In this document: one piece after another, positions 1 to 64,000 of the stretch | Position numbering within the stretch: the first letter of the stretch is position 1 | Layout: each line of letters opens with the position of its first letter | Assembly: GCF_014695725.1 (NCBI RefSeq) | Contig: NZ_JACJOU010000015.1 | Span: forward strand, 1 to 64,000 | Direction of reading: 5' to 3' | DNA from: Microcoleus sp. FACHB-672 | Lineage (GTDB): Bacteria > Cyanobacteriota > Cyanobacteriia > Cyanobacteriales > Oscillatoriaceae | DNA length: 64,000 nucleotides | Notes under the pieces: model-generated | Database searches by the model: none | Told to the model about the DNA's origin: nothing | What the model saw: the letters and a program-made list of their open reading frames with translations, nothing else | Position numbers and translations under genes: made by a program

Positions 1-3000
1 AGTGCTTGACCAGTGAAAAGCCAGCCGGTCAAACCAGAGCGTTTATTATTGGCGGCGAGGCACTGTTAGGAAAAACCCTGTCCTACTGGCGCACTCAATC
101 CCCACAAACCCGATTAATTAATGAATATGGCCCAACTGAAACCGTTGTGGGATGCTGCATTTATGAAGTGCCTGAAGATGCGGAATTATCGGGAGCCATG
201 CCTATCGGTAATCCGATTGCAAATACGCAACTTTATATTTTAGATAAACATCTCCAAGCCGTGCCGGTTGGTCTTCAAGGTGAACTTTATATCGGAGGAG
301 CAGGACTGGCTCGGGGATATCTCAACCGGCCTGATTTAACGGCTGAAAAATTTATTGCCAATCCCTTCTTTGATACAGGGAAAGACTCGGTTTTCACTTC
401 AAACCGGCTCTACAAGACTGGTGACTTAGCCCGTTATTTACCCGATGGCACTATAGAATATCTTGGTCGCATTGACAATCAAGTTAAACTTCGCGGCTTC
501 CGCATTGAATTAGGCGAAATTGAAGCTGCCCTGAGTCAACATCCAGCCGTGCGAGAAACCGCAGTGATCGTGCGGGAAGATGTTGCCGGTGACAAACGCT
601 TAGTCGCTTACGTTGTCCCTAGCGAAATATCTGACTCCGCACTCACAAAAGAATTGCGCCATTTCCTAGAGGCAACCTTACCTCACTATATGGTGCCTTC
701 AGCCTTTGTAATGCTGGACGTTTTGCCCCTAACAACCAACGGCAAAGTAGATCGCAAAGCACTGCCGGCACCCGACGCATCTACCGCACTTGCAGAAACC
801 TTTGTCGCACCCCGTAGCCCCCTTGAAGCCGCATTAACCGCTATCTGGGCAGACGTGCTGGGACTTCAGCAAGTGGGCACTCAAGACAATTTCTTCGAGT
901 TGGGAGGACACTCTTTATTAGGAATGCAAGTAATCTCCCGTTTGCGTAACAGCTATCAAGTCGAGTTGCCGTTGCGGTCGCTCTTTGAAGCGCCCACGGT
1001 TGCGGAACTCGCGCAAAAGGTAGAAACAGCCGGTGAGCAAGAATTGGCTGCGATCGCCCCTGCCATCACCCCGATTTCCCGCGAGCGCAACCTTCCGCTT
1101 TCCTTTGCCCAAGAACAACTATGGTTTTTCGGGCAACTCGCGCCGGATACCCCGGTTTACAACGAACCAGCCACGATTCGCCTCACCGACTCGATTAATA
1201 TTCCCGCTCTGGAAAATAGTCTTAACGAAATTATCCGCCGGCACGAAGCACTGCGAACCACGTTTGCAGAAGTTAATGGTCAACCCGTGCAAGTTGTCCA
1301 TCCAACGCTCACGCTCACCCTGCCGGTGGTAAATCTTCAAGAATTGCCAGAGTCAGAACGAGAAGCAGAAGCCCTACGCCTTGCCACAGAAGAAGCGCGG
1401 CGTCCTTTCGACTTGGAAGCCGGCCCCTTAATCCAGGCCATTCTTATCCAGCTAGATGAGTTAGATTGCCGGTTATTTCTAACTCTGCACCACATTATCC
1501 ATGACGGCGTTTCTAACTACAGCGTGCTTGCGCCAGAACTCGCCGCCTTGTATGAAGCCTTCTGCGCCGGCAACCCCTCGCCTCTGCCAGAATTGCCGGT
1601 ACAATATCCAGACTTCGCCCACTGGGAACGGCAATGGCTGCAAGCGTCCGTTTTAGCGCCACAATTAGATTATTGGCACCAACAACTGGCCAACCTGCCG
1701 GTGTTACAACTGCCCACGGATCGCCCCCGTCCCGCAGTTCAAACCTTCCGGGGTGCCAGACAATGTGTATCCCTCTCGAAATCCTTAACAGAGGAACTGA
1801 AAGCCCTCTCGCGCCGGCAAGGTGTCACTTTATACATGACTCTGTTGGCAGCTTTTAAAACCTTGCTGCACCGTTATGCCGGCCAAGATGAGATTGTCAT
1901 TGGCACTGTCACCTCAAACCGTAGCCGGCCTGAAATTGAAGGACTGATCGGGTATTTCCTCAACACCCTCGTATTGCGAACCGACTGCTCAGGCAACCCC
2001 AGTTTCCAGCAGTTACTCGAACGCGTGCGCGAAGTGACGTTAGGCGCTTACGCCCACTCAGATGTACCTTTTGAGCAACTGGTGCAAGCATTACAGCCAG
2101 AACGAAGCCTCAACCAAAACCCGCTTTTCCAAGTTTCCTTTGTCCTTGAACCGCCAATGCCGGCCCTTGAATCTGGCTGGACATTAAGCCAACTTGATGT
2201 AGAAACCGGCACCGCAAAACTCGATTTAACCCTAGAACTTGACGAAAGACCAGAGGGATTAATCGGTCGTTTTGAATACAGTACAGATTTGTTTGATGAT
2301 GCCACCATCACCCGCATGGCTGAGCATTTTCAAATTTTACTGGAAGGCATTGTTGCTAACCCAGATCAGCAGATTCAAAAATTCCCAATTCTGACAGAAT
2401 CAGAGCGGCAGCAGCTACTCTTTGAGTGGAATTCTACCGATACAAATTACCTGCAAAATGTTTGCATTCACCAACTCTTTGAAGCCCAGGTAGAAAAAAC
2501 ACCTGATGCCGTTGCCGTTGTCATTGAAGGCGAACATTTAACGTATCAAGAACTTAACGCCAAGGCGAACAAAATCGCTCATTATCTGCGTTCCCTAGGA
2601 ATTGTTCCAGATACCTTGGTAAGTATCTGCGCTGAGCGATCCTTAGAAATGATGGCCGGCATCTTGGGAATTCTCAAAGCCGGTGCTGCTTATGTGCCAT
2701 TAGATCCGGCGTATCCCCAAGATCGCCTTAGTTTCATGCTTGAGGATACCCAAGCGCCGGTGCTGCTAACTCAAAGCCGGCTTGTTGAAAAACTGCCTCA
2801 ACACAACGCCCAAGTTATCTGCCTCGATGCAGACTGGGAAACGATTTCCCAACATAGTGACTGCAACCCCAACGCTGCGGTAAGCGCAGAAAGTCTTGCC
2901 TATACAATCTACACATCAGGTTCCACCGGCAAACCCAAGGGCGTACCCATCACCCATCAAAACTTAGTTCATTCTACGTTTGCACGCACTGCCTATTACA

Positions 3001-6000
3001 AAGAACCAGTCAAGGGTTATTTACTGCTGTCGCCCTTTGCCTTCGACAGTTCAGTTGCCGGCATCTTCTGGACACTCTGCCAAGGTGGAAGTCTTGTTTT
3101 ACCCCAAGATGGCACTCAAGCAGATGTGCTACAGCTCATTGAGTTAATTGAGCAAAATCAAGTTTCTCACTGGTTAAGCCTTCCATCTCTGTACGGATTG
3201 CTTTTATCCATTGCAAAACCCCAACAACTCGGTTCTCTACGCACCGTGATTGTTGCCGGCGAAGCGTGTCAAAAAGATTTAATTGAACGTCATCGGCAAC
3301 GGCTACCTCACGCCTCTTTATTTAACGAATACGGGCCGACAGAAGGAACAGTTTGGAGTACCGTTTATGACTGTGGTGATCTGGGAGAAAATACCCTCGT
3401 TCCCATTGGTAAACCGATTTCAAATATGCAAGTTTACCTGCTCGATTCTCACTTGCAACCCGTGCCGGTGGGAGTGGCTGGAGAGTTGCATATTGGCGGT
3501 GCCGGTTTAGCACTTGGATACTTAAACCGGCCTGATTTAACGGCAGAGAAATTTATTGCCAATTTATTTAGCCAAGATGCCAATAGTCGGCTATATAAAA
3601 CTGGCGATTTAGCCCGTTATTTAGCAGATGGAAACATCGAATATCTGGGAAGAATTGACCATCAAGTAAAAATTCGCGGCTTCCGCATCGAAATGGGTGA
3701 AATTGAAGCCTTACTCAATTCTCATCCCTCTGTGCAAGAAACCGCAGTCATCGCACGAGAAGACGTACCGGGCGATCAGCGCTTAGTCGCTTATATCGCC
3801 CCCAGCGCAACGGCTAGTTCAGAAATCATTAAAGAATTGCGTCGTTTCTTAAAAGAAAGACTGCCGGCTTATATGGTGCCTTCTGCCTTCGTGTTGCTGG
3901 AAGCTTTGCCACTTACACCGAATGGAAAATTAGATCGCAAAGCATTGCCGGCACCGAATCACCAGAAAGCTGAACGGGAAGAAATTTTTGTTGCGCCTCG
4001 CAATCCCGTTGAAAAAATACTGGCTGACATCTTAGCCCAACTTTTAGGACTTCAAGAAATTGGCATTCACGATAACTTCTTTGAGTTAGGCGGACATTCT
4101 CTGCTAGCGATTCAATTCATCTCCCGACTAAGCGACGCATTCGGAATTAAAATTCCCTTACGCTGCTTATTTGAAAACCCGACTGTGGAAGGAATCGCAG
4201 TTGCAATCACAGAAAATCCACAATACAGCGAAATTTTCGGGAATTTGCAAATCGTAGAAACTCAAATCCCCAAATCTTTAAATACTGGACTCAAACTCCG
4301 CCCAGAAAACATTTCTGCGCGAGGTGAAACGGATTTTCTACCCCTATCTTTTGCCCAAGAACGACTGTGGTTTCTGGAGAAATTAAGACCGGCAACAGCG
4401 TTTTACAATATCGCTACTACCATAAAAATGGCAGGCCGGCTCAACCCAAACGTCTTAGAACAAAGTCTTAACGAGATCCTTCGGCGTCATGAAGCCTTGC
4501 GGAGTAGTTTTACAACCGTCGATGGACAGCCGGTGCAAGCCGTCGCCGCAACTGTTCACTTAAAACTTCCCATTTTCGACTTGCGGAGTTTAAGTGAGAC
4601 TAAGCGAGAAGCCGAAACTGAGCGATTAACCGTAGAGGAGGCCCAGCGTCCCTTTGACCTCGCGCAAGCACCGTTAGTCCGGGCAACGCTTTTGCAATTG
4701 AGCGATACAGAACACATCCTGCTGCTGACAGTGCATCACATTGTCTCCGATGGTTGGTCAATGGGGTTACTGCATCGGGAAATGTTGGCAATTTATCAGT
4801 CTTTGATGGCGGGAGAACCTTCTCCCCTGGCTGAGGTGCCGGTTCAGTATCCCGACTTTGCAGTTTGGCACCGGCAGTGGTTGCAAACTCAAGAAGCCGG
4901 TAAAGCATCGCCCCTCGAAACCCAGTTATCTTACTGGAAACAACAACTCCAGGGCGCACCCTCCGCGCTGGAAATGCCCACGGATCGACCACGTCCGCCG
5001 ATTCAGACGTTCCGAGGCGCGACACACCCAGTTGTGCTACCCAAGCCTCTAATTGAAGCGCTGAATCGTTTAAGCCGGCAAACAGGCGCGTCCCTTTACA
5101 TGACCCTCCTAGCAGCGTTCAACACCTTGCTGCACCGTTATACAGCCCAGGAGGACATTGTCCTCGGCACCGTCACGGCTAACCGCAATTGGTCTGAAAT
5201 TGAGAACCTGATTGGGTTCTTTGTCAATACCCTGCTAGTTCGCACGGATCTTTCAGGAAATGTCTCTTTCCGGGAGTTGCTAGAGCGGGTGCGGGAGGTG
5301 GCGTTCGGTGCTTACGCTCACCAAGATTTACCGTTTGAAAAATTAGTGAACGAGCTTCACCCGAACCGTGATTTAAGCCAAAATCCCTTATTTCAAGTCA
5401 TGTTTGTTTTCCAGAAGGATGGGCTGGAAACGTTAGAAATTCCCGGTTTAACTCTAAATTTCTCAAATGTACATTGCGGGACGGCGAAGTTTGATTTAAC
5501 GCTGCAACTTCAAGAAACATCCAGCGGCGTGAGTGGCTGGTTTGAGTACAGCACAGATTTATTTGATGCCGGCACCATTGAGCGCATGGCTAAGCATTTC
5601 CAAACCTTACTGGAAGGCATCGTTACTAACCCAGAACAGCGTCTTTCTGAACTGCCAATTCTGACCCCAGATGAACGGCACCAAATGCTCTTTGAGTGGA
5701 ATGATGTTTACACAGATTACCCCCACGATGCCTCGATCCAAGCGTTATTTGAAGCGCAGGTAGAACTAGCACCTGATGCCGTAGCCTTAATCTTTGACAC
5801 AGAACAGCTAACCTACCGGCAATTAAATGCCAAAGCTAACCAGGTGGCACACTACTTGCGTTCGCTGGGTGTTGGCCCGGATGTGTTGGTGAGCTTGTGT
5901 ATGGAACGTTCCCTTGAGATGATCATCGGAATCTTGGGAATTCTCAAAGCCGGCGGCGCTTATGTCCCCCTCGATCCCGCCTATCCCCACGAGCGTCTTA

Positions 6001-8411
6001 GCTATATGCTAGAGGACACTCAAGCGCCGGTGTTGCTTGCTCAAGAGCGGTTGGCTAAGACTTTGCCGGCACACAAAGCACACACCGTCTGCATCGATAC
6101 AGACTGGGAAGCCATCGCCCGTGAAAGTGAGGAAAATCCGCCGGTTGAAATTTCTTCACTTCACCTGGCCTATATAATGTACACCTCCGGCTCCACCGGC
6201 AAGCCAAAGGGTGTTTGCATTCCCCATCAAGGCGTAGTGCGGTTAGTCAGAAATACCGACTATGCCGACTTTAGTTCCGAAGAAGTCTTCCTGCACCAGT
6301 CATCAAGTGCCTTCGACCCCTCCACCTTGGAGATTTGGGGCAGTTTGCTCAATGGTGGCCGGCTGGTGATTGGCCCGCCTCACACCCCGTCTCTGGAAGA
6401 GTTAGGACAGGTGATTAAACAACACCAAGTTAGCACCCTGTTTCTCACAACCGGCCTGCTCCATGTGATGATTGATGAGCGGCTTGAGGATTTAAAAGGT
6501 GTACGTCAACTGTTAACCGGCGGAGATGTTTTCTCTGTCGCCCACGCTCAAAAGGTTGTGGAAACCCTCAAAGGATGCCGGATGATTAACGGCTACGGGC
6601 CAACCGAAAACTCAACCTATTCCTCTTGCTACACCGTCCCAGACGTTGATCAGATTGGAAATTCGGTTTCCATCGGGCGTCCGATTGCTAACAGTCCGAC
6701 TTATATTTTGGATCGCCATTTAAACCCCGTTCCCATCGGTGTCTGGGGTGAACTGTATGTCGGAGGTCCCGGCTTAGCGCGAGGCTATTGGAACCGGCCA
6801 GAATTGACGGCTGAACGGTTTATTCCCAACCCCTTCTTTAAAAAAGAGGGAGACTATGTAGACCGGCTCTACAAAACTGGCGACCTCGTCCGATACTTAC
6901 CGGATGGAAATATCGAGTTCCTGGGACGTATCGACAATCAAGTTAAAATTCGCGGTTTCCGCATTGAATTGGGCGAAATTGAAACCGCTCTCAACCAGCA
7001 TCCATCTGTACGCGAAACCATTGTGCTTGCCCACAAAGATGCAGCCGGTGACAAACGCTTAGTTGCCTATATCGCTCTTGAAGAAGGCGATGGGCCATCT
7101 CTCAATCTCACTTCTAACTCTTTACCCAACTCCCAACTGGGCACTCAAGACTCAGCACTCATTACAGACTTGCGTGGCTTCTTAAAAGAACAGCTGCCGG
7201 CATACATGATGCCCTCTGCCTTCGTGCTACTGGAAGCGTTTCCCCTAACTCCCAACGGAAAAATTGATCGCAGAGCATTGCCGGCACCTGAGTTTGATCG
7301 CTCCCAAGAGCAAGAAGCTTTTGCCGCACCCCGCGACACCTTAGAACTCCAGCTAACGCAAATTTGGGAGACTGTGTTAGGCATCGATTCTATCAGTATT
7401 CAAGACAATTTCTTTGATCTCGGAGGGCATTCGTTACTCGCTGTGCGCTTGTTAGATCGTGTGGAAAAGGTATTTGGCAAAACGCTTCCCCTGCCTACTC
7501 TATTCAGCGCCCCAACTGTTGAACAATTGGCAAATATTATCCGCGCTTCTGGGGTTGATTCTTCCGAAGAAGCGCTCGTGCCGCTGCGTTTAGGTAAAGA
7601 TAAGCCGCCTCTATTCTGTATTTACGGAATCTTGCTTTATCACGCCTTAGCACGCAATTTGGCGGACGATCAGCCGGTTTATGGAGTCTACCTGCAAGCC
7701 GAAGTAGATATCCTGAAAGCGGATAACCCTGAAAAACAGATATCCTCAATCAGTGTTACTTCCCTGGCGATTCAGTATCTCAAAGAAATCCGAAAACAGC
7801 AGCCGGTTGGCCCTTACTATCTAGCCGGTGAATCTTTCGGAGGCTTAGTCGCTTACGAGATCGCTCAGCAATTGCGTGCAGAAGGTGAACAAGTCGCTTT
7901 ACTTGCCTTATTTGATTCTTTTGCGCCGGGAAGTCAGAAAAAACCGCCCTTGCCGGTGCGAGTGACGCTTCATGTGCAAAACTTTTTCCGCCAAGGCTTT
8001 GCCTATGCTTTGGACAAAGTAAAGCGTCGGCTGAAATTTACCAAAAAGCAATTACTCAGACTGACTAGCCGGAGGTACGGGAAATTAGAGTCTAGCAGCG
8101 AGGGTTCTTTACCCAACACCCGCACGGATGCCGTTATCCGCGATCTGCGTGAACTCGTTCTTGAGAAGGCATCTGAAAATTATGCCCCCCAGCCTTACCC
8201 AGGCAAAATCACGTTATTCCGGGCGATGGATCGAAATGAGTTTGAGGCAACTTACACTGATCCTCAATTAGGTTGGGGTGAGTTTGCTGCCGGCGAGTTA
8301 GAAATTCACGATATTCCGGGCGATCACATCGGCATCCTTCAAGAGCCGAATGTAAAGGTTCTGGCAGAAAAGTTGAGTGTTTACTTACAAAAGCCAAATC
8401 CAATGAATTGA
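1..8411 (+). CDS. Nonribosomal peptide synthetase, (A)-PCP-C-A-PCP-C-A-PCP-TE, 5' end outside window
   Basis: Multimodular NRPS that adds at least two residues after the truncated first module and releases the product by a C-terminal thioesterase. Residues are counted from the TTG at base 6, but the frame is open to the left edge, so the true start lies outside. Order seen: end of an A domain (NEYGPTET at 39-46, YKTGDLARYL at 136, NGKVDRKAL near 245); PCP with FELGGHS (Ser303); C domain 363-800 with HHIIHDG at 495; A domain with YTSGSTGKPKG near 969; PCP near 1365; C with HHIVSDG near 1577; A with YTSGSTGKPKG near 2059; PCP near 2475; TE with GESFGG near 2610. No epimerase, methyltransferase or cyclase domain is visible. 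Pocket residues read by eye: first A (half only) I-G-E-V-G, recalling Asn-type codes; second D-S-A-S-I-A-E-V-W; third D-P-L-F-L-G-G-T-Y. Substrates are not assigned. A terminator follows the stop codon. Confidence 0.97.
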   Translation, partial: CLTSEKPAGQTRAFIIGGEALLGKTLSYWRTQSPQTRLINEYGPTETVVGCCIYEVPEDAELSGAMPIGNPIANTQLYILDKHLQAVPVGLQGELYIGGAGLARGYLNRPDLTAEKFIANPFFDTGKDSVFTSNRLYKTGDLARYLPDGTIEYLGRIDNQVKLRGFRIELGEIEAALSQHPAVRETAVIVREDVAGDKRLVAYVVPSEISDSALTKELRHFLEATLPHYMVPSAFVMLDVLPLTTNGKVDRKALPAPDASTALAETFVAPRSPLEAALTAIWADVLGLQQVGTQDNFFELGGHSLLGMQVISRLRNSYQVELPLRSLFEAPTVAELAQKVETAGEQELAAIAPAITPISRERNLPLSFAQEQLWFFGQLAPDTPVYNEPATIRLTDSINIPALENSLNEIIRRHEALRTTFAEVNGQPVQVVHPTLTLTLPVVNLQELPESEREAEALRLATEEARRPFDLEAGPLIQAILIQLDELDCRLFLTLHHIIHDGVSNYSVLAPELAALYEAFCAGNPSPLPELPVQYPDFAHWERQWLQASVLAPQLDYWHQQLANLPVLQLPTDRPRPAVQTFRGARQCVSLSKSLTEELKALSRRQGVTLYMTLLAAFKTLLHRYAGQDEIVIGTVTSNRSRPEIEGLIGYFLNTLVLRTDCSGNPSFQQLLERVREVTLGAYAHSDVPFEQLVQALQPERSLNQNPLFQVSFVLEPPMPALESGWTLSQLDVETGTAKLDLTLELDERPEGLIGRFEYSTDLFDDATITRMAEHFQILLEGIVANPDQQIQKFPILTESERQQLLFEWNSTDTNYLQNVCIHQLFEAQVEKTPDAVAVVIEGEHLTYQELNAKANKIAHYLRSLGIVPDTLVSICAERSLEMMAGILGILKAGAAYVPLDPAYPQDRLSFMLEDTQAPVLLTQSRLVEKLPQHNAQVICLDADWETISQHSDCNPNAAVSAESLAYTIYTSGSTGKPKGVPITHQNLVHSTFARTAYYKEPVKGYLLLSPFAFDSSVAGIFWTLCQGGSLVLPQDGTQADVLQLIELIEQNQVSHWLSLPSLYGLLLSIAKPQQLGSLRTVIVAGEACQKDLIERHRQRLPHASLFNEYGPTEGTVWSTVYDCGDLGENTLVPIGKPISNMQVYLLDSHLQPVPVGVAGELHIGGAGLALGYLNRPDLTAEKFIANLFSQDANSRLYKTGDLARYLADGNIEYLGRIDHQVKIRGFRIEMGEIEALLNSHPSVQETAVIAREDVPGDQRLVAYIAPSATASSEIIKELRRFLKERLPAYMVPSAFVLLEALPLTPNGKLDRKALPAPNHQKAEREEIFVAPRNPVEKILADILAQLLGLQEIGIHDNFFELGGHSLLAIQFISRLSDAFGIKIPLRCLFENPTVEGIAVAITENPQYSEIFGNLQIVETQIPKSLNTGLKLRPENISARGETDFLPLSFAQERLWFLEKLRPATAFYNIATTIKMAGRLNPNVLEQSLNEILRRHEALRSSFTTVDGQPVQAVAATVHLKLPIFDLRSLSETKREAETERLTVEEAQRPFDLAQAPLVRATLLQLSDTEHILLLTVHHIVSDGWSMGLLHREMLAIYQSLMAGEPSPLAEVPVQYPDFAVWHRQWLQTQEAGKASPLETQLSYWKQQLQGAPSALEMPTDRPRPPIQTFRGATHPVVLPKPLIEALNRLSRQTGASLYMTLLAAFNTLLHRYTAQEDIVLGTVTANRNWSEIENLIGFFVNTLLVRTDLSGNVSFRELLERVREVAFGAYAHQDLPFEKLVNELHPNRDLSQNPLFQVMFVFQKDGLETLEIPGLTLNFSNVHCGTAKFDLTLQLQETSSGVSGWFEYSTDLFDAGTIERMAKHFQTLLEGIVTNPEQRLSELPILTPDERHQMLFEWNDVYTDYPHDASIQALFEAQVELAPDAVALIFDTEQLTYRQLNAKANQVAHYLRSLGVGPDVLVSLCMERSLEMIIGILGILKAGGAYVPLDPAYPHERLSYMLEDTQAPVLLAQERLAKTLPAHKAHTVCIDTDWEAIARESEENPPVEISSLHLAYIMYTSGSTGKPKGVCIPHQGVVRLVRNTDYADFSSEEVFLHQSSSAFDPSTLEIWGSLLNGGRLVIGPPHTPSLEELGQVIKQHQVSTLFLTTGLLHVMIDERLEDLKGVRQLLTGGDVFSVAHAQKVVETLKGCRMINGYGPTENSTYSSCYTVPDVDQIGNSVSIGRPIANSPTYILDRHLNPVPIGVWGELYVGGPGLARGYWNRPELTAERFIPNPFFKKEGDYVDRLYKTGDLVRYLPDGNIEFLGRIDNQVKIRGFRIELGEIETALNQHPSVRETIVLAHKDAAGDKRLVAYIALEEGDGPSLNLTSNSLPNSQLGTQDSALITDLRGFLKEQLPAYMMPSAFVLLEAFPLTPNGKIDRRALPAPEFDRSQEQEAFAAPRDTLELQLTQIWETVLGIDSISIQDNFFDLGGHSLLAVRLLDRVEKVFGKTLPLPTLFSAPTVEQLANIIRASGVDSSEEALVPLRLGKDKPPLFCIYGILLYHALARNLADDQPVYGVYLQAEVDILKADNPEKQISSISVTSLAIQYLKEIRKQQPVGPYYLAGESFGGLVAYEIAQQLRAEGEQVALLALFDSFAPGSQKKPPLPVRVTLHVQNFFRQGFAYALDKVKRRLKFTKKQLLRLTSRRYGKLESSSEGSLPNTRTDAVIRDLRELVLEKASENYAPQPYPGKITLFRAMDRNEFEATYTDPQLGWGEFAAGELEIHDIPGDHIGILQEPNVKVLAEKLSVYLQKPNPMN

Positions 8412-8431
8412 GCCGGCTCCCTAATTCCCAT

Positions 8432-8468
8432 AAGACTGCACTGACATAACGCGGTGCAGTCTTTTTTT
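8432..8468 (+). terminator. Rho-independent terminator after the first NRPS
   Basis: A perfect 10-bp stem AAGACTGCAC / GTGCAGTCTT closes a 12-nt loop and runs directly into seven T residues, 20 bases after the NRPS stop codon. It marks the 3' end of that transcript, so the FkbH gene 1 kb further on probably has its own promoter. Confidence 0.9.
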
Positions 8469-9422
8469 ATCGGCTATGGTTTCGCGTAATTCCCACGCTG
8501 CCGGCTTAATATCGTGTCGCTTAGCGTACCCTGAATCAAACCCGATTTCTTCCCAGGGTACGCGAGTCAGGCACCTGAATGAGCTTTACAATTTGCAAGC
8601 CGGCACTCCTATGAGGGGGATCAAGGCGATGACTCGCTGTTCTATTTTGATGAAGTCTAACAACCCATTCAGGTTCAAACCGAAATTTTACTGAGTGGAA
8701 ATACAATTTCTGCTTCCAGATGCTAAAAAATGCTTTATAACCTCACAAATCTCAATAAACATTGAGGTATTCTAACTAAAACTTTGTTGCTGAACGATCA
8801 CAAAACAAAGAATGACTGCCGATTAAAAAGTCTGTGTAAAACCCAAAATTTTTACAGAGAAAGTATTGACTTTCGGCAAAGCTTTTTTAAGTAATTTTCA
8901 CAAGATTTGCAATTTTTAGGACAGTTATTGCTTGGGATGCCGGTGAAAAGCCCTGAAACTACCAAAAAATAATAATAACAACTTCAAGCCATGAATCATT
9001 TATACTGGGGATTAATACAAGGCTTGGTCTTAAAGTACGTGGGTAATACAGAGGCATAAAGCTACTGAGGCTTTTGTCAGGCAAATTATAGAAAATTTTT
9101 ATTTTTCTGCTTTGCCAAATCCACATTCTGCTCTAGTAGAGTCTGGAATAAAAATCCCCAAAGCCTTATGGGGCAATGAATTTAGTCGAGATAGACGCCT
9201 AGAAATTCATTAATATTTAATACAATATATTTAGGGAACCCCAATCTGCAAGGACAGAGAATCTGAGACGCTCCCAAAATAGCCAACCGTCGATTGAGCG
9301 GAATCGTAGAGCAAACTAGGCATTTTTGGATCTTCCTTAAGGAAGATTGCCTCAACAGAAAGATCAGGAATAGGTGGAAAGAGACTCGGAAAAGTTAAGC
9401 AAGCCAGGGAGAGGAAGTTCTG
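8469..9422. other. About 1 kb intergenic region upstream of the FkbH fusion gene
   Basis: No convincing coding sequence on either strand. The left part holds a 10-bp perfect inverted repeat (separate entry). The right part (about 8700-9250) is AT-rich with several poly-A and poly-T runs and is the likely promoter and leader of the next gene. No promoter boxes stood out enough to call. Confidence 0.5.
8524..8563. repeat. Perfect inverted repeat, 10-bp arms
   Basis: GCGTACCCTG is followed after 20 nt by its exact reverse complement CAGGGTACGC. There is no T-tract, so it is not an intrinsic terminator for either strand. It could be an operator or an RNA stem. It lies about 900 bp upstream of the FkbH fusion gene. 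Confidence 0.5.
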
Positions 9423-12400
9423 ATGCAATTAAAAGAGAAGGAAACGTCATCCCAACTGTCGGCAATCGCGATTGCAATTGCAGCGACATTTACGGCGGAG
9501 CCGGTGGGGGAATCTCTCGCTTTTTGGATGCAAGAACTAGATATCCCCTCTAAGATTGACTTCGCACCCTATAATCAGGTTTTTCAGCAACTGCTTGCTC
9601 CTGATAGCCTCTTGGCTCAAAATAACAATGGCATTAATGTTATTTTGGTGCGGATAGAAGACTGGGAACAGCAGGAAGAACGCGCACACACCGGCATGGC
9701 GCTGCAGCCGGCAGTCAAGCAACACATTGAACGAAATGTGGCGGATCTAGTGCGAATTCTAAAATCGGTGGGAGAACGTTCTGCAACCCCCCAACTCGTG
9801 TGCTTGTGTCCCGCATCACCGGCAGCCGTTGCAGACTCTAGCCGGCAGGCATTCTTCCAGCAGATGGAAGAAGTGATCGCCTTGGAATTAGACAGCGTCA
9901 GAAATATTTTCACCGTTACTCCTCAAGAATTCGCCGCTCTCTATCCCGTTACCAACTACTACGACGCGCACACAGATGAGTTGGGGCACATTCCCTACAC
10001 ACCGGCTTTCTTTGCCGCCCTGGGTTCCACTATCGCCCGAAAAATCGCCCGCCTGAGTCGCGCCCCTTACAAGGTAATTTTGCTCGACTGCGACCAAACT
10101 TTATGGAAAGGCGTTTGCGGCGAAGATGGCGCAATGGGCATTGAAATCGATACGCCCCGCAAAGTTCTGCAAGAATTCATGGTGGCGCAGCAACAAGCCG
10201 GCACGATTGTTGGGTTATGCAGCAAAAACATAGAAGCTGATGTTTTTGAAGTCTTTGATCGCCGGCCTGAAATGCCTCTGAAACGCGAACATATCGTTTC
10301 CTGGCGGATTAACTGGCAACCAAAATCAGAAAATATCAAATCCATCGCCGAAGAACTTAATTTGGGTTTAGATAGTTTCATCTTTATCGATGATAACCCG
10401 GTTGAATGTGCGGAAGTACAAGCCAATTGTCCAGAAGTTCTCACACTGCTGCTGCCTTCGGAAATCGATGAAATTCCTAGATTTCTTAATCACATTTGGG
10501 CATTTGACCGGCTGAAAGTTACCGAAGAAGACAAGAAGCGCACCGCCCTTTACAAACAAAATGCTGAACGCGAACGGTTTCGTAGTTCAGCCTTAACCCT
10601 GTATAATTTTTTGGAGGGATTGGGGTTAGAAATTGATATCTCTGAAATGGCAGCCCACCATCTTGCCAGAGTCGCCCAGCTTACGCAGCGAACCAATCAA
10701 TTTAACTTTACAACCATTCGCCGGTCAGAAAGCGACATTCAACAGCTATGCGAATCGGGACAATTAGAAGGTTTTGTTGTTGAAGTGCGGGATCGATTTG
10801 GCGATTATGGTTTAGTTGGGGCAATGCTTTTTGGCAGCAACCCCGAAGCGATCAATGTGGATACATTCCTGCTCAGTTGCCGCGCTTTAGGACGAGGTGT
10901 AGAGCATCGAATGCTGACAAAACTCGGAAAAATTGCTGAGGATCGCGGGCTTTGTCGTGTTGATATCGGTTATATTCCAACCCAAAAAAATCAGCCGGCT
11001 TTCAATTTTATCGAAAGCATCAGTTCAGTTAAAGAAGCGGTTGGGGATGCCGTGCATTATCTGGTGCCGGTGGAGGTTGCCGCAGCAGTCAGTTATCAAC
11101 CCTCAGCAGCCGAATCGAATGTAGCAGAAAATCCTGCAATTAAAAATGAAACCTCACCGCAAAATGCGTCGATGCGGTTGCAAGAAAAAGCCGTTCATTC
11201 TTCCTCGGCCTTTCACCGAACACTGATTCGGATTGCCAAGGAATTATATGATGCCGAGCAAATTTTGCAAGTGATTGAATCGCAAAAGCTGCGATCTAGG
11301 CCGGCAATTGAATCGAGTTACATTGCCCCCCGAACGCCAGTAGAGGAAGTGTTAGAAGGCATTTGGGCACGTGTTCTCGGCGTAGATAAAGTGGGTGTGG
11401 AAGATAACTTTTTCGAGCTGGGTGGGCACTCGCTATTGCTTACACAGCTAATTTCTCGCATTCGCGATAACTTCCAAATTGAGCTATCAATGCAGCGGTT
11501 CTTTGAAGCGCCAACGGTTTCCGGACTCGCTTTATTATTGGAAAAGAATCAAGCAGGGCCAATTAATGCCGAAGCGATTGCTGAACTTTTGAAAATGGTT
11601 AACCGGCTTTCAGAAGCAGAAGCGAAGGCAATGCTGGAAGCGAAAATGGGAACCTCAATCGTTGATGATTCGCTTTCTCGTAGCACTGAAAATTCAGATC
11701 TCAACAATCAAGACTTATCCGTCTATACTCAAGCTTATCGCATTGGTGATATCGAACGAGTTGCAATTCGCGCCGGCCAAGAGTTAGTTTACTCAAGAAA
11801 CAGTCGTAGAAGTCAACTTCTAAACGCTGATGTTGTGCGGATGCTGTGTGAATGCCGGCAATTTAAAACCCTAGACGAACACGCACAAAATATCTGCCGT
11901 GAATTGGGAGTAAATCTTGCAGCAATTAAAACTCAGCTAGCAGGATTTGTCGAAGTCGGCTTTTTAATTTCCCAGCAGCAGCTATTGGAAAAAATCGAGC
12001 CTGATAAACAGATTCCAGTCAAATCAGTTGAGGAATTAACCGCTCATTATCCCATTCAAAATGACAACTTAAGAAGTCATTCCTTTACGCCTGTAAAAAC
12101 CCACACCAATGGGAAACACTCGGCACACAACAAGGCGACAAATAGCACAGTTGCCTCCGTGGGGATGGTGACGTGTAACCGCATAGAAGGTGCAAAACGC
12201 GCCCTGACAAGCTACATCGAAAATAGCCAACAACACGGCAGAACGAATAACTTTGTCCTGATGGATGATTCTGCTAGCTCTCAAACGCGAGATGGCTATC
12301 GGCAAATGCTACGCTCGCTTAAAACGCAGTATGGGGCGGAGATTTTTTATGCCGGCTTAGAGGAAAAACAGCGATTTGCTCAATCATTAACTCAAAAGGG

Positions 12401-13670
12401 AGGGTTGCCACAAGACGTTGTCAATTTTGCCTTGTTTGATGTCGAAAAATCCGGCGCATCTCCGGGTGCCAACCGCAATGCTTTGACGTTGCATACTGCC
12501 GGCGACATCATTTTTAGCGCGGATGATGATACGGTATGCAAGTTAGTCCCTTCTCCAGAATTGCAGGAAGGCTTAACTTTAACTGCCGGCACTGATCCTT
12601 CCGATTACTGGGTGTTTGATGACCGTGAAACTGCCTTAAAATCGGTGAAGTTTGCAGACGAAGACCTTTTAGCTTTGCATGAGCAGTTATTGGGTAAAAA
12701 TGTTGGTGCGATTCTTGAGACTGCCGGCACTAGCGACACCGTCAATATCAACCCAATCGATACTCAATTTATGCGCCGCTTAGAAGCCGGTGCAGGCAAA
12801 GTTTTAGTCACGTTTAACGGATTGGTTGGAGACTGCGGGTGGGGTGCGCCTTTCGGTTACTGGGGTGCGCCTTTGGGCTATCTTTTGCTAGCCGGTAAAT
12901 CCCACGAACGATTAGTGAAATCAGAGTCAGGATACCGCAATGCACTGACGAGTCGGGATATTTTAAGAGTCACCAATCGACTAGGAATTAGCGATGACAG
13001 TTTCGGCATGACCACATTTGTGGGATTAGATAATCGAGGAGTGCTGCCGCCATTTCTTCCGGTACGACGCGGGCAAGATTTAATCTTTTCCAATACTGTT
13101 TGGAAGTGTTTTAAAGACAGCTTTTTCGGACACTTACCTTGGGCATTATTACATGAGCCGGTGGAACAACGGAAATTCTGGGCAGGGGAAATTTTCAGAA
13201 CCGCTTCTGGTTTTGATACCGCTAAGTTAATTGTAGAATGCATTAAATCTTGCGAATTCGGGCCGGCACCGGCAGATGAAAAAGAAAGACTGCGTTCCTT
13301 GGGTAAACACCTAATAGAATTAGGTTCAATGCCCCTAGCCGGTTTTGAAGAGTTTCTAAAATTGCAAGTTTGGCGTACCAGCAGTTCCTTTATTTCCCTA
13401 GCAGAAGAACATCTGCGAATTTCTGGAGAGTCGCCGGCATATTGGGCAAATGATGTTAAAAAATACACCGATTTGTTATGTCAATCTCTAACACGAGATG
13501 ATTATTTCATTCCCTTGGATTTAGTTCAGGGACGCAATTTAGATGAAGCGCGACACCTAGCCCAGCGTTTGGTACTTAAATTTGGTCAGTTGTTATACTG
13601 GTGGCCAGAAATGATTGAAGTTACCAAAGAATTGCGCCATCACGGGGAAAGATTGGGAACACTAATTTAG
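9423..13670 (+). CDS. FkbH-like loading domain / carrier protein / PqqD-RRE-like / GT-A glycosyltransferase-like fusion
   Basis: Residues 1-205 resemble the N-terminal part of FkbH proteins. The HAD-type FkbH core follows with LDCDQTLWKG (Asp222, Asp224) and FIDDNP near 321, then an acyltransferase-like part to about 550. In the family this unit dephosphorylates 1,3-bisphosphoglycerate and loads a glyceryl unit on a carrier protein, and FkbH domains load glyceric acid in some cyanobacterial cyanopeptolin synthetases. A PCP follows with DNFFELGGHS (phosphopantetheine Ser670). Residues 770-860 have the pattern of a PqqD/RRE winged-helix peptide-binding domain. From 908 on there is a GT-A-like fold: SVGMVTCNR, VLMDDS, GASPGANRNA, and GDIIFSADDD with an acidic triad at 1034-1036. 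The last 300 residues are unassigned. The start is ATG with GGAGAGGAAG upstream. FkbH and PCP are firm; the RRE and glycosyltransferase calls are inferred from motifs. Confidence 0.88.
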   Translation: MQLKEKETSSQLSAIAIAIAATFTAEPVGESLAFWMQELDIPSKIDFAPYNQVFQQLLAPDSLLAQNNNGINVILVRIEDWEQQEERAHTGMALQPAVKQHIERNVADLVRILKSVGERSATPQLVCLCPASPAAVADSSRQAFFQQMEEVIALELDSVRNIFTVTPQEFAALYPVTNYYDAHTDELGHIPYTPAFFAALGSTIARKIARLSRAPYKVILLDCDQTLWKGVCGEDGAMGIEIDTPRKVLQEFMVAQQQAGTIVGLCSKNIEADVFEVFDRRPEMPLKREHIVSWRINWQPKSENIKSIAEELNLGLDSFIFIDDNPVECAEVQANCPEVLTLLLPSEIDEIPRFLNHIWAFDRLKVTEEDKKRTALYKQNAERERFRSSALTLYNFLEGLGLEIDISEMAAHHLARVAQLTQRTNQFNFTTIRRSESDIQQLCESGQLEGFVVEVRDRFGDYGLVGAMLFGSNPEAINVDTFLLSCRALGRGVEHRMLTKLGKIAEDRGLCRVDIGYIPTQKNQPAFNFIESISSVKEAVGDAVHYLVPVEVAAAVSYQPSAAESNVAENPAIKNETSPQNASMRLQEKAVHSSSAFHRTLIRIAKELYDAEQILQVIESQKLRSRPAIESSYIAPRTPVEEVLEGIWARVLGVDKVGVEDNFFELGGHSLLLTQLISRIRDNFQIELSMQRFFEAPTVSGLALLLEKNQAGPINAEAIAELLKMVNRLSEAEAKAMLEAKMGTSIVDDSLSRSTENSDLNNQDLSVYTQAYRIGDIERVAIRAGQELVYSRNSRRSQLLNADVVRMLCECRQFKTLDEHAQNICRELGVNLAAIKTQLAGFVEVGFLISQQQLLEKIEPDKQIPVKSVEELTAHYPIQNDNLRSHSFTPVKTHTNGKHSAHNKATNSTVASVGMVTCNRIEGAKRALTSYIENSQQHGRTNNFVLMDDSASSQTRDGYRQMLRSLKTQYGAEIFYAGLEEKQRFAQSLTQKGGLPQDVVNFALFDVEKSGASPGANRNALTLHTAGDIIFSADDDTVCKLVPSPELQEGLTLTAGTDPSDYWVFDDRETALKSVKFADEDLLALHEQLLGKNVGAILETAGTSDTVNINPIDTQFMRRLEAGAGKVLVTFNGLVGDCGWGAPFGYWGAPLGYLLLAGKSHERLVKSESGYRNALTSRDILRVTNRLGISDDSFGMTTFVGLDNRGVLPPFLPVRRGQDLIFSNTVWKCFKDSFFGHLPWALLHEPVEQRKFWAGEIFRTASGFDTAKLIVECIKSCEFGPAPADEKERLRSLGKHLIELGSMPLAGFEEFLKLQVWRTSSSFISLAEEHLRISGESPAYWANDVKKYTDLLCQSLTRDDYFIPLDLVQGRNLDEARHLAQRLVLKFGQLLYWWPEMIEVTKELRHHGERLGTLI

Positions 13671-13813
13671 CGAAGAAGAAGCATAGGGCATTGCAGAGAG
13701 AGGTGCTGAGTTGATTTATGTGTGCATACTTGTTGCAAAACCCTATAGTTTCAGCTAATTTTTATCAGCGTTAATCGGCATCTTAATCAATTGTTCATCA
13801 AGAAGGATTCAAA

Positions 13814-16800
13814 ATGGGTGAGTCTATCCAAGATATTGCAACGCTTTCTCCCACTAAGCGGGCACTTTTTGAGTTGCTACTCAAAGAAAAGGGTTTAAAT
13901 GTCTCTAGAATCCAAAAAATTCTTCGGTGCAGTGAGAGTCAATCTTACCCACTTTCTTTTGCTCAGCAACGGTTGTGGTTTCTCGACCGATTAGAGCCGG
14001 GAAATCCTGTTTATAATGAAACAACCACCGTTCGTCTCACTGGCAGACTTAACCTTGTTGCGCTGGAATTGAGTTTGAATGAAATTGTCCGCCGGCATGA
14101 AATTTTGCGGACGACTTATGCGCTTGTGGGTGCAGAACCCGTTCAATACATTTCGCCTTCACAAACAATTTCTTTATCAGTAACCGATTTGAGAAACTTG
14201 CCCGTAGAAGAACGCGAACGCTCTTTCTGGCAGTTATCCACTCAAAAAGCACAGCAGCCTTTCGACTTAGAAACCGGGCCGTTACTTCGGGCAAATTTAT
14301 TTCAATTAGACGAAGAATCCTATGTATTAGGGCTAATCATACATCATATCATTACAGATGGTTGGTCTAGTAGGATACTAATTCGAGAAATGACGGCACT
14401 TTATGAATATTATAGTGCCGGCAAACCTTCCCTTTTGCCCGAACTTTCGATTCAATATATAGACTTCGCCGGCTGGCAGCGCGAATGGATGCAGGGTGAA
14501 GTTTTAAACCAGCAACTTTCGTATTGGAAAAAACACTTAGGCGGACGGCTGCCGGTGCTTGATTTGCCAACAGATCGCCCTCGCCCGCAGGTTCAAACAT
14601 TTCGCGGCGCACGTCAATCTTTAACCCTTTCCCCTGAATTAAGCACCGCATTGGCTACATTTAGCCGCGCTGAAGGTGTCACTTTATACATGACGCTGCT
14701 AGCAGCATTCCAAACATTGCTAATGCGGCTAAGCGGACAAGACGATATTATTGTTGGATCTCCGATTGCCGGTCGTAATAGAGCAGAAATTGAAGGACTC
14801 ATTGGATTTTTTATCAATACCTTAGTTCTGCGTACCAATCTTGCCGGCAATCCAACCTTTAAAGAAGTTTTGCAGCGAGTACGCCAAGTTGCTTTAGACG
14901 CTTATGCTCATCAAGACTTGCCTTTTGAAAAATTAGTTGAAGAACTACAGCCCGAAAGAGATTTAAGCCGCACGCCGCTATTTCAAGTATTTTTTAATAT
15001 GCTCAGTTTTGAGCAAAATAGCATTGAAATATCAGGATTAACTGTAGAAACCTTACCCCGTCCCGAACTCGAATCAAAGTTTGATATAACCCTATATGCA
15101 CGAGAAAATCCTGAACGAACTCAGCTAGAATTTGTTTATAATGCCGATTTATTTGAGCCGGCACGCATGGTTGAAATGCTGGCACAACTCCAGCATATTT
15201 TGGCTCAAGTTGTCAAGAAACCAGAAGAAAAGATTGCAGAAATTTCTCTGGTAACGTCTTCAGTTCAAGCACGCTTACCGAATCCACATCAAACGCTCAA
15301 TGATTCTTGGGAAGGCGCTGTTCACACTCAGTTTTCCCAACAGGCAAACCGGGTGGGAAATAGCACAGCCATAATTGATCGGCAAGGAAGTCTGACTTAT
15401 TCAGAACTCGATAAAATCAGTAACCAACTCGCCGATTATCTGCAAAAACATGGCATTGGTTCTCAGGATGTTGTCGCGATTTACGCGCATCGTAGCGCCC
15501 CAATCGTCGTAGCATTGCTAGGAATTCTGAAAGCGGGCGCAGCATTTGTGATTCTGGATGCCAAATATCCCGCCGAACGGTTGATTGATTGTGTTAAGCT
15601 AGCTCAGCCGAAGGGGTGGCTGCAAATGTCAGCCGGTGGAAACCTTCCCGATTCTTTAGAAACCTTTATTGGGACATTATCAACCCAGTGCCGGTTGAAT
15701 CTACCTGAATCAGCCGCTCAAATCGGTGAACTGTTAAAGGATTATTCAACAGAAAATACCCACACAGAAATTAACCCCGATGACTTAGCCTATATCGCCT
15801 TCACCTCCGGCTCAACCGGCAAACCAAAAGGCATCTTAGGCACTCACAAACCGCTTTCCCACTTCCTGCAATGGCACGCCCAAACCTTTAATTTAAATGA
15901 ATCAGATCGATTCAGTGTGCTATCTGGACTCGCTCACGATCCCTTGCTGCGAGACATTTTCACACCCCTGTGGTTAGGCGCAACCCTCTGCATTCCCACC
16001 CCAAAAGAAATTGGCACTCCAGGCAAGTTAGGTGAGTGGATGAAGCAACAGCAAATCACCATCAGCCACCTCACACCGGCAATGGGACAGCTCTTAACAG
16101 AAACTTCCCAAACCCAACAACTAACCAACCTGCGTTATGCCTTCTTCGGAGGTGATATCCTCAGCATTCGTGATGTTGAAAAATTGCGAAATATAGCCCC
16201 AAATGTTACTTGCGTCAACTTCTATGGAGCCACAGAAACTCCGCAAGCAATGGGGTATTACATCGTTTCGAATCAAAAACTAGAAGAACATAGAAACACA
16301 GCAACCCATCAACCAGAAAATTCCCTAATTCCTCAATCTCGCACTCAATCCCGAATTCCTTTGGGACAGGGCATCGAAGATGTGCAACTGCTAATTTTAA
16401 ATTCCTCTCACAGACTCGCAGGAATTGGAGAAATTGGAGAAATATACATCCGCACATCTTATTTATCTCAAGGATATTTGGGAGATGAATCGTTAACTAC
16501 ATCGCGATTTATCACCAATCCATTTACAAATATCCCCTCAGATCGGCTCTATAAAACCGGAGACTTAGGACGCTACTTATCCGATGGAAATATATCCGTT
16601 TCCGGTCGCGCTGATAATCAAATAAAAATCCGGGGCTTCCGTATTGAGCCGGGGGAAATTGAGACAGTATTATGCCAGCATACTAATGTTCGACAAAGTG
16701 TCGTGATAGCCCGTGAAGATATACCGGCAGAGAAACGTTTAGTTGCTTATCTTGTTCCTATTCCTGAGTTTGGAACGGTTGACTCAGCACTCAGCACTCA

Positions 16801-18037
16801 GCAATCTGAACTACTCAGTGAATTGCGTGATTTTGTCAAAGAAAAGCTGCCAGATTACATGGTGCCATCAGCATTTGTGATGCTGGAAAGTGTGCCATTA
16901 ACGCCCAATGGCAAAATCGACCGCAAAGCATTACCGGCACCCGAATACCGCAGCGAATCTGAAAATTCTTTCATTGCACCCCGCGATGATTTAGAACATC
17001 AATTAATCGAAATTTGGGAAACCTTGATTCATGTTAAACCGATTGGTGTCAAGGATAACTTCTTTGAACTAGGGGGACACTCGCTGCTAGCGTTGCGTCT
17101 GTTCAACCAAATTCAAGAAAAATTCGATAAACTCCTGCCTCTAGCAACCCTTTTCCAAGCACCAACGGTTGAGCAACTCGCAAATATTTTACGCTCTGAA
17201 GGGTCGTCAGTGCCCATCCGTTCACTTGTACCTATTCAGCCAAACGGTTCTAAAACGCCTTTATTCTGCATTCATGCGATTGGCGGGAACGTTCTTTCTT
17301 ACCAAGGTGTAGCGGCTTATTTGAGCAAGGATCAGCCGGTTTACGGGTTGCAAGCGCGGGGAGTGGATGCTCAACAGACTCCCCACACGCGGGTTGAGGA
17401 CATGGCATCTGACTATATCAAGGAAATCCGCACAGTTCAGCCTGAAGGGCCATATCTGTTAGCCGGCCACTCGTTAGGAGGAATTATCGCCTTTGAGATG
17501 GCTCAGCAGTTAGTCCGGGGCGGCCACAAAGTCGGTTTGGTAGCAGTTTTCGATACCTTCAGTCCCCTGGCATTTGGCAAAGGCACTCCTCCCAAATCTT
17601 ATCAATTTGACATTCACCGGCTGAATCTTTCACGACTCAATCGCAAAGATAAGGTACTTTACATTACAGATCGCGTGTACTGGAAAATTGAGGGGTTCAT
17701 CCAAAAAATTTGGAAAAAGGTCTACAAATTAACAGGTCGAACTTTGCCCGATCCGCTACCCGAACATTTCAAAAAAATTGAAATTGCAAATCGTGTTGCT
17801 GCCACCAATTATGTCCCCCAAATTTATCCGGGACGCGTCACCCTTTTACGGGCAATAGAAAGGCCAACTACCAAGTATTATGAACCCTTGTTAGGCTGGG
17901 GTGAAATCGCGGCAGCCGGCGTGGAAGTTCAAGAGATTCCAGGGCATCACAAAACCATCATTTTAGAACCTCGTGTTCGCTGCTTAGCTGAAACATTGCA
18001 AGCTTGCCTAGAAAGGGTGCAAGCAGAGGAAAGATAA
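13814..18037 (+). CDS. Nonribosomal peptide synthetase, C-A-PCP-TE, with Lys2-like adenylation domain
   Basis: Single-module synthetase that should condense one residue and release the product. An N-terminal segment of the LSPTKRALFELLLKEKG type (docking/linker) leads into a C domain (PLSFAQQRLWFLDRL at 46; HHIITDG near 177). In the A domain, FTSGSTGKPKG lies near 663. The usual FDxS motif is replaced by GLAHDPLLRDIFTPL (near 706) and the A5 motif reads NFYGATETPQAMGYY, both as in alpha-aminoadipate reductases (Lys2). By-eye pocket residues are D-P-R-H-F-G-F-Q-A. The PCP has FFELGGHS near 1085 and the TE has AGHSLGG (Ser1220) with a late EIPGHHK. The start is ATG with AAGAAGGA upstream, 143 bp after the FkbH fusion. 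The second TE at this locus means either a split pathway or a TE working in trans. The substrate is not assigned. Confidence 0.95.
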   Translation: MGESIQDIATLSPTKRALFELLLKEKGLNVSRIQKILRCSESQSYPLSFAQQRLWFLDRLEPGNPVYNETTTVRLTGRLNLVALELSLNEIVRRHEILRTTYALVGAEPVQYISPSQTISLSVTDLRNLPVEERERSFWQLSTQKAQQPFDLETGPLLRANLFQLDEESYVLGLIIHHIITDGWSSRILIREMTALYEYYSAGKPSLLPELSIQYIDFAGWQREWMQGEVLNQQLSYWKKHLGGRLPVLDLPTDRPRPQVQTFRGARQSLTLSPELSTALATFSRAEGVTLYMTLLAAFQTLLMRLSGQDDIIVGSPIAGRNRAEIEGLIGFFINTLVLRTNLAGNPTFKEVLQRVRQVALDAYAHQDLPFEKLVEELQPERDLSRTPLFQVFFNMLSFEQNSIEISGLTVETLPRPELESKFDITLYARENPERTQLEFVYNADLFEPARMVEMLAQLQHILAQVVKKPEEKIAEISLVTSSVQARLPNPHQTLNDSWEGAVHTQFSQQANRVGNSTAIIDRQGSLTYSELDKISNQLADYLQKHGIGSQDVVAIYAHRSAPIVVALLGILKAGAAFVILDAKYPAERLIDCVKLAQPKGWLQMSAGGNLPDSLETFIGTLSTQCRLNLPESAAQIGELLKDYSTENTHTEINPDDLAYIAFTSGSTGKPKGILGTHKPLSHFLQWHAQTFNLNESDRFSVLSGLAHDPLLRDIFTPLWLGATLCIPTPKEIGTPGKLGEWMKQQQITISHLTPAMGQLLTETSQTQQLTNLRYAFFGGDILSIRDVEKLRNIAPNVTCVNFYGATETPQAMGYYIVSNQKLEEHRNTATHQPENSLIPQSRTQSRIPLGQGIEDVQLLILNSSHRLAGIGEIGEIYIRTSYLSQGYLGDESLTTSRFITNPFTNIPSDRLYKTGDLGRYLSDGNISVSGRADNQIKIRGFRIEPGEIETVLCQHTNVRQSVVIAREDIPAEKRLVAYLVPIPEFGTVDSALSTQQSELLSELRDFVKEKLPDYMVPSAFVMLESVPLTPNGKIDRKALPAPEYRSESENSFIAPRDDLEHQLIEIWETLIHVKPIGVKDNFFELGGHSLLALRLFNQIQEKFDKLLPLATLFQAPTVEQLANILRSEGSSVPIRSLVPIQPNGSKTPLFCIHAIGGNVLSYQGVAAYLSKDQPVYGLQARGVDAQQTPHTRVEDMASDYIKEIRTVQPEGPYLLAGHSLGGIIAFEMAQQLVRGGHKVGLVAVFDTFSPLAFGKGTPPKSYQFDIHRLNLSRLNRKDKVLYITDRVYWKIEGFIQKIWKKVYKLTGRTLPDPLPEHFKKIEIANRVAATNYVPQIYPGRVTLLRAIERPTTKYYEPLLGWGEIAAAGVEVQEIPGHHKTIILEPRVRCLAETLQACLERVQAEER

Positions 18038-18090
18038 GGAGTTAAATCTTTAATTCCCACTTCTGATTTCTTAAATTCAACCCTGTTTGT

Positions 18091-18384
18091 ATGACAGCTT
18101 CTAAAAATGTCTTAGTCTGCCAAAACCGCACCTGTCGCAAACAGGGTGCGGCGGCGGTACTCGCCAGTTTTCAATCCCACGCCCCAGATGATGTTGCCGT
18201 CACCGGCAGCAGTTGTTTGGGACAATGTGGGAATGGGCCAATGGTGCTCGTCACACCCGATGAGGTTTGGTACTGCCATGTGCGCCCAGAAGAAGTGCCG
18301 GTGGTGGTTGAGCGACATTTGCAGGCGGGGAAGCCGGTGAAGGCAATGCTTTATCCCAAGTTTCATCCTCAGTCGTTGAAGTAA
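18091..18384 (+). CDS. (2Fe-2S) ferredoxin domain protein, thioredoxin-like fold
   Basis: A 97-residue protein starting VLVCQNRTCRKQGA, with a second cysteine pair in CLGQCGNGP. Four cysteines in the C-x4-C ... C-x3-C arrangement are typical of thioredoxin-like [2Fe-2S] ferredoxins, also found as domains of NuoE/HoxE and cobalt-pathway proteins. It probably carries electrons in the cytoplasm; its partner is not shown. It begins 53 bp after the NRPS stop with no terminator seen between, so read-through from the NRPS is possible, but similar small ferredoxins occur widely in cyanobacteria and a role in the peptide pathway is unproven. Confidence 0.9.
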   Translation: MTASKNVLVCQNRTCRKQGAAAVLASFQSHAPDDVAVTGSSCLGQCGNGPMVLVTPDEVWYCHVRPEEVPVVVERHLQAGKPVKAMLYPKFHPQSLK

Positions 18385-18465
18385 AAGTGTAAAAAACATG
18401 ATTTGACTATCTTTAAAAGCATCGATTGGTTACAAAAAAAGTAGCGAATTAAGGGAAATAAAAAA

Positions 18466-19278
18466 ATGGATGATGAATTTTCCTCGTGGCTTTGTCATGT
18501 TAAATTACTGGTTTGTAATCCAGATAAAAACTCCTGTCAGTCGGACTTAGTCTATTGCTCATTTCCTGCAAAAGCCTATGATCATTTACTGGGTTTTCAG
18601 AATGAAAAATTAAAAATAATTGCTATTTTTAATTTTCATCCTATGAATCATTGTGCTATCGCAGAGATTGATGAACCTGAACAGATTAAAGCCTCAATAA
18701 AGGTTTTAAGGGTTGAAGATGATTTGTCTAATTTTAGAATATGTGCTAAGTGGTTTATTAGAAGATTTAATTTGGTGGCATATTATGGGTTTGACGTAGA
18801 AACCGTAATGCAAATCGCAGCTAACAAACAAGTGGATATAATTTTAGTCAATACAGGTTATTCGGGTAAATATAGACAAGTGGATTGGATGGAGTATATC
18901 CGAATGTTAAAATCCAACCCGGAAACCGCACAAATTCCCGTTATTTTAACAATGTGGGGTCAAGTCATGGTAGGTGACCGGGACAGATACTTAGAAGAAA
19001 GTGGTGCTGATGATGCCATTCGGATGGAGCCTGCTAGTTGGGAACCCCTTGTCGAAAAAATAAAATATAACCTCCCTACGGACGATCCCACTCTAAACAC
19101 GAGAATTAATTTAAGAAAAAGATTTAGCGGTTCCCGGACAATTAAAGTACAAAAAGAAAAAGAATCAGTATTAGACTTTCTAGCCTTTAAAATTTTCCAG
19201 CTCATAATATTGACAGCTTCTCTATTTGTTCCTTTAATTGATGCTATTTCCGGACGCGACAAGTCATCTAGGAAATGA
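18466..19278 (+). CDS. Degenerate response-regulator receiver protein
   Basis: A 270-residue protein. Residues 1-70 are unrecognised. Residues 77-205 have a CheY-like layout: acidic pair in VLRVEDDLSN, a beta strand VDIILVNTGYSG, then VILTMWG and ADDAIRMEP. The strand that normally ends in the phosphorylated Asp ends in Asn, and the conserved Lys of the K-P motif is replaced (RMEP). Phosphorylation is therefore unlikely and a pseudo-receiver role is inferred. The C-terminus has a basic stretch and a hydrophobic segment (FQLIILTASLFVPLI) that could associate with the membrane. No output domain is recognisable. AAGGGA upstream supports the ATG start. Confidence 0.75.
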   Translation: MDDEFSSWLCHVKLLVCNPDKNSCQSDLVYCSFPAKAYDHLLGFQNEKLKIIAIFNFHPMNHCAIAEIDEPEQIKASIKVLRVEDDLSNFRICAKWFIRRFNLVAYYGFDVETVMQIAANKQVDIILVNTGYSGKYRQVDWMEYIRMLKSNPETAQIPVILTMWGQVMVGDRDRYLEESGADDAIRMEPASWEPLVEKIKYNLPTDDPTLNTRINLRKRFSGSRTIKVQKEKESVLDFLAFKIFQLIILTASLFVPLIDAISGRDKSSRK

Positions 19279-19655
19279 TCAAATAACTTATTTAATTCTA
19301 ACTTATGGGTTGACTCATTTGTCACAACCATATTGCCTAGGGTGAACACAAAGTTCAGCAACTCACCTTTATCATTAACGACCAGATGCACTCTTGAAAC
19401 CAAAGAAGCAGTCAACCGGCCAGTTGACTTCCCACTGAGGTTTAAAGGTTTGACAAAAGTTATCGACACTGAACATGGGACGGGCAGATGGATGAGAATT
19501 TAGCACTTTTAGGCTATCTATTTTGCCCTTTCTTGTCTCGAACTGATGTTAAAAATATGACTGAATTTGTTGCAAAAACACAAATATCGTGAATTTTTAA
19601 CCGCAGATTCCGCAGATAAATTATTTATGTTTATCTGCGGTTCAAATAAAAAAAC
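19279..19655. other. Intergenic region between convergent genes
   Basis: No supported gene. It contains the palindrome listed separately and otherwise AT-rich sequence. An open frame here on the minus strand overlaps the receiver gene and shows no protein features. Confidence 0.5.
19610..19640. repeat. Palindrome CCGCAGATAAA / TTTATCTGCGG
   Basis: Perfect 11-bp arms with a 9-nt AT loop, preceded by a partial direct copy (CCGCAGATT). The motif resembles the CACAGATAAACGCAGAT sequence near 28.74 kb in this window. Its place between convergent genes would suit a terminator, but no T-tract follows on either strand. Confidence 0.6.
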
Positions 19656-20714
19656 TTACGATTCCCCGCCCTTTAAAAAAGGCACATCCACAACTTCCCC
19701 TTCAATATCTCCAACGTGCACTTTCAAACCGGCACCCCCAGCTTTTGTACGGATATAAGCTAGACCAAATGGCCCTTGAGGGGTTTCTGTATAACTCGTG
19801 AGGGTTCCAACTTTCTCCTCATCTAGCGTCACTACAGTTCCGGGTTCTACCCTAGCACTTAGTCGAACGCCCCAAAGTTGCTGCTTCACGCCTTTGTAGG
19901 TTTCCAGACGCGCAATTGTTTCTTGACCGATATAACAACCTTTAGTGAAGGAAAGTGTTTGCAATAAACGCGCTTCTAGCGGATTGTAATCTTCTGTGAG
20001 TTCCCGATCTGGTGTGGGGCGTCCCTGTTCCACTCTCAACTGTTCCCAACATTGTTCACCCAGAGGAACCGCACCGGCAGCGGTTAAAGTCTCCCACACG
20101 GCGGCTGCGTTGCCTGCTTCGACAATTAGGGTGTAGCCGGCAACTGCTAAGCCACTGCCCACAGCCACACGCACTTGCGCGTCCCCTAGGGGTACTATCT
20201 GGTGGGTGCCATAAGGTTGGCCGGCAAGGGCACCGGCACCCAACTGATCCAGTAAAGCATCGCTGTTTGGCCCCATTAAACTGAATGCAGCCGTTTTTTC
20301 CGTCACATCCGTTAATTTCACCTTATCGGCAAAAAAGATATAGCGATCAAGCCACTGCATTAACTTGGAACGGCGATGGGGCGAGACAAGCAGCAGCACC
20401 GCATCTTCCGTAAGATATGCGGTTGCTAAGTCAATCGTGCGGGCAGTGGAGGTGACAAAAACCGTATCACAACCCTGTCCGGGCTTAAGGCTGTTGAAAT
20501 CGTTTGTACTTTGATTGTGCAAAAATCGTAGCCGGTCAGCATCGCTAACTTGAATGCGTCCCCAGTGGGTGAGATCGCACAAAGCCACTGCTTCCCGCAC
20601 CGCGTTGAGGGCGGCTGCATCGTTGCCAAAACTAACCGGCACCGGCACGCCAGAGGCCGATTCCTCAAAGGTTGCCCCACCGGCTGTTTGAAGTTCTTGT
20701 AATTCTTGAATCAT
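19656..20714 (-). CDS. ygfZ: YgfZ/GcvT-like folate-binding protein
   Basis: A 352-residue protein of the YgfZ/CAF17 family, which is related to the glycine-cleavage T protein, binds folate and supports assembly or repair of certain iron-sulfur enzymes. The family signature is present as KGCYIGQETIARL near residue 253, with an N-terminal barrel part (REAVALCDLTHWGRIQV) and the C-terminal segment GPFGLAYIRTKA. Length is as expected and the ATG start is clean. It is separated from the next minus-strand gene upstream by a 21-bp tandem repeat, so an operon is not obvious. Confidence 0.9.
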   Translation of the reverse strand: MIQELQELQTAGGATFEESASGVPVPVSFGNDAAALNAVREAVALCDLTHWGRIQVSDADRLRFLHNQSTNDFNSLKPGQGCDTVFVTSTARTIDLATAYLTEDAVLLLVSPHRRSKLMQWLDRYIFFADKVKLTDVTEKTAAFSLMGPNSDALLDQLGAGALAGQPYGTHQIVPLGDAQVRVAVGSGLAVAGYTLIVEAGNAAAVWETLTAAGAVPLGEQCWEQLRVEQGRPTPDRELTEDYNPLEARLLQTLSFTKGCYIGQETIARLETYKGVKQQLWGVRLSARVEPGTVVTLDEEKVGTLTSYTETPQGPFGLAYIRTKAGGAGLKVHVGDIEGEVVDVPFLKGGES

Positions 20715-20829
20715 GCTGTGCCTGAGCGGTTGTCAATGATTTCTGATGCTAGTGAAACGCAGAAAGCAAACGCGCATCTCATTCGCTATTTTATGCGAGC
20801 GAATGCCAATCTCCCTCAAAACTGGGAAT

Positions 20830-20888
20830 TGGGGATTGGGCATGGGGCATGGGGGATTGGGCATGGGGCATGGGGGATTGGGCATGGG
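20830..20888. repeat. Tandem repeat, 21-bp unit GGGGGATTGGGCATGGGGCAT
   Basis: About 2.8 nearly perfect copies in the gap between two minus-strand genes. The unit is built from GGGGATT / GGGCAT blocks, the complement of the ATGCCCC/ATGCCCA heptamers at 22.4, 44.0 and 55.5 kb. Such short tandem repeats are common between cyanobacterial genes. Confidence 0.9.
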
Positions 20889-20900
20889 CAGTCAAAACTC

Positions 20901-21284
20901 CTATGCCTTGGGCAAGTTGGCAAAGACGTCTTGTACCAGTTGTTTTGCTTTGGCGTCTAGCTGGTTCCAGTCTACATCGCCGGTTTCATCGAGGAGACTG
21001 GTGTCAATTTCAACGTCCACACTCTCCATTTCAGCGTGGGTGGGCCTGTAGTTGTTAAAGCAGACCTGATAGCACAAATCCCACACATCAAAGGTCACTT
21101 GCCGGTCTTGATGTTGCAGACACAGCGTATAACCCGGATAGGGCGTTTGCACTTCTTGATAGGTGCCCTGCCAAGCTGATTCTTCCAGTTGTTTACGGAT
21201 GTTGTCGATGACCCTGATTAGGGCCGGCTGCATCAACACACTAGCTTGTTGCCATGCAACTTCATTTTTAATTTTTGGCTTCAT
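20901..21284 (-). CDS. Conserved hypothetical protein, about 127 residues
   Basis: Soluble, mixed alpha/beta-looking protein with no family I can name. It has the aromatic segments YPGYTLCLQHQDRQVTFDVW and LCYQVCFNNYRPTHAEME and an acidic tail with DVDWNQLDAKAKQLVQDVF. ATG at 21284 is chosen; a TTG 48 bases upstream would add 16 residues and is less likely. No signal peptide or membrane segment. Codon use is like that of its neighbours. Confidence 0.75.
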   Translation of the reverse strand: MKPKIKNEVAWQQASVLMQPALIRVIDNIRKQLEESAWQGTYQEVQTPYPGYTLCLQHQDRQVTFDVWDLCYQVCFNNYRPTHAEMESVDVEIDTSLLDETGDVDWNQLDAKAKQLVQDVFANLPKA

Positions 21285-21489
21285 TTGCACACCGATCGGT
21301 ATGGATAAAAAAGCAGACCTCGCCTCTTGCAAAAATCAACTATAGCGGATGCCCCTAGCGCAGGGTGTGCGTCAACAGGCTGCGTTCATCTTCTACAGGC
21401 TGCGATTAAGAAAAAAGATATCGACTGTCTGCAAGAGGTTTAGTCTGCCCACGCCTATCCAAAAAGTTAATCAGAGTCAGCTAGGAAGG

Positions 21490-22251
21490 TTATAAGCGCG
21501 GTAGAGGAGTCTTACCGGCATCCCCTTCCGTGCCGGTGTTCGATGGGGGTGGAGTCTTGCCGGCATCTGGCTCAGTGCCGGTGTTGGGTGGCGGTGGAGT
21601 CTTGCCTGCATCCCCTTCCGTGCCGGTGTTGGGTGGCGGTGGAGGTACTTGATCCGCGCTTCCATCCTTTGATGGAGGCATGGGAGTGGTTTCACCCGGG
21701 TTGGAATAAGTTGACTCACCCACCGGCTCTAGCAAAGCTTTGAAAAAGTAAACCCGATCACAATATTTGGTCTCACTATTACAGACAGTCTCAACCGCAA
21801 TATTGCGAACGTTGGTGACATCAACCGACAGAGACGCTTTTTCTCCTGGCCCGACTGTCACCGTTTGAGAAGCATCTTGTTCTCCATCTAAGTAAACTCT
21901 AATCGTATTGGCAGGGCTACCCCGGTCGTTATCTCGCATTCCAAACTCTAATTGCAGCGTTTGGAAGTCATATTCGGAAGGCTTCGGTTCGTCAGACTTA
22001 ATCCGGCACGTCATGCCCGAAAATTCGGAACCGGCTCCCATATACAGATAAGAGGTGTAAACGGCTCTGCCTACAGATACATTTGAAGTAATCCGACGCC
22101 AGCGACCAGGGCCGGTGCTGACACAGCGAGCATCAAACAGGGAAATAGGTCGTCTTGCCTCTGCCTGTGGGGTTGGCAATAGCGAAGGCACTATCACCAA
22201 AGACAGCACCACACCGAGGAAAAGTTGAGCAATCGACTTGTTTTTTTGCAT
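21490..22251 (-). CDS. Secreted protein with C-terminal Pro-rich tandem repeats
   Basis: A classical signal peptide (MQKNKSIAQLFLGVVLSLV ... PTPQAEA) precedes a domain of about 150 residues with four cysteines (DARC, MTCR, ETVC, KYCD) that may form two disulfides. The C-terminus carries three 15-residue repeats of the type PPPPNTGTEGDAGKT, probably an extended spacer or wall-associated tail. The central domain resembles carbohydrate-binding-like beta sandwiches (IRVYLDGEQ, TVTVGPGEKASLSVDV), which is only an impression. ATG at 22251 is preferred over an in-frame GTG six bases earlier. Confidence 0.8.
   Translation of the reverse strand: MQKNKSIAQLFLGVVLSLVIVPSLLPTPQAEARRPISLFDARCVSTGPGRWRRITSNVSVGRAVYTSYLYMGAGSEFSGMTCRIKSDEPKPSEYDFQTLQLEFGMRDNDRGSPANTIRVYLDGEQDASQTVTVGPGEKASLSVDVTNVRNIAVETVCNSETKYCDRVYFFKALLEPVGESTYSNPGETTPMPPSKDGSADQVPPPPPNTGTEGDAGKTPPPPNTGTEPDAGKTPPPSNTGTEGDAGKTPLPRL
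21508..21642. repeat. In-gene tandem repeat, three 45-bp units
   Basis: Three adjacent 45-bp units encode PPPPNTGTEGDAGKT and two one-residue variants at the end of the secreted protein. DNA identity between units is high, so the array is young and copy number may vary between strains. Confidence 0.9.
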
Positions 22252-22411
22252 GGGCACGGGACTGTACAGTCACGCTAACAGGTTTAAATCTCCCTAATAA
22301 TATCGAATCGCCACCGGCAGTCGCGGCAGTATTACCGCTTCTTTACCTGAATGCTGAGTTTCTGACTCCTGAGTTAAGTCCCACACCCCATGCCCTATGC
22401 CCCACGCCCCT

Positions 22412-22434
22412 ACCTTTAGGTTGGCGCAGCCTTG
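22412..22434. repeat. Dispersed 23-bp element, copy 1
   Basis: ACCTTTAGGTTGGCGCAGCC plus TTG, which recurs with one mismatch at 55519-55541. Both copies are embedded in CCCCAT/CCCCAAT-rich DNA, so the unique core and the flanking heptamers appear to be one composite repeat. Confidence 0.8.
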
Positions 22435-22500
22435 TCCCATGCCCCATGCCCCATGCCCCATGCCCCATGCCCCATGCCCAATGCCCAATGCCCAATGCCC
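22435..22500. repeat. Short tandem repeat, heptamer ATGCCCC/ATGCCCA
   Basis: Nine consecutive 7-bp units, the first ones ATGCCCC and the last three ATGCCCA. It ends four bases from the stop codon of a small membrane protein gene. It resembles the heptanucleotide STRR elements described in filamentous cyanobacteria. Confidence 0.95.
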
Positions 22501-22503
22501 CTC

Positions 22504-22611
22504 TTACCGCTTTGTCGTCCACACGTTGGTGAACATCATTAGAAACGCACCAATTACAATGACGATAGCAAGACCGCCAGCAATGGCATTTAGCAAATCA
22601 GTATTTTCCAT
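22504..22611 (-). CDS. Small single-span membrane protein, 35 residues
   Basis: The minus-strand frame reads MENTDLLNAIAGG, then a hydrophobic span LAIVIVIGAFLMMFT, then a short basic tail NVWTTKR. The layout (short acidic head, one transmembrane helix, basic tail) is that of the tiny photosynthetic or respiratory complex subunits of cyanobacteria, but I cannot match it to a named one. No strong ribosome binding site is visible. It lies between the secreted-protein gene and a divergently read membrane-protein gene. Confidence 0.5.
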   Translation of the reverse strand: MENTDLLNAIAGGLAIVIVIGAFLMMFTNVWTTKR

Positions 22612-22660
22612 TGGTTTGTTGAGATTTCAGATAAACTAACAGCCTAGCTTATCGTTTTCT

Positions 22661-23032
22661 ATGATGTTTGACCTTAATACCGTTTCTGAATTCTCCCGCA
22701 ATCACTGCATCAGCATCTGTGCGTTTCTGGTGCCGGCCAATCTGGTGGCAACCCTGGCTACAATCGTTTTAACCGCCCTGCGTCGCCCTAAAGCACAGGT
22801 GTGGAAAGCGGCAGCCATTGCTGCCATTCCCGCTCTGGTGATGGTGTTTCATGTGATTACTTGGTTTATGATTGGTGTGGTCATGGCTCCCACCTACATC
22901 CTGCTATGGCTTGCAGCGACCTGTCTGAGCATTAATTTATGGGCGATTTCCCATCCGCAAAGTATGGTTCGACTGCTCAAATGGGCATGGGGGATGATTT
23001 CACCGGCATTTCAACGTCGGCATCTCACATAG
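22661..23032 (+). CDS. Hypothetical membrane protein, 123 residues
   Basis: Three or four hydrophobic helices are visible: ICAFLVPANLVATLATIVL, AAAIAAIPALVMVFHVITWF and VVMAPTYILLWLAATCLSIN. A basic tail ends in RRHLT. No family recognised. It is followed 14-35 bp later by another small membrane protein on the same strand, suggesting a two-gene unit. Start is ATG (two adjacent ATG codons). Confidence 0.75.
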   Translation: MMFDLNTVSEFSRNHCISICAFLVPANLVATLATIVLTALRRPKAQVWKAAAIAAIPALVMVFHVITWFMIGVVMAPTYILLWLAATCLSINLWAISHPQSMVRLLKWAWGMISPAFQRRHLT

Positions 23033-23067
23033 AGTAATTCTTTTGTGTGAAATTTCAGTTAGAAGTA

Positions 23068-23310
23068 ATGAAAGATAAATTTCTTGATTGGCTAAATCTG
23101 TTTTTAGTGGCGGATGTCTTCCTGGTGTTGTTTAGCTTCGCTTGGCTGGCAGCTGCGGTGATCGGGCGCGGGGCTGGGGTTCCGCTAGGACTCGATTTAT
23201 GGTACAAGCTTTGGCAGCCGGTTTTTACTCCAGCCATCGGGATTTTGATGGGCGGTGCGATTCTTAGTGGCATTATCAGTCAGATTACTAAGCGGCTGAA
23301 ATCTAACTAA
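23068..23310 (+). CDS. Hypothetical membrane protein, 80 residues
   Basis: Two hydrophobic segments, LVADVFLVLFSFAWLAAAVI and TPAIGILMGGAILSGIISQI, separated by a Trp-rich loop (LDLWYKLWQPVF), with a basic end. No family recognised. ATG at 23068 with AGAAG upstream is chosen; a GTG at 23047 would add seven residues. Probably co-transcribed with the preceding membrane protein gene. Confidence 0.65.
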   Translation: MKDKFLDWLNLFLVADVFLVLFSFAWLAAAVIGRGAGVPLGLDLWYKLWQPVFTPAIGILMGGAILSGIISQITKRLKSN

Positions 23311-23655
23311 GAGCTAGGTAATGAGAATGCCGGCTTCATAGGTGAAATGATATTCTGAATACGTTTCAGGTTAGAGGAGTTGCTAAGTGGAATGCAGCAA
23401 AGTTCAGCCCTGAAATTGGCCAGCCTTTAGGGGACAATTGGCGGTTTAGACAAGCGCTTTCGCTGAGGGCTTAGGAGATTTTTAAGGTGGCCAGAATGCG
23501 ATATCAATCGCATTTAAGCCTTACCTATTTTTTGGAAATGAGCGGAAAGTTGAGAAATTCGCAGAAACACCGTGGGAAACAGAAAAGCCAATTTATTAGA
23601 CAGTCTTCTAACTCATTTAAGCTAGGGCATTTCTGAGCCTAAAGTTAATATTTTT
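23311..23655. other. Intergenic region
   Basis: No gene or clear repeat. It ends in the promoter listed next. Confidence 0.4.
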
Positions 23656-23684
23656 TTGCAGAAAAGGTTCATTAATGATACAAT
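23656..23684 (+). promoter_or_regulatory. Candidate sigma-70-type promoter
   Basis: TTGCAG and TACAAT are separated by exactly 17 bases. Transcription would begin about 23690, giving a short leader before the ATG at 23710. This also argues against the upstream TTG codon at 23656, which lies inside the -35 box. Confidence 0.45.
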
Positions 23685-23709
23685 ATATGTAGATAAAATA
23701 AAGTTGCTA

Positions 23710-24396
23710 ATGGCGTCTAATTTTCAACCACTTCCCCGGCTCAAAGCTAAGCAAATACGGGAGTATGGGAAGCAATATTATATTGATGATCAAGGGGTTC
23801 GTTTACCCAGTGTTACGACGATTCTGAGTGCTACGAAACCTCAAGAAGATAGAGACCGGCTGGCGCAGTGGCAGCAGCGTGTGGGTGTGGAAGAAGCTTA
23901 TCGCATTTCTTCAACGGCGGGACGCAGAGGAACCGGCACTCACAAGCACATTGAACGCTATCTGTTGGGTGAGGAGGTTACCTGTCCAGAGGGCATCAAA
24001 CCTTATTGGGAAAGTGTTGAGCCGGTGTTGCAAGAGATTGAAGATGTGCGATTGGTTGAAGGCAATATTTTTCACTACGATTTGCGATATGCCGGCAGGG
24101 TAGATTGTGTTGCGAGTTATCGCGGTGTTCCCTGTGTTTGTGACTGGAAAACTGCCGATTATCCTAAAGGTTCAATTGAGCGTTTGTACGATTATCCGAT
24201 CCAATTAGCCGCCTATGCCGGCGCAGTGAATCATTCTTATAAAGATTCCGGGATTGAGATCAATCATGCAATGTTAGTGGTGGCAATTCCTGAAATGCCG
24301 GCTGAGGTGTTTTGGTTTGAGCCGGCAGTCGTGACAGATTTTTGGTGCCGGTGGCAAGAAAGAGTGAAAACTTTTTGGCAGCGTCAAGGCTGGTAA
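23710..24396 (+). CDS. PD-(D/E)XK nuclease-superfamily protein (RecB/MGME1-like)
   Basis: A 228-residue protein. SVTTILSATKPQEDRDRLAQW is followed by GTGTHKHIERYL, the Gly-x-x-x-His segment seen in Cas4/RecB-like and mitochondrial MGME1 exonucleases. The catalytic core is GRVDCVASYRGVPCVCDWKT, giving the D...D-x-K metal-binding set, and then YPIQLAAYAGAVN supplies the Q-x-x-x-Y motif. This fits a single-strand DNA exonuclease fold of RecB type. There is no helicase or Cas partner nearby, so its process is unknown. The ATG at 23710 is preferred because a promoter-like element overlaps the upstream TTG. Confidence 0.8.
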   Translation: MASNFQPLPRLKAKQIREYGKQYYIDDQGVRLPSVTTILSATKPQEDRDRLAQWQQRVGVEEAYRISSTAGRRGTGTHKHIERYLLGEEVTCPEGIKPYWESVEPVLQEIEDVRLVEGNIFHYDLRYAGRVDCVASYRGVPCVCDWKTADYPKGSIERLYDYPIQLAAYAGAVNHSYKDSGIEINHAMLVVAIPEMPAEVFWFEPAVVTDFWCRWQERVKTFWQRQGW

Positions 24397-24431
24397 AGCT
24401 GTAGGAAACATTTACTTTTTTCCCTACAGCT
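24397..24431. repeat. Inverted repeat between convergent genes
   Basis: AGCTGTAGG and CCTACAGCT (9-bp arms, 17-nt loop with six T) begin directly after the nuclease stop codon. A further CTACAGC lies at the end of the opposing patatin gene. It could act as a bidirectional terminator, but a proper T-tract after the stem is missing. Confidence 0.5.
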
Positions 24432-24457
24432 ACGCCAATTAAAAACCACTCTTTTAC

Positions 24458-25498
24458 CTACAGCAGAAAATCGATAAATTTGTCCAATTTTTCACTATTC
24501 TCTAAAGCCGTTTCCTCGCCTCTCCTTTTTAACTTTTTCAAATTCTCCTCTGACACATTATCCATTTCTGCCATTGCATCACTATCCTGAATAACCGTAT
24601 TAATTCTCAGGTATTGTTCTGGGCTTTTGATGCTATCAAAAACCTGGATTAATTGATAATCTACGGTTTCGGCGACCCCCGTCATAATAATATTAATAAT
24701 TGGGCTGACCCATTGAATTTTTCCCCAATCTTTTGCTTCAGCGTAAGTGTAGGATTCTTTAATGTCGCCCGTTCCTAAGGATAAAACCACCATGTCTTTT
24801 GCCGTAGGATTCCCTTCGGATGAATCTTCCGGTGTCGGTTTTCGCTGTAATTTTGTTCGAGCTTCGGCATAAGCACAAAGTGTTGGGTTATTTGCAAAAA
24901 CTCCTCCATCGATATAAGGATAGCTTTTAGAGGCAAGCGATGTAATTTTTGCTACTTCAAAAAACGTGGGCGCGGCAGAAGTTGCTCGCGCTGCATCTCT
25001 AACAAAATAATTTTGATCTAAATCTTTTTTGGCATCATGCTGAGTAAAAAATCGACTTCTTCTTGCTTCAATATCATAAGCAGTAATTAAACACGGCTTG
25101 AGTAATTCGCTCAGTTTTTTATCCTTAAAATAGTCTTTTAACAATCTTTCCAAGGGTTCCGACGGGTATTTTTCATCGGTAACTCCTGCTAAAGATTGCA
25201 ATTTTTTAAAGAACGGAGCTTTAAAAATTTCGCCTCCTCTCTGTAGATAAATATTGACTGCTTCTTGGGCAGTAAATCTGGGTCTAGGTCGATTGTTTTC
25301 ATCAGGAAACAAGTAAATGCAGGTTAAAATTCCCCCTGTACTGGTGCCGGCAATTAAATCGAAATAATCAGCAATTCTTGCATCTGGATTGCCTGTCCGA
25401 TTCTTAATTTTTTCTTCCAGTGTTACTAAAACCTGTCCTGGTATAATCCCTCGAATTCCGCCCCCGTCAATTGAAAGAATTCTGGTGTATTTTGACAT
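24458..25498 (-). CDS. Patatin-like phospholipase
   Basis: A 346-residue lipid acyl hydrolase of the patatin family. N-terminal SIDGGGIRGIIPG gives the oxyanion loop, LIAGTSTGGI the nucleophile elbow (G-x-S-x-G), and YIDGGVFANNP the catalytic Asp of the Ser-Asp dyad. No signal peptide, so cytoplasmic or membrane-peripheral action is likely. Patatins of similar length are effectors in CBASS defence (CapV), but no cyclic-nucleotide synthase is next to this gene, so a housekeeping lipase is the simpler reading. Confidence 0.93.
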   Translation of the reverse strand: MSKYTRILSIDGGGIRGIIPGQVLVTLEEKIKNRTGNPDARIADYFDLIAGTSTGGILTCIYLFPDENNRPRPRFTAQEAVNIYLQRGGEIFKAPFFKKLQSLAGVTDEKYPSEPLERLLKDYFKDKKLSELLKPCLITAYDIEARRSRFFTQHDAKKDLDQNYFVRDAARATSAAPTFFEVAKITSLASKSYPYIDGGVFANNPTLCAYAEARTKLQRKPTPEDSSEGNPTAKDMVVLSLGTGDIKESYTYAEAKDWGKIQWVSPIINIIMTGVAETVDYQLIQVFDSIKSPEQYLRINTVIQDSDAMAEMDNVSEENLKKLKRRGEETALENSEKLDKFIDFLL

Positions 25499-25599
25499 AG
25501 CTATTTAGCTTCCCTAGCAACTGCTTTTTGTTATAGTAGCAGGTAATGGATGCCTTTTGTTTTTACCGTAACAGATGTTTAAATATGCCGAATATTAGC

Positions 25600-26229
25600 T
25601 CATAAAAGCTCCTTTAAGCCAATTTTTCGAGCTGCAAGCATATAGCGGAAAATATATTCTATCAGCTCAATATAATTGTAAGCTGTTGCTTGGGAATCAG
25701 CCCAAACAGTGACTCCGTGATCTCGGATGAGCAATACCGGCACTTGTGGGGGCGCAACCTGAAAACGCGTGCGAATGTCAGCGGCAATTTCAGGCACTTG
25801 GAAATGATTTTCAAACATCGGCACGGTTACTTTAGGATTTTCCTCCCAAATTCCCAGCCCTTTTAACATTTCGATTGTCGGCAAAGGTAGCCCCTCATCA
25901 TTGCTCATCCGAGAGATTAAATTTGCTTCAATTGAGTGAACATGATAGCAGGCTTGGGCTTTGGGAAAACAGGCATAAATCGCTTCATGAATGCTTGTTT
26001 CAGCAGAAGGGCGGGCGTCAGGATGGGGTTGCTCTAGCACTGTACCATCGAGTGCGATGCGGATAAAATCATTAGGTGTTAAATGCCCTTTATTGCGCCC
26101 ACTGGCGGTAATCCAAAAGCTGCCATCGGGCACCCTTGCCGAGAGGTTGCCGGCGGTGCCAACCATCCAGCCTTGGGTGTAAAAATGGCTAGCTGCTGCA
26201 ATTAAATTTTGTCTTGGATCGGTGTTCAT
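25600..26229 (-). CDS. mtnB: Methylthioribulose-1-phosphate dehydratase
   Basis: A 209-residue class II aldolase-fold enzyme that dehydrates 5-methylthioribulose-1-phosphate in the methionine salvage pathway. GWMVGTAGNLSAR, ITASGRNKGHL, RPSAETSIHEAIY and CYHVHSIEANLISR (zinc ligands of the H-x-H type) plus a late IRDHGVTVW are the family features. It is the last gene of a minus-strand run that also contains mtnD, mtnW and mtnX, but is separated from mtnX by an SLH/WG-repeat gene. MtnA and MtnK are not in the window. Confidence 0.93.
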   Translation of the reverse strand: MNTDPRQNLIAAASHFYTQGWMVGTAGNLSARVPDGSFWITASGRNKGHLTPNDFIRIALDGTVLEQPHPDARPSAETSIHEAIYACFPKAQACYHVHSIEANLISRMSNDEGLPLPTIEMLKGLGIWEENPKVTVPMFENHFQVPEIAADIRTRFQVAPPQVPVLLIRDHGVTVWADSQATAYNYIELIEYIFRYMLAARKIGLKELL

Positions 26230-26251
26230 CGATATAATAGTTGTGAGTTGA

Positions 26252-26271
26252 TGAGTCTTGAGTGCTGAGTC
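26252..26271. repeat. ACTCAGCACTCAAGACTCA-type repeat, intergenic copy
   Basis: TGAGTCTTGAGTGCTGAGTC lies just upstream of mtnB. The same heptamer family (CAGCACTCA) occurs inside coding DNA at 7143, 16782, 41868 and 47736; see the finding on this repeat. Confidence 0.6.
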
Positions 26272-26340
26272 AGAGAAGAGAGAGTTTTTACAGAAGTTTC
26301 ATATTCATTCTGCTCCTCCCTCAACAAAGACAAGATTTTA

Positions 26341-27957
26341 TTACTTAAGGGGATTACGAATATAGCCCCAAATGCCGCCCCGGAAATTGGTTTCAACGAC
26401 GGGATTGGCAGAGGAATCGTATCCTACAGCAGTTTCCCATTTTCCGCCCACGTTGACCAGTGCCATGCCATCAGAAAACGAATAAGCATTGTCAAATTGC
26501 GGCTGAAATACAAATTTGCCGGTTTTATCAATAAAACCGGCTTTGTTGCCAATTCTTACCAGCGCTAACCCTTCTGAAAAAGGTTCGGCTATAGTTTCAT
26601 CGGCATTGTCTACGCCATAAAATTGCGGCTGAATTACGAGCTTTCCTGTTTTGTCCATATAACCCCATTTTCCACCCACGCTCGCTGCGGCTAACCCTTC
26701 TGAAAATGAGAGAAAACCCTCAACTTGTTGGGGAGATAAGACAAAGTTTCCGGTTTTATCAAGATAGCCGGTGCCGACCTTTGCTAAGCCGTCGGAAAAA
26801 GGATAAGCAAAGCTATAGAGTGGCTCAATAACAAAGTTTCCCGTTTTATCAATATACCCCCACTGGGAAAGAGCGCCTTCTCTTTCTGGGGGTGCGTAGA
26901 CAGCGGCTAACCCTTCGGAAAAGGAATAAGCGATTTTAAATTGGGGCTGAATGACGAGGGTGCCGGTGGTGTTAATATAGCCGTATTTTTCGCCAATTTT
27001 GACTCGCGCCATCCCATCCGAGAAAGCATCAGCCGCATCAAATTGCTGCGGGCTAACGAAGGTGCCGGTTTTGTTGATATAACCCCATTTTTCGCCGATT
27101 TTTGCAGGGGCTAACCCATCAACAAAGGAACTGGCAGAAGTAAATTGGGGTTGAATGATGAAGTTGCCGGTTTTATCGATATAACCCCATTTTTCGCCGA
27201 TTTTTGCCGGCGCTAACCCTTCAGAAAAGGAACCGACGTGATCAAATTTGGGTTGAATGATGAAGTTGCCGATTTTATCAATAAACCCAGATTTGGTATC
27301 AACTGTTACCATTGCTAGTCCTTCGGAAAAGGAAGCTGCCCAATAAAATTGCGGCTGAATGGAAAATAACTCGCTGCAGGCAACATAGTGTTTAGGAACT
27401 ACATTTGAGAGACGTAATGCCTGAGAAAGCATCGCGGCGACTTCCCCTCTCGTTGCCTCTTGATTGGGTTTTAACTGTTTGACATTAGGATAATTAACAA
27501 CCAAAAGTCCGGCGGTTGCTGCTGCGACTGCATTGATGGCGTAGTCGGGAATTTGCATCGCGTCTTCAAAATATTTCTTGAGAATTTCCGAAGAATTTGC
27601 AGGGGCGGTATATTTTAGCCCATTTGCTAAGATTACCAATGCTTGTACTCGCTGCAGTTTTCGCGCCGGCTGAAACGTTCCATCAGGATAGCCGGTAAAA
27701 AATTCTTTTTCATAAGCCGTTTTAACCGCTTCGTAAGCCCAGTGAGTTGCCGGCAAATCTTTAAAGGTAATAGCGTTGCGTTTTTTTTCTATATTCGGGA
27801 ACGCTTTGCACATCAAAACAGCAAATTCTGCACGGGTAATGGTTGCATCGGGGCGAAAGCTGCCATCTGGGTAGCCACCAGCTATTTTTAGCGTTTGCAG
27901 TTGGAAAATACACGCTTGCGCCCAGTGCTTTTCAATGTCAGAAAAAGAAGATTCCAT
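26341..27957 (-). CDS. SLH-domain and WG-repeat protein
   Basis: A 538-residue protein. Residues 1-180 hold three S-layer-homology-like units (FSDIEKHWAQ ... GGYPDGSFRPDATITRAEF; HWAYEAVKTAYEKEFFTGYP; a weaker third ending TRGEVAAMLSQAL). From about 200 there are eight WG-type repeats of some 40 residues (KWGYIDKTGNFIIQPQF and variants) and a final WGY. SLH units usually bind cell-wall polymers, but no signal peptide precedes them here, so the location is unclear. It sits between mtnX and mtnB, 61 and 111 bp away on the same strand. No catalytic motif is visible, and nothing in the known methionine salvage pathway requires such a protein. Confidence 0.9.
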   Translation of the reverse strand: MESSFSDIEKHWAQACIFQLQTLKIAGGYPDGSFRPDATITRAEFAVLMCKAFPNIEKKRNAITFKDLPATHWAYEAVKTAYEKEFFTGYPDGTFQPARKLQRVQALVILANGLKYTAPANSSEILKKYFEDAMQIPDYAINAVAAATAGLLVVNYPNVKQLKPNQEATRGEVAAMLSQALRLSNVVPKHYVACSELFSIQPQFYWAASFSEGLAMVTVDTKSGFIDKIGNFIIQPKFDHVGSFSEGLAPAKIGEKWGYIDKTGNFIIQPQFTSASSFVDGLAPAKIGEKWGYINKTGTFVSPQQFDAADAFSDGMARVKIGEKYGYINTTGTLVIQPQFKIAYSFSEGLAAVYAPPEREGALSQWGYIDKTGNFVIEPLYSFAYPFSDGLAKVGTGYLDKTGNFVLSPQQVEGFLSFSEGLAAASVGGKWGYMDKTGKLVIQPQFYGVDNADETIAEPFSEGLALVRIGNKAGFIDKTGKFVFQPQFDNAYSFSDGMALVNVGGKWETAVGYDSSANPVVETNFRGGIWGYIRNPLK

Positions 27958-28018
27958 AGGGTTAGATGGGGGGATTCAGATTTGGCATTGAAGCTTATCT
28001 CTAAAATTTCTCTAAAAC

Positions 28019-28654
28019 TTAAACTTTTTTCCACCGGCTGCTCAACTGTTTCCGGATATCAACAAAATCATTCCAGGTAATATAAGGCTTTTGCCGCTCA
28101 TCTAGATAGTCTGCAAGACGATCTCGCGCAAAAACCAGAGATGCTTGCATTGCCATATTTAAATCTGTAACTGAATCTCCAATGGCTACAAATTCATCAG
28201 CCTGATATTGCGCCATCACCGGCACCTTTGCCAGCAACTCTGTTTCTCCTTCAAAATCTGAGTGCACTTGCAGATATTCACTGCTCGTCTTCACATCTAC
28301 AGCATAGATGGCATGGATGCGATTTAACAGGGGTTCAAGCACCGTTTGTACGATCCCCCGCACTCCTCCGGAAACGACAACAAAAGGCACTTCTTCTGCA
28401 TCCAAGAAATCAAGTAATTCGACTAAACCTGGGCGCAGCGCTTTGGCGCGGGCGAATTCAATAATTTCGGGATATCTTCGTGATGGGATAGATTCTAATA
28501 GTTGACGCACGCCTTCTCGCAATGTTAATCGCAAGGCATACATTTCGGGCATGAGTTGAGCGGAAAGTTCGGGGGTAAAGTGCTTGAGCATTCCGACAAA
28601 GGTTTCTTCTGCGGTGATGGTGCCGTCAAAGTCACAGAATACGATTCTTTTCAT
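28019..28654 (-). CDS. mtnX: 2-hydroxy-3-keto-5-methylthiopentenyl-1-phosphate phosphatase
   Basis: A 211-residue HAD-superfamily phosphatase. FCDFDGTITAEETF carries the nucleophile and general-acid Asp residues, VVVSGG the second motif and VAIGDSVTDLNMA the late acidic pair. With MtnW it replaces the fused enolase-phosphatase MtnC: MtnW enolises diketomethylthiopentyl-1-phosphate and MtnX removes the phosphate, giving the acireductone used by MtnD. All three genes are in this minus-strand run, which supports the call over a phosphoserine phosphatase. Confidence 0.93.
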   Translation of the reverse strand: MKRIVFCDFDGTITAEETFVGMLKHFTPELSAQLMPEMYALRLTLREGVRQLLESIPSRRYPEIIEFARAKALRPGLVELLDFLDAEEVPFVVVSGGVRGIVQTVLEPLLNRIHAIYAVDVKTSSEYLQVHSDFEGETELLAKVPVMAQYQADEFVAIGDSVTDLNMAMQASLVFARDRLADYLDERQKPYITWNDFVDIRKQLSSRWKKV

Positions 28655-28732
28655 TTTGTTGTGTAGTGTGATTTTTTTTGTATTTTCTCATAGACTGGGG
28701 GGTTAAATTTAGGAAAATATGGATTTTTAAAT

Positions 28733-28764
28733 TAACCACAGATGCACACAGATAAACGCAGATG
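28733..28764. repeat. Dispersed repeat AACCACAGATGCACACAGAT-type
   Basis: The motif continues into AAACGCAGATGG and lies between the EEP gene and mtnX. It shares CAGATAAA and CGCAGAT blocks with the palindrome at 19.61 kb. Versions of this sequence are, to my knowledge, widespread between genes in several bacterial phyla. Confidence 0.5.
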
Positions 28765-28789
28765 GATTATTCTTTTGGTGGCTAGGTTT

Positions 28790-29659
28790 TTAAGTTTTGA
28801 TGGGGGATGATTGCGATAGGAGGCTGCCGGCTAAACCGAAATGATCAGAAGGAAAGACTTTTGGATGTTTGGGAGAAATGGGTGTTTTTCCTAACATTTC
28901 GATGGACTCTGGCTGCCAAGTGAGCGAATCTGAGCGGATAAAGATTCGATCAAAGCGGACTTTTCTTTCTTTTCCTTTCCGCTCAAGTCTCATGATATTA
29001 ATATCTGTATCTTCCGTGTAACCGGCTTCTTCGGTTCTCAAAGTTGCCCACATATCTTGGTAGCTGCTATCTATATTATCGTTTTCGCTTTTCCAAGAAG
29101 AACAGAAGTTAAAATCTCCCATGAGCAAAGCATGAGGTGAATCTTGAATGAGGGGGAAAATTAAAGAAAGCTGTTCGGCGCGGAGAGGTGCTGAAGATTT
29201 TTGACTTTCTAAATGTACGGTTGCAATTTTAATAACTTCTCCATTCACACACAATTCAGAAATTAATAATGTGCGGTTCATGGAGCTAGGTAATTTATAA
29301 AAAGATAACCGGCTGATGGGAATTTTTGACAGAAATAACACCCCGTAGGGAGTAACTGTCACTCCTATAGCATCAGAAATATAGTAACTATTTCTCACCC
29401 ATTCTTGCTGTAAAAGAATTTTCAAAAAGCTGGGTGTAACTTCTTGCAAACTGATGACATCTGCATCGCAATCATGTATAATTTGCAGTAAAGCTTCGCA
29501 ACGTTTTTTGCGGTAATATTCTGAAAACCAAACATTATAAGTAACCAGCGTTAATTGAGTAGCGGTAATATTAACGCCGGCATCGACATCATCCACCCAA
29601 GACCGTTTTTTCCGATTAAATTTTTGTGGGGTTAGTTCTTTTCCCAACCTTAACTTCAT
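28790..29659 (-). CDS. Endonuclease/exonuclease/phosphatase (EEP) family protein
   Basis: A 289-residue protein with the EEP fold: VTYNVWFSE, ISLQEVTP (metal-binding Glu), TVHLES, LLMGDFNF and a final PSDHFGLAG. The order and spacing resemble tyrosyl-DNA phosphodiesterase 2-like EEP proteins. The substrate could be nucleic acid, phospholipid or a small phosphate ester. ATG at 29659 is chosen; it lies two bases beyond the mtnW stop codon, which points to translational coupling. An in-frame codon at 29743 inside mtnW is less likely. The tight link to mtnW suggests co-expression with methionine salvage, but no such role is known to me. Confidence 0.87.
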   Translation of the reverse strand: MKLRLGKELTPQKFNRKKRSWVDDVDAGVNITATQLTLVTYNVWFSEYYRKKRCEALLQIIHDCDADVISLQEVTPSFLKILLQQEWVRNSYYISDAIGVTVTPYGVLFLSKIPISRLSFYKLPSSMNRTLLISELCVNGEVIKIATVHLESQKSSAPLRAEQLSLIFPLIQDSPHALLMGDFNFCSSWKSENDNIDSSYQDMWATLRTEEAGYTEDTDINIMRLERKGKERKVRFDRIFIRSDSLTWQPESIEMLGKTPISPKHPKVFPSDHFGLAGSLLSQSSPIKT

Positions 29660-29663
29660 TCGC

Positions 29664-30824
29664 TCAGGTTGCGCCCCACTTTTCAACAGCACGGCGCAAC
29701 GGGCCATTTGGTAAAGACTCCACCTCAAAAGCTTTATCGGCATCTAACCATTCCAGCGCTTCAAAGAAAGCTTGAACCCCAGCCGCTGCCCCATCTGGGT
29801 GATCCATGATCCCCGTACCGGCATTAAGAATTACCTGCTGCCCATAATCTGCCAACGCTTTTGGGACAATTCCGGGATGGATGCCGGCAGAGGGAACGGG
29901 AAAAACATTACGAACACGCAAAATATCCCGAATTTGGGCTTCCTCCCCCGCATCAAAGGGCAAACTGCCATAGTGGGCGGGATAGAGCACCGCATCCGCC
30001 CCGGCATAAGCCATTAGCGTCCCCAACACCACGGAGTACGCCATGCCATGTTCAGGGGCGGCGCATAGGGCACCGGCAAGGGCTGGATGAACAAAAACCG
30101 GCACGTCAATTTCTGGATCAGATGCCAGTTGTTGCAAGACTGAAAAGCCGTAGGAAAGCACGTTCAGCAGCAGGGCATTTGCCCCTTCTGCCACGAGACG
30201 TTTTGCCATTTCTACCGGATTTTTGCCCGTAACGTTCACCGCATAAAGCACGGTACGCCCGGTTTCTTGCTTCACCGCATCCAGCACTTTGCGGCAAGCC
30301 TGCAAGCGTTCCAAAGTGGGTGCGCCGGCCAAGTCGCCCATGATTTCATCATCTTTAATAATATCGAGACCGGCACCGGCAACCTCTTTTAAAATCGCGG
30401 CATGATCTGCGGCAGAAAGACCCAGGGCCGGTTTAAAAATGGCCATAATTAAAGGCCGATCCGTCACACCCAGACGTTCCCGAATGCCGGTGATCCCCAA
30501 CTTGGGAAGTGTGCCATAACCCTCTGGCAGCCGTAGCGCCACGACTTTTGCCGCACCTGCCATCGAATATTTCCCGAAAATCATCGTCAGCAGACTGGGG
30601 ATGTCGTTCTCGACATTCGCCACGGGAAAACGGATTGTCGCCAAACTGTGCCCAGTCGCTTCGCTACTGACGGCAACAACTTCAGCTAAATGCGAACGCA
30701 GCGACTCTTCACGGTGGGCAAAACGGGCATCCCAAGTGCCGACAGTTTGCCCAACTGCAATCATTTTGGCTTGTCGTGAGGCATCAACGCCGGGAGGAAA
30801 ACGGTAGTCTACTTCAATCGTCAT
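29664..30824 (-). CDS. mtnW: 2,3-diketo-5-methylthiopentyl-1-phosphate enolase (RuBisCO-like protein, form IV)
   Basis: A 386-residue RuBisCO-large-subunit homologue. GLDIIKDDEIMGD matches the K-x-D-E metal site (carbamylated Lys in RuBisCO). The loop that reads K-P-K-L-G in true RuBisCO reads IFKPALGLS, so the second Lys is Ala, consistent with a non-carboxylating RuBisCO-like protein. Further conserved parts are FVHPALAGAL and GIHPGIVPKAL. It catalyses tautomerisation of the diketone phosphate ahead of MtnX. RuBisCO-like enolases of methionine salvage are documented in Bacillus and Microcystis. It is 57 bp downstream of mtnD. Confidence 0.94.
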   Translation of the reverse strand: MTIEVDYRFPPGVDASRQAKMIAVGQTVGTWDARFAHREESLRSHLAEVVAVSSEATGHSLATIRFPVANVENDIPSLLTMIFGKYSMAGAAKVVALRLPEGYGTLPKLGITGIRERLGVTDRPLIMAIFKPALGLSAADHAAILKEVAGAGLDIIKDDEIMGDLAGAPTLERLQACRKVLDAVKQETGRTVLYAVNVTGKNPVEMAKRLVAEGANALLLNVLSYGFSVLQQLASDPEIDVPVFVHPALAGALCAAPEHGMAYSVVLGTLMAYAGADAVLYPAHYGSLPFDAGEEAQIRDILRVRNVFPVPSAGIHPGIVPKALADYGQQVILNAGTGIMDHPDGAAAGVQAFFEALEWLDADKAFEVESLPNGPLRRAVEKWGAT

Positions 30825-30881
30825 CGGTCAATTGTCAGGGATCAGGTGTGACTGTCTTCGTAGTTGTGGGAGTGATAGGGA

Positions 30882-31439
30882 TTAACTGACAGCCGCCAAA
30901 GGACGGAGGCGAATTTCAGTGCCGGTGTACTCTGGTGTCCATCCCTCCTTGCCGATGAAGTAGCGCACTGCTTTAATGCGGCGTCCCTCTGTGAGATAAA
31001 ACCAGTGTTCGGTGCCGGCAGGTACGTTGATATACTCTTCCGGCTGCACGGTTAGTTCCACTTGACTCCCATCCGGGCGCACAAACCCAAACACCCCTTC
31101 GCCGGCGATGATATAGCGCACTTCGTCATCCGCGTGAGTGTGGCAAGGCTTGAATTTAGACAGCAAGGTGTCCAGATTGGGGATCTCTGGATGCAGTACA
31201 ATCAGGTCGCGAGATTGATAGCCATCGGTGCGTTGAAGTTCCTCGAAATAGCTATCAAGGTCTTGCAGCACTTGCTCTTTTTCGGCATCACTCAGCGCAT
31301 CTTTGGCAAGCAGGGCACGAGTTTCGGGATTTTCCCCCACCGGCCACCGGCTGAGCTTAATATTTAAAGGCGCTAATTCAGCGGTAATCTCAATCAGATC
31401 CGTGAGTTGGGTGCCATTTTCGAGTTGCAGAATGGCCAT
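30882..31439 (-). CDS. mtnD: Acireductone dioxygenase
   Basis: A 185-residue cupin enzyme that oxidises acireductone to the keto-acid precursor of methionine (Fe form) or to an off-pathway product (Ni form). Metal ligands are visible in CHTHADDEVRYI (His, His, Glu) and GTEHWFYL (His). N-terminal MAILQLENGTQLTDL and the length fit the family. The start is ATG with GGAGG eight bases upstream, one of the best ribosome binding sites in the window. It is the first gene of the minus-strand salvage run. Confidence 0.95.
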   Translation of the reverse strand: MAILQLENGTQLTDLIEITAELAPLNIKLSRWPVGENPETRALLAKDALSDAEKEQVLQDLDSYFEELQRTDGYQSRDLIVLHPEIPNLDTLLSKFKPCHTHADDEVRYIIAGEGVFGFVRPDGSQVELTVQPEEYINVPAGTEHWFYLTEGRRIKAVRYFIGKEGWTPEYTGTEIRLRPLAAVS

Positions 31440-31900
31440 AGCGCACCTCCGGTTAGTTATACAGATAAGCTCAGTGGGCTGAGCGGAACACTGACAACTG
31501 TATCAAAAATTCCCCTGGTTTATCGAGTTTAGATGCTGTCATTGTTAGCCGGCCCTGGGTTTAAATCAAGTGCGGCAACCACCGCTTCACAATTCTTAAG
31601 AATATCGATTTTGGACTGTAGCGCAGCGCGATGTGGCCGGCACCTGTAAAGCAAGCAGCAAACTTGGCCGCCTCTTCAGCTTATTTATCCCAGAAAAAAC
31701 CAGACTCTTTAAGAGGATTTTGGATACAATACAATCGGTATCTTTAAAAGCAACTTTGATGTAAAGCGGCACAAGATAACTGAACTGAACGTCCTAGTGA
31801 GCAGTGCTGGGGGAAACAAAGTCCTTTAAGTCTGTTTTCAGGTAATGCTCATTCCCTAGCCTTTAGTAGACATCTTTTTTAGGAGTATATTTTTACAATC
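31440..31900. other. Divergent intergenic region upstream of mtnD
   Basis: No gene seen. A small hairpin GCTCAG-TGGG-CTGAGC lies at 31467-31482, in the likely mtnD leader. I looked for a SAM or related riboswitch by eye and saw no recognisable core. Confidence 0.4.
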
Positions 31901-32296
31901 ATGCAGTCTTTTAAATTAATGAAAAAAAGAACGCAAAACGTCAATAATGATGAAAGCATGATAGTGCTGGGCGTTCATATGTCAGGAGTAATCGGTTGTG
32001 ACGTAAAACCGCTTCATCTCCCGCGTGCTGTTGTAGAGAAATACTTTAAGTCGCCGCAAGCGAGAATTGCCATACAAAATTGTATAGCACAAGCGAAAGA
32101 TAACCCCTTGCAAGTTTACCGACCAAACATTCAAATTCGAGTGCAAGTCACTCCAGGGATTGCACTCGCCATTAAAACCGGCAACATTCAATCAATCTTG
32201 GGTCTTCAAGAATTTATCGAAGAGATCAAGAAGGAAACCGATTTTTTAACAGTCATAGGGCGTTCTGCAAAAGAAGATGAACTTTTAAAAATTTAA
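31901..32296 (+). CDS. Hypothetical protein, 131 residues
   Basis: No recognised family. It has a basic N-terminus (MKKRTQNVNN), a central block with PRAVVEKYFKSPQARIAIQN and IQIRVQVTPGIALAIKTGN, and a charged C-terminus. No signal peptide or membrane helix. TTAGGAG lies 16 bases before the ATG; the in-frame ATG at residue 7 is an alternative start. It converges on the ZIP-like gene. Confidence 0.65.
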   Translation: MQSFKLMKKRTQNVNNDESMIVLGVHMSGVIGCDVKPLHLPRAVVEKYFKSPQARIAIQNCIAQAKDNPLQVYRPNIQIRVQVTPGIALAIKTGNIQSILGLQEFIEEIKKETDFLTVIGRSAKEDELLKI

Positions 32297-32383
32297 AGTG
32301 AACCCAAGGTTAAGCCCAATAAAATGAACTTGTAAAAATTTGATTTGAATAACGCCAATTAACCACTGAATTCTTAACAGTAA

Positions 32384-33109
32384 TTAACTGAAAACCAGCA
32401 ACACCGCATAGCCAACTGCACCCAAAGCAAACGCCCAAAACTTGCTTTGACGTTGTTCTGGCAATTCTTCTTTAATGACATTGAGAATAATTCCGCCGGC
32501 TAAAAAAGCAAAAAGCACCGCCAGTGCAGGTTTGTGAATGGGAATAGCCACGCCCATTACCCACCCCACAAGAATTGCAGATGCTAACACCCAACGACCC
32601 AATTTATCGTAGGTGGATTTGTGATGTTGCCGCAGGCTGTGATCGTTCACCAGAAAATGCAAAGCCATCGCCATAAAAAAGAAGAAAAGGCTAAGCCAGC
32701 CCGGTTCTTCGCGGTGAACAACCAGGTATCCAATTAAAGCGTTATAAGCAGCAAAGGAACCAATATGCAGCCAAAATACTTCTTGACTTGTCACATCTGC
32801 GTTTCCTTCTTCCAGATTCTGCCGGCGTGACACTATTGCCAGTTGTTCCAACCCGTAAAATACGGCAAATCCTAACAAAGCGATGAGGTAAACATGGTGT
32901 TCTAAAAAGCCAAGGATAAAAATATTTGTCTTTTCAACTGTATGTTGTCCCTCGCTAAGTTCGGGGAAAATATGAACAAAAACATAAGCCACAGAAGCGC
33001 CGCCGGCAAACGAAAGCCAGCGATGGCGAGGAATGCTATCAAGAAAACGCAGCCGGCCTGAGAAAAGATGCACAATGGCTAGCCCAGCCGCAAAGAGAAA
33101 GTAAAGCAT
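32384..33109 (-). CDS. ZIP-like multi-spanning membrane protein
   Basis: A 241-residue protein with about seven hydrophobic helices. VAYVFVHIFPELSEG and the late GGIILNVIKEELPEQ recall the metal-site helices of ZIP zinc/iron transporters (His and Glu/Pro in helices 4 and 5), and many loop histidines are present (HHVY, HFLVNDHSLRQHHK). Length and layout suit a ZIP-superfamily protein of unknown substrate. A divalent-metal transporter is an inference; only the membrane topology is firm. Confidence 0.7.
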   Translation of the reverse strand: MLYFLFAAGLAIVHLFSGRLRFLDSIPRHRWLSFAGGASVAYVFVHIFPELSEGQHTVEKTNIFILGFLEHHVYLIALLGFAVFYGLEQLAIVSRRQNLEEGNADVTSQEVFWLHIGSFAAYNALIGYLVVHREEPGWLSLFFFFMAMALHFLVNDHSLRQHHKSTYDKLGRWVLASAILVGWVMGVAIPIHKPALAVLFAFLAGGIILNVIKEELPEQRQSKFWAFALGAVGYAVLLVFS

Positions 33110-33621
33110 AAATAAAACTTTTACTGATACTTATTGAGGCAACGGCGTTATTGTAGCTTGAGCCGAACTCTAGCATTCAGCTTCTATGCCAATCTCTATA
33201 ATCTCACCCTGTCTCTGGCAACAAAACTTTACAACCTTTAGATAGAGACGATATTTTAATAATATCTATCTTAAGATGGATACAAGTTAATACTTTGTAC
33301 TAGCAAAAAATGATAGCTTCCTGAATAGGGCTTCGGCAACTGTTGAGTCTTCCCAAGTTTATTTTAGGCGAAAGTTCTGTGAAGTGTCAGGTAACGGCCC
33401 TGTCCGCTTTTAGAATTCATCTTCTTCTACTTCAGCGTTACATAGCACTCGATTTTATTGAAAACAGACAAGGCCATATAATTTTGCTGAGATAGGTTTC
33501 AACATAGGTTTCAACAACAGCAATCAATCACAATCTACACCCAAAGGTAGTTTACCTGTTAGCGATCCCAAGGTTAAGTTTATTAATATCAATGAAAATG
33601 AAATTGCTTGAGGACAGAGAT
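33110..33621. other. Intergenic region
   Basis: No gene. A short direct repeat of ATAGGTTTCAAC occurs twice in a row near 33492-33515. Otherwise AT-rich leader of the next gene. Confidence 0.4.
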
Positions 33622-34050
33622 ATGACAATAGAAAAAAAGCCAGTTTCTAAGCATGAAGCTAATGAGAATCCTTTAATCGATAGTCCTTCAACAACCCCCC
33701 ACTACGATAGAGGACTGATCCCGGCTGAAGTCGCTGCCCGCGAAGAACGGGAGCATGATACCTTCAGACACACTCCTTCCAAAGAAAACGACCAAACCGC
33801 CGTAACTGACGATCAAACCGATCCAGAGAGCATCAACACCACCGCCGGCTACTCAGTAGACAAAGAAGGTTTGGTTGATAACTTTGCCATTGAACCGGAA
33901 ATGTACATCAACGAACCTGGTGACTTGCGCGAAAAAGAGGAAGCCCTCAAAAGAGAACACGCTCAAGAACTCAAAGACGCCAACCAAGACGAAGACGGGA
34001 AGCTGACAATGGATCGTGATGACCGTCCGAAGGGTCAAGGTCTGATCTAA
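33622..34050 (+). CDS. Acidic, probably disordered hypothetical protein
   Basis: A 142-residue, very hydrophilic protein with no Cys or Trp, many Asp/Glu/Asn, and blocks such as EVAAREEREHDTFRH, REKEEALKREHAQELKDANQ and a C-terminal GKLTMDRDDRPKGQGLI. It looks intrinsically disordered with one helical stretch. ATG at 33622 is chosen because GAGGACAGAG lies just upstream; an ATG ten codons earlier is less well placed. A clear stem-loop follows the stop codon. Function unknown; the composition is like that of stress-associated hydrophilic proteins. Confidence 0.8.
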   Translation: MTIEKKPVSKHEANENPLIDSPSTTPHYDRGLIPAEVAAREEREHDTFRHTPSKENDQTAVTDDQTDPESINTTAGYSVDKEGLVDNFAIEPEMYINEPGDLREKEEALKREHAQELKDANQDEDGKLTMDRDDRPKGQGLI

Positions 34051-34090
34051 ATTAAAAATTCTGTCTAATTTATTTCTCACAATAACGCTA

Positions 34091-34130
34091 TCACCCGCCT
34101 CGCATGAAATTCCAGGCGGGTGATTCTGTT
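34091..34130 (+). terminator. Terminator after the acidic protein gene
   Basis: Perfect 10-bp stem TCACCCGCCT / AGGCGGGTGA with a 13-nt loop, followed by TTCTGTTT. It sits between convergent genes. The T-run is interrupted, so strength is uncertain. Confidence 0.7.
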
Positions 34131-34198
34131 TGGGCACACTCTAGGACACGATTCGCTTAAGCAGAAAAAAAGTCTCTGCGATGCCTTGCCAATTTGGT

Positions 34199-34798
34199 TT
34201 AGCGATTGGATAAGCTGATAGGTTCTTGCGGTAAATAACAAACCAGCAACTTTAGGAAGTAGATAGGAAGAAACCACTCCATGCCAGGAATTCTTGCTAG
34301 CACATAGTTGTTCAGCACAATGCCACCCATATACAACAAAATTGATTCTGCACGCTGGAGGGAGAGGGGCGAGAGAAGGATGATAGTTGCTGCGATAATC
34401 AGGTAACTGTAGGCAAACAAAAAGTATGCCCAATCTCCCCCTGAATATAACCAGGCGATGACTGCTGGGTGAAGATGGAATGCGATAAATAAGAAGTGAT
34501 ATTTAAACCCGTGTTCTGGCTTATGGTGCCAATGCTTAGTCGTTTGGGTAACGTTGATTATCGCCCCGCCCACTAGATCGAAAGCAATGATCGCAGCGAT
34601 AATCAGTTGCACTACATTCCATCCGATTTCATTTAGAACTGCATAAAGGGGCACGGCAACCGCAGCTAGAAGGGAAGGAATTAGCCCTAACAATATCTCT
34701 GGTACGGGCATACCAGGCCCAACAATTAAGTCCCAGATTCCCAGCAGTCCTTGTCTAGGGTTCTGCAAATCATTTATATCTGTTTTCAGTTCACTCAT
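34199..34798 (-). CDS. Hypothetical polytopic membrane protein with His-rich loop
   Basis: A 199-residue protein with five or six hydrophobic helices (ILLGLIPSLLAAVAVPLYAV, VVQLIIAAIIAFDLVGGAII, DWAYFLFAYSYLIIAATIIL). Between them is an aromatic/His-rich stretch TKHWHHKPEHGFKYHFLFIA followed by FHLHP. The histidines could bind metal or heme, but no family is recognised. ATG at 34798 with GGAAGA upstream is chosen; 27 more codons are open upstream. Confidence 0.72.
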   Translation of the reverse strand: MSELKTDINDLQNPRQGLLGIWDLIVGPGMPVPEILLGLIPSLLAAVAVPLYAVLNEIGWNVVQLIIAAIIAFDLVGGAIINVTQTTKHWHHKPEHGFKYHFLFIAFHLHPAVIAWLYSGGDWAYFLFAYSYLIIAATIILLSPLSLQRAESILLYMGGIVLNNYVLARIPGMEWFLPIYFLKLLVCYLPQEPISLSNR

Positions 34799-35016
34799 GG
34801 TTTTGTTTATTCTTCCAAGTTTCTCAATTTTAATAGATTCGTATATGGCATTAAGTAACAGGGATGGTTTGCCTCTCAAATTAACCTATTTTTATTTTTA
34901 TTGAAATAAAGCTGAGCTACAAAGCTGTTTTTTATTTGGATTGGATTTTTTATAATATTTCTTTTTAAAGGTCATGCCGGCTATCATTACAAACAGACAA
35001 TGCCGCACCTATCATC

Positions 35017-35826
35017 CTACTTTTGAGCGCGAACAAAGAATTTTGTCGTATCTTCCCAGACTCCTTGATTCGTTGCGAGTTTTTGAATTGCGGCGCTATA
35101 TTCAACTTGGAAGCGCTCTATTTGTTCGGGTGACAGTTTATACAGCAGTGGATGGCCTTTAAAGCTTAAATTAATTAGCTTCCACGATAATTTGTCATCA
35201 CTAAAACTACGATGCCGGCCTGATGGCTCAATTTTAATTTGGATGTCTCTAAAACCTGCTTGCTGTAGCAAATTTTGACATTTTTCAGGAGTGCCAAGTG
35301 GTTCGAGGATGTGTGGCAGCGATACACCCAAAACTCTAGCGCAGATATTTTTATAAACATCTGCCAGATAAGCCGTTTCTGGCGGAGAGGTAAATGCAAC
35401 AAACCCTCCTGGTTTAAGGAATCGATACCACTTTTGCAAACTCGCAGGGATGTCAGTAAAAAGGACAAGTGCCTCACAGCAAAAGATGACATCAAAACTA
35501 CTATCACTAAAGTTTATAGATTCCGCATCTGCCTCAATTAGTTCGATGTTTTGCAAGCTGGCAGCTTCAACCTTTTCTCTAGCTTGATGAAGCATTCCAG
35601 GGGTCATATCTATGCCAATGACATAACCCTCTGAACCAACTTTCTCAGCAGCAGGAATCGCAACTAAACCTGTTCCAGTCGCAACATCAAGGATTTTCTG
35701 CCCCTTCTGAATCGGCACAGATTCAAGTAGAAGTTTGGCTTCTAGTGGATGACGAGTCCCTTCCTCCCGATCATAGACAGTTCTAGAATTGTAAAGTTCT
35801 ATTATCAACTGCTGATAAGCATCCAT
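35017..35826 (-). CDS. Class I SAM-dependent methyltransferase
   Basis: A 269-residue methyltransferase of the UbiE/COQ5-like group. Motif I is ILDVATGTGLVAIPAA, the acidic residue binding the ribose follows in VIGIDMTPGML, and motif III is LKPGGFVAFTSP. The substrate is unknown. ATG at 35826 has AAAGAG upstream; a TTG six codons earlier is unlikely. A decayed fragment of a close relative lies at 38.68-38.87 kb on the same strand, so a duplication has occurred in this region. Confidence 0.9.
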   Translation of the reverse strand: MDAYQQLIIELYNSRTVYDREEGTRHPLEAKLLLESVPIQKGQKILDVATGTGLVAIPAAEKVGSEGYVIGIDMTPGMLHQAREKVEAASLQNIELIEADAESINFSDSSFDVIFCCEALVLFTDIPASLQKWYRFLKPGGFVAFTSPPETAYLADVYKNICARVLGVSLPHILEPLGTPEKCQNLLQQAGFRDIQIKIEPSGRHRSFSDDKLSWKLINLSFKGHPLLYKLSPEQIERFQVEYSAAIQKLATNQGVWEDTTKFFVRAQK

Positions 35827-35883
35827 AACTCTTTGAAGTGGCAATCATTGTGAGTATCGCTATATTACTTCAATGTGGAGTGA

Positions 35884-35975
35884 GCCGGTGAGCAGGCAGA
35901 CGGTAGATACGGAGGGGCTATCGAAGCAAGCTGCCGGCACTTCAGAGGAGTTGGAGAGTTTGGTGGAATCCTTGG
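35884..35975 (-). pseudogene. Short relic, partial copy of the fragment at 36.9 kb
   Basis: On the minus strand one frame reads KDSTKLSNSSEVPAACFDSP, matching TKPSNSSELSAAYFDNRDSP in the relic near 36.9 kb at both protein and DNA level (shared TTCAGAGGAGTTGGAG). No start, no stop context and no full gene is left. Confidence 0.35.
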
Positions 35976-36014
35976 GGTAGTAGTAAGATGGAAAAATGAA
36001 TTCAAGGTTGTTTT

Positions 36015-36239
36015 ATGTCAAATCCTGAATTATTGGCTCAACTTCGCCAGTTATCCCATGCTGAGAAGGTTGAAGTGATGCAGTTTTTAACCGCTGAATT
36101 AACGAAAGAAGAAGGTTTAAAGTCCTTAGATAATGCCGCTGTTTATCGTGCTTGGTCGCCTTATGATTATGGTGACGCTGCTCAGAAATTAATGAGCTTA
36201 TTAGAACAAGAAGAAACGACAGAAAATGCGAAATGCTAA
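36015..36239 (+). CDS. Small helical protein, partner of the retropepsin-like gene
   Basis: A 74-residue protein beginning MSNPELLAQLRQLSHAEK, mostly helical, with an AAVYRAWSPYDYGDAAQKL segment. The layout (short helical DNA- or protein-binding-like head, acidic tail) recalls antitoxin-like partners. It overlaps the next gene by 14 bases, so the two are translationally coupled. Function unknown. Confidence 0.8.
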   Translation: MSNPELLAQLRQLSHAEKVEVMQFLTAELTKEEGLKSLDNAAVYRAWSPYDYGDAAQKLMSLLEQEETTENAKC

Positions 36240-36651
36240 ACGATTTCCTTTTATCGAACGAAAGAATCAAGCAGGAGAAGCTAATGTTTTTCCCTGCGTA
36301 CCTATAACTTTAAACTATCGGGATTGTGTTTCGGAAGTTGTTGGCTTGTTGGATACGGGATCGAGCCTTAATGTTTTACCGTACTATGTTGGTTTAGCGT
36401 TAGCAGCAGTTTGGGAGGAACAAACGCTTTCTATTCCGTTAGCAGGTAATCTTGCACCAGTGGAAGCAAGGGGTTTGGCTCTTTTTGGACTACTTAGCGA
36501 TTTTCCACCTGTTCGTTTAGCTTTTGCTTGGGCGAACTCTAACGATCCGCCTATTATTTTAGGTCAGTTAAACTTTTTTATGGAGTTTGATGTCTGTTTT
36601 TATCGTTCACAGTTGGCGTTTGAAGTGTGTCCTAAGTTTAGAGATAGTTGA
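36226..36651 (+). CDS. Retropepsin-like aspartic protease domain protein
   Basis: A 141-residue protein with VVGLLDTGSSLNVLPYYVG, the D-T-G-S active-site loop of single-domain retroviral-type aspartic proteases, and a later IILGQLNFFMEF, the Ile-Leu-Gly strand of the same fold. Such proteins act as dimers. No signal peptide or membrane anchor. It overlaps the 74-residue gene upstream. Similar pairs are, to my knowledge, common in cyanobacteria and of unknown function. Confidence 0.85.
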   Translation: MRNAKRFPFIERKNQAGEANVFPCVPITLNYRDCVSEVVGLLDTGSSLNVLPYYVGLALAAVWEEQTLSIPLAGNLAPVEARGLALFGLLSDFPPVRLAFAWANSNDPPIILGQLNFFMEFDVCFYRSQLAFEVCPKFRDS

Positions 36652-36654
36652 GAT

Positions 36655-36935
36655 TATCAAGCTTCTAAAATATTGCGTTGCAGGCAAGTCATAATCGCTT
36701 GAATCAGGTGGGGTTGGAGTGAGAAGGTGGGAATAGTGAGATGGTGTGTGCCGGCAATCAGGCAGATTGTAGCGTCGAAGTCAATTTTGAGTTCTGGGAG
36801 GGTGCGTGGTTTGCCTTCTGTGGATTTAGGGCAGTGGAGTTTTTGATGAGTTGCCGATAGATGTCGGCGGCAGGGCTATCACGGTTATCGAAGTACGCTG
36901 CCGACAGTTCAGAGGAGTTGGAGGGTTTGGTCGAG
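36655..36935 (-). pseudogene. Decayed coding relic, about 90 codons in two frames
   Basis: On the minus strand, SELSAAYFDNRDSPAADIYR and following residues are open, then the frame shifts by one base and continues LPELKIDFDATICLIAGTHH to a TGA directly after the retropepsin gene. No start codon is present. Two protein-like halves joined by a frameshift suggest a broken gene. I cannot name the family. This also accounts for most of the 390-bp gap before the DUF262 gene. Confidence 0.4.
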
Positions 36936-37042
36936 GTTGGTTTTGGTGAGTTAGCTTTGTAGGAGTTGGGTGAGCTGGAGGAGGTTGAGGATTGGGATGT
37001 CGCTATGCTATAAATATCAAGCTAGCTTCACATTAACTCTCT

Positions 37043-38629
37043 ATGGCTGACACTTACCGCTCTATTAAAGAATTAATCAATGATTTGGAAAGAGGAAGGA
37101 TTAGAATTCCGTCTTTTCAACGAGGTTTTGTTTGGGAACCTAGTCGAGTTTCCTACTTCATCGACAGTATTTATAAAGGTTTTCCTTTTGGCTCTGTATT
37201 ACTTTGGAGAACTAGGAACCCTTTAAGAACTGAAAGGAATCTAGGCCCTTATAAACTCCATGATAATGATCCAGAATATCCAATAGATTATGTACTAGAT
37301 GGACAACAGAGGATCACTTCTATTTTTGGAATATTTCAAAATTCTCTTACTGCTGAAGATGGTGAAAAGACTGATTGGACTCATCTGTTCTTTGAATTAA
37401 ATAGCAAAGAATCTGTTCCGTTTCAATATTTGGAAGATTATACAAATTATGATCCTACAAAGTTTTTTCCACTAAAATATGTTTTTGACGCTCCTAAATA
37501 TAGACAAGTAACTAGAAAATTAGATGAGATTATAGCACAACAGATAGACGATCTAGTTGATAGATTTAACACGGCTCGGATTCCTGTAGAACGGTTTGAA
37601 AATGAAGAACGAAAATATGTTGCAACCGTTTTTGAGAGGATCAATCGGCAAGGGGTCGAATTAGATACTTTTCAGCTTTTATCTGTGTGGAACTGGAGTG
37701 AAGATTTTGACTTGCAAGAGAAGTTTAGAGATCTTGCTGAAGAATTGGAACCATTCGGCTTTAAACAGGTTGGCTCAGATCTACTTTTAAAATGCTGCTC
37801 TGCGGTAGTAATGAATAGTGCAGATCCAGAAGATTTTTTGGAACTTCCTGGTAGTGCCGTTAGAGAAAAATTTGATGAAATTCATACAGGCATATTTAGG
37901 GCTATTGACTTTTTGAAGGATGAGCTAAATGTTTTTTCTCTTAAGCTTTTACCAATGGAAAACATATTAGCCGTTTTATCATCGTTCTTCGCGTCGTCAC
38001 AGAAACAGCCACCGCCTGTACCTCACGAGCAATATCAAGCTATCAAGAGATGGTTTTGGCGTGCCTGTTTTTCTCAAAGATATGCAAGGGGAGGAGCTAA
38101 GAGTACCGATGTAGATTTGGCAGAAGTACAAAATCTTAAGGCTGGCAAACCTCATAAACTTGAAAACTTTGACGTGTCTTTAGAAACTCGCTTCTTTCTC
38201 GAAAACTCCTTCCGGATGGGTTCAGTTGCAACAAAAACCTTTATTCTCCTTTTAGCACAAGAAAAACCGTTAAATTTTATTTCAGGTACGAAGATATCTT
38301 TGGAAGATGTTTTATCCCAAGGTAATCGAAAGGAGTTCCATCATATTTTCCCCAAAGATTACTTAGAAAAGTTGAACAGGTATAAGGATGAGCAAATCAA
38401 TTGTTTAGCAAACTTTTCATTGCTTGCCAGAGCGGACAACAATAAAATCAAAAATAAACCACCTAGCCAATACCGCACATTAATGCCTGCTGATTCGCAA
38501 ACTTTCCATAAAATAATAGCAACACATTTTTGCCCTACCAATGCGTTCACAGATGACTACGATAGCTTTCTAGGATTAAGAGCTGAATTGCTACTGCAAA
38601 AAGCAAAAGAATTGTCCCAAATTGTTTAG
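37043..38629 (+). CDS. DUF262 / HNH-type (GmrSD-like) protein, candidate defence nuclease
   Basis: A 528-residue protein. The N-terminal DUF262 (ParB/sulfiredoxin-like NTPase) domain shows IRIPSFQRGFVWEPSRVSYF, FPFGSVLLWRT and IDYVLDGQQRITSIFGI, the D-G-Q-Q-R motif of the family, and ATVFERINRQGVELDTFQL. The C-terminal part has EFHHIFPKDYLE, then NCLANFSLL and KIKNKPPSQY, a His-Me-finger nuclease of the DUF1524/HNH type. The arrangement is that of GmrSD-type modification-dependent restriction enzymes and SspE-like proteins. No methylase, phosphorothioation or BREX gene is next to it. It sits in DNA with gene relics on both sides, as defence genes often do. Confidence 0.9.
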   Translation: MADTYRSIKELINDLERGRIRIPSFQRGFVWEPSRVSYFIDSIYKGFPFGSVLLWRTRNPLRTERNLGPYKLHDNDPEYPIDYVLDGQQRITSIFGIFQNSLTAEDGEKTDWTHLFFELNSKESVPFQYLEDYTNYDPTKFFPLKYVFDAPKYRQVTRKLDEIIAQQIDDLVDRFNTARIPVERFENEERKYVATVFERINRQGVELDTFQLLSVWNWSEDFDLQEKFRDLAEELEPFGFKQVGSDLLLKCCSAVVMNSADPEDFLELPGSAVREKFDEIHTGIFRAIDFLKDELNVFSLKLLPMENILAVLSSFFASSQKQPPPVPHEQYQAIKRWFWRACFSQRYARGGAKSTDVDLAEVQNLKAGKPHKLENFDVSLETRFFLENSFRMGSVATKTFILLLAQEKPLNFISGTKISLEDVLSQGNRKEFHHIFPKDYLEKLNRYKDEQINCLANFSLLARADNNKIKNKPPSQYRTLMPADSQTFHKIIATHFCPTNAFTDDYDSFLGLRAELLLQKAKELSQIV

Positions 38630-38680
38630 TTTGTAAAGTTCTTTTAATCTAGCTATCCGTTCATACATTTTTTTGAAATC

Positions 38681-38873
38681 CCACTGTTGCAAACTGGCAG
38701 GAATGTTAATCAAAAGTACAAGTAGATCAGAGCAGAAAATGGCATTAAAACCCCTATGTCTAAAGCTTAGGGATGCCGCATTTGCTTAGTTAATTCGATG
38801 TTTTGTAAGCCGGCTGCTTTAACCTTTTCTCTAGCTTGATGAAGCATTTCAGGATTCATATCTATACCAATTC
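38681..38873 (-). pseudogene. Methyltransferase gene fragment
   Basis: The minus strand encodes IGIDMNPEMLHQAREKVKAA then, after a frameshift and stop, FNAIFCSDLLVLLINIPASL. These match IGIDMTPGMLHQAREKVEAA and FDVIFCCEALVLFTDIPASL of the intact methyltransferase at 35.0-35.8 kb. The acidic middle (EADAES) is lost and both ends are missing. It is a clear remnant of a duplicated or recombined methyltransferase gene. Confidence 0.8.
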
Positions 38874-39164
38874 GGCTAAACCTTAGATCTTGCAGCGACT
38901 TCAACAGCACCTTGTCAATAGCACCTCGCAAACCGGCCCGAAACTTAACCAGGCTAATCGCAAAAGTTCTCTTGAAATAAAAGTGGACAATAGCCAAAGG
39001 CTGAGCTTTTGGGCTGGTTCAGATGCGACAAACCCCGACACCGGCAACCGGCAGCCGGCTCAAACCCTCTTCGCTCCCCATAAAGACCGTGCTAACCTAT
39101 ACAGCATCGTTAAACTAATTAATAATCCTTTAAGTCTCGCTCACAACCTGGCCACCCAGCCAAA

Positions 39165-42100
39165 ATGGTTCACATCAAGCGTCTCGAACTCACCAACTTT
39201 AAATCCTTTGGCGGCACAACAGCGATTCCGCTGCTGCCGGTGTTTACCGTCGTTTCGGGACCCAATGGATCGGGCAAATCAAATATTCTCGATGCGCTGT
39301 TGTTTGCCCTCGGACTTTCTACCTCCAAAGGAATGCGGGCGGAACGTTTGCCCGATTTGGTCAACAATACGCAAAACCCTCGTGGCACAATCGAAGCCAG
39401 CGTCACTGTCACCTTCGATCTCACCGATGAACCGGCTTTCCTAGAAGAAAAAGAGGATCAAGAATTCTGGGGAGAAACGGAAAATGGCAATGGAAAAAGC
39501 GCCGAACCCGAAGAAACGCCCCCACCGGCACTCCCCTCTCCCCCTTCTAGCAGTGAGTGGAGTGTGACGCGCAAACTTCGCGTTACCAAACAGGGCACCT
39601 ACACTTCCAACTACTACATTAACGGCAGCCCCTGCACCCTCACGGAACTGCACGAACAACTGAACCGGCTGCGAATTTATCCAGAAGGCTACAACGTCGT
39701 ACTCCAGGGGGATGTCACCAGCATCATTTCCATGAACCCCCGTGAACGGCGAGAGATTATTGACGAACTCGCCGGCGTCGCAGCTTTTGATCGAAAAATA
39801 GTTCTTGCCAAAGAAAAGTTAGACGAAGTTAAAGAACACGAAGAACGTAGCCGTATTGTCGAAAAAGAACTGATCGCCCAGCGAGATCGCTTGGCATCGG
39901 ATCGCAGCAAAGCGGAAAAATACCAAAAGCTGCGGGTAGAACTCCACGAAAAAGAACAATTAGAAATTGTCCTGGTGTGGCGTCAGTTGCAACAGCAGGA
40001 GTGGCAACTTCGAGAACATATCGAAGCCGGTGAGCGTACTTGCAACGACCTTACAGCCCAAATTAGCACCCTTACAGAAGAAATTTCTCAGGCAACGGCT
40101 GAACTCGACCGGCTTAACGCTTGCGTCAAAGCCTTGGGAGAAGAAGAACTCCTCTCGGTGCAATCTACCCTAGCCAGTCAGGAAGCGGAAAACCGGCAAC
40201 TGCAAAACCGCCGGCAAGAACTGGAAACCGCCCAACGGGAAACAGAAAATTACCTTTCACAAACCGAGAAAAAAGTCAAAGAATACCGGCAAACCCTCGA
40301 ACAACTCACCCAACAGCATCTTCTAGAGACAAAAGCCCTCGCCAGCCGGCAACAAGAACGGGATCAAGCCCAGCAAACCCTCAACGAGCTGCGAGTAAAA
40401 TCTGAAACAAGCGCCGACGCCTCCGAAGCCTGGGTGCAACAGCAAACGGAACTGCACCGGCAGATTGAAACCCTCCAGCAAAGCCTTAATCCCCAGCGCA
40501 CCGAACAAGCGAAACTGCGGGAACGTGCCGATCAGCTAGAACGCCAACTCCAAGAGCAAAGCCAATCTTTGCAAACCTTGGAGGTTGAACTTGCCGGCAA
40601 ACAAGCTCATCTCGCAGATAACCAACAAACGCGCCATCCCGTATCCCAGCAGCAGGTTGAATTCTTAACCCAGGCTGTTGCCGCCGCTGAACAAGAACTG
40701 CAAATCCAGCAAGAAACCCAAAAGCGCCTGCTAGGCGAACAGCGGGAAAAACAGCGCCAGCTTGATAAACTGGAAGCCCAAGCCCAAGCCATGCAAGAAG
40801 CCACCGGCACGGGTGCCAGTCAAGTGATTACCGCCGCCGGCATCCGAGGCGTATGTGGTTCAGTTGCCCAGTTGGGACGCACTGAACCCCGCTTTCAGTT
40901 AGCCTTGGAAACCGCTGCTGGGGGGCGTTTGGGAAATTTAGTCGTAGAAGATGATAGCGTTGCCGCCGCCGCGATTGCACTGCTCAAACAAAAACGAGCC
41001 GGTCGTGCCACCTTCTTACCCCTGAATAAAATTCGTCCGGGCCGGTTTTCCCCGCTGAATCAGTTAAACCAAGCCTTGGGATTTATTGACTATGCGATCA
41101 ATTTAATTGACTGCGATCCCCGCTATGACGACGTTTTTGCTTATGTTTTCGGAAATACCGCCGTTTTCGATATTTTAGATAATGGCCGTCGCTATCTCGG
41201 CCAGATTCGCATCGTTACGCTCGAAGGCGATATCCTCGAAAGCACCGGCGCAATGACCGGCGGTAGCAGCGGCAGTGCCGGTTCACGCTTGCACTTTGGC
41301 ACCGGCACCGCCACCGAATCCGGCGAAATCCCCGCCTTACGCTCCCGTTTGCAAGAAATTGAGCAAATTTTAGAACGCTGCACGGCAGCGATTACCCAAG
41401 CCACCGCAGCCGTAAAAGCGCGAAATCAGGAGCTAATAGAAGCTAAACAGCAGCAGCGGGAAAGCCAGTTAAAAGCTGAGCAAACTCAAACAGAAATCAA
41501 AAATTTAACCGCGCAACAAGAGCAATTGCGCTTACAACTGGTTAAAAATAACCAAGAGCTATCCGATGCTCAAGGCCGACTGTATATCTTAGAAGTGGAG
41601 TTGCCGGCGCAAGAAGCCCAGCTGCAACAACACCGGCAAGCCTTAACCGAACTCGAACAATCGCAAACTCATAGCGAATGGCAGCAAATCCAAGTCAGCA
41701 TCCGCGCTCAAGAAGTCAAAGTGAATGACTGTCTAAAAGCCGTGCGCTTAGTTGAACAAACACTGCAAGACTTGGAAAATCAGCGCCAGCGTATAGAAGA
41801 GAAAATTCAAGAAAGCCACCAACGGCTGGAAGAATATAACTCCCAGCGCTCAACTCAGCAACAGCAAAACTCAGCACTCACCACTCAACACTTAGCACTA
41901 CAGCAGCAAATTGTCCAGACAAAAGCATCACTGGCTTTGTTAGAAGAAAAGTTAGGGGAAGAGAAACAGGCGCGGGATCAGGCAGAATCTCAACTACGAG
42001 AGCGGCATTTAGCTAAACAACAGCGGGACTGGCAGCTGCAAAAACATCTGGAAAATCAGCAAGCGCGTCGGGAAAAACTGGAAACCCTGCATGAAGAATT

Positions 42101-42827
42101 GCAGGCGAAACAGGCGGAATTGCCCGATCCCCTGCCGGCAATCCCGGAAAAAGTCGATGCCAAAGACCTTTCTGCCTTACAGCAAGACGTGCGTTCCCTG
42201 CAAAAACGCTTGCAAGCAATGGAGCCGGTGAATATGCTGGCGCTAGAAGAATATGAGCGCACCCAAACCCGTCTGGATGAATTAAGTCAGAAATTGGCAA
42301 CATTGGAAGGCGAACGTACGGAACTGCTGTTGCGGATTGAAAACTTCACAACCCTGCGACTGCGTGCGTTTAAAGAAGCCTTTGACGCCGTTAACGAAAA
42401 CTTTCAGACGATTTTTGCCGAACTTTCAGACGGGGATGGCTACCTGCAACTGGATGATCCCGAAGATCCGTTCAGTGCCGGCCTGAATCTCGTCGCTCAT
42501 CCCAAAGGGAAGCCGGTGCAGCGCCTCGCATCCATGTCTGGGGGAGAAAAATCTCTCACCGCCCTCAGCTTTATCTTTGCCCTGCAACGCTACCGTCCGT
42601 CTCCGTTCTATGCTTTTGATGAAGTTGATATGTTCTTAGATGGAGCAAATGTAGAGCGATTAGCTAAAATGATCAAACAACAAGCACAACAGGCGCAATT
42701 TATTGTCGTCAGTCTCCGCCGGCCTATGATTGAATCTTCTGAGCGTACCATTGGTGTTACGCAGGCCAGGGGAGCCTACACGCAAGTGATTGGACTGAAC
42801 CTACAGTCTAAAAGTGCATCTGTGTGA
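39165..42827 (+). CDS. smc: Chromosome segregation protein SMC
   Basis: A 1220-residue SMC ATPase that organises and segregates the chromosome with ScpA/ScpB. Walker A is GPNGSGKSN (32-40) after LTNFKSFGG. A long coiled coil follows, then the hinge near 550-690 (ITAAGIRGVCGSVAQL; TLEGDILESTGAMTGGSSG), a second coiled coil, the C-motif ASMSGGEKSLTALSF near 1120 and Walker B SPFYAFDEVDMFLDGAN. Length is usual. An insertion after residue 95 (GETENGNGKSAEPEETPPPA) and a Gln/Ser-rich stretch near 900 encoded by ACTCAGCACTCA repeats are local features. ScpA and ScpB are not in the window. Confidence 0.97.
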   Translation: MVHIKRLELTNFKSFGGTTAIPLLPVFTVVSGPNGSGKSNILDALLFALGLSTSKGMRAERLPDLVNNTQNPRGTIEASVTVTFDLTDEPAFLEEKEDQEFWGETENGNGKSAEPEETPPPALPSPPSSSEWSVTRKLRVTKQGTYTSNYYINGSPCTLTELHEQLNRLRIYPEGYNVVLQGDVTSIISMNPRERREIIDELAGVAAFDRKIVLAKEKLDEVKEHEERSRIVEKELIAQRDRLASDRSKAEKYQKLRVELHEKEQLEIVLVWRQLQQQEWQLREHIEAGERTCNDLTAQISTLTEEISQATAELDRLNACVKALGEEELLSVQSTLASQEAENRQLQNRRQELETAQRETENYLSQTEKKVKEYRQTLEQLTQQHLLETKALASRQQERDQAQQTLNELRVKSETSADASEAWVQQQTELHRQIETLQQSLNPQRTEQAKLRERADQLERQLQEQSQSLQTLEVELAGKQAHLADNQQTRHPVSQQQVEFLTQAVAAAEQELQIQQETQKRLLGEQREKQRQLDKLEAQAQAMQEATGTGASQVITAAGIRGVCGSVAQLGRTEPRFQLALETAAGGRLGNLVVEDDSVAAAAIALLKQKRAGRATFLPLNKIRPGRFSPLNQLNQALGFIDYAINLIDCDPRYDDVFAYVFGNTAVFDILDNGRRYLGQIRIVTLEGDILESTGAMTGGSSGSAGSRLHFGTGTATESGEIPALRSRLQEIEQILERCTAAITQATAAVKARNQELIEAKQQQRESQLKAEQTQTEIKNLTAQQEQLRLQLVKNNQELSDAQGRLYILEVELPAQEAQLQQHRQALTELEQSQTHSEWQQIQVSIRAQEVKVNDCLKAVRLVEQTLQDLENQRQRIEEKIQESHQRLEEYNSQRSTQQQQNSALTTQHLALQQQIVQTKASLALLEEKLGEEKQARDQAESQLRERHLAKQQRDWQLQKHLENQQARREKLETLHEELQAKQAELPDPLPAIPEKVDAKDLSALQQDVRSLQKRLQAMEPVNMLALEEYERTQTRLDELSQKLATLEGERTELLLRIENFTTLRLRAFKEAFDAVNENFQTIFAELSDGDGYLQLDDPEDPFSAGLNLVAHPKGKPVQRLASMSGGEKSLTALSFIFALQRYRPSPFYAFDEVDMFLDGANVERLAKMIKQQAQQAQFIVVSLRRPMIESSERTIGVTQARGAYTQVIGLNLQSKSASV

Positions 42828-42966
42828 TTTTTTTACAGCTACTATGTAATTAGTCTGAAGTCCAGGGTATCGGTGAGCGGCAAAAAATCGCTGCAAGCCG
42901 GCAAAGGACACTCAGACAAAGATACGAAAGACACAATTAGGATTCGAGAGCAGGACTCGAGCAAGA

Positions 42967-43980
42967 ATGACATCTGAACAAATCCGGCAACGCTCAGACC
43001 TCTTAAATACCCAAGTGATCACCCGCACCACCGGCAAGCGCCTAGGGGTGGTTAAGGAGCTATTAGTAGACATTGATCGGCGGGAGGTTGTGGCACTCGG
43101 TTTACGAGACAACCTGCTCTCGGTCGCTGGAATGCCCCGGTTTATGCTCCTCACCAGCATCCGGCAGATGGGCGACGTGATTTTAGTTGAGGATGAAAAC
43201 GTCATTGAAGATATTGACGTTGACGCCTACAGCAGCTTAATCGGCAGCGAAGTGATCACCGAAACCGGCGAACTGTTGGGCAAAGTGCGCGGCTTCAAAT
43301 TCAACTCAGAAACCGGCACCGTCGTTTCCCTCATCCTGGCTTCGATAGGCGTTCCCCTGATTCCCGATCAAGTAATCAGTACCTATGAACTGCCGATTGA
43401 GGAAATTATCAGCAGTGGCCCAAACCGGCTGATCGTATTTGAAGGGGCAGAAGAACGCCTCGTTCAATTAACAGTCGGCGTACTGGAGCGTTTGGGCATT
43501 GGCCAAGCGCCTTGGGAACGTGAAGAAGAAGAAACTTATTATGCGCCAGTGGCCCGACCGGAAAACCAATTGGGCACCGGCATCCCCCTCCGCACCCCAG
43601 AACCCATTCGCAAGAGCGAGCAGGTGGTGCAACCAGCCTGGGATGAAGATGATTGGGAAGAATCCCAACCTGAACCGATTATCGTGCGCCCCTCCCTTCG
43701 CCAGCAACCGTCTGAATCGATTTACTACGAAGAAGACCTAGAAGAAGAAGAGAACTGGCGCGAAGCCTCTGTGCGGGACGAGTACGAGGAAGAATACGAT
43801 GATCGCGGCTACACTCCAGCCAAGAGCTACGAGGAAGAGTACGAAGAAGAGTATGAGTACGAGGATATAGAGGCGGATGCCTGGGCAGATGATGAATCAC
43901 CCAAGCCTTATCAAGCCCCCCGCCTCAACATCCCAGAGAAAACCAAGCTGCCAGAGTACGAAGAGGAACCCGGTTACTAG
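42967..43980 (+). CDS. PRC-barrel domain protein with long acidic tail
   Basis: A 337-residue protein with two PRC-barrel domains, about residues 10-85 (NTQVITRTTGKRLGVVKELL) and 90-165 (GSEVITETGELLGKVRGFKF). The tail, from 175 on, is disordered and very rich in Glu, Asp and Tyr (EEDLEEEENW, YEEEYEEEYEYEDIEAD). PRC barrels bind RNA or protein partners in RimM and photosynthetic reaction centres. It lies 139 bp after smc on the same strand, and the two may be co-transcribed. A role in chromosome organisation is possible but only inferred from position. Confidence 0.9.
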   Translation: MTSEQIRQRSDLLNTQVITRTTGKRLGVVKELLVDIDRREVVALGLRDNLLSVAGMPRFMLLTSIRQMGDVILVEDENVIEDIDVDAYSSLIGSEVITETGELLGKVRGFKFNSETGTVVSLILASIGVPLIPDQVISTYELPIEEIISSGPNRLIVFEGAEERLVQLTVGVLERLGIGQAPWEREEEETYYAPVARPENQLGTGIPLRTPEPIRKSEQVVQPAWDEDDWEESQPEPIIVRPSLRQQPSESIYYEEDLEEEENWREASVRDEYEEEYDDRGYTPAKSYEEEYEEEYEYEDIEADAWADDESPKPYQAPRLNIPEKTKLPEYEEEPGY

Positions 43981-44015
43981 GGACTAGGGGCTAGGGAAGA
44001 GGGAGAGTCAGGAAA

Positions 44016-44055
44016 AATGCCCAATGCCTAATGCCCAATGCCCCATGCCCAATTC
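44016..44055. repeat. Short tandem repeat, AATGCCC/ATGCCCC heptamers
   Basis: Five to six 7-bp units with one variant (AATGCCT) between two convergent genes, preceded by GGGACTAGGGGCTAGGG. Same family as the arrays at 20.8, 22.4 and 55.5 kb. Confidence 0.9.
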
Positions 44056-44064
44056 CCCCTTCCA

Positions 44065-45570
44065 TCAGCAAGAACGCAGACGAGTGAGTAACAGTACAAT
44101 CTCATCAATTGCTTGACGCTGTAGGCCGGCAGATTGATGAGATTGATTGACGATAATGCTAAAAACTAAAGGCGGATAGTTCAGCGGGCGGGCATATCCT
44201 GACAACGCTGAAACCCCGGTAACGGTGCCGGTTTTCGCTTGCACAATTCCTTGGGCGGTTGTATCGCGAAAACGGGAGGAGAGCGTGCCACTGACACCGG
44301 CAACGGGCAGTGAAGTTTGGTAGATCTCTGCTGCGGGTGAACTTGCCATTGCCCGAAGTGTTTGCACCAAAGCTTCTGGGCTAACTAAGTTATGACGGGA
44401 TAATCCAGAACCATCTTCTGGGATGTAGCTTTCTGCGTTAACGCCTAATTGAGTTAAGGCGGCTTTAAGCACGTCTAAACCGGCATCTGCGGTATCTTTG
44501 CCGGCCATCGCTGCATCTGCCTTGGCAACGGTACCGAGGGAACGCAGCAACACCTCTGCATATAGATTATTACTCTCCTGGTTCGTCTTCATCACCAGTT
44601 CAGATAGCGGTGGGGATTCAACCACTGCTAATTCCACTTCACCGGCAATCGGGCTGCCGGCAGCGACTTGTGCTCGCCCCACAGCAATTCCCTCGGCTGC
44701 CAACGCTTGCTGGAAGCGCTGCAAAAAGTTTTCAGCAGGGTTGACAATTGCCACGCCCACCTCTTCCGGTTCCGCGCCGGCACGCAACTGACCTTTAATT
44801 CGCAATACAGGCCGGCTGAAATCGCGCCCGATGTCTAAAAACTCCGGTTCATTTGGCCCAACCGTTACCGAATCATTTTCAACTCGCCACCCCCTTGCTT
44901 CTTTGGGATCGTCCCAAGTCACACGTAAGGGTTGACCGGCAGCTTGGGGGGAGAGTGTCAAATTAATCGCATTTTCATTAACAATTAAACTATTCACCGG
45001 CGCACCATAGCCGGCTTGCACATCTTCCCATTCCCAATTGGGGTTCACCGGCTGCCCTTGAAAATAACTATCCTCAACAACCATCTGCCCGACTTGGCGA
45101 ATTCCCCGACTCTTCAGTTGTTGCGCTAAACTCGCCAGATGGGCATCCGTTAAGCTAGGATCGCCGCGCCCGACAACCCGCAGAGACACCTCTCCTGCGC
45201 TGACGGGAGTTCCATAAACCGAGGTGCGGATACGAAATTGAGTGCCGAGTTTTGCCAAAGCAGCAGCAGTGGTGAGCAGTTTTTCATTCGATGCCGGGAT
45301 GAAATAGCCCTCTCCCTGCCGGTTGTACAGCGTTTGGCCATCTGCGGGGGAAAGTGGTTCTACGAGAATTCCCCAACGCGCCCGACTGAACTGGGGGCGG
45401 TTGGCGATGGCATCAATGGCATCTGGCAATTGCGCCGGACAGATCGACTGCGCTGCCGGTGATGTGTTCGGCGTCTGGGCAGATGCCGGCATCCCTGCCC
45501 ACTGCGAACCCAGAATTAGCAGCAGCGCACTCATAGGCTGACCGAAATTTGCCATCCATTTAACAGTCAT
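44065..45570 (-). CDS. dacB: D-alanyl-D-alanine carboxypeptidase/endopeptidase (PBP4 type, S13)
   Basis: A 501-residue periplasmic penicillin-binding protein that trims or cuts peptidoglycan cross-links. The signal peptide is FGQPMSALLLILGSQWAG followed by MPASAQT. The active-site Ser-x-x-Lys is in IPASNEKLLTTAAAL, then EDGSGLSRHN, then the KTG triad in VQAKTGTVTGVSALSGY. Length and the extra domain between motifs fit class C PBPs. ATG at 45570 gives a normal signal peptide; an ATG 18 codons upstream (45624) is possible but would place the hydrophobic core far from the N-terminus. Confidence 0.93.
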   Translation of the reverse strand: MTVKWMANFGQPMSALLLILGSQWAGMPASAQTPNTSPAAQSICPAQLPDAIDAIANRPQFSRARWGILVEPLSPADGQTLYNRQGEGYFIPASNEKLLTTAAALAKLGTQFRIRTSVYGTPVSAGEVSLRVVGRGDPSLTDAHLASLAQQLKSRGIRQVGQMVVEDSYFQGQPVNPNWEWEDVQAGYGAPVNSLIVNENAINLTLSPQAAGQPLRVTWDDPKEARGWRVENDSVTVGPNEPEFLDIGRDFSRPVLRIKGQLRAGAEPEEVGVAIVNPAENFLQRFQQALAAEGIAVGRAQVAAGSPIAGEVELAVVESPPLSELVMKTNQESNNLYAEVLLRSLGTVAKADAAMAGKDTADAGLDVLKAALTQLGVNAESYIPEDGSGLSRHNLVSPEALVQTLRAMASSPAAEIYQTSLPVAGVSGTLSSRFRDTTAQGIVQAKTGTVTGVSALSGYARPLNYPPLVFSIIVNQSHQSAGLQRQAIDEIVLLLTRLRSC

Positions 45571-46420
45571 AGTAAATATTAGAAAGTGTTTTGAACTATA
45601 CGGGATAGAAATCCACTGCTCCATAAATTTCGCACATTACAGCTTCAATCTCGTAAAAAGCTGGGGCAAATTTAAATGAGTTTCCCATGACTTAAAGCAT
45701 TTGATGAAAGGCTTTAGACTACAAGGACATTGAAATGAAACGTTTCAGCGGGTCTTTGCTATAGCCCTACTCTATGATTAATTAATGATTATTACCCTGA
45801 AAAGCTTGGTGTGCCGGCATCTTGCCTACTAAAAAAATATTCCAAGAGATTTAAAATTGCTCTATCAAGCTAGTTTTTGGATTTTTTTTACGAATCCTAA
45901 AAATTAAAGATTTTTTTACCAAGGTTTCGATAAATTTTCTTATGGCGGTTTCAAAACCGTAACAGATAGAGATAAAACAAAATAAAATTGATAAATAAAA
46001 GATTTGTGCAAAAAATATTCATTGAAGAGCATTAAAAATTTTTTTAATAAAATGAGAGTTCTAAATTGAATTAAATCGAAAATATCAAGTTTTATTAGCC
46101 GAATTTGCAGCTCATTTGAGCAAGCGAGGGGTAGTTCAGGCAAAAGTTAAAAAAATAGGGGCGCAGAGGAACCCGCCCCAGAAGCGATCCATTAGTTTTT
46201 TGTTGGGGCTTGCTCCTCTACTTTCAAATACTTGGGGGATCGAGCCGACAAATTATTGGCGCAATTGCTTAGACGCTAGGGGGAACCGCTTAAGTTTTTT
46301 TAACAAATAATCCCCAAGATAAAGAATTCTCTCTTATGGCAGAGGGCACAGACTGCCCGGTTGTATGTAAAGTCTTTAGGATAGCCAAGACTATAGAATA
46401 CTCATGGTTAGACTGAGCTT
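45571..46420. other. AT-rich intergenic region, divergent promoters
   Basis: About 800 bp between divergent genes. No convincing coding frame on either strand and no long repeat. Expected to hold the promoters of dacB and the next gene, but no consensus pair stood out. Confidence 0.4.
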
Positions 46421-47626
46421 ATGAAAACACGCAATCAAAATGTTGAAACGTCTAACGGAACCCCCGAAAATAAAGGTCGTGGCAGCAGTTTAAACAGCTT
46501 TTTGGCGGGTGCGGCAACGGTACTGGTGCTGTTGCTAGCCGGCGGTGCCTTCTTACTGTATCAAGCCATGAAAGGCGGTGGGGTAAGCGAGTCTGTAAGC
46601 CCTGCAGTGACTAATACAGTAGAAACCACCTCCCCTCCCCCGCTTCTAGAAACGCCGGTTCCCCCACCAGCAGTCGATACGGGTGGGCTTCGACCGGGAC
46701 AATTTGCCGTAGCGGCTTTTGGAGATAAGGCGAGAGTTGAGTTACTCTCTGTGCGACGAGTTCCCGGAAAAGCTGAAGAGGTGCGGATCGAGATGCGAGT
46801 CGAGCGTCTTGCTAATGAAGCTGCCGGTGAAATTATTGACGTGGGAGCAACAAGCGCTCGTAATTCAGACACCTTCGATACTTACCAACCCATCGATCCC
46901 CTGAATCGCTCATCGGGATTGATTTCTTTGTTTGAGCTGCGTCGAGGGCAGCCGGTGGAAGGGTATGCGGTGTTGAATGTGCCCCCAACTGTGAAGGAGA
47001 TCGATGTCGTTATCGAAAACGTTGGCGTGTTTAAAAAGGTTCCGGTCGCACCGGCAGGGCAGGGAACTAACCTACAAAATAGTTCTTTAGTCAATCCCTC
47101 TATTGGCACACCTACGGCGGCCACCTCCCCACTTCCGAAACCGCCTGTTAGCGTTGCTGGCAAAACACCGGCAGCGCAGGCAACAAACGCCGCGACTCCA
47201 TCACCGAGTCCTACCGCTGCGGCGTCTAAAGCCGTTGCCGAACTGAAACCGGGTGAGTTTGTCCAACAAGCCTATGGCTCGAAAGGAGAAGTGGAACTGC
47301 TTTCTGTCAAGCGAATTCAAGATCCAGAAACGGGAAATCGTGACGTTGTGAATGTGCAGATGCGAATTCGCCGCAATGCGGAACAAGTAGCGGCAATGGA
47401 CATTATCGGTGTAGGAGAAACAGCCGCCCGCAATCCACAAACCACCGAATCTTATAAAGCGATTGATATGGTCGAACATTCAACCGGCTCGGTTTCTTTA
47501 TACCAACTGCGCCCGAATGCGTCGGCAGATGCTTATGTCTGGCTGAGAGTACCAGAGGCTGTGAAAAGCCTGGATATTTTTGTCCCGGAAACAGCGGCAT
47601 TTAAAAATGTGCCAATCTCTAATTAG
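46421..47626 (+). CDS. Membrane-anchored protein with a duplicated domain
   Basis: A 401-residue protein. A short cytoplasmic head is followed by one transmembrane helix (FLAGAATVLVLLLAGGAFLL). Two copies of a 120-residue beta-rich domain follow: copy 1 from LRPGQFAVAAFGDKARVELL to VGVFKKVPV, copy 2 from LKPGEFVQQAYGSKGEVELL to AAFKNVPI. A Pro/Ala/Thr linker joins them. The copies keep VELLSV, the ARN motif and the Y-x-x-I-D step. I know no family with confidence; the layout suggests extracytoplasmic ligand or partner binding. Two perfect 13-bp stem arms follow the stop codon. Confidence 0.8.
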   Translation: MKTRNQNVETSNGTPENKGRGSSLNSFLAGAATVLVLLLAGGAFLLYQAMKGGGVSESVSPAVTNTVETTSPPPLLETPVPPPAVDTGGLRPGQFAVAAFGDKARVELLSVRRVPGKAEEVRIEMRVERLANEAAGEIIDVGATSARNSDTFDTYQPIDPLNRSSGLISLFELRRGQPVEGYAVLNVPPTVKEIDVVIENVGVFKKVPVAPAGQGTNLQNSSLVNPSIGTPTAATSPLPKPPVSVAGKTPAAQATNAATPSPSPTAAASKAVAELKPGEFVQQAYGSKGEVELLSVKRIQDPETGNRDVVNVQMRIRRNAEQVAAMDIIGVGETAARNPQTTESYKAIDMVEHSTGSVSLYQLRPNASADAYVWLRVPEAVKSLDIFVPETAAFKNVPISN

Positions 47627-47640
47627 TCTGTTTTTTGGCC

Positions 47641-47683
47641 TGAGCAGAATGCAAATAAGTTAAGCGTCGCTGCATTCTGCTCA
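47641..47683. terminator. Strong stem-loop between convergent genes
   Basis: Perfect 13-bp arms TGAGCAGAATGCA / TGCATTCTGCTCA with a 17-nt loop, starting 14 bp after the stop codon of the duplicated-domain gene and before the end of fdhD. The T-tract is weak (AATTTG), so termination is inferred mostly from position and stem quality. Confidence 0.6.
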
Positions 47684-47752
47684 AATTTGAACGCCTAACT
47701 TTTTCCAGAAAGTAAGGTTTTTGACGCTACTTTCCAACTCAAAACTCAAAAC

Positions 47753-48619
47753 TCACAACTCAGCACTCACTGTAACTTTTGCGAGAATTCGCTCTATGCC
47801 AGAGTAGACATTGAAGCGTTCCCCGCGCAGGAATCCGATTAGGGTGATGCCAAATTCTTGCGCGAGTGCGACTGCTAAACTGCTGGGGGCGGAAACCGCG
47901 CAGACAATTGGTACACTTGCAACCAGGCATTTTTGCAATATTTCAAAACTTGTTCGCCCACTCACCATTACAATGTTGCTAGAAAGGGGAAGATAATCTC
48001 CGAGAACTGCCCAGCCTATTAGTTTATCAAGAGCATTGTGCCGGCCTACATCTTCTCGCAATGCTAACAATCTACCTTCGGCATCGAATAAAGCCGCTGC
48101 GTGTAAGCCGCCGGTAGTTGCGAAAACTCGCTGAGCATTTCTCAACTTTTCTGGGAGGCTGTAAAATATTTCTGTTGAAACTGCCGGCCCTTCAGTAATG
48201 ACGGGAGAACGTTGCAGGCGCAATGCTTCCAAGCTGGTTTTCCCGCACACCCCACAAGCGCTGGTTGTGTAAAAGTGGCGTTCCAAACTTACTAAATCTG
48301 GGCAGACATTGCCGGCAAGTTCCACATTCACAATATTATCGTGATTTTCGATATCCACGCCAGGATCGGTGCAGTGAGTCATGCGTTGGATATCTTGCCG
48401 GCTGTTAATTACACCTTCACTGTATAAAAAGCCTGCTGCCAGTTCAAAGTCATTTCCTGGCGTCCGCATGGTAATTGCAATCGTACGCCTCATGCCGGCG
48501 ACAATCAAGCGAATTTCTAAGGGTTCTTCTGTGGCAAGACGATCTGAACGCGATTGTACTTGCCCATTTTCTACCACCCAAACTTGGGTTTTCGTCTTGC
48601 TGCCTGGAGTTGCCTTCAT
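47753..48619 (-). CDS. fdhD: Formate dehydrogenase accessory sulfurtransferase FdhD
   Basis: A 288-residue protein that transfers sulfur from a cysteine desulfurase to the molybdenum cofactor of formate dehydrogenase-type enzymes. The working C-x-x-C pair is in TTSACGVCGKTSLEAL (Cys122, Cys125). GNDFELAAGFLYSEG, RHNALDKLIGWAV and MVSGRTSFEILQKC are typical of the family. The likely client is the FdhF/YdeP-like protein encoded 4.5 kb away on the same strand. The last codons and stop lie in an ACTCAGCACTCA-type repeat. Confidence 0.95.
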   Translation of the reverse strand: MKATPGSKTKTQVWVVENGQVQSRSDRLATEEPLEIRLIVAGMRRTIAITMRTPGNDFELAAGFLYSEGVINSRQDIQRMTHCTDPGVDIENHDNIVNVELAGNVCPDLVSLERHFYTTSACGVCGKTSLEALRLQRSPVITEGPAVSTEIFYSLPEKLRNAQRVFATTGGLHAAALFDAEGRLLALREDVGRHNALDKLIGWAVLGDYLPLSSNIVMVSGRTSFEILQKCLVASVPIVCAVSAPSSLAVALAQEFGITLIGFLRGERFNVYSGIERILAKVTVSAEL

Positions 48620-48655
48620 TCGTTGGCTTTTGTTTTTGAATTAGCTAAATATCTT

Positions 48656-49720
48656 TCAGGTTTGTACTGAAAATTCCGCCGCATCAACTCCCCAATTTAC
48701 CCAGGAAATTGCCTCTCTTGCTGATTGTATATCAGGCGGAACTCGTAAGGCATAAATGCAGCCAGTGCTGGGGCAAGTCATTTTTAATAAAAATATTGGC
48801 TCTACATCAGCATTTTCTATTTTTAAAAGCGTGTATTCCTGCCAAGAATCTAAGGCTGCAGCTTGCAATTCTTGGCAAATTCGCCCGTAACCAATTTCCT
48901 GAACTAATACTCGACGAACTTCTGCATTGCGTTCTTCAATAAGCCATTGCGCTTGCCACTGATGTGGCTGTAATTTCCCGTATTTTTCAGGTAATGTCAC
49001 CCCATGATAGGAGTATAGGCTGAATCCATCAGCATACTGAAGGGCGGCTTCCCCTTCCCTATGAAGGCGATTGTCACTATCAAAAGAGAGTTTGACAGGC
49101 CGGTTACAAACAATTGCTATCTTATTATAATAAAAAGTCCAGCCATTATTTTTAACCAGCGACTGAAATAATGACCAGTTTTTTTCATTATAATGGCAAT
49201 CTAATGCAGTTATACAAAAGTCGAATAAACATCCACTAGCTGTCCAAATTTCGGATTTAACAGACTCAGAAAAAGCTAAATTAACAAAGCTATTTCCGAT
49301 ATCTGGCTCCAAATATCTCTTGAGTTGTGGATAAAAGTTTTCCCACAGTTGTTCCTTGAGTGTTTGTCGTAGCTTGCTTTCTAATTGAGTCAATAATTGA
49401 TTATCTACTTGACTCAATAATTCGCTTTCCAGTTGGCTCAACAGTTGGCTTTTCAACTGATTGCTCAGAGAACTCCATCGGTTCGGGCAAAATTGGTGAT
49501 GTTTGCTTTTAAGGGTCTTCAAAGCCTCATAGGGGCTATCATAAAAAAGAATCTCCGGTTCAGGTAAGCCAATCGAAGTATAAGCTTCCTTGACTGTTTC
49601 AGCGGCTTTTTGACGATCAATCGGTTGGGTTGCCAGCGAGATTTCCCTCCACTTTTCCTGATAAAGTGGAATTAAAGCTTCTTGCTCAGGCGTTAGTTTT
49701 TCAATCTTAATCTTCGACAT
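48656..49720 (-). CDS. DUF6745-like conserved protein
   Basis: A 354-residue protein of unknown function. N-terminal LTPEQEALIPLYQEKWREIS is followed by an 11-residue repeat region (QLKSQLLSQLESELLSQVDN and on) that should form a coiled coil or long helix. The conserved C-terminal part runs from EGEAALQYADGFSLYSYHGV through IGYGRICQELQA to REAISWVNWGVDAAEFSVQT. ATG at 49720 has AGGA upstream and overlaps the end of the preceding gene by 14 bases, so the pair is translationally coupled. No catalytic motif is recognised. Confidence 0.82.
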   Translation of the reverse strand: MSKIKIEKLTPEQEALIPLYQEKWREISLATQPIDRQKAAETVKEAYTSIGLPEPEILFYDSPYEALKTLKSKHHQFCPNRWSSLSNQLKSQLLSQLESELLSQVDNQLLTQLESKLRQTLKEQLWENFYPQLKRYLEPDIGNSFVNLAFSESVKSEIWTASGCLFDFCITALDCHYNEKNWSLFQSLVKNNGWTFYYNKIAIVCNRPVKLSFDSDNRLHREGEAALQYADGFSLYSYHGVTLPEKYGKLQPHQWQAQWLIEERNAEVRRVLVQEIGYGRICQELQAAALDSWQEYTLLKIENADVEPIFLLKMTCPSTGCIYALRVPPDIQSAREAISWVNWGVDAAEFSVQT

Positions 49721-50000
49721 ATCGCCATCCTGCCGGCTCATATTCCCGCTGAATTCGCACCATCCAACTACCTTGAGAAATGGCAATTGCGTGATGTTCT
49801 TCGTGAGTTAAAATTGCTGTTTCTGAAAATATGCGTAGATAGAGAACTCCGTTTTTTTCATATAATTCAGCTTCGCCTTCACTAATTTGATGCTTGTGTC
49901 CGGTTACTTCCCCTTCTGCGAGCGTTAAATGGGTTAGCTTTTCTCCTTCAATTTGAGGTACCGGCGTTAAAATTACATCGCCTTGTCGTATTGGTTGCAT
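49707..50000 (-). CDS. Small conserved protein coupled to the DUF6745-like gene
   Basis: A 97-residue, beta-rich protein: MQPIRQGDVILTPVPQIEGE, then AEGEVTGHKHQIS and ILTHEEHHAIAISQGSWMVR. The histidines (GHKH, HEEHH) could form a metal site, but this is a guess. No signal peptide. It overlaps the following gene. ATG at 50000 is used; a TTG four codons upstream is less likely. Confidence 0.75.
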   Translation of the reverse strand: MQPIRQGDVILTPVPQIEGEKLTHLTLAEGEVTGHKHQISEGEAELYEKNGVLYLRIFSETAILTHEEHHAIAISQGSWMVRIQREYEPAGWRYVED

Positions 50001-50248
50001 AAGCTTTGTCAACTCATCTTAATTAAATTGAATTTAATCGAATTGAGCGGACGCAGCTATAATTGCCTTTTGTCCCGCTCCAACTCAATTAATTGATTCA
50101 AAAATTTACTATTATTTTACTTCATGTTTTAAAGATGTGGGTAAATTTTACCTAGCTCCTAACTCCTGTTTTACCTCAAGCGTGATGCACTGAAGATAAA
50201 ACCCAGATGAAAATCCTGCCAAAACCCGATTTACTAGCACAGCAATCA

Positions 50249-51571
50249 TCAAGAAACGCTGCTTGATTGTTTGCTGAAATTGAATGCAAGACAAGATACT
50301 TCTGATATTAAAGCAATAATCATGGCGGTCGCAGCGGCAATCGCACCCGGCACTCCAAGCTGGACTCCTAAAAACGCGCCTAATAGTAAAATCGTCGTAC
50401 CCATCCAGGTTGCACGGTTCACGCCTCGCGTCTGACCTGACCCCACCAAAAAGCCCTGAGTAGCATTTTGAGCCGCAACCAGAAGAGGGACAACAGCGCA
50501 CAACAGCAACACAGGACGGATACCTTCTACCAGAGCAGAATCGTTTCCCACGAAGCTCTGAACAACGATGAGTCCAAATGGGGTCGTGCTGCTCAAAAGC
50601 AACAGCAGCGAACATAGCATCCCCACGCTTAGGGCAAATGCGATCAATTGTCGATCAGTAACTAGACCTCTGTTTTTAATAATCACCTGCTGTACCATGC
50701 GAGTCGCATTGGCAATCACTAAAACCAATCCCCAAGCTGCCGGCCAAGCAGCTAGAGCAATATCAGCGTCTTGGGCACGGGCGATAATTCCCACCAGCAC
50801 CGCACGCCCACCCCATAGCACAAGCATCGAACAGGCTAAAGGCCAATAGAATTTCCAGACACTTTTGAGATTGGTGGGCAGGTTTGGCTCAGAGTCAGTC
50901 GGTCGAGGGGGACGAGTCGCTCCAAGCCACTGAGCCGCCCATGTCACGATCACCGCCTCTACAACGACCCCAGCTATTAACGCAGTTCCCGCCAGCACTG
51001 CGCCGGCTACCTTCAATGTAAATCCGGCTAAAAGCACGAGCGCCACAATAACCAGGCGCGCAATGCTGGCAATCGCAACCGCCTGGGAATGTCCTGTGTG
51101 AATCAACAACCCTTGGAAATAACGTCGCCAAGCAATCGCAAACGGCCACAGAATCATTAACGTCAACACAATACGCACCGTTTGCTGTAATTGGGATGGA
51201 ATCCCCAACAGGGTGCCACCTAACGTTGCAAAAACAAATGGCAGTGTCAGTAGTAGCAACAGTAATGCGCTCAATCCGCCCCCAGCTAAAAGCGTAAATC
51301 GCCACAAGGCACGCCGTGATCGCTCCATTGGTGCAAGGGCATTAGAGGCGTGCAAGATCGTAATAATCGGACTTTCAAAAAAGATCGCTAGCGATTTGGC
51401 GATGCCCAAAGCTGCCAAATTCACCCGTGTGTCGGGTAGGTGAGCGAGAGTGGTGGTCATCATTGGATCGCCGCAAGCCATTGCCACATCGCTGAGGGAC
51501 AGCGGGATAAACTGCCGCCACAGATCTAAAAAAGTGATTTTAGACGGATTTTGAGAAGCGTTTAAGGTCAT
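50249..51571 (-). CDS. MATE-like multidrug/metabolite exporter family protein
   Basis: A 440-residue integral membrane protein with about twelve hydrophobic helices and internal two-fold resemblance between halves (FLDLWRQFIPLSLSDVAM near the start, SVWKFYWPLACSMLVLWGG in the middle), as in the MATE/MOP superfamily. The direction is probably export. Its start codon follows the stop codon of the SbnA-like gene by two bases, so both are made together. The cargo may thus be the amino acid made by that enzyme or a product of it. Substrate specificity cannot be read from the sequence. Confidence 0.8.
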   Translation of the reverse strand: MTLNASQNPSKITFLDLWRQFIPLSLSDVAMACGDPMMTTTLAHLPDTRVNLAALGIAKSLAIFFESPIITILHASNALAPMERSRRALWRFTLLAGGGLSALLLLLLTLPFVFATLGGTLLGIPSQLQQTVRIVLTLMILWPFAIAWRRYFQGLLIHTGHSQAVAIASIARLVIVALVLLAGFTLKVAGAVLAGTALIAGVVVEAVIVTWAAQWLGATRPPRPTDSEPNLPTNLKSVWKFYWPLACSMLVLWGGRAVLVGIIARAQDADIALAAWPAAWGLVLVIANATRMVQQVIIKNRGLVTDRQLIAFALSVGMLCSLLLLLSSTTPFGLIVVQSFVGNDSALVEGIRPVLLLCAVVPLLVAAQNATQGFLVGSGQTRGVNRATWMGTTILLLGAFLGVQLGVPGAIAAATAMIIALISEVSCLAFNFSKQSSSVS

Positions 51572-51573
51572 GG

Positions 51574-52650
51574 TCAGGCGGGTTGTTGCTGTCGCAGAAG
51601 GGTTGCAGGGACGGGTTGGAGGGCACGGATTGTAGCAGTAAGCACTGAGTCTGACAAAATCTCAATCCCTTGCTGGGTCAGCCATTGCGGATTGTAAACA
51701 GTTTCGAGATAGCGATCTCCCCGATCCGGGTTCAACAATACCATCCGCTGAGAACGGTTATAGTGGGTGCCATAGGCAAGGGCAGCGGCAACGATTGCGC
51801 CGGTGGAGGCCCCCAGCAGCAACCCCTCTCGACGCGCCAGAGCATGGCAAACGGAGAAGGCAAGGCGATCAGTTACCGAATAAGCCGCATCCAACACTGT
51901 CGCGTCAAAGTTGGGCGGTACAAAGGACAAACCCAATCCCGTCATTTTGTAGGGATGGGAGGGGGTGCCGAAGATGGCTGACCCTGCGACATCTACGCCG
52001 ACAATTCGGGTTTGAGGATAGCGCTGTTTGAAAAATCGGCTGATTCCCCCCAGTTGTCCAGCAGTGCTGACCCCGATAACGATGACATCCGGTGCGCCGC
52101 CAAATGCTTGTTCGATTTCGCGGGCAGTGAATTGCTCATGGGCAGTCGGGTTTTCAGGATTGCAGTGCTGGCAGGGATACCACGCCCCCGGAATGCTCTG
52201 GGCAAGTTCTTGCGCTTTTTCCATTCTCGCAACTTGCATCGAACCATTGGCATCTGCCTTACTCAGGGGCACATCCACCATTTCTGCCCCATAGGCAGCC
52301 AGCATTCGCCGAAACGGAGGCGGAGTTTTGGCATCGACAACAATAATCACACGATAGCCCCGTGCTGCACCAAACATTGCCAGACCAATGCCGAAGTTAC
52401 CAGAACTCGATTCAACTATCGTGCCACCAGGGGCGAGCAAGCCTGTACGTTCTGCGTGTTGAATCAGATACACGGCATTTTTCTCTTTAATACTGCCACC
52501 GGGGTTGCAGGATTCCAATTTGAGATAAAATTCGTGATCCTGACAAAGTTCGCTCAAGCGGTTGATCCGAACAATGGGGACAGTCCCAATCGCTTCCGTG
52601 ATATCGCTAGACAGGAGCGATTTTGGAGTGTTTTTTAACACTTGGAGCAT
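51574..52650 (-). CDS. SbnA-like PLP-dependent synthase (cysteine synthase fold)
   Basis: A 358-residue fold-type II PLP enzyme. LKLESCNPGGSIKEKNAVYL holds the Schiff-base Lys (Lys55), ESSSGNFGIGLA the phosphate/carboxylate loop, and LLGASTGAIVAAAL the late Gly-rich loop. Of cysteine synthase relatives it looks closest to SbnA, which joins O-phosphoserine and glutamate on the way to 2,3-diaminopropionate in staphyloferrin B synthesis. The SbnB dehydrogenase that should finish that route is not adjacent; a MATE-like transporter is. It could also make another beta-substituted alanine. Substrates are inferred only. Confidence 0.85.
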   Translation of the reverse strand: MLQVLKNTPKSLLSSDITEAIGTVPIVRINRLSELCQDHEFYLKLESCNPGGSIKEKNAVYLIQHAERTGLLAPGGTIVESSSGNFGIGLAMFGAARGYRVIIVVDAKTPPPFRRMLAAYGAEMVDVPLSKADANGSMQVARMEKAQELAQSIPGAWYPCQHCNPENPTAHEQFTAREIEQAFGGAPDVIVIGVSTAGQLGGISRFFKQRYPQTRIVGVDVAGSAIFGTPSHPYKMTGLGLSFVPPNFDATVLDAAYSVTDRLAFSVCHALARREGLLLGASTGAIVAAALAYGTHYNRSQRMVLLNPDRGDRYLETVYNPQWLTQQGIEILSDSVLTATIRALQPVPATLLRQQQPA

Positions 52651-53149
52651 AGCTTTAGACCTTCAAAATCGACAATAGCCAGTCATCATGAGCGCTCCGG
52701 CCAGCTGGATAGTTCAGCCGTGGAACTCGGTAACATCTTTCGCTTAATGTCAATCTTTGCCGGCAAAAATGAAATTATGATGAAATTGTCGAACCAGATA
52801 GATTACTCGCTCTAAAAACTAAGCGTTGTCTGCAACACGCCAGTTCCTAACTGTCCGCTGATAGGTGGGCATTTGCGAATAGTTAACCCATCTACTGTGT
52901 TATCCAATTCTGTAATTGCATCAACAATCTGCTATAAATCTCGTTTAAAATTCTGAGGGTAGCGGGGATTTTTAGGCAAATCTCGAATGGCTTCTATAGC
53001 AATCCTATTTAAGCTGTGAGATATCTGATGTTCAGAGCCTCGACTTCTCTAAGCAGTTGGGTAACTCGTTTTCACGAATTATTAAGAACTGCTAGCGTAA
53101 AAATTGAATAGATTTTCAAGTTTTCAGTCCAATCATTTAACGGCATTCA
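52651..53149. other. Intergenic region upstream of the SbnA-like gene
   Basis: No gene, tandem repeat or strong hairpin recognised. It should contain the promoter of the SbnA-like/transporter pair. Confidence 0.4.
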
Positions 53150-55420
53150 CTATAATTTTTCCAAATGCACTAAAGCATTATAATCTGGTATGCCGGCTTG
53201 GGGTGAGCGTTTGTTTTTATCTAACAAAACGTTACCTTCTGGCCAATGCACTTGTAAATTTCCGGGTAAAACCGGCGCTGTATGGATTCTTCCTTCAAAT
53301 TTTCCAAAGTTATTATTTAAAACTACCGCATCCCCCTCTTTTAAGCCTAAATTTTCCGCATCTTCTTTGCAGATAAAAATTGCTTCTCGCAAAGCGCCGG
53401 TGATCGCATCTTTCTTTGCTTGAACCATACTGTTAAACTGCTTGCCGCGTCGGGTTGTCACGCGAAACATTCCTGGGGGCAATTCAGGCTTAACCGGCAA
53501 AGCTAAAGCGGCAAAATGAGCTTTTCCATTTGATGTAGAAAAGTTCCAATCTTGGCAGAGATGGGAACCGCCATACTGAAACTGATCACCGGCTTGCTTT
53601 AAATGTTGAATGCCATCGTAAAAGGGGACAACTTTGGCGATTTCTTCACGGATGTCTTGGGTGGTGTCAGAAGCCGCCGGCATTTGAAAATTCGGGTTAA
53701 AATGCAGTTTTTCTGCAATTTCGGGGCGCACTTTCCGGGCAATTTCCATCATAACTTCCCATTCGGGACGTGCTTCACCGATGCGTCGTCCGGGAATTTC
53801 TGGACTAAAGATAATCCGGCGTTCCGTACTCGTTGAAGTGACACCGCCGGGAATTTCATAACGTGTGGTTGTCGGTAATAAAACAACGGTATCAGCCGGC
53901 TCTAATAGCATTTGGCTGGAAAGTACAATATCCATGTGTACTCGCATCGGCACCCGATTTAAAGCTTCCTCCACATAATCGGGATCAGGCATGACTTCCA
54001 AGAAATTTCCGCCAACAGAAAACAGTACATTTAACTGTCCTTCATGGGCAGCTTCAATCATTTCTGAAGCAATTAATCCCGGAGTTGTCGGTACTTCAAA
54101 ACCCCAAATTTTACTTAATTCTGAGGCATTTTCAGGAGTAATTGGTTTGCCGGCAGGAAAAGCAGTTGCATAAGCGCCCATTTCTGCTCCACCTTGAACC
54201 CCGGAATGTCCGCGAATGGGCATCAATCCGCACCCTTCCCGTCCGACAAACCCTTTTGTTAGCGCTAAATTGATAATCGCTTTCACATTATCTTCGCCGC
54301 ACTCATGCTGGGTAATTCCCATACTCCAGACAAACACAGCTTTCTTTGCTTCTCCTACCATCTGAGCAAACGCATACATCTCATCGCGGGATGCACCGGC
54401 AGCTTTCTCTAATTCTTCCCAAGATTGGCTATCAAGTGCGGCTTTTAATTCCTCAAAGCCGACAGTAAAGTTTTGAATAAATGACTCATCCAGCCAATTA
54501 TTCGCAACCAAATGCTTTAGTGTGCCGTTGAGAAAAGCAATATCTCCTCCGACATTTACTAAGAAAAATCGCTCAGCAAATTTCGTGCCAAATAACGCAC
54601 TTTCTACAATAGAAGGCACCCAATACCGCTCCATTCCCGGTTCGCGGTAGCTATTAATCACCACAATTTTCGTGCCGGCTTTCTTTGCCCAGTGGAGATA
54701 TTTAACTGTAACCGGCTGGTTATTCGCCACATTAGAACCGATGAAAACCAGTAAATCTGTCCCGATCCAATCTTTATAAGAACAAGTTGTGGCTGCGACT
54801 CCTAATGCTTCCTTAATGCCGGCAGTGCTGGGAGAATGACAAATCCGGGCGGCATTATCAATCGAGTTCGTTCCCATCGCCCGCACGGCTTTCTGAGCGG
54901 CATAATAAGTCTCATTGGGAATGCCCCGACTCGTCAGATAAAACCCCATCCTGTCCCGATCTTGCACCCTCTTGGCAGCGCGAATGCCCTCAGCAACCAA
55001 ATCTAATGCTTCATCCCAACTAACTCGGCGGAACCCAGGCTCACCTTTTTTGCGTACCATTGGATAAGAAAGCCGGCCTAAATCGCGCAATTCCGCACTG
55101 CGTTTGCCTTTTAACGCAGAAACATCTTCTAGCAGCTTGCTATCAAGTGCCGGCATTGTATTCAACCTGAGCAACCGCAGCCGAACATTGCAAACGTGGA
55201 TTCCATCAACCGTCCAATCTTTCATGCCGGTTGTCCCCAAGGCGCAACCGTCGCAAACGCCCTGATTGAGGATTCGCAGCGCATAGGGCAGTTCGTCTAA
55301 ATTTTCCCCAATTGCCCGAAACACTTCCCAATAGTTATTCGGATATTGCTCACCAATCCCAAAAGGCTTCCAACTCGCCCAGTGTGCCGGTGTCCAGCCC
55401 TTTTCTGGTTTTTTTAACAC
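53150..55420 (-). CDS. FdhF/YdeP-family molybdopterin oxidoreductase
   Basis: A 756-residue protein of the DMSO-reductase superfamily, formate-dehydrogenase-alpha-like (YdeP) branch. The N-terminus keeps CDGCALG (Cys56, Cys59) and Cys77, fewer than the four cysteines of the usual [4Fe-4S] site, so the cluster is doubtful. IDNAARICHSPSTAGIKEAL has Cys194-His195 where E. coli FdhH has its selenocysteine and His, so the metal ligand and catalytic His are present. MGITQHECGEDNV and GREGCGLMPIRGHSGVQGG are typical cofactor-binding parts. FdhD is encoded nearby; no electron-transfer subunit is. The substrate is unproven, since YdeP is tied to acid resistance in E. coli rather than formate oxidation. 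Confidence 0.9.
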   Translation of the reverse strand: MLKKPEKGWTPAHWASWKPFGIGEQYPNNYWEVFRAIGENLDELPYALRILNQGVCDGCALGTTGMKDWTVDGIHVCNVRLRLLRLNTMPALDSKLLEDVSALKGKRSAELRDLGRLSYPMVRKKGEPGFRRVSWDEALDLVAEGIRAAKRVQDRDRMGFYLTSRGIPNETYYAAQKAVRAMGTNSIDNAARICHSPSTAGIKEALGVAATTCSYKDWIGTDLLVFIGSNVANNQPVTVKYLHWAKKAGTKIVVINSYREPGMERYWVPSIVESALFGTKFAERFFLVNVGGDIAFLNGTLKHLVANNWLDESFIQNFTVGFEELKAALDSQSWEELEKAAGASRDEMYAFAQMVGEAKKAVFVWSMGITQHECGEDNVKAIINLALTKGFVGREGCGLMPIRGHSGVQGGAEMGAYATAFPAGKPITPENASELSKIWGFEVPTTPGLIASEMIEAAHEGQLNVLFSVGGNFLEVMPDPDYVEEALNRVPMRVHMDIVLSSQMLLEPADTVVLLPTTTRYEIPGGVTSTSTERRIIFSPEIPGRRIGEARPEWEVMMEIARKVRPEIAEKLHFNPNFQMPAASDTTQDIREEIAKVVPFYDGIQHLKQAGDQFQYGGSHLCQDWNFSTSNGKAHFAALALPVKPELPPGMFRVTTRRGKQFNSMVQAKKDAITGALREAIFICKEDAENLGLKEGDAVVLNNNFGKFEGRIHTAPVLPGNLQVHWPEGNVLLDKNKRSPQAGIPDYNALVHLEKL

Positions 55421-55495
55421 TTGTTGTGCCTCCCCTAGGATGCGCTGCCTATAAAAATTATAGGGGCATAGGAGAGGGGGAGAGCGGGAACTTCG

Positions 55496-55556
55496 AGTGC
55501 CCCATCCCCAATCCCCATACCTTTAGGTTGGCGAAGCCTTGCCCCAATCCCCAAAG
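55496..55556. repeat. CCCCAAT/CCCCAT repeat with dispersed 23-bp element, copy 2
   Basis: CCCCAT and CCCCAAT units flank ACCTTTAGGTTGGCGAAGCC plus TTG (55519-55541), the second copy of the element at 22412. It lies between divergent genes, directly upstream of the CAP/RTX protein gene. Confidence 0.8.
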
Positions 55557-55615
55557 ATTCAAGCTACGCTGTAAGTCGCAAGTCACATAGAAACGATGCG
55601 GAGAGGGAATTAGGG

Positions 55616-57493
55616 ATGGCTACCCTGGAGTTAGTAAGTCAAGTTGTCGCGCTTGTCAACATAGAACGCAGTCGGGTTGGGTTACCCCCGCTGACTATCG
55701 ATACCCAGCTTAATAGTGCCGCGCAAATTCATAGCACTGATATGGCTGTGAATGACTTTTTCGGTCAAATCGGCTCGAATGGCTCGAATGCGGCGAGTCG
55801 GATTAGAAATGCCGGGTACAACTTTACAACTCATGCACAAAACGTAGAAGCCGGCGAGGAAACAGCAGAGGAAGTTGTCGCTTCTTGGTTCAGCAGTGCG
55901 GAAGCGACGAACCTTTTTAGGGCGGATGTTACAAATATCGGCATTGGTTATTACTTTCTTGAAGATGATATCGGCAACTTCAACCAAAATCATTACTGGA
56001 CTGCGGTGGTTGCCAAACGTTCTCCCGAAGGAGTCTTCATTCCGGGAACTGAGGGTGTTGATATTGTCGAAGGGGGAGAAGGCAGCAACTTGATCGCCGG
56101 GGGTACCAATAATGATTCCCTCTATGGAAATATTAGCGATGATGTGATTTTGGGTGGCGCGGGGAATGACTTTATCGATGGCGATCAAGGCAATGATACC
56201 CTCGGCGGCAATCCTGGCAACGATACTATTTTCGCCGGTCTGGGCAATGACTTCGTCCTGGGCGGTCAAAACAATGATATTTTGAACGGCGAGCGAGGCA
56301 ATGACTCACTCTACGGCGATTTGGGCGACGATACGCTGTTTGGCAATTTAGACAGCGACTTCCTCGACGGGGACAGCGGAAATGACCGTTTGGAAGGGGA
56401 TTTGGGTTTAGATACGCTGTTTGGGCGAGCCGGCAATGATGCCCTCTTTGGCGGTGTGGATTTAGATTACCTAGATGGGGGCGAAGGCGACGATTTACTA
56501 GAGGGCAACGAAGGGGCGGATACCCTGTTTGGCGGAATCGGTAATGATCGGATATTGGCCGGCATTGATAGCGATGTTGTCGTTGCCGGTGAGGGCAATG
56601 ATAATGTCGATGGTAACACCGGCATCGATACACTCTTTGGCAATGCTGGCAGTGATACCCTCATTGGTGGCACCGAGGACGACTTGGTGTTTGGTGGCAG
56701 AGATGCCGATTTTCTCGGCGGCGGCGTCGGCAATGATATTCTCAACGGTAATATCGGGGACGATATCGTTTTAGTCGGAGCCGGCAACGACCTTGCCTTT
56801 GGAGGTCAAGATAATGATCGGGTTTATGGCGAATTCGGCGACGATACCCTCAACGGTGATCTTGGAAACGATACCATCATCGGAGCCTCAAATGCTGACC
56901 TCATCTATGGGGGCGATGGCAACGATGTCATTTATGGCGATTTCATCGATGATAGTTTGGTTGCCGGTCTCAGCTCAGATTCCGTAGTCGGCACCGAAGC
57001 CTCTGATACACTTTATGGCAACGCCGGTGATGATATCCTGGTCGGCGGCTCCGAGGGCGATCTGCTTTACGGCGGCCAAAATAACGATAGCCTGTCGGGC
57101 GGTGGTGGTAATGACACGTTATTTGGCAACTTGGGCAATGATACCCTCATCGGCGGCGACGGTAGCGACACGTTTGGCCTACAGCTAGGGGGTGTTGCTC
57201 GAATCAACGATCTGCTTCGCGGAAATGATTATTTATTCTTGAGTGACGGGTTGACGTTTGAAGATCTCGTTTTCCAACAAGGATCAGAAGCCAACACCTC
57301 AGAAATTTACGCTCAGTTTCCCGCTGAAGATACACTCAGAGGCGGCACTGGCCCGCTTGTCACAGGCTCCGACGGGAAATCTGCCCGCAATGTGCTGATC
57401 GGGGTCGTTGTGGGTGTTCAAGCTGAAAACTTCTCCAGCGATAACTTCATCACGACTTTTGCGAGTGACACACTAGCCGGCACCAGTCCCTAG
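55616..57493 (+). CDS. CAP-domain protein with RTX calcium-binding repeats
   Basis: A 625-residue, acidic, Gly/Asp-rich protein. Residues 1-140 form a CAP/SCP-like domain (VNIERSRVGLPPLTIDTQLN, AQIHSTDMAVNDFF, HAQNVEAGEET, NHYWTAVVAKR). From about 145 to 530 there are some 40 RTX-type nonapeptides (GGAGNDFIDGD, GNDTLFGNLG and variants). The C-terminal 90 residues are a non-repeat domain of the type recognised by type I secretion. There is no N-terminal signal peptide. It should be exported and fold on binding calcium outside the cell. CAP domains in cyanobacterial RTX proteins have unknown activity. A strong ribosome binding site (GGAATTAGGG) precedes the ATG. Confidence 0.92.
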   Translation: MATLELVSQVVALVNIERSRVGLPPLTIDTQLNSAAQIHSTDMAVNDFFGQIGSNGSNAASRIRNAGYNFTTHAQNVEAGEETAEEVVASWFSSAEATNLFRADVTNIGIGYYFLEDDIGNFNQNHYWTAVVAKRSPEGVFIPGTEGVDIVEGGEGSNLIAGGTNNDSLYGNISDDVILGGAGNDFIDGDQGNDTLGGNPGNDTIFAGLGNDFVLGGQNNDILNGERGNDSLYGDLGDDTLFGNLDSDFLDGDSGNDRLEGDLGLDTLFGRAGNDALFGGVDLDYLDGGEGDDLLEGNEGADTLFGGIGNDRILAGIDSDVVVAGEGNDNVDGNTGIDTLFGNAGSDTLIGGTEDDLVFGGRDADFLGGGVGNDILNGNIGDDIVLVGAGNDLAFGGQDNDRVYGEFGDDTLNGDLGNDTIIGASNADLIYGGDGNDVIYGDFIDDSLVAGLSSDSVVGTEASDTLYGNAGDDILVGGSEGDLLYGGQNNDSLSGGGGNDTLFGNLGNDTLIGGDGSDTFGLQLGGVARINDLLRGNDYLFLSDGLTFEDLVFQQGSEANTSEIYAQFPAEDTLRGGTGPLVTGSDGKSARNVLIGVVVGVQAENFSSDNFITTFASDTLAGTSP

Positions 57494-57516
57494 CTCTAGG
57501 GCAGTTTAGCCCCTGC

Positions 57517-57654
57517 TTAGCGCGATCGCTTCTCCCGCAGCTGCCGCCGGCGATCGCGCCACTCGGCGGCTGTTAGATACAGCACTCCACCTGTCACAAC
57601 GACCATCAGCCCGATGGCCATGAAAATCAGACCATAAAAAACCGTATTTTCCAT
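57517..57654 (-). CDS. Small single-span membrane protein, 45 residues
   Basis: The minus-strand frame reads MENTVFYGLIFMAIGLMVVV then TGGVLYLTAAEWRDRRRQLR and a short basic end. One transmembrane helix and a basic cytoplasmic tail. GGAGG lies five bases before the ATG, which makes this a very credible gene despite its size. The layout fits small subunits or assembly factors of photosynthetic or NDH complexes, but I cannot name it. The tail codons contain two GCGATCGC (HIP1) sites. It is 150 bp from the phycobilin lyase gene on the same strand. Confidence 0.8.
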   Translation of the reverse strand: MENTVFYGLIFMAIGLMVVVTGGVLYLTAAEWRDRRRQLREKRSR

Positions 57655-57805
57655 AAAACCTCCGGCGGTTTTAGATTCTAAACTTTAAATTTTAGACTAA
57701 TCCAAAATCCTATCTTGAAAATGAGGGGCAGGATCTTCGGGGCTAGGAAGAATAAAATCAGGGATCTCAAGCTCCCCTGGCTCCTCTCTTCCTCGACTAG
57801 CCCCT

Positions 57806-58342
57806 CTAAGCCTTGGCTGCTGGTTGAGTTACGCCCATGCGAATTTCAGAGCAGAAGGAGGCAAGGCTAAAGCCATCTGAGCGCTTAACGGTGCTGGTAC
57901 GCAGTCGTAAGTTTGGACTCTCGAACCACAGGCGCTCCTCAACAGACATCGTGGGGCTTTCGGTAATCAGTGTCAGGGCATCGTCGTTGCCCAGGATATA
58001 ACGACCCGTTACCGGCGAATCTTGGTTTGCTGTTTTTTGCAGGAGTTGGCCGGTTTTGGGGTTCTGTGGGTTGGCGATGGGAACTAAAACCGTTGAACCG
58101 GCTTGTTTGCGCTGATCGGCTCCCACTGTGCCATCCCACTTGACATGGAGACCTAATAATGCGGTGGAAGGCTCGATCCGATACTGTTCGCAAAGTTCGA
58201 TCACTGCCGGATCGCTGGAAGCAAGAATTTCAATCCATAAGTCTGTCTTACCGGCTTCTAAATGCGGATTCGCCAGATAGTGGTTGCTGCGTTGGGAAAA
58301 CCATTTGCCAGCACTCTGTTGGAAAAACTCGATAATATCCAT
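57806..58342 (-). CDS. Phycobiliprotein lyase, CpcS/CpeS family
   Basis: A 178-residue lipocalin-like chromophore lyase that attaches phycocyanobilin or a related bilin to Cys residues of phycobiliproteins. MDIIEFFQQSAGKWFSQRSN is the family start; LHVKWDGTV, GRYILGNDDALTLIT and EERLWFESPNLRLRTSTV follow. The usual HHLAF stretch after SQR is changed to NHYLANP, so it may be a CpcU-like subunit rather than a catalytic CpcS. The exact symbol is left open for that reason. Confidence 0.92.
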   Translation of the reverse strand: MDIIEFFQQSAGKWFSQRSNHYLANPHLEAGKTDLWIEILASSDPAVIELCEQYRIEPSTALLGLHVKWDGTVGADQRKQAGSTVLVPIANPQNPKTGQLLQKTANQDSPVTGRYILGNDDALTLITESPTMSVEERLWFESPNLRLRTSTVKRSDGFSLASFCSEIRMGVTQPAAKA

Positions 58343-58609
58343 GAATGAAGCAGTCCCGCGTCAATCGTTCTCAATACTATGTTAAGCCCAAGATGACGCC
58401 TGCCGATGATTGTTATGGTTGCGCCATTTGGGAGGATTGCCTTGGGCTGAACATCACTCACCAAGAGGTCAAGGGATCGCTTTACTCAATGGCTCAGTTG
58501 AGCTACCTAAAAAGCTAGCCGGTTTTAATAACTGGCATAACTTTCTTTTAAGGCAACTCAACTTCTGCCAAAAATTGCATTTCTATCTATTTCTAGAAGT
58601 TGAATATTA

Positions 58610-59692
58610 TCAATGCAATTTCGGATTCTTCGGTGATTGATAGTAAACCTTAGAACCCTGATCCGGGACAAAATGACAAGCCCAGTAAGAGCGAACAAAG
58701 CTCTTCCAAATCGGCTCATTTGAGCAACGATAATAGTCGCCCAACACCGGCTTAACTGCCTCGGTTGCAGTTTTTAAGTGATAGTGTGGGATGTTCAAGA
58801 AAATATGATGGGCTACATGGGTGCCAATATCGTGATGGATCGGATTGATAAAGCCGTAGTCACGATCAATGGTAGACAAAGCCCCTTTCAGGAAGTACCA
58901 ATCATCCCCGCGATACCAGGGAATATCTGATTCTGTGTGATGCAGGAAGGTTACTAAATCCAACCAAATCACAAACACTAGATAAGGAACCAGATAGTAT
59001 TTCACCAGAAATAACCAGCCAAACTGATAGGTTAACCCACCCAGAAGGCCAACCATTAGTACCCAGAGTGCAGAACTGGTTAACACATCCCATTTTTCTG
59101 AGGGACGAAACAGGGGACTATTTGGCAGAAAGTGGGAACCCTGCCGATCCGGAGAGCGCATTACCAGATAAATGGGATAAGCGATCAAGGGTAGATAGAA
59201 GCGTAATAGCTTTTCATACCACGCCATCTGCTCGTACTTCGTCTGCGACACCGGATACCAGCTTTCATCGGTATCAAGGTTACCCGTGTTCGCGTGATGG
59301 GTTCTGTGACTGATGCGCCAACCGTGATAAGGGACGAGGATGGGGATGTGAGAAAGATGCCCAATTAGGCTATTTAGCCATTTCAATTTAGAAAAGGAAC
59401 CATGACCACAGTCATGCCCCACCACAAACAATGACCAAAACATGGTTCCTTGCATCAACCAGAAGAGTGGGAAAAATAACCACGAATCTAGCCGATAGGC
59501 GAGCACATAGAGTCCAGCGATAATAGAAATATCCAGGAAGAAGTAGCTCAGAGACTTCCAAATAGAAGGTTCAAAACAGGAAGCCGGTATTGCCGCCTTC
59601 AAATCTTGGAGGGTAAAGGGTAACTCTGCGGTACGAGTGGATGAGGCTGTAAGCGTTGCCTCTGTGATCACAGTGTTTGCGTTTGCTTGCAC
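58610..59692 (-). CDS. desB: Omega-3 (delta-15) acyl-lipid desaturase
   Basis: A 360-residue membrane di-iron desaturase. The three histidine boxes are GHDCGHGSF (93-97), WRISHRTHH (129-133) and GTHVAHHIF near 294. The first two boxes and VPYHGWRISHRTHHANTGN match DesB better than DesA (delta-12), whose first box continues RSF. It introduces the omega-3 double bond in glycerolipid acyl chains and is cold-induced in studied cyanobacteria. The start is GTG with CGGAA upstream; no ATG is available at the N-terminus. No regulatory site was recognised upstream. Confidence 0.92.
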   Translation of the reverse strand: MQANANTVITEATLTASSTRTAELPFTLQDLKAAIPASCFEPSIWKSLSYFFLDISIIAGLYVLAYRLDSWLFFPLFWLMQGTMFWSLFVVGHDCGHGSFSKLKWLNSLIGHLSHIPILVPYHGWRISHRTHHANTGNLDTDESWYPVSQTKYEQMAWYEKLLRFYLPLIAYPIYLVMRSPDRQGSHFLPNSPLFRPSEKWDVLTSSALWVLMVGLLGGLTYQFGWLFLVKYYLVPYLVFVIWLDLVTFLHHTESDIPWYRGDDWYFLKGALSTIDRDYGFINPIHHDIGTHVAHHIFLNIPHYHLKTATEAVKPVLGDYYRCSNEPIWKSFVRSYWACHFVPDQGSKVYYQSPKNPKLH

Positions 59693-60193
59693 GAAATTTC
59701 CGATTTAACGTGATTTGAAAACCGACATTTTGCCTTTAACGGCTTGCACTCAGCTATTTGAGGCTAGGATTTCTACTCTGCAAGGGTTATACGTGATAGA
59801 GCGCCACGGCCAGCTAAGGGGCTTGTTGAACGCCTGTTTGGGCAAAAGCGCTGCGATCTCCATTGCTTCATAAAAAATCTTATGGGCCAGTGAAAATGCA
59901 AGATGCAGGTTATAAACGGAATTCATTCTACCCCACTCCTGCACATTCTCGACTATCAGGCCGGCTCAAAAAATATTTGCGACCGATAGATTCACTGAAT
60001 TCAACAACTCTTAACCCTACAAGGAAACAAGCTTTTTTGCAATGTCTTAGCTAGATAAACAAGTCGGATATAAGCACATTGGGGTAGCAGTTTATTGCGC
60101 CTTCTCCAATGTTTGCATCCGAATGCAACACCAGCAAGCGAGCGGGTTCTACTGACTTTTACGATATTGCTTTTGTCAACAATGCACGAGAGT

Positions 60194-60215
60194 TTTAGGA
60201 TATAGCAATCCTAAA
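60194..60215. repeat. Short palindrome TTTAGGAT-ATAGCA-ATCCTAAA
   Basis: Perfect 8-bp arms around ATAGCA. A partial copy (TTAGGATGGCTATAGCC) lies about 110 bp further right. TATAGCAATCCTA also occurs near 52996. It resembles dispersed cyanobacterial palindromic elements. Confidence 0.5.
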
Positions 60216-60239
60216 CCATTCGCGAGATTTTCGGGGAGT

Positions 60240-60256
60240 GCGTTCGCGTAGCGTGC
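60240..60256. repeat. Dispersed element GCGTTCGCGTAGCGTGC
   Basis: A sequence that, from general knowledge, recurs many times between genes in filamentous cyanobacterial genomes. Only one copy is seen in this window. Confidence 0.45.
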
Positions 60257-60506
60257 GGGCTGGGCCGCTCTCAATATGCCGGCACTCCAATTTTTACCAT
60301 TCAAATTAGGATGGCTATAGCCCTGTTAAGGTACTCTCAACGATCTTTGCATTATTGACGACAAGTTGATTGAGCATTTGTTATTAATGACAGCATTAAA
60401 CTGTCATTGATCACTTGGGTAGGCGGAGTGAAACGGAATACTGGAATTAATTCACAAAATAAGGTTGATATTTTCGGCTCTTACCTTTTTTTTCTGAAAT
60501 TTAATT

Positions 60507-62309
60507 TCAGGGCGAATAATTCACACTAAAATAAAATCCTTCATCTTGGGCGTTATTGCCTTTGTCGTCTATTTTAACCAGGGGAATCGCATAATCTATC
60601 CGGATGTTTAATCCAGGCAGCAATTCCCACAAAACGCCTAAACCGGCCCCGGCTAAAAACCTTTGCTCCGGTAATAAGTTAGGATTTCCTCCACTATTTC
60701 GCACCATACCCAAATCAACAAAAGGTGCAATTTGCACGATAGCCGCACCGCTAGCAGAATCTCGTTGCAGCGCAATCCGATCTTCAATGGAAAATCTGAA
60801 GCCACTATCACCTGATCGGGCGTTTTGCCGGTAGCCTCGCAAGGATAAACCTCCACCAATCACAAACTGCTGTGAGGGCAATAAACTATCAGGAGCGAGC
60901 TGTAAGTCGGCTTGCACAATTAGTAAGTTATCATTGCCGAGACGCTGCACGCGCTGTACCTGTCCAGTCCAACTGATGAACCGACCATCGGGAACGGGGT
61001 CTTCATTAATTGTGGCGTCTAGTAAGCCGGTGCCAAAGTTAAATTGTGAACGCAATGCCCAAGCGCCCACTGTATCGCGACGCACATAATCTTGACCGAA
61101 TTTAATGATGCTGGTGCGGCTGAGGCCCTTTTCATCTGGCCCAGATCCAAAAGGTGTTGGTTCGCCGGCAAGAAAGGTTTGGCTTTCCTGATAAGCAAAC
61201 CCTAAAGACAAGGCAAATTCTTGACTCGGTGAGCGCAGGAGTGGCTGCCGGTAGCTCAGTTCATACAGCTCAGATTCTCCCTCAATACCAAATGCTTTAA
61301 AGGGTTCTTGAACAATTGCATTATTGTTAGGTGCAACCCTAACTTGTACCGTGCCATTCATGGCATTAACCGGCACACGATAGCTTAATTCATAAACATT
61401 AGAATCCCCGAAAGACTGATAGTAAGAGGCAAAAACTTCGTCTCCTATGCCGGTGAGGTTGCGATAAAGTACGCTTGCGCCGGCTCGTTCTGAACCAACA
61501 CTGGGTGGGGAATAATTGTCGATTCCAAAGTTACTAGCCAAGGGATTTGCCTCAGTCACGCGCACTGTGAGAATACTCTGACCGATTTCCTCCCCTGCCC
61601 TCAGACTGGCTTCGATATTTTCAAATAATGGGTCTATCCGCAACAAGCGTAACTGATTTTCCAAGGCGGCGGTGGAAAGGGGTGTGCCGGCTCCCAATCG
61701 CAACCGGCTGCGGATATACTCTGGATTTAAACGGCGTGTTCCTTCGACTTCAATTTGTTCTAAACTGCCTTCAATTACCACAATTTGCACGATGCCGTTT
61801 TCAATCGTTTGGTCTGCTAAAACGGCTCTGGAGGTGATGTAGCCTCTATCAAGATATAATTGGGTAATGCCATCAGCAACTCTTCTCAATTCTTCAAGCG
61901 TTACTGTGCTGCCTTCAACCGGCGCTGTGATGGCTTTAATTTCCGCTTCACTAAAGAGGGTGCTGCCGGTTACTTCGATTTTCTGAACTGAAATTTTCTG
62001 CTCGGTTTCTCCCGGCGGGGTTTCTTGAGACGGTGCCGGCGTGGGTGGGGTTGGCAAAACCGGCTCTTGTTCTTCTGGTTGCGGTGCCTGCGGTTCTGGT
62101 TGAGTTTGTGGGATGCGATCGCGGTTCGGCTCGGGTTGCGGGTTCACCGGGGGGGCCGGTAGCGTTTGCGTTTGAGCCATCGGATTTTCGTACCAGGCAC
62201 TTGCCGGTTCTGCGGCAGTTGCACCACTTGTAAAGATGCCAGCAATCACCACGGCACCTGGAATTGAAACCCCACACCAAAACATTCCAAGGCTTAAACG
62301 CCAGTGCAT
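60507..62309 (-). CDS. ShlB/FhaC/HecB-family (TpsB) outer-membrane transporter
   Basis: A 600-residue two-partner-secretion translocator. An N-terminal signal segment is followed by a Pro-rich linker (PQPEPNRDRIPQTQPEPQAP), two POTRA domains from about 105 (VQKIEVTGSTLFSEAEIKAI; IEQ-type IEVEGTRRLNPEYIRSRLRL) and a 16-strand barrel. The conserved loop motif VRGY appears as GGLSLRGYRQN, and the last strand is GFYFSVNYSP. It exports large beta-helical TpsA proteins through the outer membrane. No TpsA partner is in the window. Confidence 0.93.
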   Translation of the reverse strand: MHWRLSLGMFWCGVSIPGAVVIAGIFTSGATAAEPASAWYENPMAQTQTLPAPPVNPQPEPNRDRIPQTQPEPQAPQPEEQEPVLPTPPTPAPSQETPPGETEQKISVQKIEVTGSTLFSEAEIKAITAPVEGSTVTLEELRRVADGITQLYLDRGYITSRAVLADQTIENGIVQIVVIEGSLEQIEVEGTRRLNPEYIRSRLRLGAGTPLSTAALENQLRLLRIDPLFENIEASLRAGEEIGQSILTVRVTEANPLASNFGIDNYSPPSVGSERAGASVLYRNLTGIGDEVFASYYQSFGDSNVYELSYRVPVNAMNGTVQVRVAPNNNAIVQEPFKAFGIEGESELYELSYRQPLLRSPSQEFALSLGFAYQESQTFLAGEPTPFGSGPDEKGLSRTSIIKFGQDYVRRDTVGAWALRSQFNFGTGLLDATINEDPVPDGRFISWTGQVQRVQRLGNDNLLIVQADLQLAPDSLLPSQQFVIGGGLSLRGYRQNARSGDSGFRFSIEDRIALQRDSASGAAIVQIAPFVDLGMVRNSGGNPNLLPEQRFLAGAGLGVLWELLPGLNIRIDYAIPLVKIDDKGNNAQDEGFYFSVNYSP

Positions 62310-62992
62310 AAAATTATTCTCAAGCTTCAGTTTTTTGTTTGTCTGACATCTTGCATTCGAGGCACTGTAGCAGCTTTTTGGATAAAGCTCTCGGCTTCAG
62401 GCCGCACTTATCACACCCAGCTAACCCAAAATAATATGATTAAAAGAATAAATCATTTTTACCTGATTATTTTTTACTCTTTTGATCATTTGCCCAAGCT
62501 AAATAGCCTTTTTGTAAAAATGATACTATCTTGTCCGTCTTGTTGTCCACTCTATTTTAAATTTAATTTTTTGAAGCCTTGAAAACTATTAAATTTTGTA
62601 ATTGACCTGAATCTCCTTAGTTTCTAATGAATGCGTTTGCTTTCCTGGCAATTAAAGGCAGGCGCTGTTTATCATAAAAATTATTTAGTCTCTTATTGCC
62701 TGATTTGTGCGTCAAACTTAATTTAGCGCTAGCTTCTGGAGAGCCAAGCCATGAACTCAGTCCCCACAATCTTACCCGTATACTCGGCAAAAAGCTAAAA
62801 TTGAAGCATCTTGAGGTGGAACACTAACAGCAACGCTTCCCCGATGCTCGGCGAATTTCTGGCTCCGGAAGAAATTTTAACTTATTCTTGATAAATGTAA
62901 CTGAAGATTTTATAAAAATTCCTACAGAATTATGACTATAGCTTGTCATAAAGCGCTCAACCATATTCTTAACTAAGGACTGAGGAAAAATT
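62310..62992. other. Intergenic region upstream of the lipase gene
   Basis: AT-rich, no supported gene or repeat. It contains the divergent promoters of the TpsB and lipase genes, not resolved by eye. Confidence 0.4.
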
Positions 62993-64000
62993 ATGAAGCT
63001 TGATGATCGAGATCTATTCACTGGTGAGTTTTATCTAGAAGCCAAACTAGACGTAGCCGAAGCAATCATCAATGGCCAGTTTAAAGATGCGTTTGAATAC
63101 ACCCATAAAGTCGGCCAATATTCCGAACTCGCCTCGACTTCTTTCTTTGATTCAGCATTCGTTCCGGATATGGCCATAGAAGGCAATGAAGAACTTAACT
63201 TAACTTTGGAAAATTCTATAACGGGTGCAATAATCGGCACTCAAGACATGGCTGCTCTCAATGTTGAAAATTTTGAATTCTTCAACAATCTCATAAATTT
63301 TCAACCGAGTAATCAAAATGTAAAAGACTTAGAAACTGTATTTCTTGCAAACAGTTTAAGTGAATGGCCGACAGCCGGTTTAGGAACAGTTCAGGGAGGT
63401 GAAACAGCTGGCGAACTCATTCCAAATGTAGATCGAGATTTTCGGCGGGTGGGGTTTCGAGTGCTTGCAGATTCACCAGAAGCAAAGCAAACCTGGGTGA
63501 TTATTCATGGATGGAATAACAGTTCTCTCACTGACAGTATTGACTCTTTAGCCAAATCAGTCGCCGCAGCAAGACCTGGAGATCGCGTTTTAGCGCTTGA
63601 CTGGAGAGAAGTCTCTTATAATGCGCTACGTGAGGATCTCGGCCCGATTGGCAACGCCTATGCCTCTGCTGCCGGCGGCAATTTGAGAGCAGCTACATGG
63701 ATTGGCGCTGTTGCAGAATTTGCTGTTAAGACGTTAGAAGAAGTTTGGGGAATTAATTCAGAAGAAGCACTCAGAAGTCTAAATTTAATCGGACATAGTT
63801 TGGGTTCATTAGTCAGTGCAGAAATTGGAAGAATTTATCGAGACGATACGAATAGAGCCGACACGAGATTAAATCTAACTAATCCTAATGCAGTTGGTGT
63901 TAGAACAATTACCGCCCTCGATCCGCCTTCAGAATTTAGAGGCAAGTACGATTTAGACAGTAGATTTGCTGGAGAAAACAGACCTGAAAGTTTTAGGGAT
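62993..64000 (+). CDS. Lipase-like alpha/beta hydrolase with Calx-beta-like segment, 3' end outside window
   Basis: The first 336 residues of a longer protein. The start is ATG with GAGGAAA six bases upstream. Residues 57-92 (IEGNEELNLTLENS ... ALNVE) match the Calx-beta strand-loop-strand pattern. From 165 there is a pancreatic-lipase-like hydrolase: VIIHGWNNSS (oxyanion hole, 169-178), LNLIGHSLGSLVSAEIG (nucleophile Ser269) and TALDPP (catalytic Asp310). The catalytic His should lie beyond the window. There is no N-terminal signal peptide, so type I secretion with C-terminal RTX repeats is likely, as in similar cyanobacterial proteins, but cannot be checked here. Confidence 0.88.
   Translation, partial: MKLDDRDLFTGEFYLEAKLDVAEAIINGQFKDAFEYTHKVGQYSELASTSFFDSAFVPDMAIEGNEELNLTLENSITGAIIGTQDMAALNVENFEFFNNLINFQPSNQNVKDLETVFLANSLSEWPTAGLGTVQGGETAGELIPNVDRDFRRVGFRVLADSPEAKQTWVIIHGWNNSSLTDSIDSLAKSVAAARPGDRVLALDWREVSYNALREDLGPIGNAYASAAGGNLRAATWIGAVAEFAVKTLEEVWGINSEEALRSLNLIGHSLGSLVSAEIGRIYRDDTNRADTRLNLTNPNAVGVRTITALDPPSEFRGKYDLDSRFAGENRPESFRD

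Follow-up and report, generated by a model that had tools for sequence, protein, structure and literature searches.

An FkbH-carrier protein with predicted RRE-like and GT-A-like domains in a cyanobacterial NRPS locus, a putative glyceryl-loading module with a built-in glycosyltransferase

A single gene of Microcoleus sp. FACHB-672 encodes an FkbH domain, a carrier domain (PCP), a predicted RRE-like domain and a predicted GT-A-like glycosyltransferase domain, in this order, and we propose, with a probability of roughly 45%, that the protein works as a glyceryl-loading module whose own glycosyltransferase places a sugar on the carrier-bound glyceryl group. The gene occupies positions 9423..13670 (+ strand) of the 64,000-nucleotide stretch of DNA that was analyzed (the window), and forms one open frame of 1415 amino acids from ATG to stop. 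The fusion was present in all eight family genomes examined, as homologues of 1373-1524 residues, each in one open frame with 0 internal stops. Since the four parts align in one uninterrupted frame in 8/8 genomes, a chance frame was rejected as the origin of the fusion, which is evidently real. The domain order, the conserved catalytic-type residues, the purifying selection and the conserved partner synthetase are directly supported, and the last two folds are predicted. The order agrees with that of the original prediction, the FkbH and carrier domains being recognized by profile and the RRE-like and GT-A-like domains by AlphaFold2 and Foldseek; the motifs that it had named were also located in the fusion, namely VLMDDS at 945, GANRNA at 1015, and SADDD at 1032.

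The FkbH domain (residues 217-535; 10071..11027, + strand) matched the NCBIfam model TIGR01686 at 9.4e-90, scoring 301 bits against a cut-off of 146.65, and its HAD-type motifs (DCDQT, SK, K, DD) are intact and kept in 8/8 family genomes. Ahead of it lies an N-terminal region of residues 1-216. The carrier domain (residues 643-704; 11349..11534, + strand; PF00550, 7e-18) has its attachment serine within GGHSL (667-671), and this serine is likewise kept in 8/8 genomes. FkbH catalytic motifs, an adjacent carrier serine and a downstream C domain are the marks of an FkbH glyceryl-loading module, and judged by its sequence, the fusion is a candidate module of this class. The earlier statement that such units are normally followed by a C or KS domain still holds, as the C domain sits in the next protein. 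By Pfam, O-methyltransferase (OMT) and sulfotransferase (ST) domains were absent from the fusion.

The last 650 residues matched no Pfam, NCBIfam or PHROGs model above the cut-off or chance level (best PHROGs value with the fusion, 0.025, i.e., chance level); PADLOC returned none at 0.01, and Rfam none at the gathering score in positions 8000-20000 of the window. Sequence searches of the PDB gave best values of 0.46 with the single protein and 0.16 with the RRE profile, and none up to 1 with the whole profile. Structure prediction and fold search, which had been suggested as a check, did provide both folds, i.e., an RRE-like domain at about residues 771-858 and a GT-A-like domain at 908-1415; with a 30-row alignment, the AlphaFold2 model had a mean pLDDT of 87.1 and a pTM of 0.87. 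A model built with the eight close relatives alone had a mean pLDDT of 42 and gave no more than an indication of the RRE part. The Foldseek matches in the PDB were moderate, none at or below 1e-3, with low whole-model TM scores and the aligned portion of the model unspecified. Among the best 50 of 884, TruD ranked first (2.7e-3) and TigE third, and TbiB1 with leader peptide, an 88-residue chain, was matched with a probability of 1.00 over 83 columns and a target TM of 0.58; we take all three to be RRE proteins. The presence of RRE enzymes in this list, obtained with the whole model, led us to reject a DNA-binding regulator as the identity of the RRE-like part.

In the model, the RRE-like domain (11733..11996, + strand) is composed of strands and then three helices, in blocks of pLDDT 89-93, consistent with a predicted beta3-alpha3 winged fold. 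It was not recognized as PqqD by profile: Pfam gave no such match in the fusion, a search of 40 genomes with PF05402 did not have the fusion among its reported proteins, and comparison of the RRE part with a profile of 23 PqqD sequences by hhalign was not significant (probability 0.9%, E 0.058). The GT-A-like domain, together with a helical C-terminal extension, corresponds to 12144..13667 (+ strand). The residues noted in it are DDS 948-950, GANRN 1015-1019, DDD 1034-1036, R1216, D1219, and H1244, of which DDD, R1216 and H1244 are kept in 30/30 aligned rows and D1219 in 29/30; presumably, DDD is the DXD-type motif and H1244 the C-terminal metal-site His of GT-A enzymes. Both the RRE and the GT parts are under purifying selection, with dN/dS values, each in five pairs, of 0.15-0.34 for the former and 0.07-0.31 for the latter (residues 908-1300).

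The GT-A enzymes among the best 50 of 884 Foldseek matches included mannosyl-3-phosphoglycerate synthase (rank 2, probability 1.00), GlfT2, chondroitin polymerase, glycogenin, and, at rank 42 (probability 0.38), glucosyl-3-phosphoglycerate synthase. The two phosphoglycerate enzymes combine a GT-A fold with a glycerate acceptor; however, they are free enzymes that act on free 3-phosphoglycerate, and their similarity to the fusion is weak, such that their rank may reflect just the general GT-A fold. The Pfam family PF00535 was unmatched in the window protein, and three of the three fusion relatives tested scored only 15.4-19.8 bits against its cut-off of 23.3. A profile of the fusion family also recovers ordinary GT2 enzymes, as PF00535 was above cut-off in 7/7 partial matches tested. 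The GT-A fold of residues 908-1415 is predicted from the structural model and the fold search.

Immediately downstream is a C-A-PCP-TE NRPS of 1407 amino acids (13814..18037, + strand; domains by Pfam), in keeping with the predicted NRPS neighborhood. A search for homologues retaining the four-part order, proposed earlier as another check, found the order in 8/8 family genomes, all of which also possess a partner of the C-(A)-PCP-TE type (truncated at a contig end in one); it adjoins the fusion in seven and is found at another locus in the genome designated G004. The A domain of the partner is tentatively Lys2-like, its pocket having been judged by eye. Upstream, a terminator-like hairpin of 12 pairs with a T run (8432..8463, + strand) was located by consensus scan 3' of the preceding NRPS, which suggests that the fusion would begin its own transcription unit; the scan returned 15 sites versus 13.3 in shuffles. 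Small ORFs in the 1 kb 5' of the fusion had no matches outside the genus, save for frames overlapping the fusion start. On the 3' side, a 2Fe-2S ferredoxin-like protein of 97 amino acids (18091..18384, + strand) had matches at the G001, G002, G003 and G006 loci, and several small ORFs matched in G003, G005 or G006 and none in all eight genomes; in this comparison, the stretches of G004 and G007 gave no match, the G007 contig being short.

Beyond the family, the RRE-GT profile had no match at 1e-20 in 341 other genomes of the order. RRE-GT proteins with no detected FkbH or carrier were found in Myxococcota, Latescibacterota and Pseudomonadota, and FkbH was absent by NCBIfam from 10 full RRE-GT frames of other phyla, two of which had weak FliH and nucleotidyltransferase matches, far below cut-off. 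Viral contigs gave pattern matches, yet none of these was confirmed as a relative by the GT part or by A3; on plasmids, two Trichormus records had a distant GT-only match at 1e-3. The uniqueness implied for the RRE-GT pair was thus not borne out, as the pair occurs without detected FkbH, and RRE-glycosyltransferase fusions had already been reported as unassigned in the available portions of the RRE-Finder study (PMC7470986). These fusions (PMC7470986, PMC12710340) resemble ours in having an RRE and a glycosyltransferase in one protein, a likeness by description, and the portions available make no mention of FkbH or a carrier. What did stand was the claim that no system of the full order had been described, since an RRE-GT with FkbH-carrier in front was not found in the literature surveyed.

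The closest known systems, from the accessible parts of the reports, are the cyanobacterial FkbH-PCP NRPS loading proteins with in-protein glycerate tailoring domains, namely suomilide BslA/AerB, varlaxin AerB, and dysinosin DysB, in which OMT and ST share one protein with FkbH and PCP (PMC10143770, PMC13122637, PMC6520454), whereas the fusion has the RRE-like and GT-A-like domains instead, with C in the next protein. In the vioprolide and cystomanamide NRPS, FkbH replaces the A domain and glyceryl is placed on the T domain, as proposed for the fusion, but the excerpt at hand mentions no fused glycosyltransferase (PMC8949500). By analogy, the likeliest reading is that the carrier-bound glyceryl would be glycosylated here, just as the related loaders methylate and sulfate theirs. 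In the proposed mechanism, FkbH, as expected from its family, would convert 1,3-bisphosphoglycerate to dephosphorylated glyceryl on the adjacent carrier; the RRE-like domain would grip a peptide segment belonging to the carrier/linker or the partner protein, and turn the carrier toward the GT; and the GT-A-like domain, apparently placed where related cyanobacterial loaders carry sulfotransferase, would use a nucleotide sugar to glycosylate one of the glyceryl hydroxyls. The partner would then accept the unit, join one further acid in most genomes, and release the product. It is to be noted that an RRE-like domain is normally a sign of a peptide substrate, which speaks against this mechanism, as do the partner of G005, with no A domain and no HHxxxDG in its C domain, and that of G004 at its other locus. 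Moreover, because three other phyla have RRE-GT in proteins with no detected FkbH, the acceptor need not be glyceryl.

It is rather unlikely that the GT works on the product, either once this has been released or while it is bound to the partner, and that the fusion merely tethers a tailoring enzyme that adds sugar to a finished glyceryl-X compound. Separate enzymes have indeed been proposed for aeruginosin-type glycosylation in the sections available, post-release in the suomilide scheme (PMC13122637) and as AerI (PMC10143770), and the RRE-GT proteins of other phyla have no detected carrier; against this, the carrier fusion is kept in 8/8 genomes, even in G004. A nonfunctional RRE-GT part, decaying as a mere passenger, is disfavored to the point of being barely credible: although it had no Pfam match above cut-off, and G004 has a second place matching just the last 66 residues, the dN/dS of the GT part is well below 1 in five pairs, and DDD, His and Arg are kept throughout the aligned rows.

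The predicted RRE-like fold also raises the mixed NRPS/RiPP recognition of the original prediction. The domain would then bind a peptide made by the ribosome, or the tail of a protein, and glyceryl and/or sugar would go on that peptide. In some Myxococcota loci, RRE-GT has a neighboring gene whose product is secreted, resembles a lipoprotein and ends in a Cys plus Gly/Ser tail, although this tail pattern was defined post hoc from the data with a crude control. Near the fusion, the partner is an NRPS, and none of the 115 small and larger frames around it, precursor-like or otherwise, had matches in all of the 7 other family loci, in stretches that were incomplete; this recognition thus gained no direct support and is improbable. 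The same low likelihood applies to a RiPP-type recognition domain bringing a peptide, ribosomal or a synthetase segment, to the in-line GT, so that a carrier-bound glycosyl-glyceryl is made and attached. Equally doubtful is that the RRE-like domain no longer acts in recognition but docks the partner NRPS, with the GT still glycosylating glyceryl or product. Consistent with such docking, the partners of G000, G003 and G005 (three sequences compared) have a similar N-terminal segment ahead of C, and in seven comparisons with the window protein, the RRE part was less conserved than the FkbH core and GT in 7/7 and than the carrier in 6/7; nonetheless, N-terminal segments before C are common among NRPS proteins.

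RRE-GT fusions being already known, as far as the source text extends (PMC7470986), the placement of FkbH-carrier before RRE-GT looks like a new arrangement. If the proposed glyceryl-loading module is true, it would mean assembly-line glycosylation at the loading step by a cis domain, beside a fold that RiPP pathways use for recognition; if peptide recognition is true instead, RiPP recognition and NRPS thiotemplate chemistry would be united in one polypeptide. With its likely acceptor attached to the enzyme, where mass spectrometry can follow it, the fusion offers a testable protein for the unassigned RRE-glycosyltransferase fusions.

The fusion gene (9423-13670, + strand) of this 6.37-Mb genome, that of a Microcoleus-like cyanobacterium, is a single open frame of 1415 amino acids, on a contig of which the window takes in base 1. 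An FkbH domain (residues 217-535, NCBIfam) and a carrier domain (residues 643-704, Pfam), both on the + strand, were recognized in it, and residues 730-1415 gave no Pfam or NCBIfam match above the curated cut-offs, their PHROGs matches being at chance level. The glycosyl transferase family 2 (GT2) model PF00535 fell below its cut-off in all three fusion relatives tested (15.4-19.8 bits against 23.3), and likewise in 3 of 10 proteins from other phyla that carry the pair of RRE-like and GT-A-like parts (RRE-GT). The closest named record found for the GT part, in a listing that may omit records very near the window, was Microcoleus vaginatus WJT46-NPBG5, with 96% identity. The original prediction of four parts in one protein was borne out, since FkbH, carrier, RRE-like and GT-A-like parts lie in a single frame in all eight family genomes, the own genome included.

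The C-terminal part was examined by structure prediction. AlphaFold2 on eight close rows produced no usable model (mean pLDDT 42.4); with a 30-row alignment, comprising seven of the eight family fusions, 12 RRE-GT, two GT-only and nine stand-alone relatives, residues 761-1415 were modeled at a mean pLDDT of 87.1 and a pTM of 0.87. The initial 98 residues of this model form four strands, three helices and a short strand, after which come a linker modeled at low confidence and a Rossmann domain, GT-A-like and ending in helices. When the whole model was submitted to Foldseek, the output of which does not indicate the aligned region of the model, the best 50 of 884 PDB matches were led by TruD (2.7e-3), mannosyl-3-phosphoglycerate synthase and TigE, in that order, and included a TbiB1 chain (88 residues, in a leader-peptide complex) with 83 aligned columns and a target TM of 0.58. 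We take TruD, TigE and TbiB1 to be proteins holding RREs. GT-A enzymes were the majority among these 50, with a few others (a nucleotidyltransferase, a stress protein). Since none of the 50 reached an E-value of 1e-3 or lower and TM scores over the whole model were low, the RRE-like and GT-A-like folds are supported by the model, albeit as distant ones. In a viral structure library, the best match was a GT2-like phage protein (8.0e-4). Both folds of the original prediction were recovered at this distant level, in the model and among the Foldseek matches. When profiles were compared, the RRE-like part showed no significant similarity to 23 cyanobacterial PqqD sequences (probability 0.9%, E 0.058), so that the evidence reaches 'RRE-like by fold' and no further.

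In the 30-row alignment, DDD (1034-1036), R1216 and H1244 are conserved in every row and D1219 in 29, while the DDS and GANRN motifs vary in the remote rows. By analogy with GT-A enzymes, we presume DDD to be the DXD motif, D1219 the acceptor-site Asp, and H1244 the metal-site His. A profile of the RRE-GT proteins also matched other proteins over short partial stretches, and all seven of these tested (L135, L136, L137, L141, L156, L163, L165) exceeded the PF00535 cut-off, which provides a link, at the sequence level, of the RRE-GT proteins to GT2.

The RRE-GT part was found in 8 of the 60 genomes of the relatives search (own genome included) and in 8/8 family genomes; across the order, where at most three first-look candidates were scored per genome, it occurred at E 1e-20 in 8 of 349, precisely the family members. 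Among 386 genomes across the phylum, the GT part of the window detected a divergent relative of ~490-510 amino acids in six besides its own, and the RRE-GT profile matched 17, own included, the other 16 matches being short and partial: stand-alone relatives, ordinary GT2 (where tested), and an unclassified 639-residue protein in genome G141. A scan of the genome collection with two short patterns, which must miss many and hence gives a lower bound, returned 45 loci, namely five family fusions, one Latescibacterota RRE-GT (L048) and the remainder with the GT part only; frames were inspected for 11 of the 45. Nostocales and sphingomonads, together with one record each of Rhodospirillales and Myxococcales, share a conserved stand-alone protein of ~490 residues related to the GT part (L037-L042, L053, L057, L061, L070 and others); the two tested had no Pfam match above cut-off. 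Two Trichormus plasmids carry a GT-only match.

The RRE-GT pair itself extends to other phyla. Two copies, 635 and 637 residues long, are present in the metagenome-derived Latescibacterota genome, and one of them adjoins a pair of glycosyltransferase genes along with a gene for UDP-GlcNAc 2-epimerase; within this phylum, 1 of 64 genomes matched. Among 282 genomes from the phylum to which the Myxococcales record L070 belongs, 12 matched, seven with an RRE-like N-terminal part by alignment and by eye (L105, L106, L107, L108, L109, L111, L114) that resembles that of the window weakly (15-32%, six genomes aligned), and the remaining matches were GT-only, stand-alone or cut. In that of Sphingomonas leidyi (L057), 17 of 398 matched, two with a full RRE-GT (L168:6495-8462 and L169:6494-8530, both +), each adjoining glycosyltransferase family 2 genes. 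NCBIfam detected no FkbH in any of the 10 full RRE-GT frames tested from other phyla (L169 and the second copy of genome G612 left out), and Pfam detected no carrier in 10 RRE-GT sequences, the majority of which began only at the RRE after trimming. Since these proteins were found without FkbH or carrier, the RRE-GT pair looks older than the fusion, FkbH-carrier apparently having been added to it within the Microcoleus/Oscillatoria lineage.

Two myxococcal observations may be recorded here. L106:285-2513 (-) encodes an RRE-GT with a long Gln/Glu/Arg/Gly-rich repeat inserted in its RRE-like part. At four Myxococcota loci, the neighbor of the RRE-GT gene encodes a secreted protein ending in a short Cys and Gly/Ser tail: L118:1851-3500, L120:9174-11144 and L122:9661-11418, with lipoprotein-like N-termini by eye, and L108:3256-4236, all on the - strand, with tails NCGSGSG, CAVGSGSV, CTSGSGV and CGGGGGG, respectively. 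In a crude control, its pattern set after the tails had been seen, 5 of 114 called genes matched, namely those of L118, L120 and L122, a contig-end-cut frame two genes from a GT gene, and one elsewhere; the L108 gene is outside the called genes. A tail-directed glycosylation system is possible.

Next to the fusion lies the partner NRPS, C-A-PCP-TE (13814-18037, +), which adjoins it in six genomes (G000-G003, G006, G007), the contig of G007 ending within the A domain. In G005, the neighbor (L028:17161-19722, +) is C-PCP-TE, lacking the A domain, and its C domain has HPLVADF at the position expected for HHxxxDG. As to whether homologues of this order always sit beside the partner NRPS, seven of the eight do; in G004, the partner (1393 residues, C-A-PCP-TE) is at another locus, just after a sequence that matches the fusion in its last 66 residues alone (L196:14356-14553, -), which, with the intact fusion on another contig, is a sign of duplication or rearrangement. 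Fusion and partner co-occur in 8/8 genomes, and this links their functions. The partner A domain has an HDPLLRD stretch, where FDxS is missing by eye; the aminoadipate reductase model TIGR03443 scored 671.5 bits against a cut-off of 1030.1 and also matched the upstream NRPS, and therefore the label 'Lys2-like' is tentative. That upstream NRPS (6-8411, +), cut by the contig start and with longer frames in G001 and G002, is followed by a terminator-like hairpin (8432-8463, +) and lies about 1 kb before the fusion; its terminal thioesterase makes a separate pathway likely. Every domain of the fusion is under constraint, as judged by dN/dS in five pairs: FkbH core, 0.05-0.18; carrier, 0.03-0.39; RRE-like part, 0.15-0.34; GT part (908-1300), 0.07-0.31; linkers, 0.17-0.88. 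The RRE-like part was less constrained than FkbH core and GT in all five.

The RRE-like domain may bind a segment of the carrier, linker or partner; a bolder reading is that it may hold a ribosomal peptide. Comparison of 115 frames from both sides of the fusion with the corresponding loci in the other seven family genomes gave no small frame that matched in all eight, G004 and G007 having no downstream match, and brought no precursor peptide to light in these stretches. Frames in the 1 kb upstream matched in G001 and G002 only, save those overlapping the fusion start; many downstream frames had matches in G003, G005 or G006, but the majority overlap or face longer genes where gene order is conserved. 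A 2Fe-2S ferredoxin-like frame of 97 residues follows the partner (18091-18384, +; also in G001, G002, G003 and G006), and frames of 123 (22661-23032, +) and 87 residues (23047-23310, +; membrane-protein-like by eye), neither with a Pfam match, are conserved in G001, G003, G005 and G006; these three are likelier to be separate genes.

The claim that no system of this order has been described held in searches of the open-access literature, which yielded no description of an FkbH and RRE/glycosyltransferase architecture. RRE-glycosyltransferase fusions appear, as unassigned, in PMC7470986 (section 10) and PMC12710340 (section 6), and FkbH within NRPS in passages of PMC8949500. What appears to be new is FkbH-carrier in front of RRE-GT. 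According to passages of PMC10143770, PMC13122637 and PMC6520454, cyanobacterial FkbH-PCP loaders carry glycerate-tailoring domains in the same protein, which in the suomilide, varlaxin and dysinosin synthetases are OMT and ST, whereas in the fusion RRE-GT follows the carrier. By analogy, the simplest reading, with which the appearance of phosphoglycerate glycosyltransferases in the structural search agrees while proving little, is that the loading unit would place glyceryl on the carrier, where it would be glycosylated while bound, and that the glycosylated glyceryl would then be handed to the partner NRPS.
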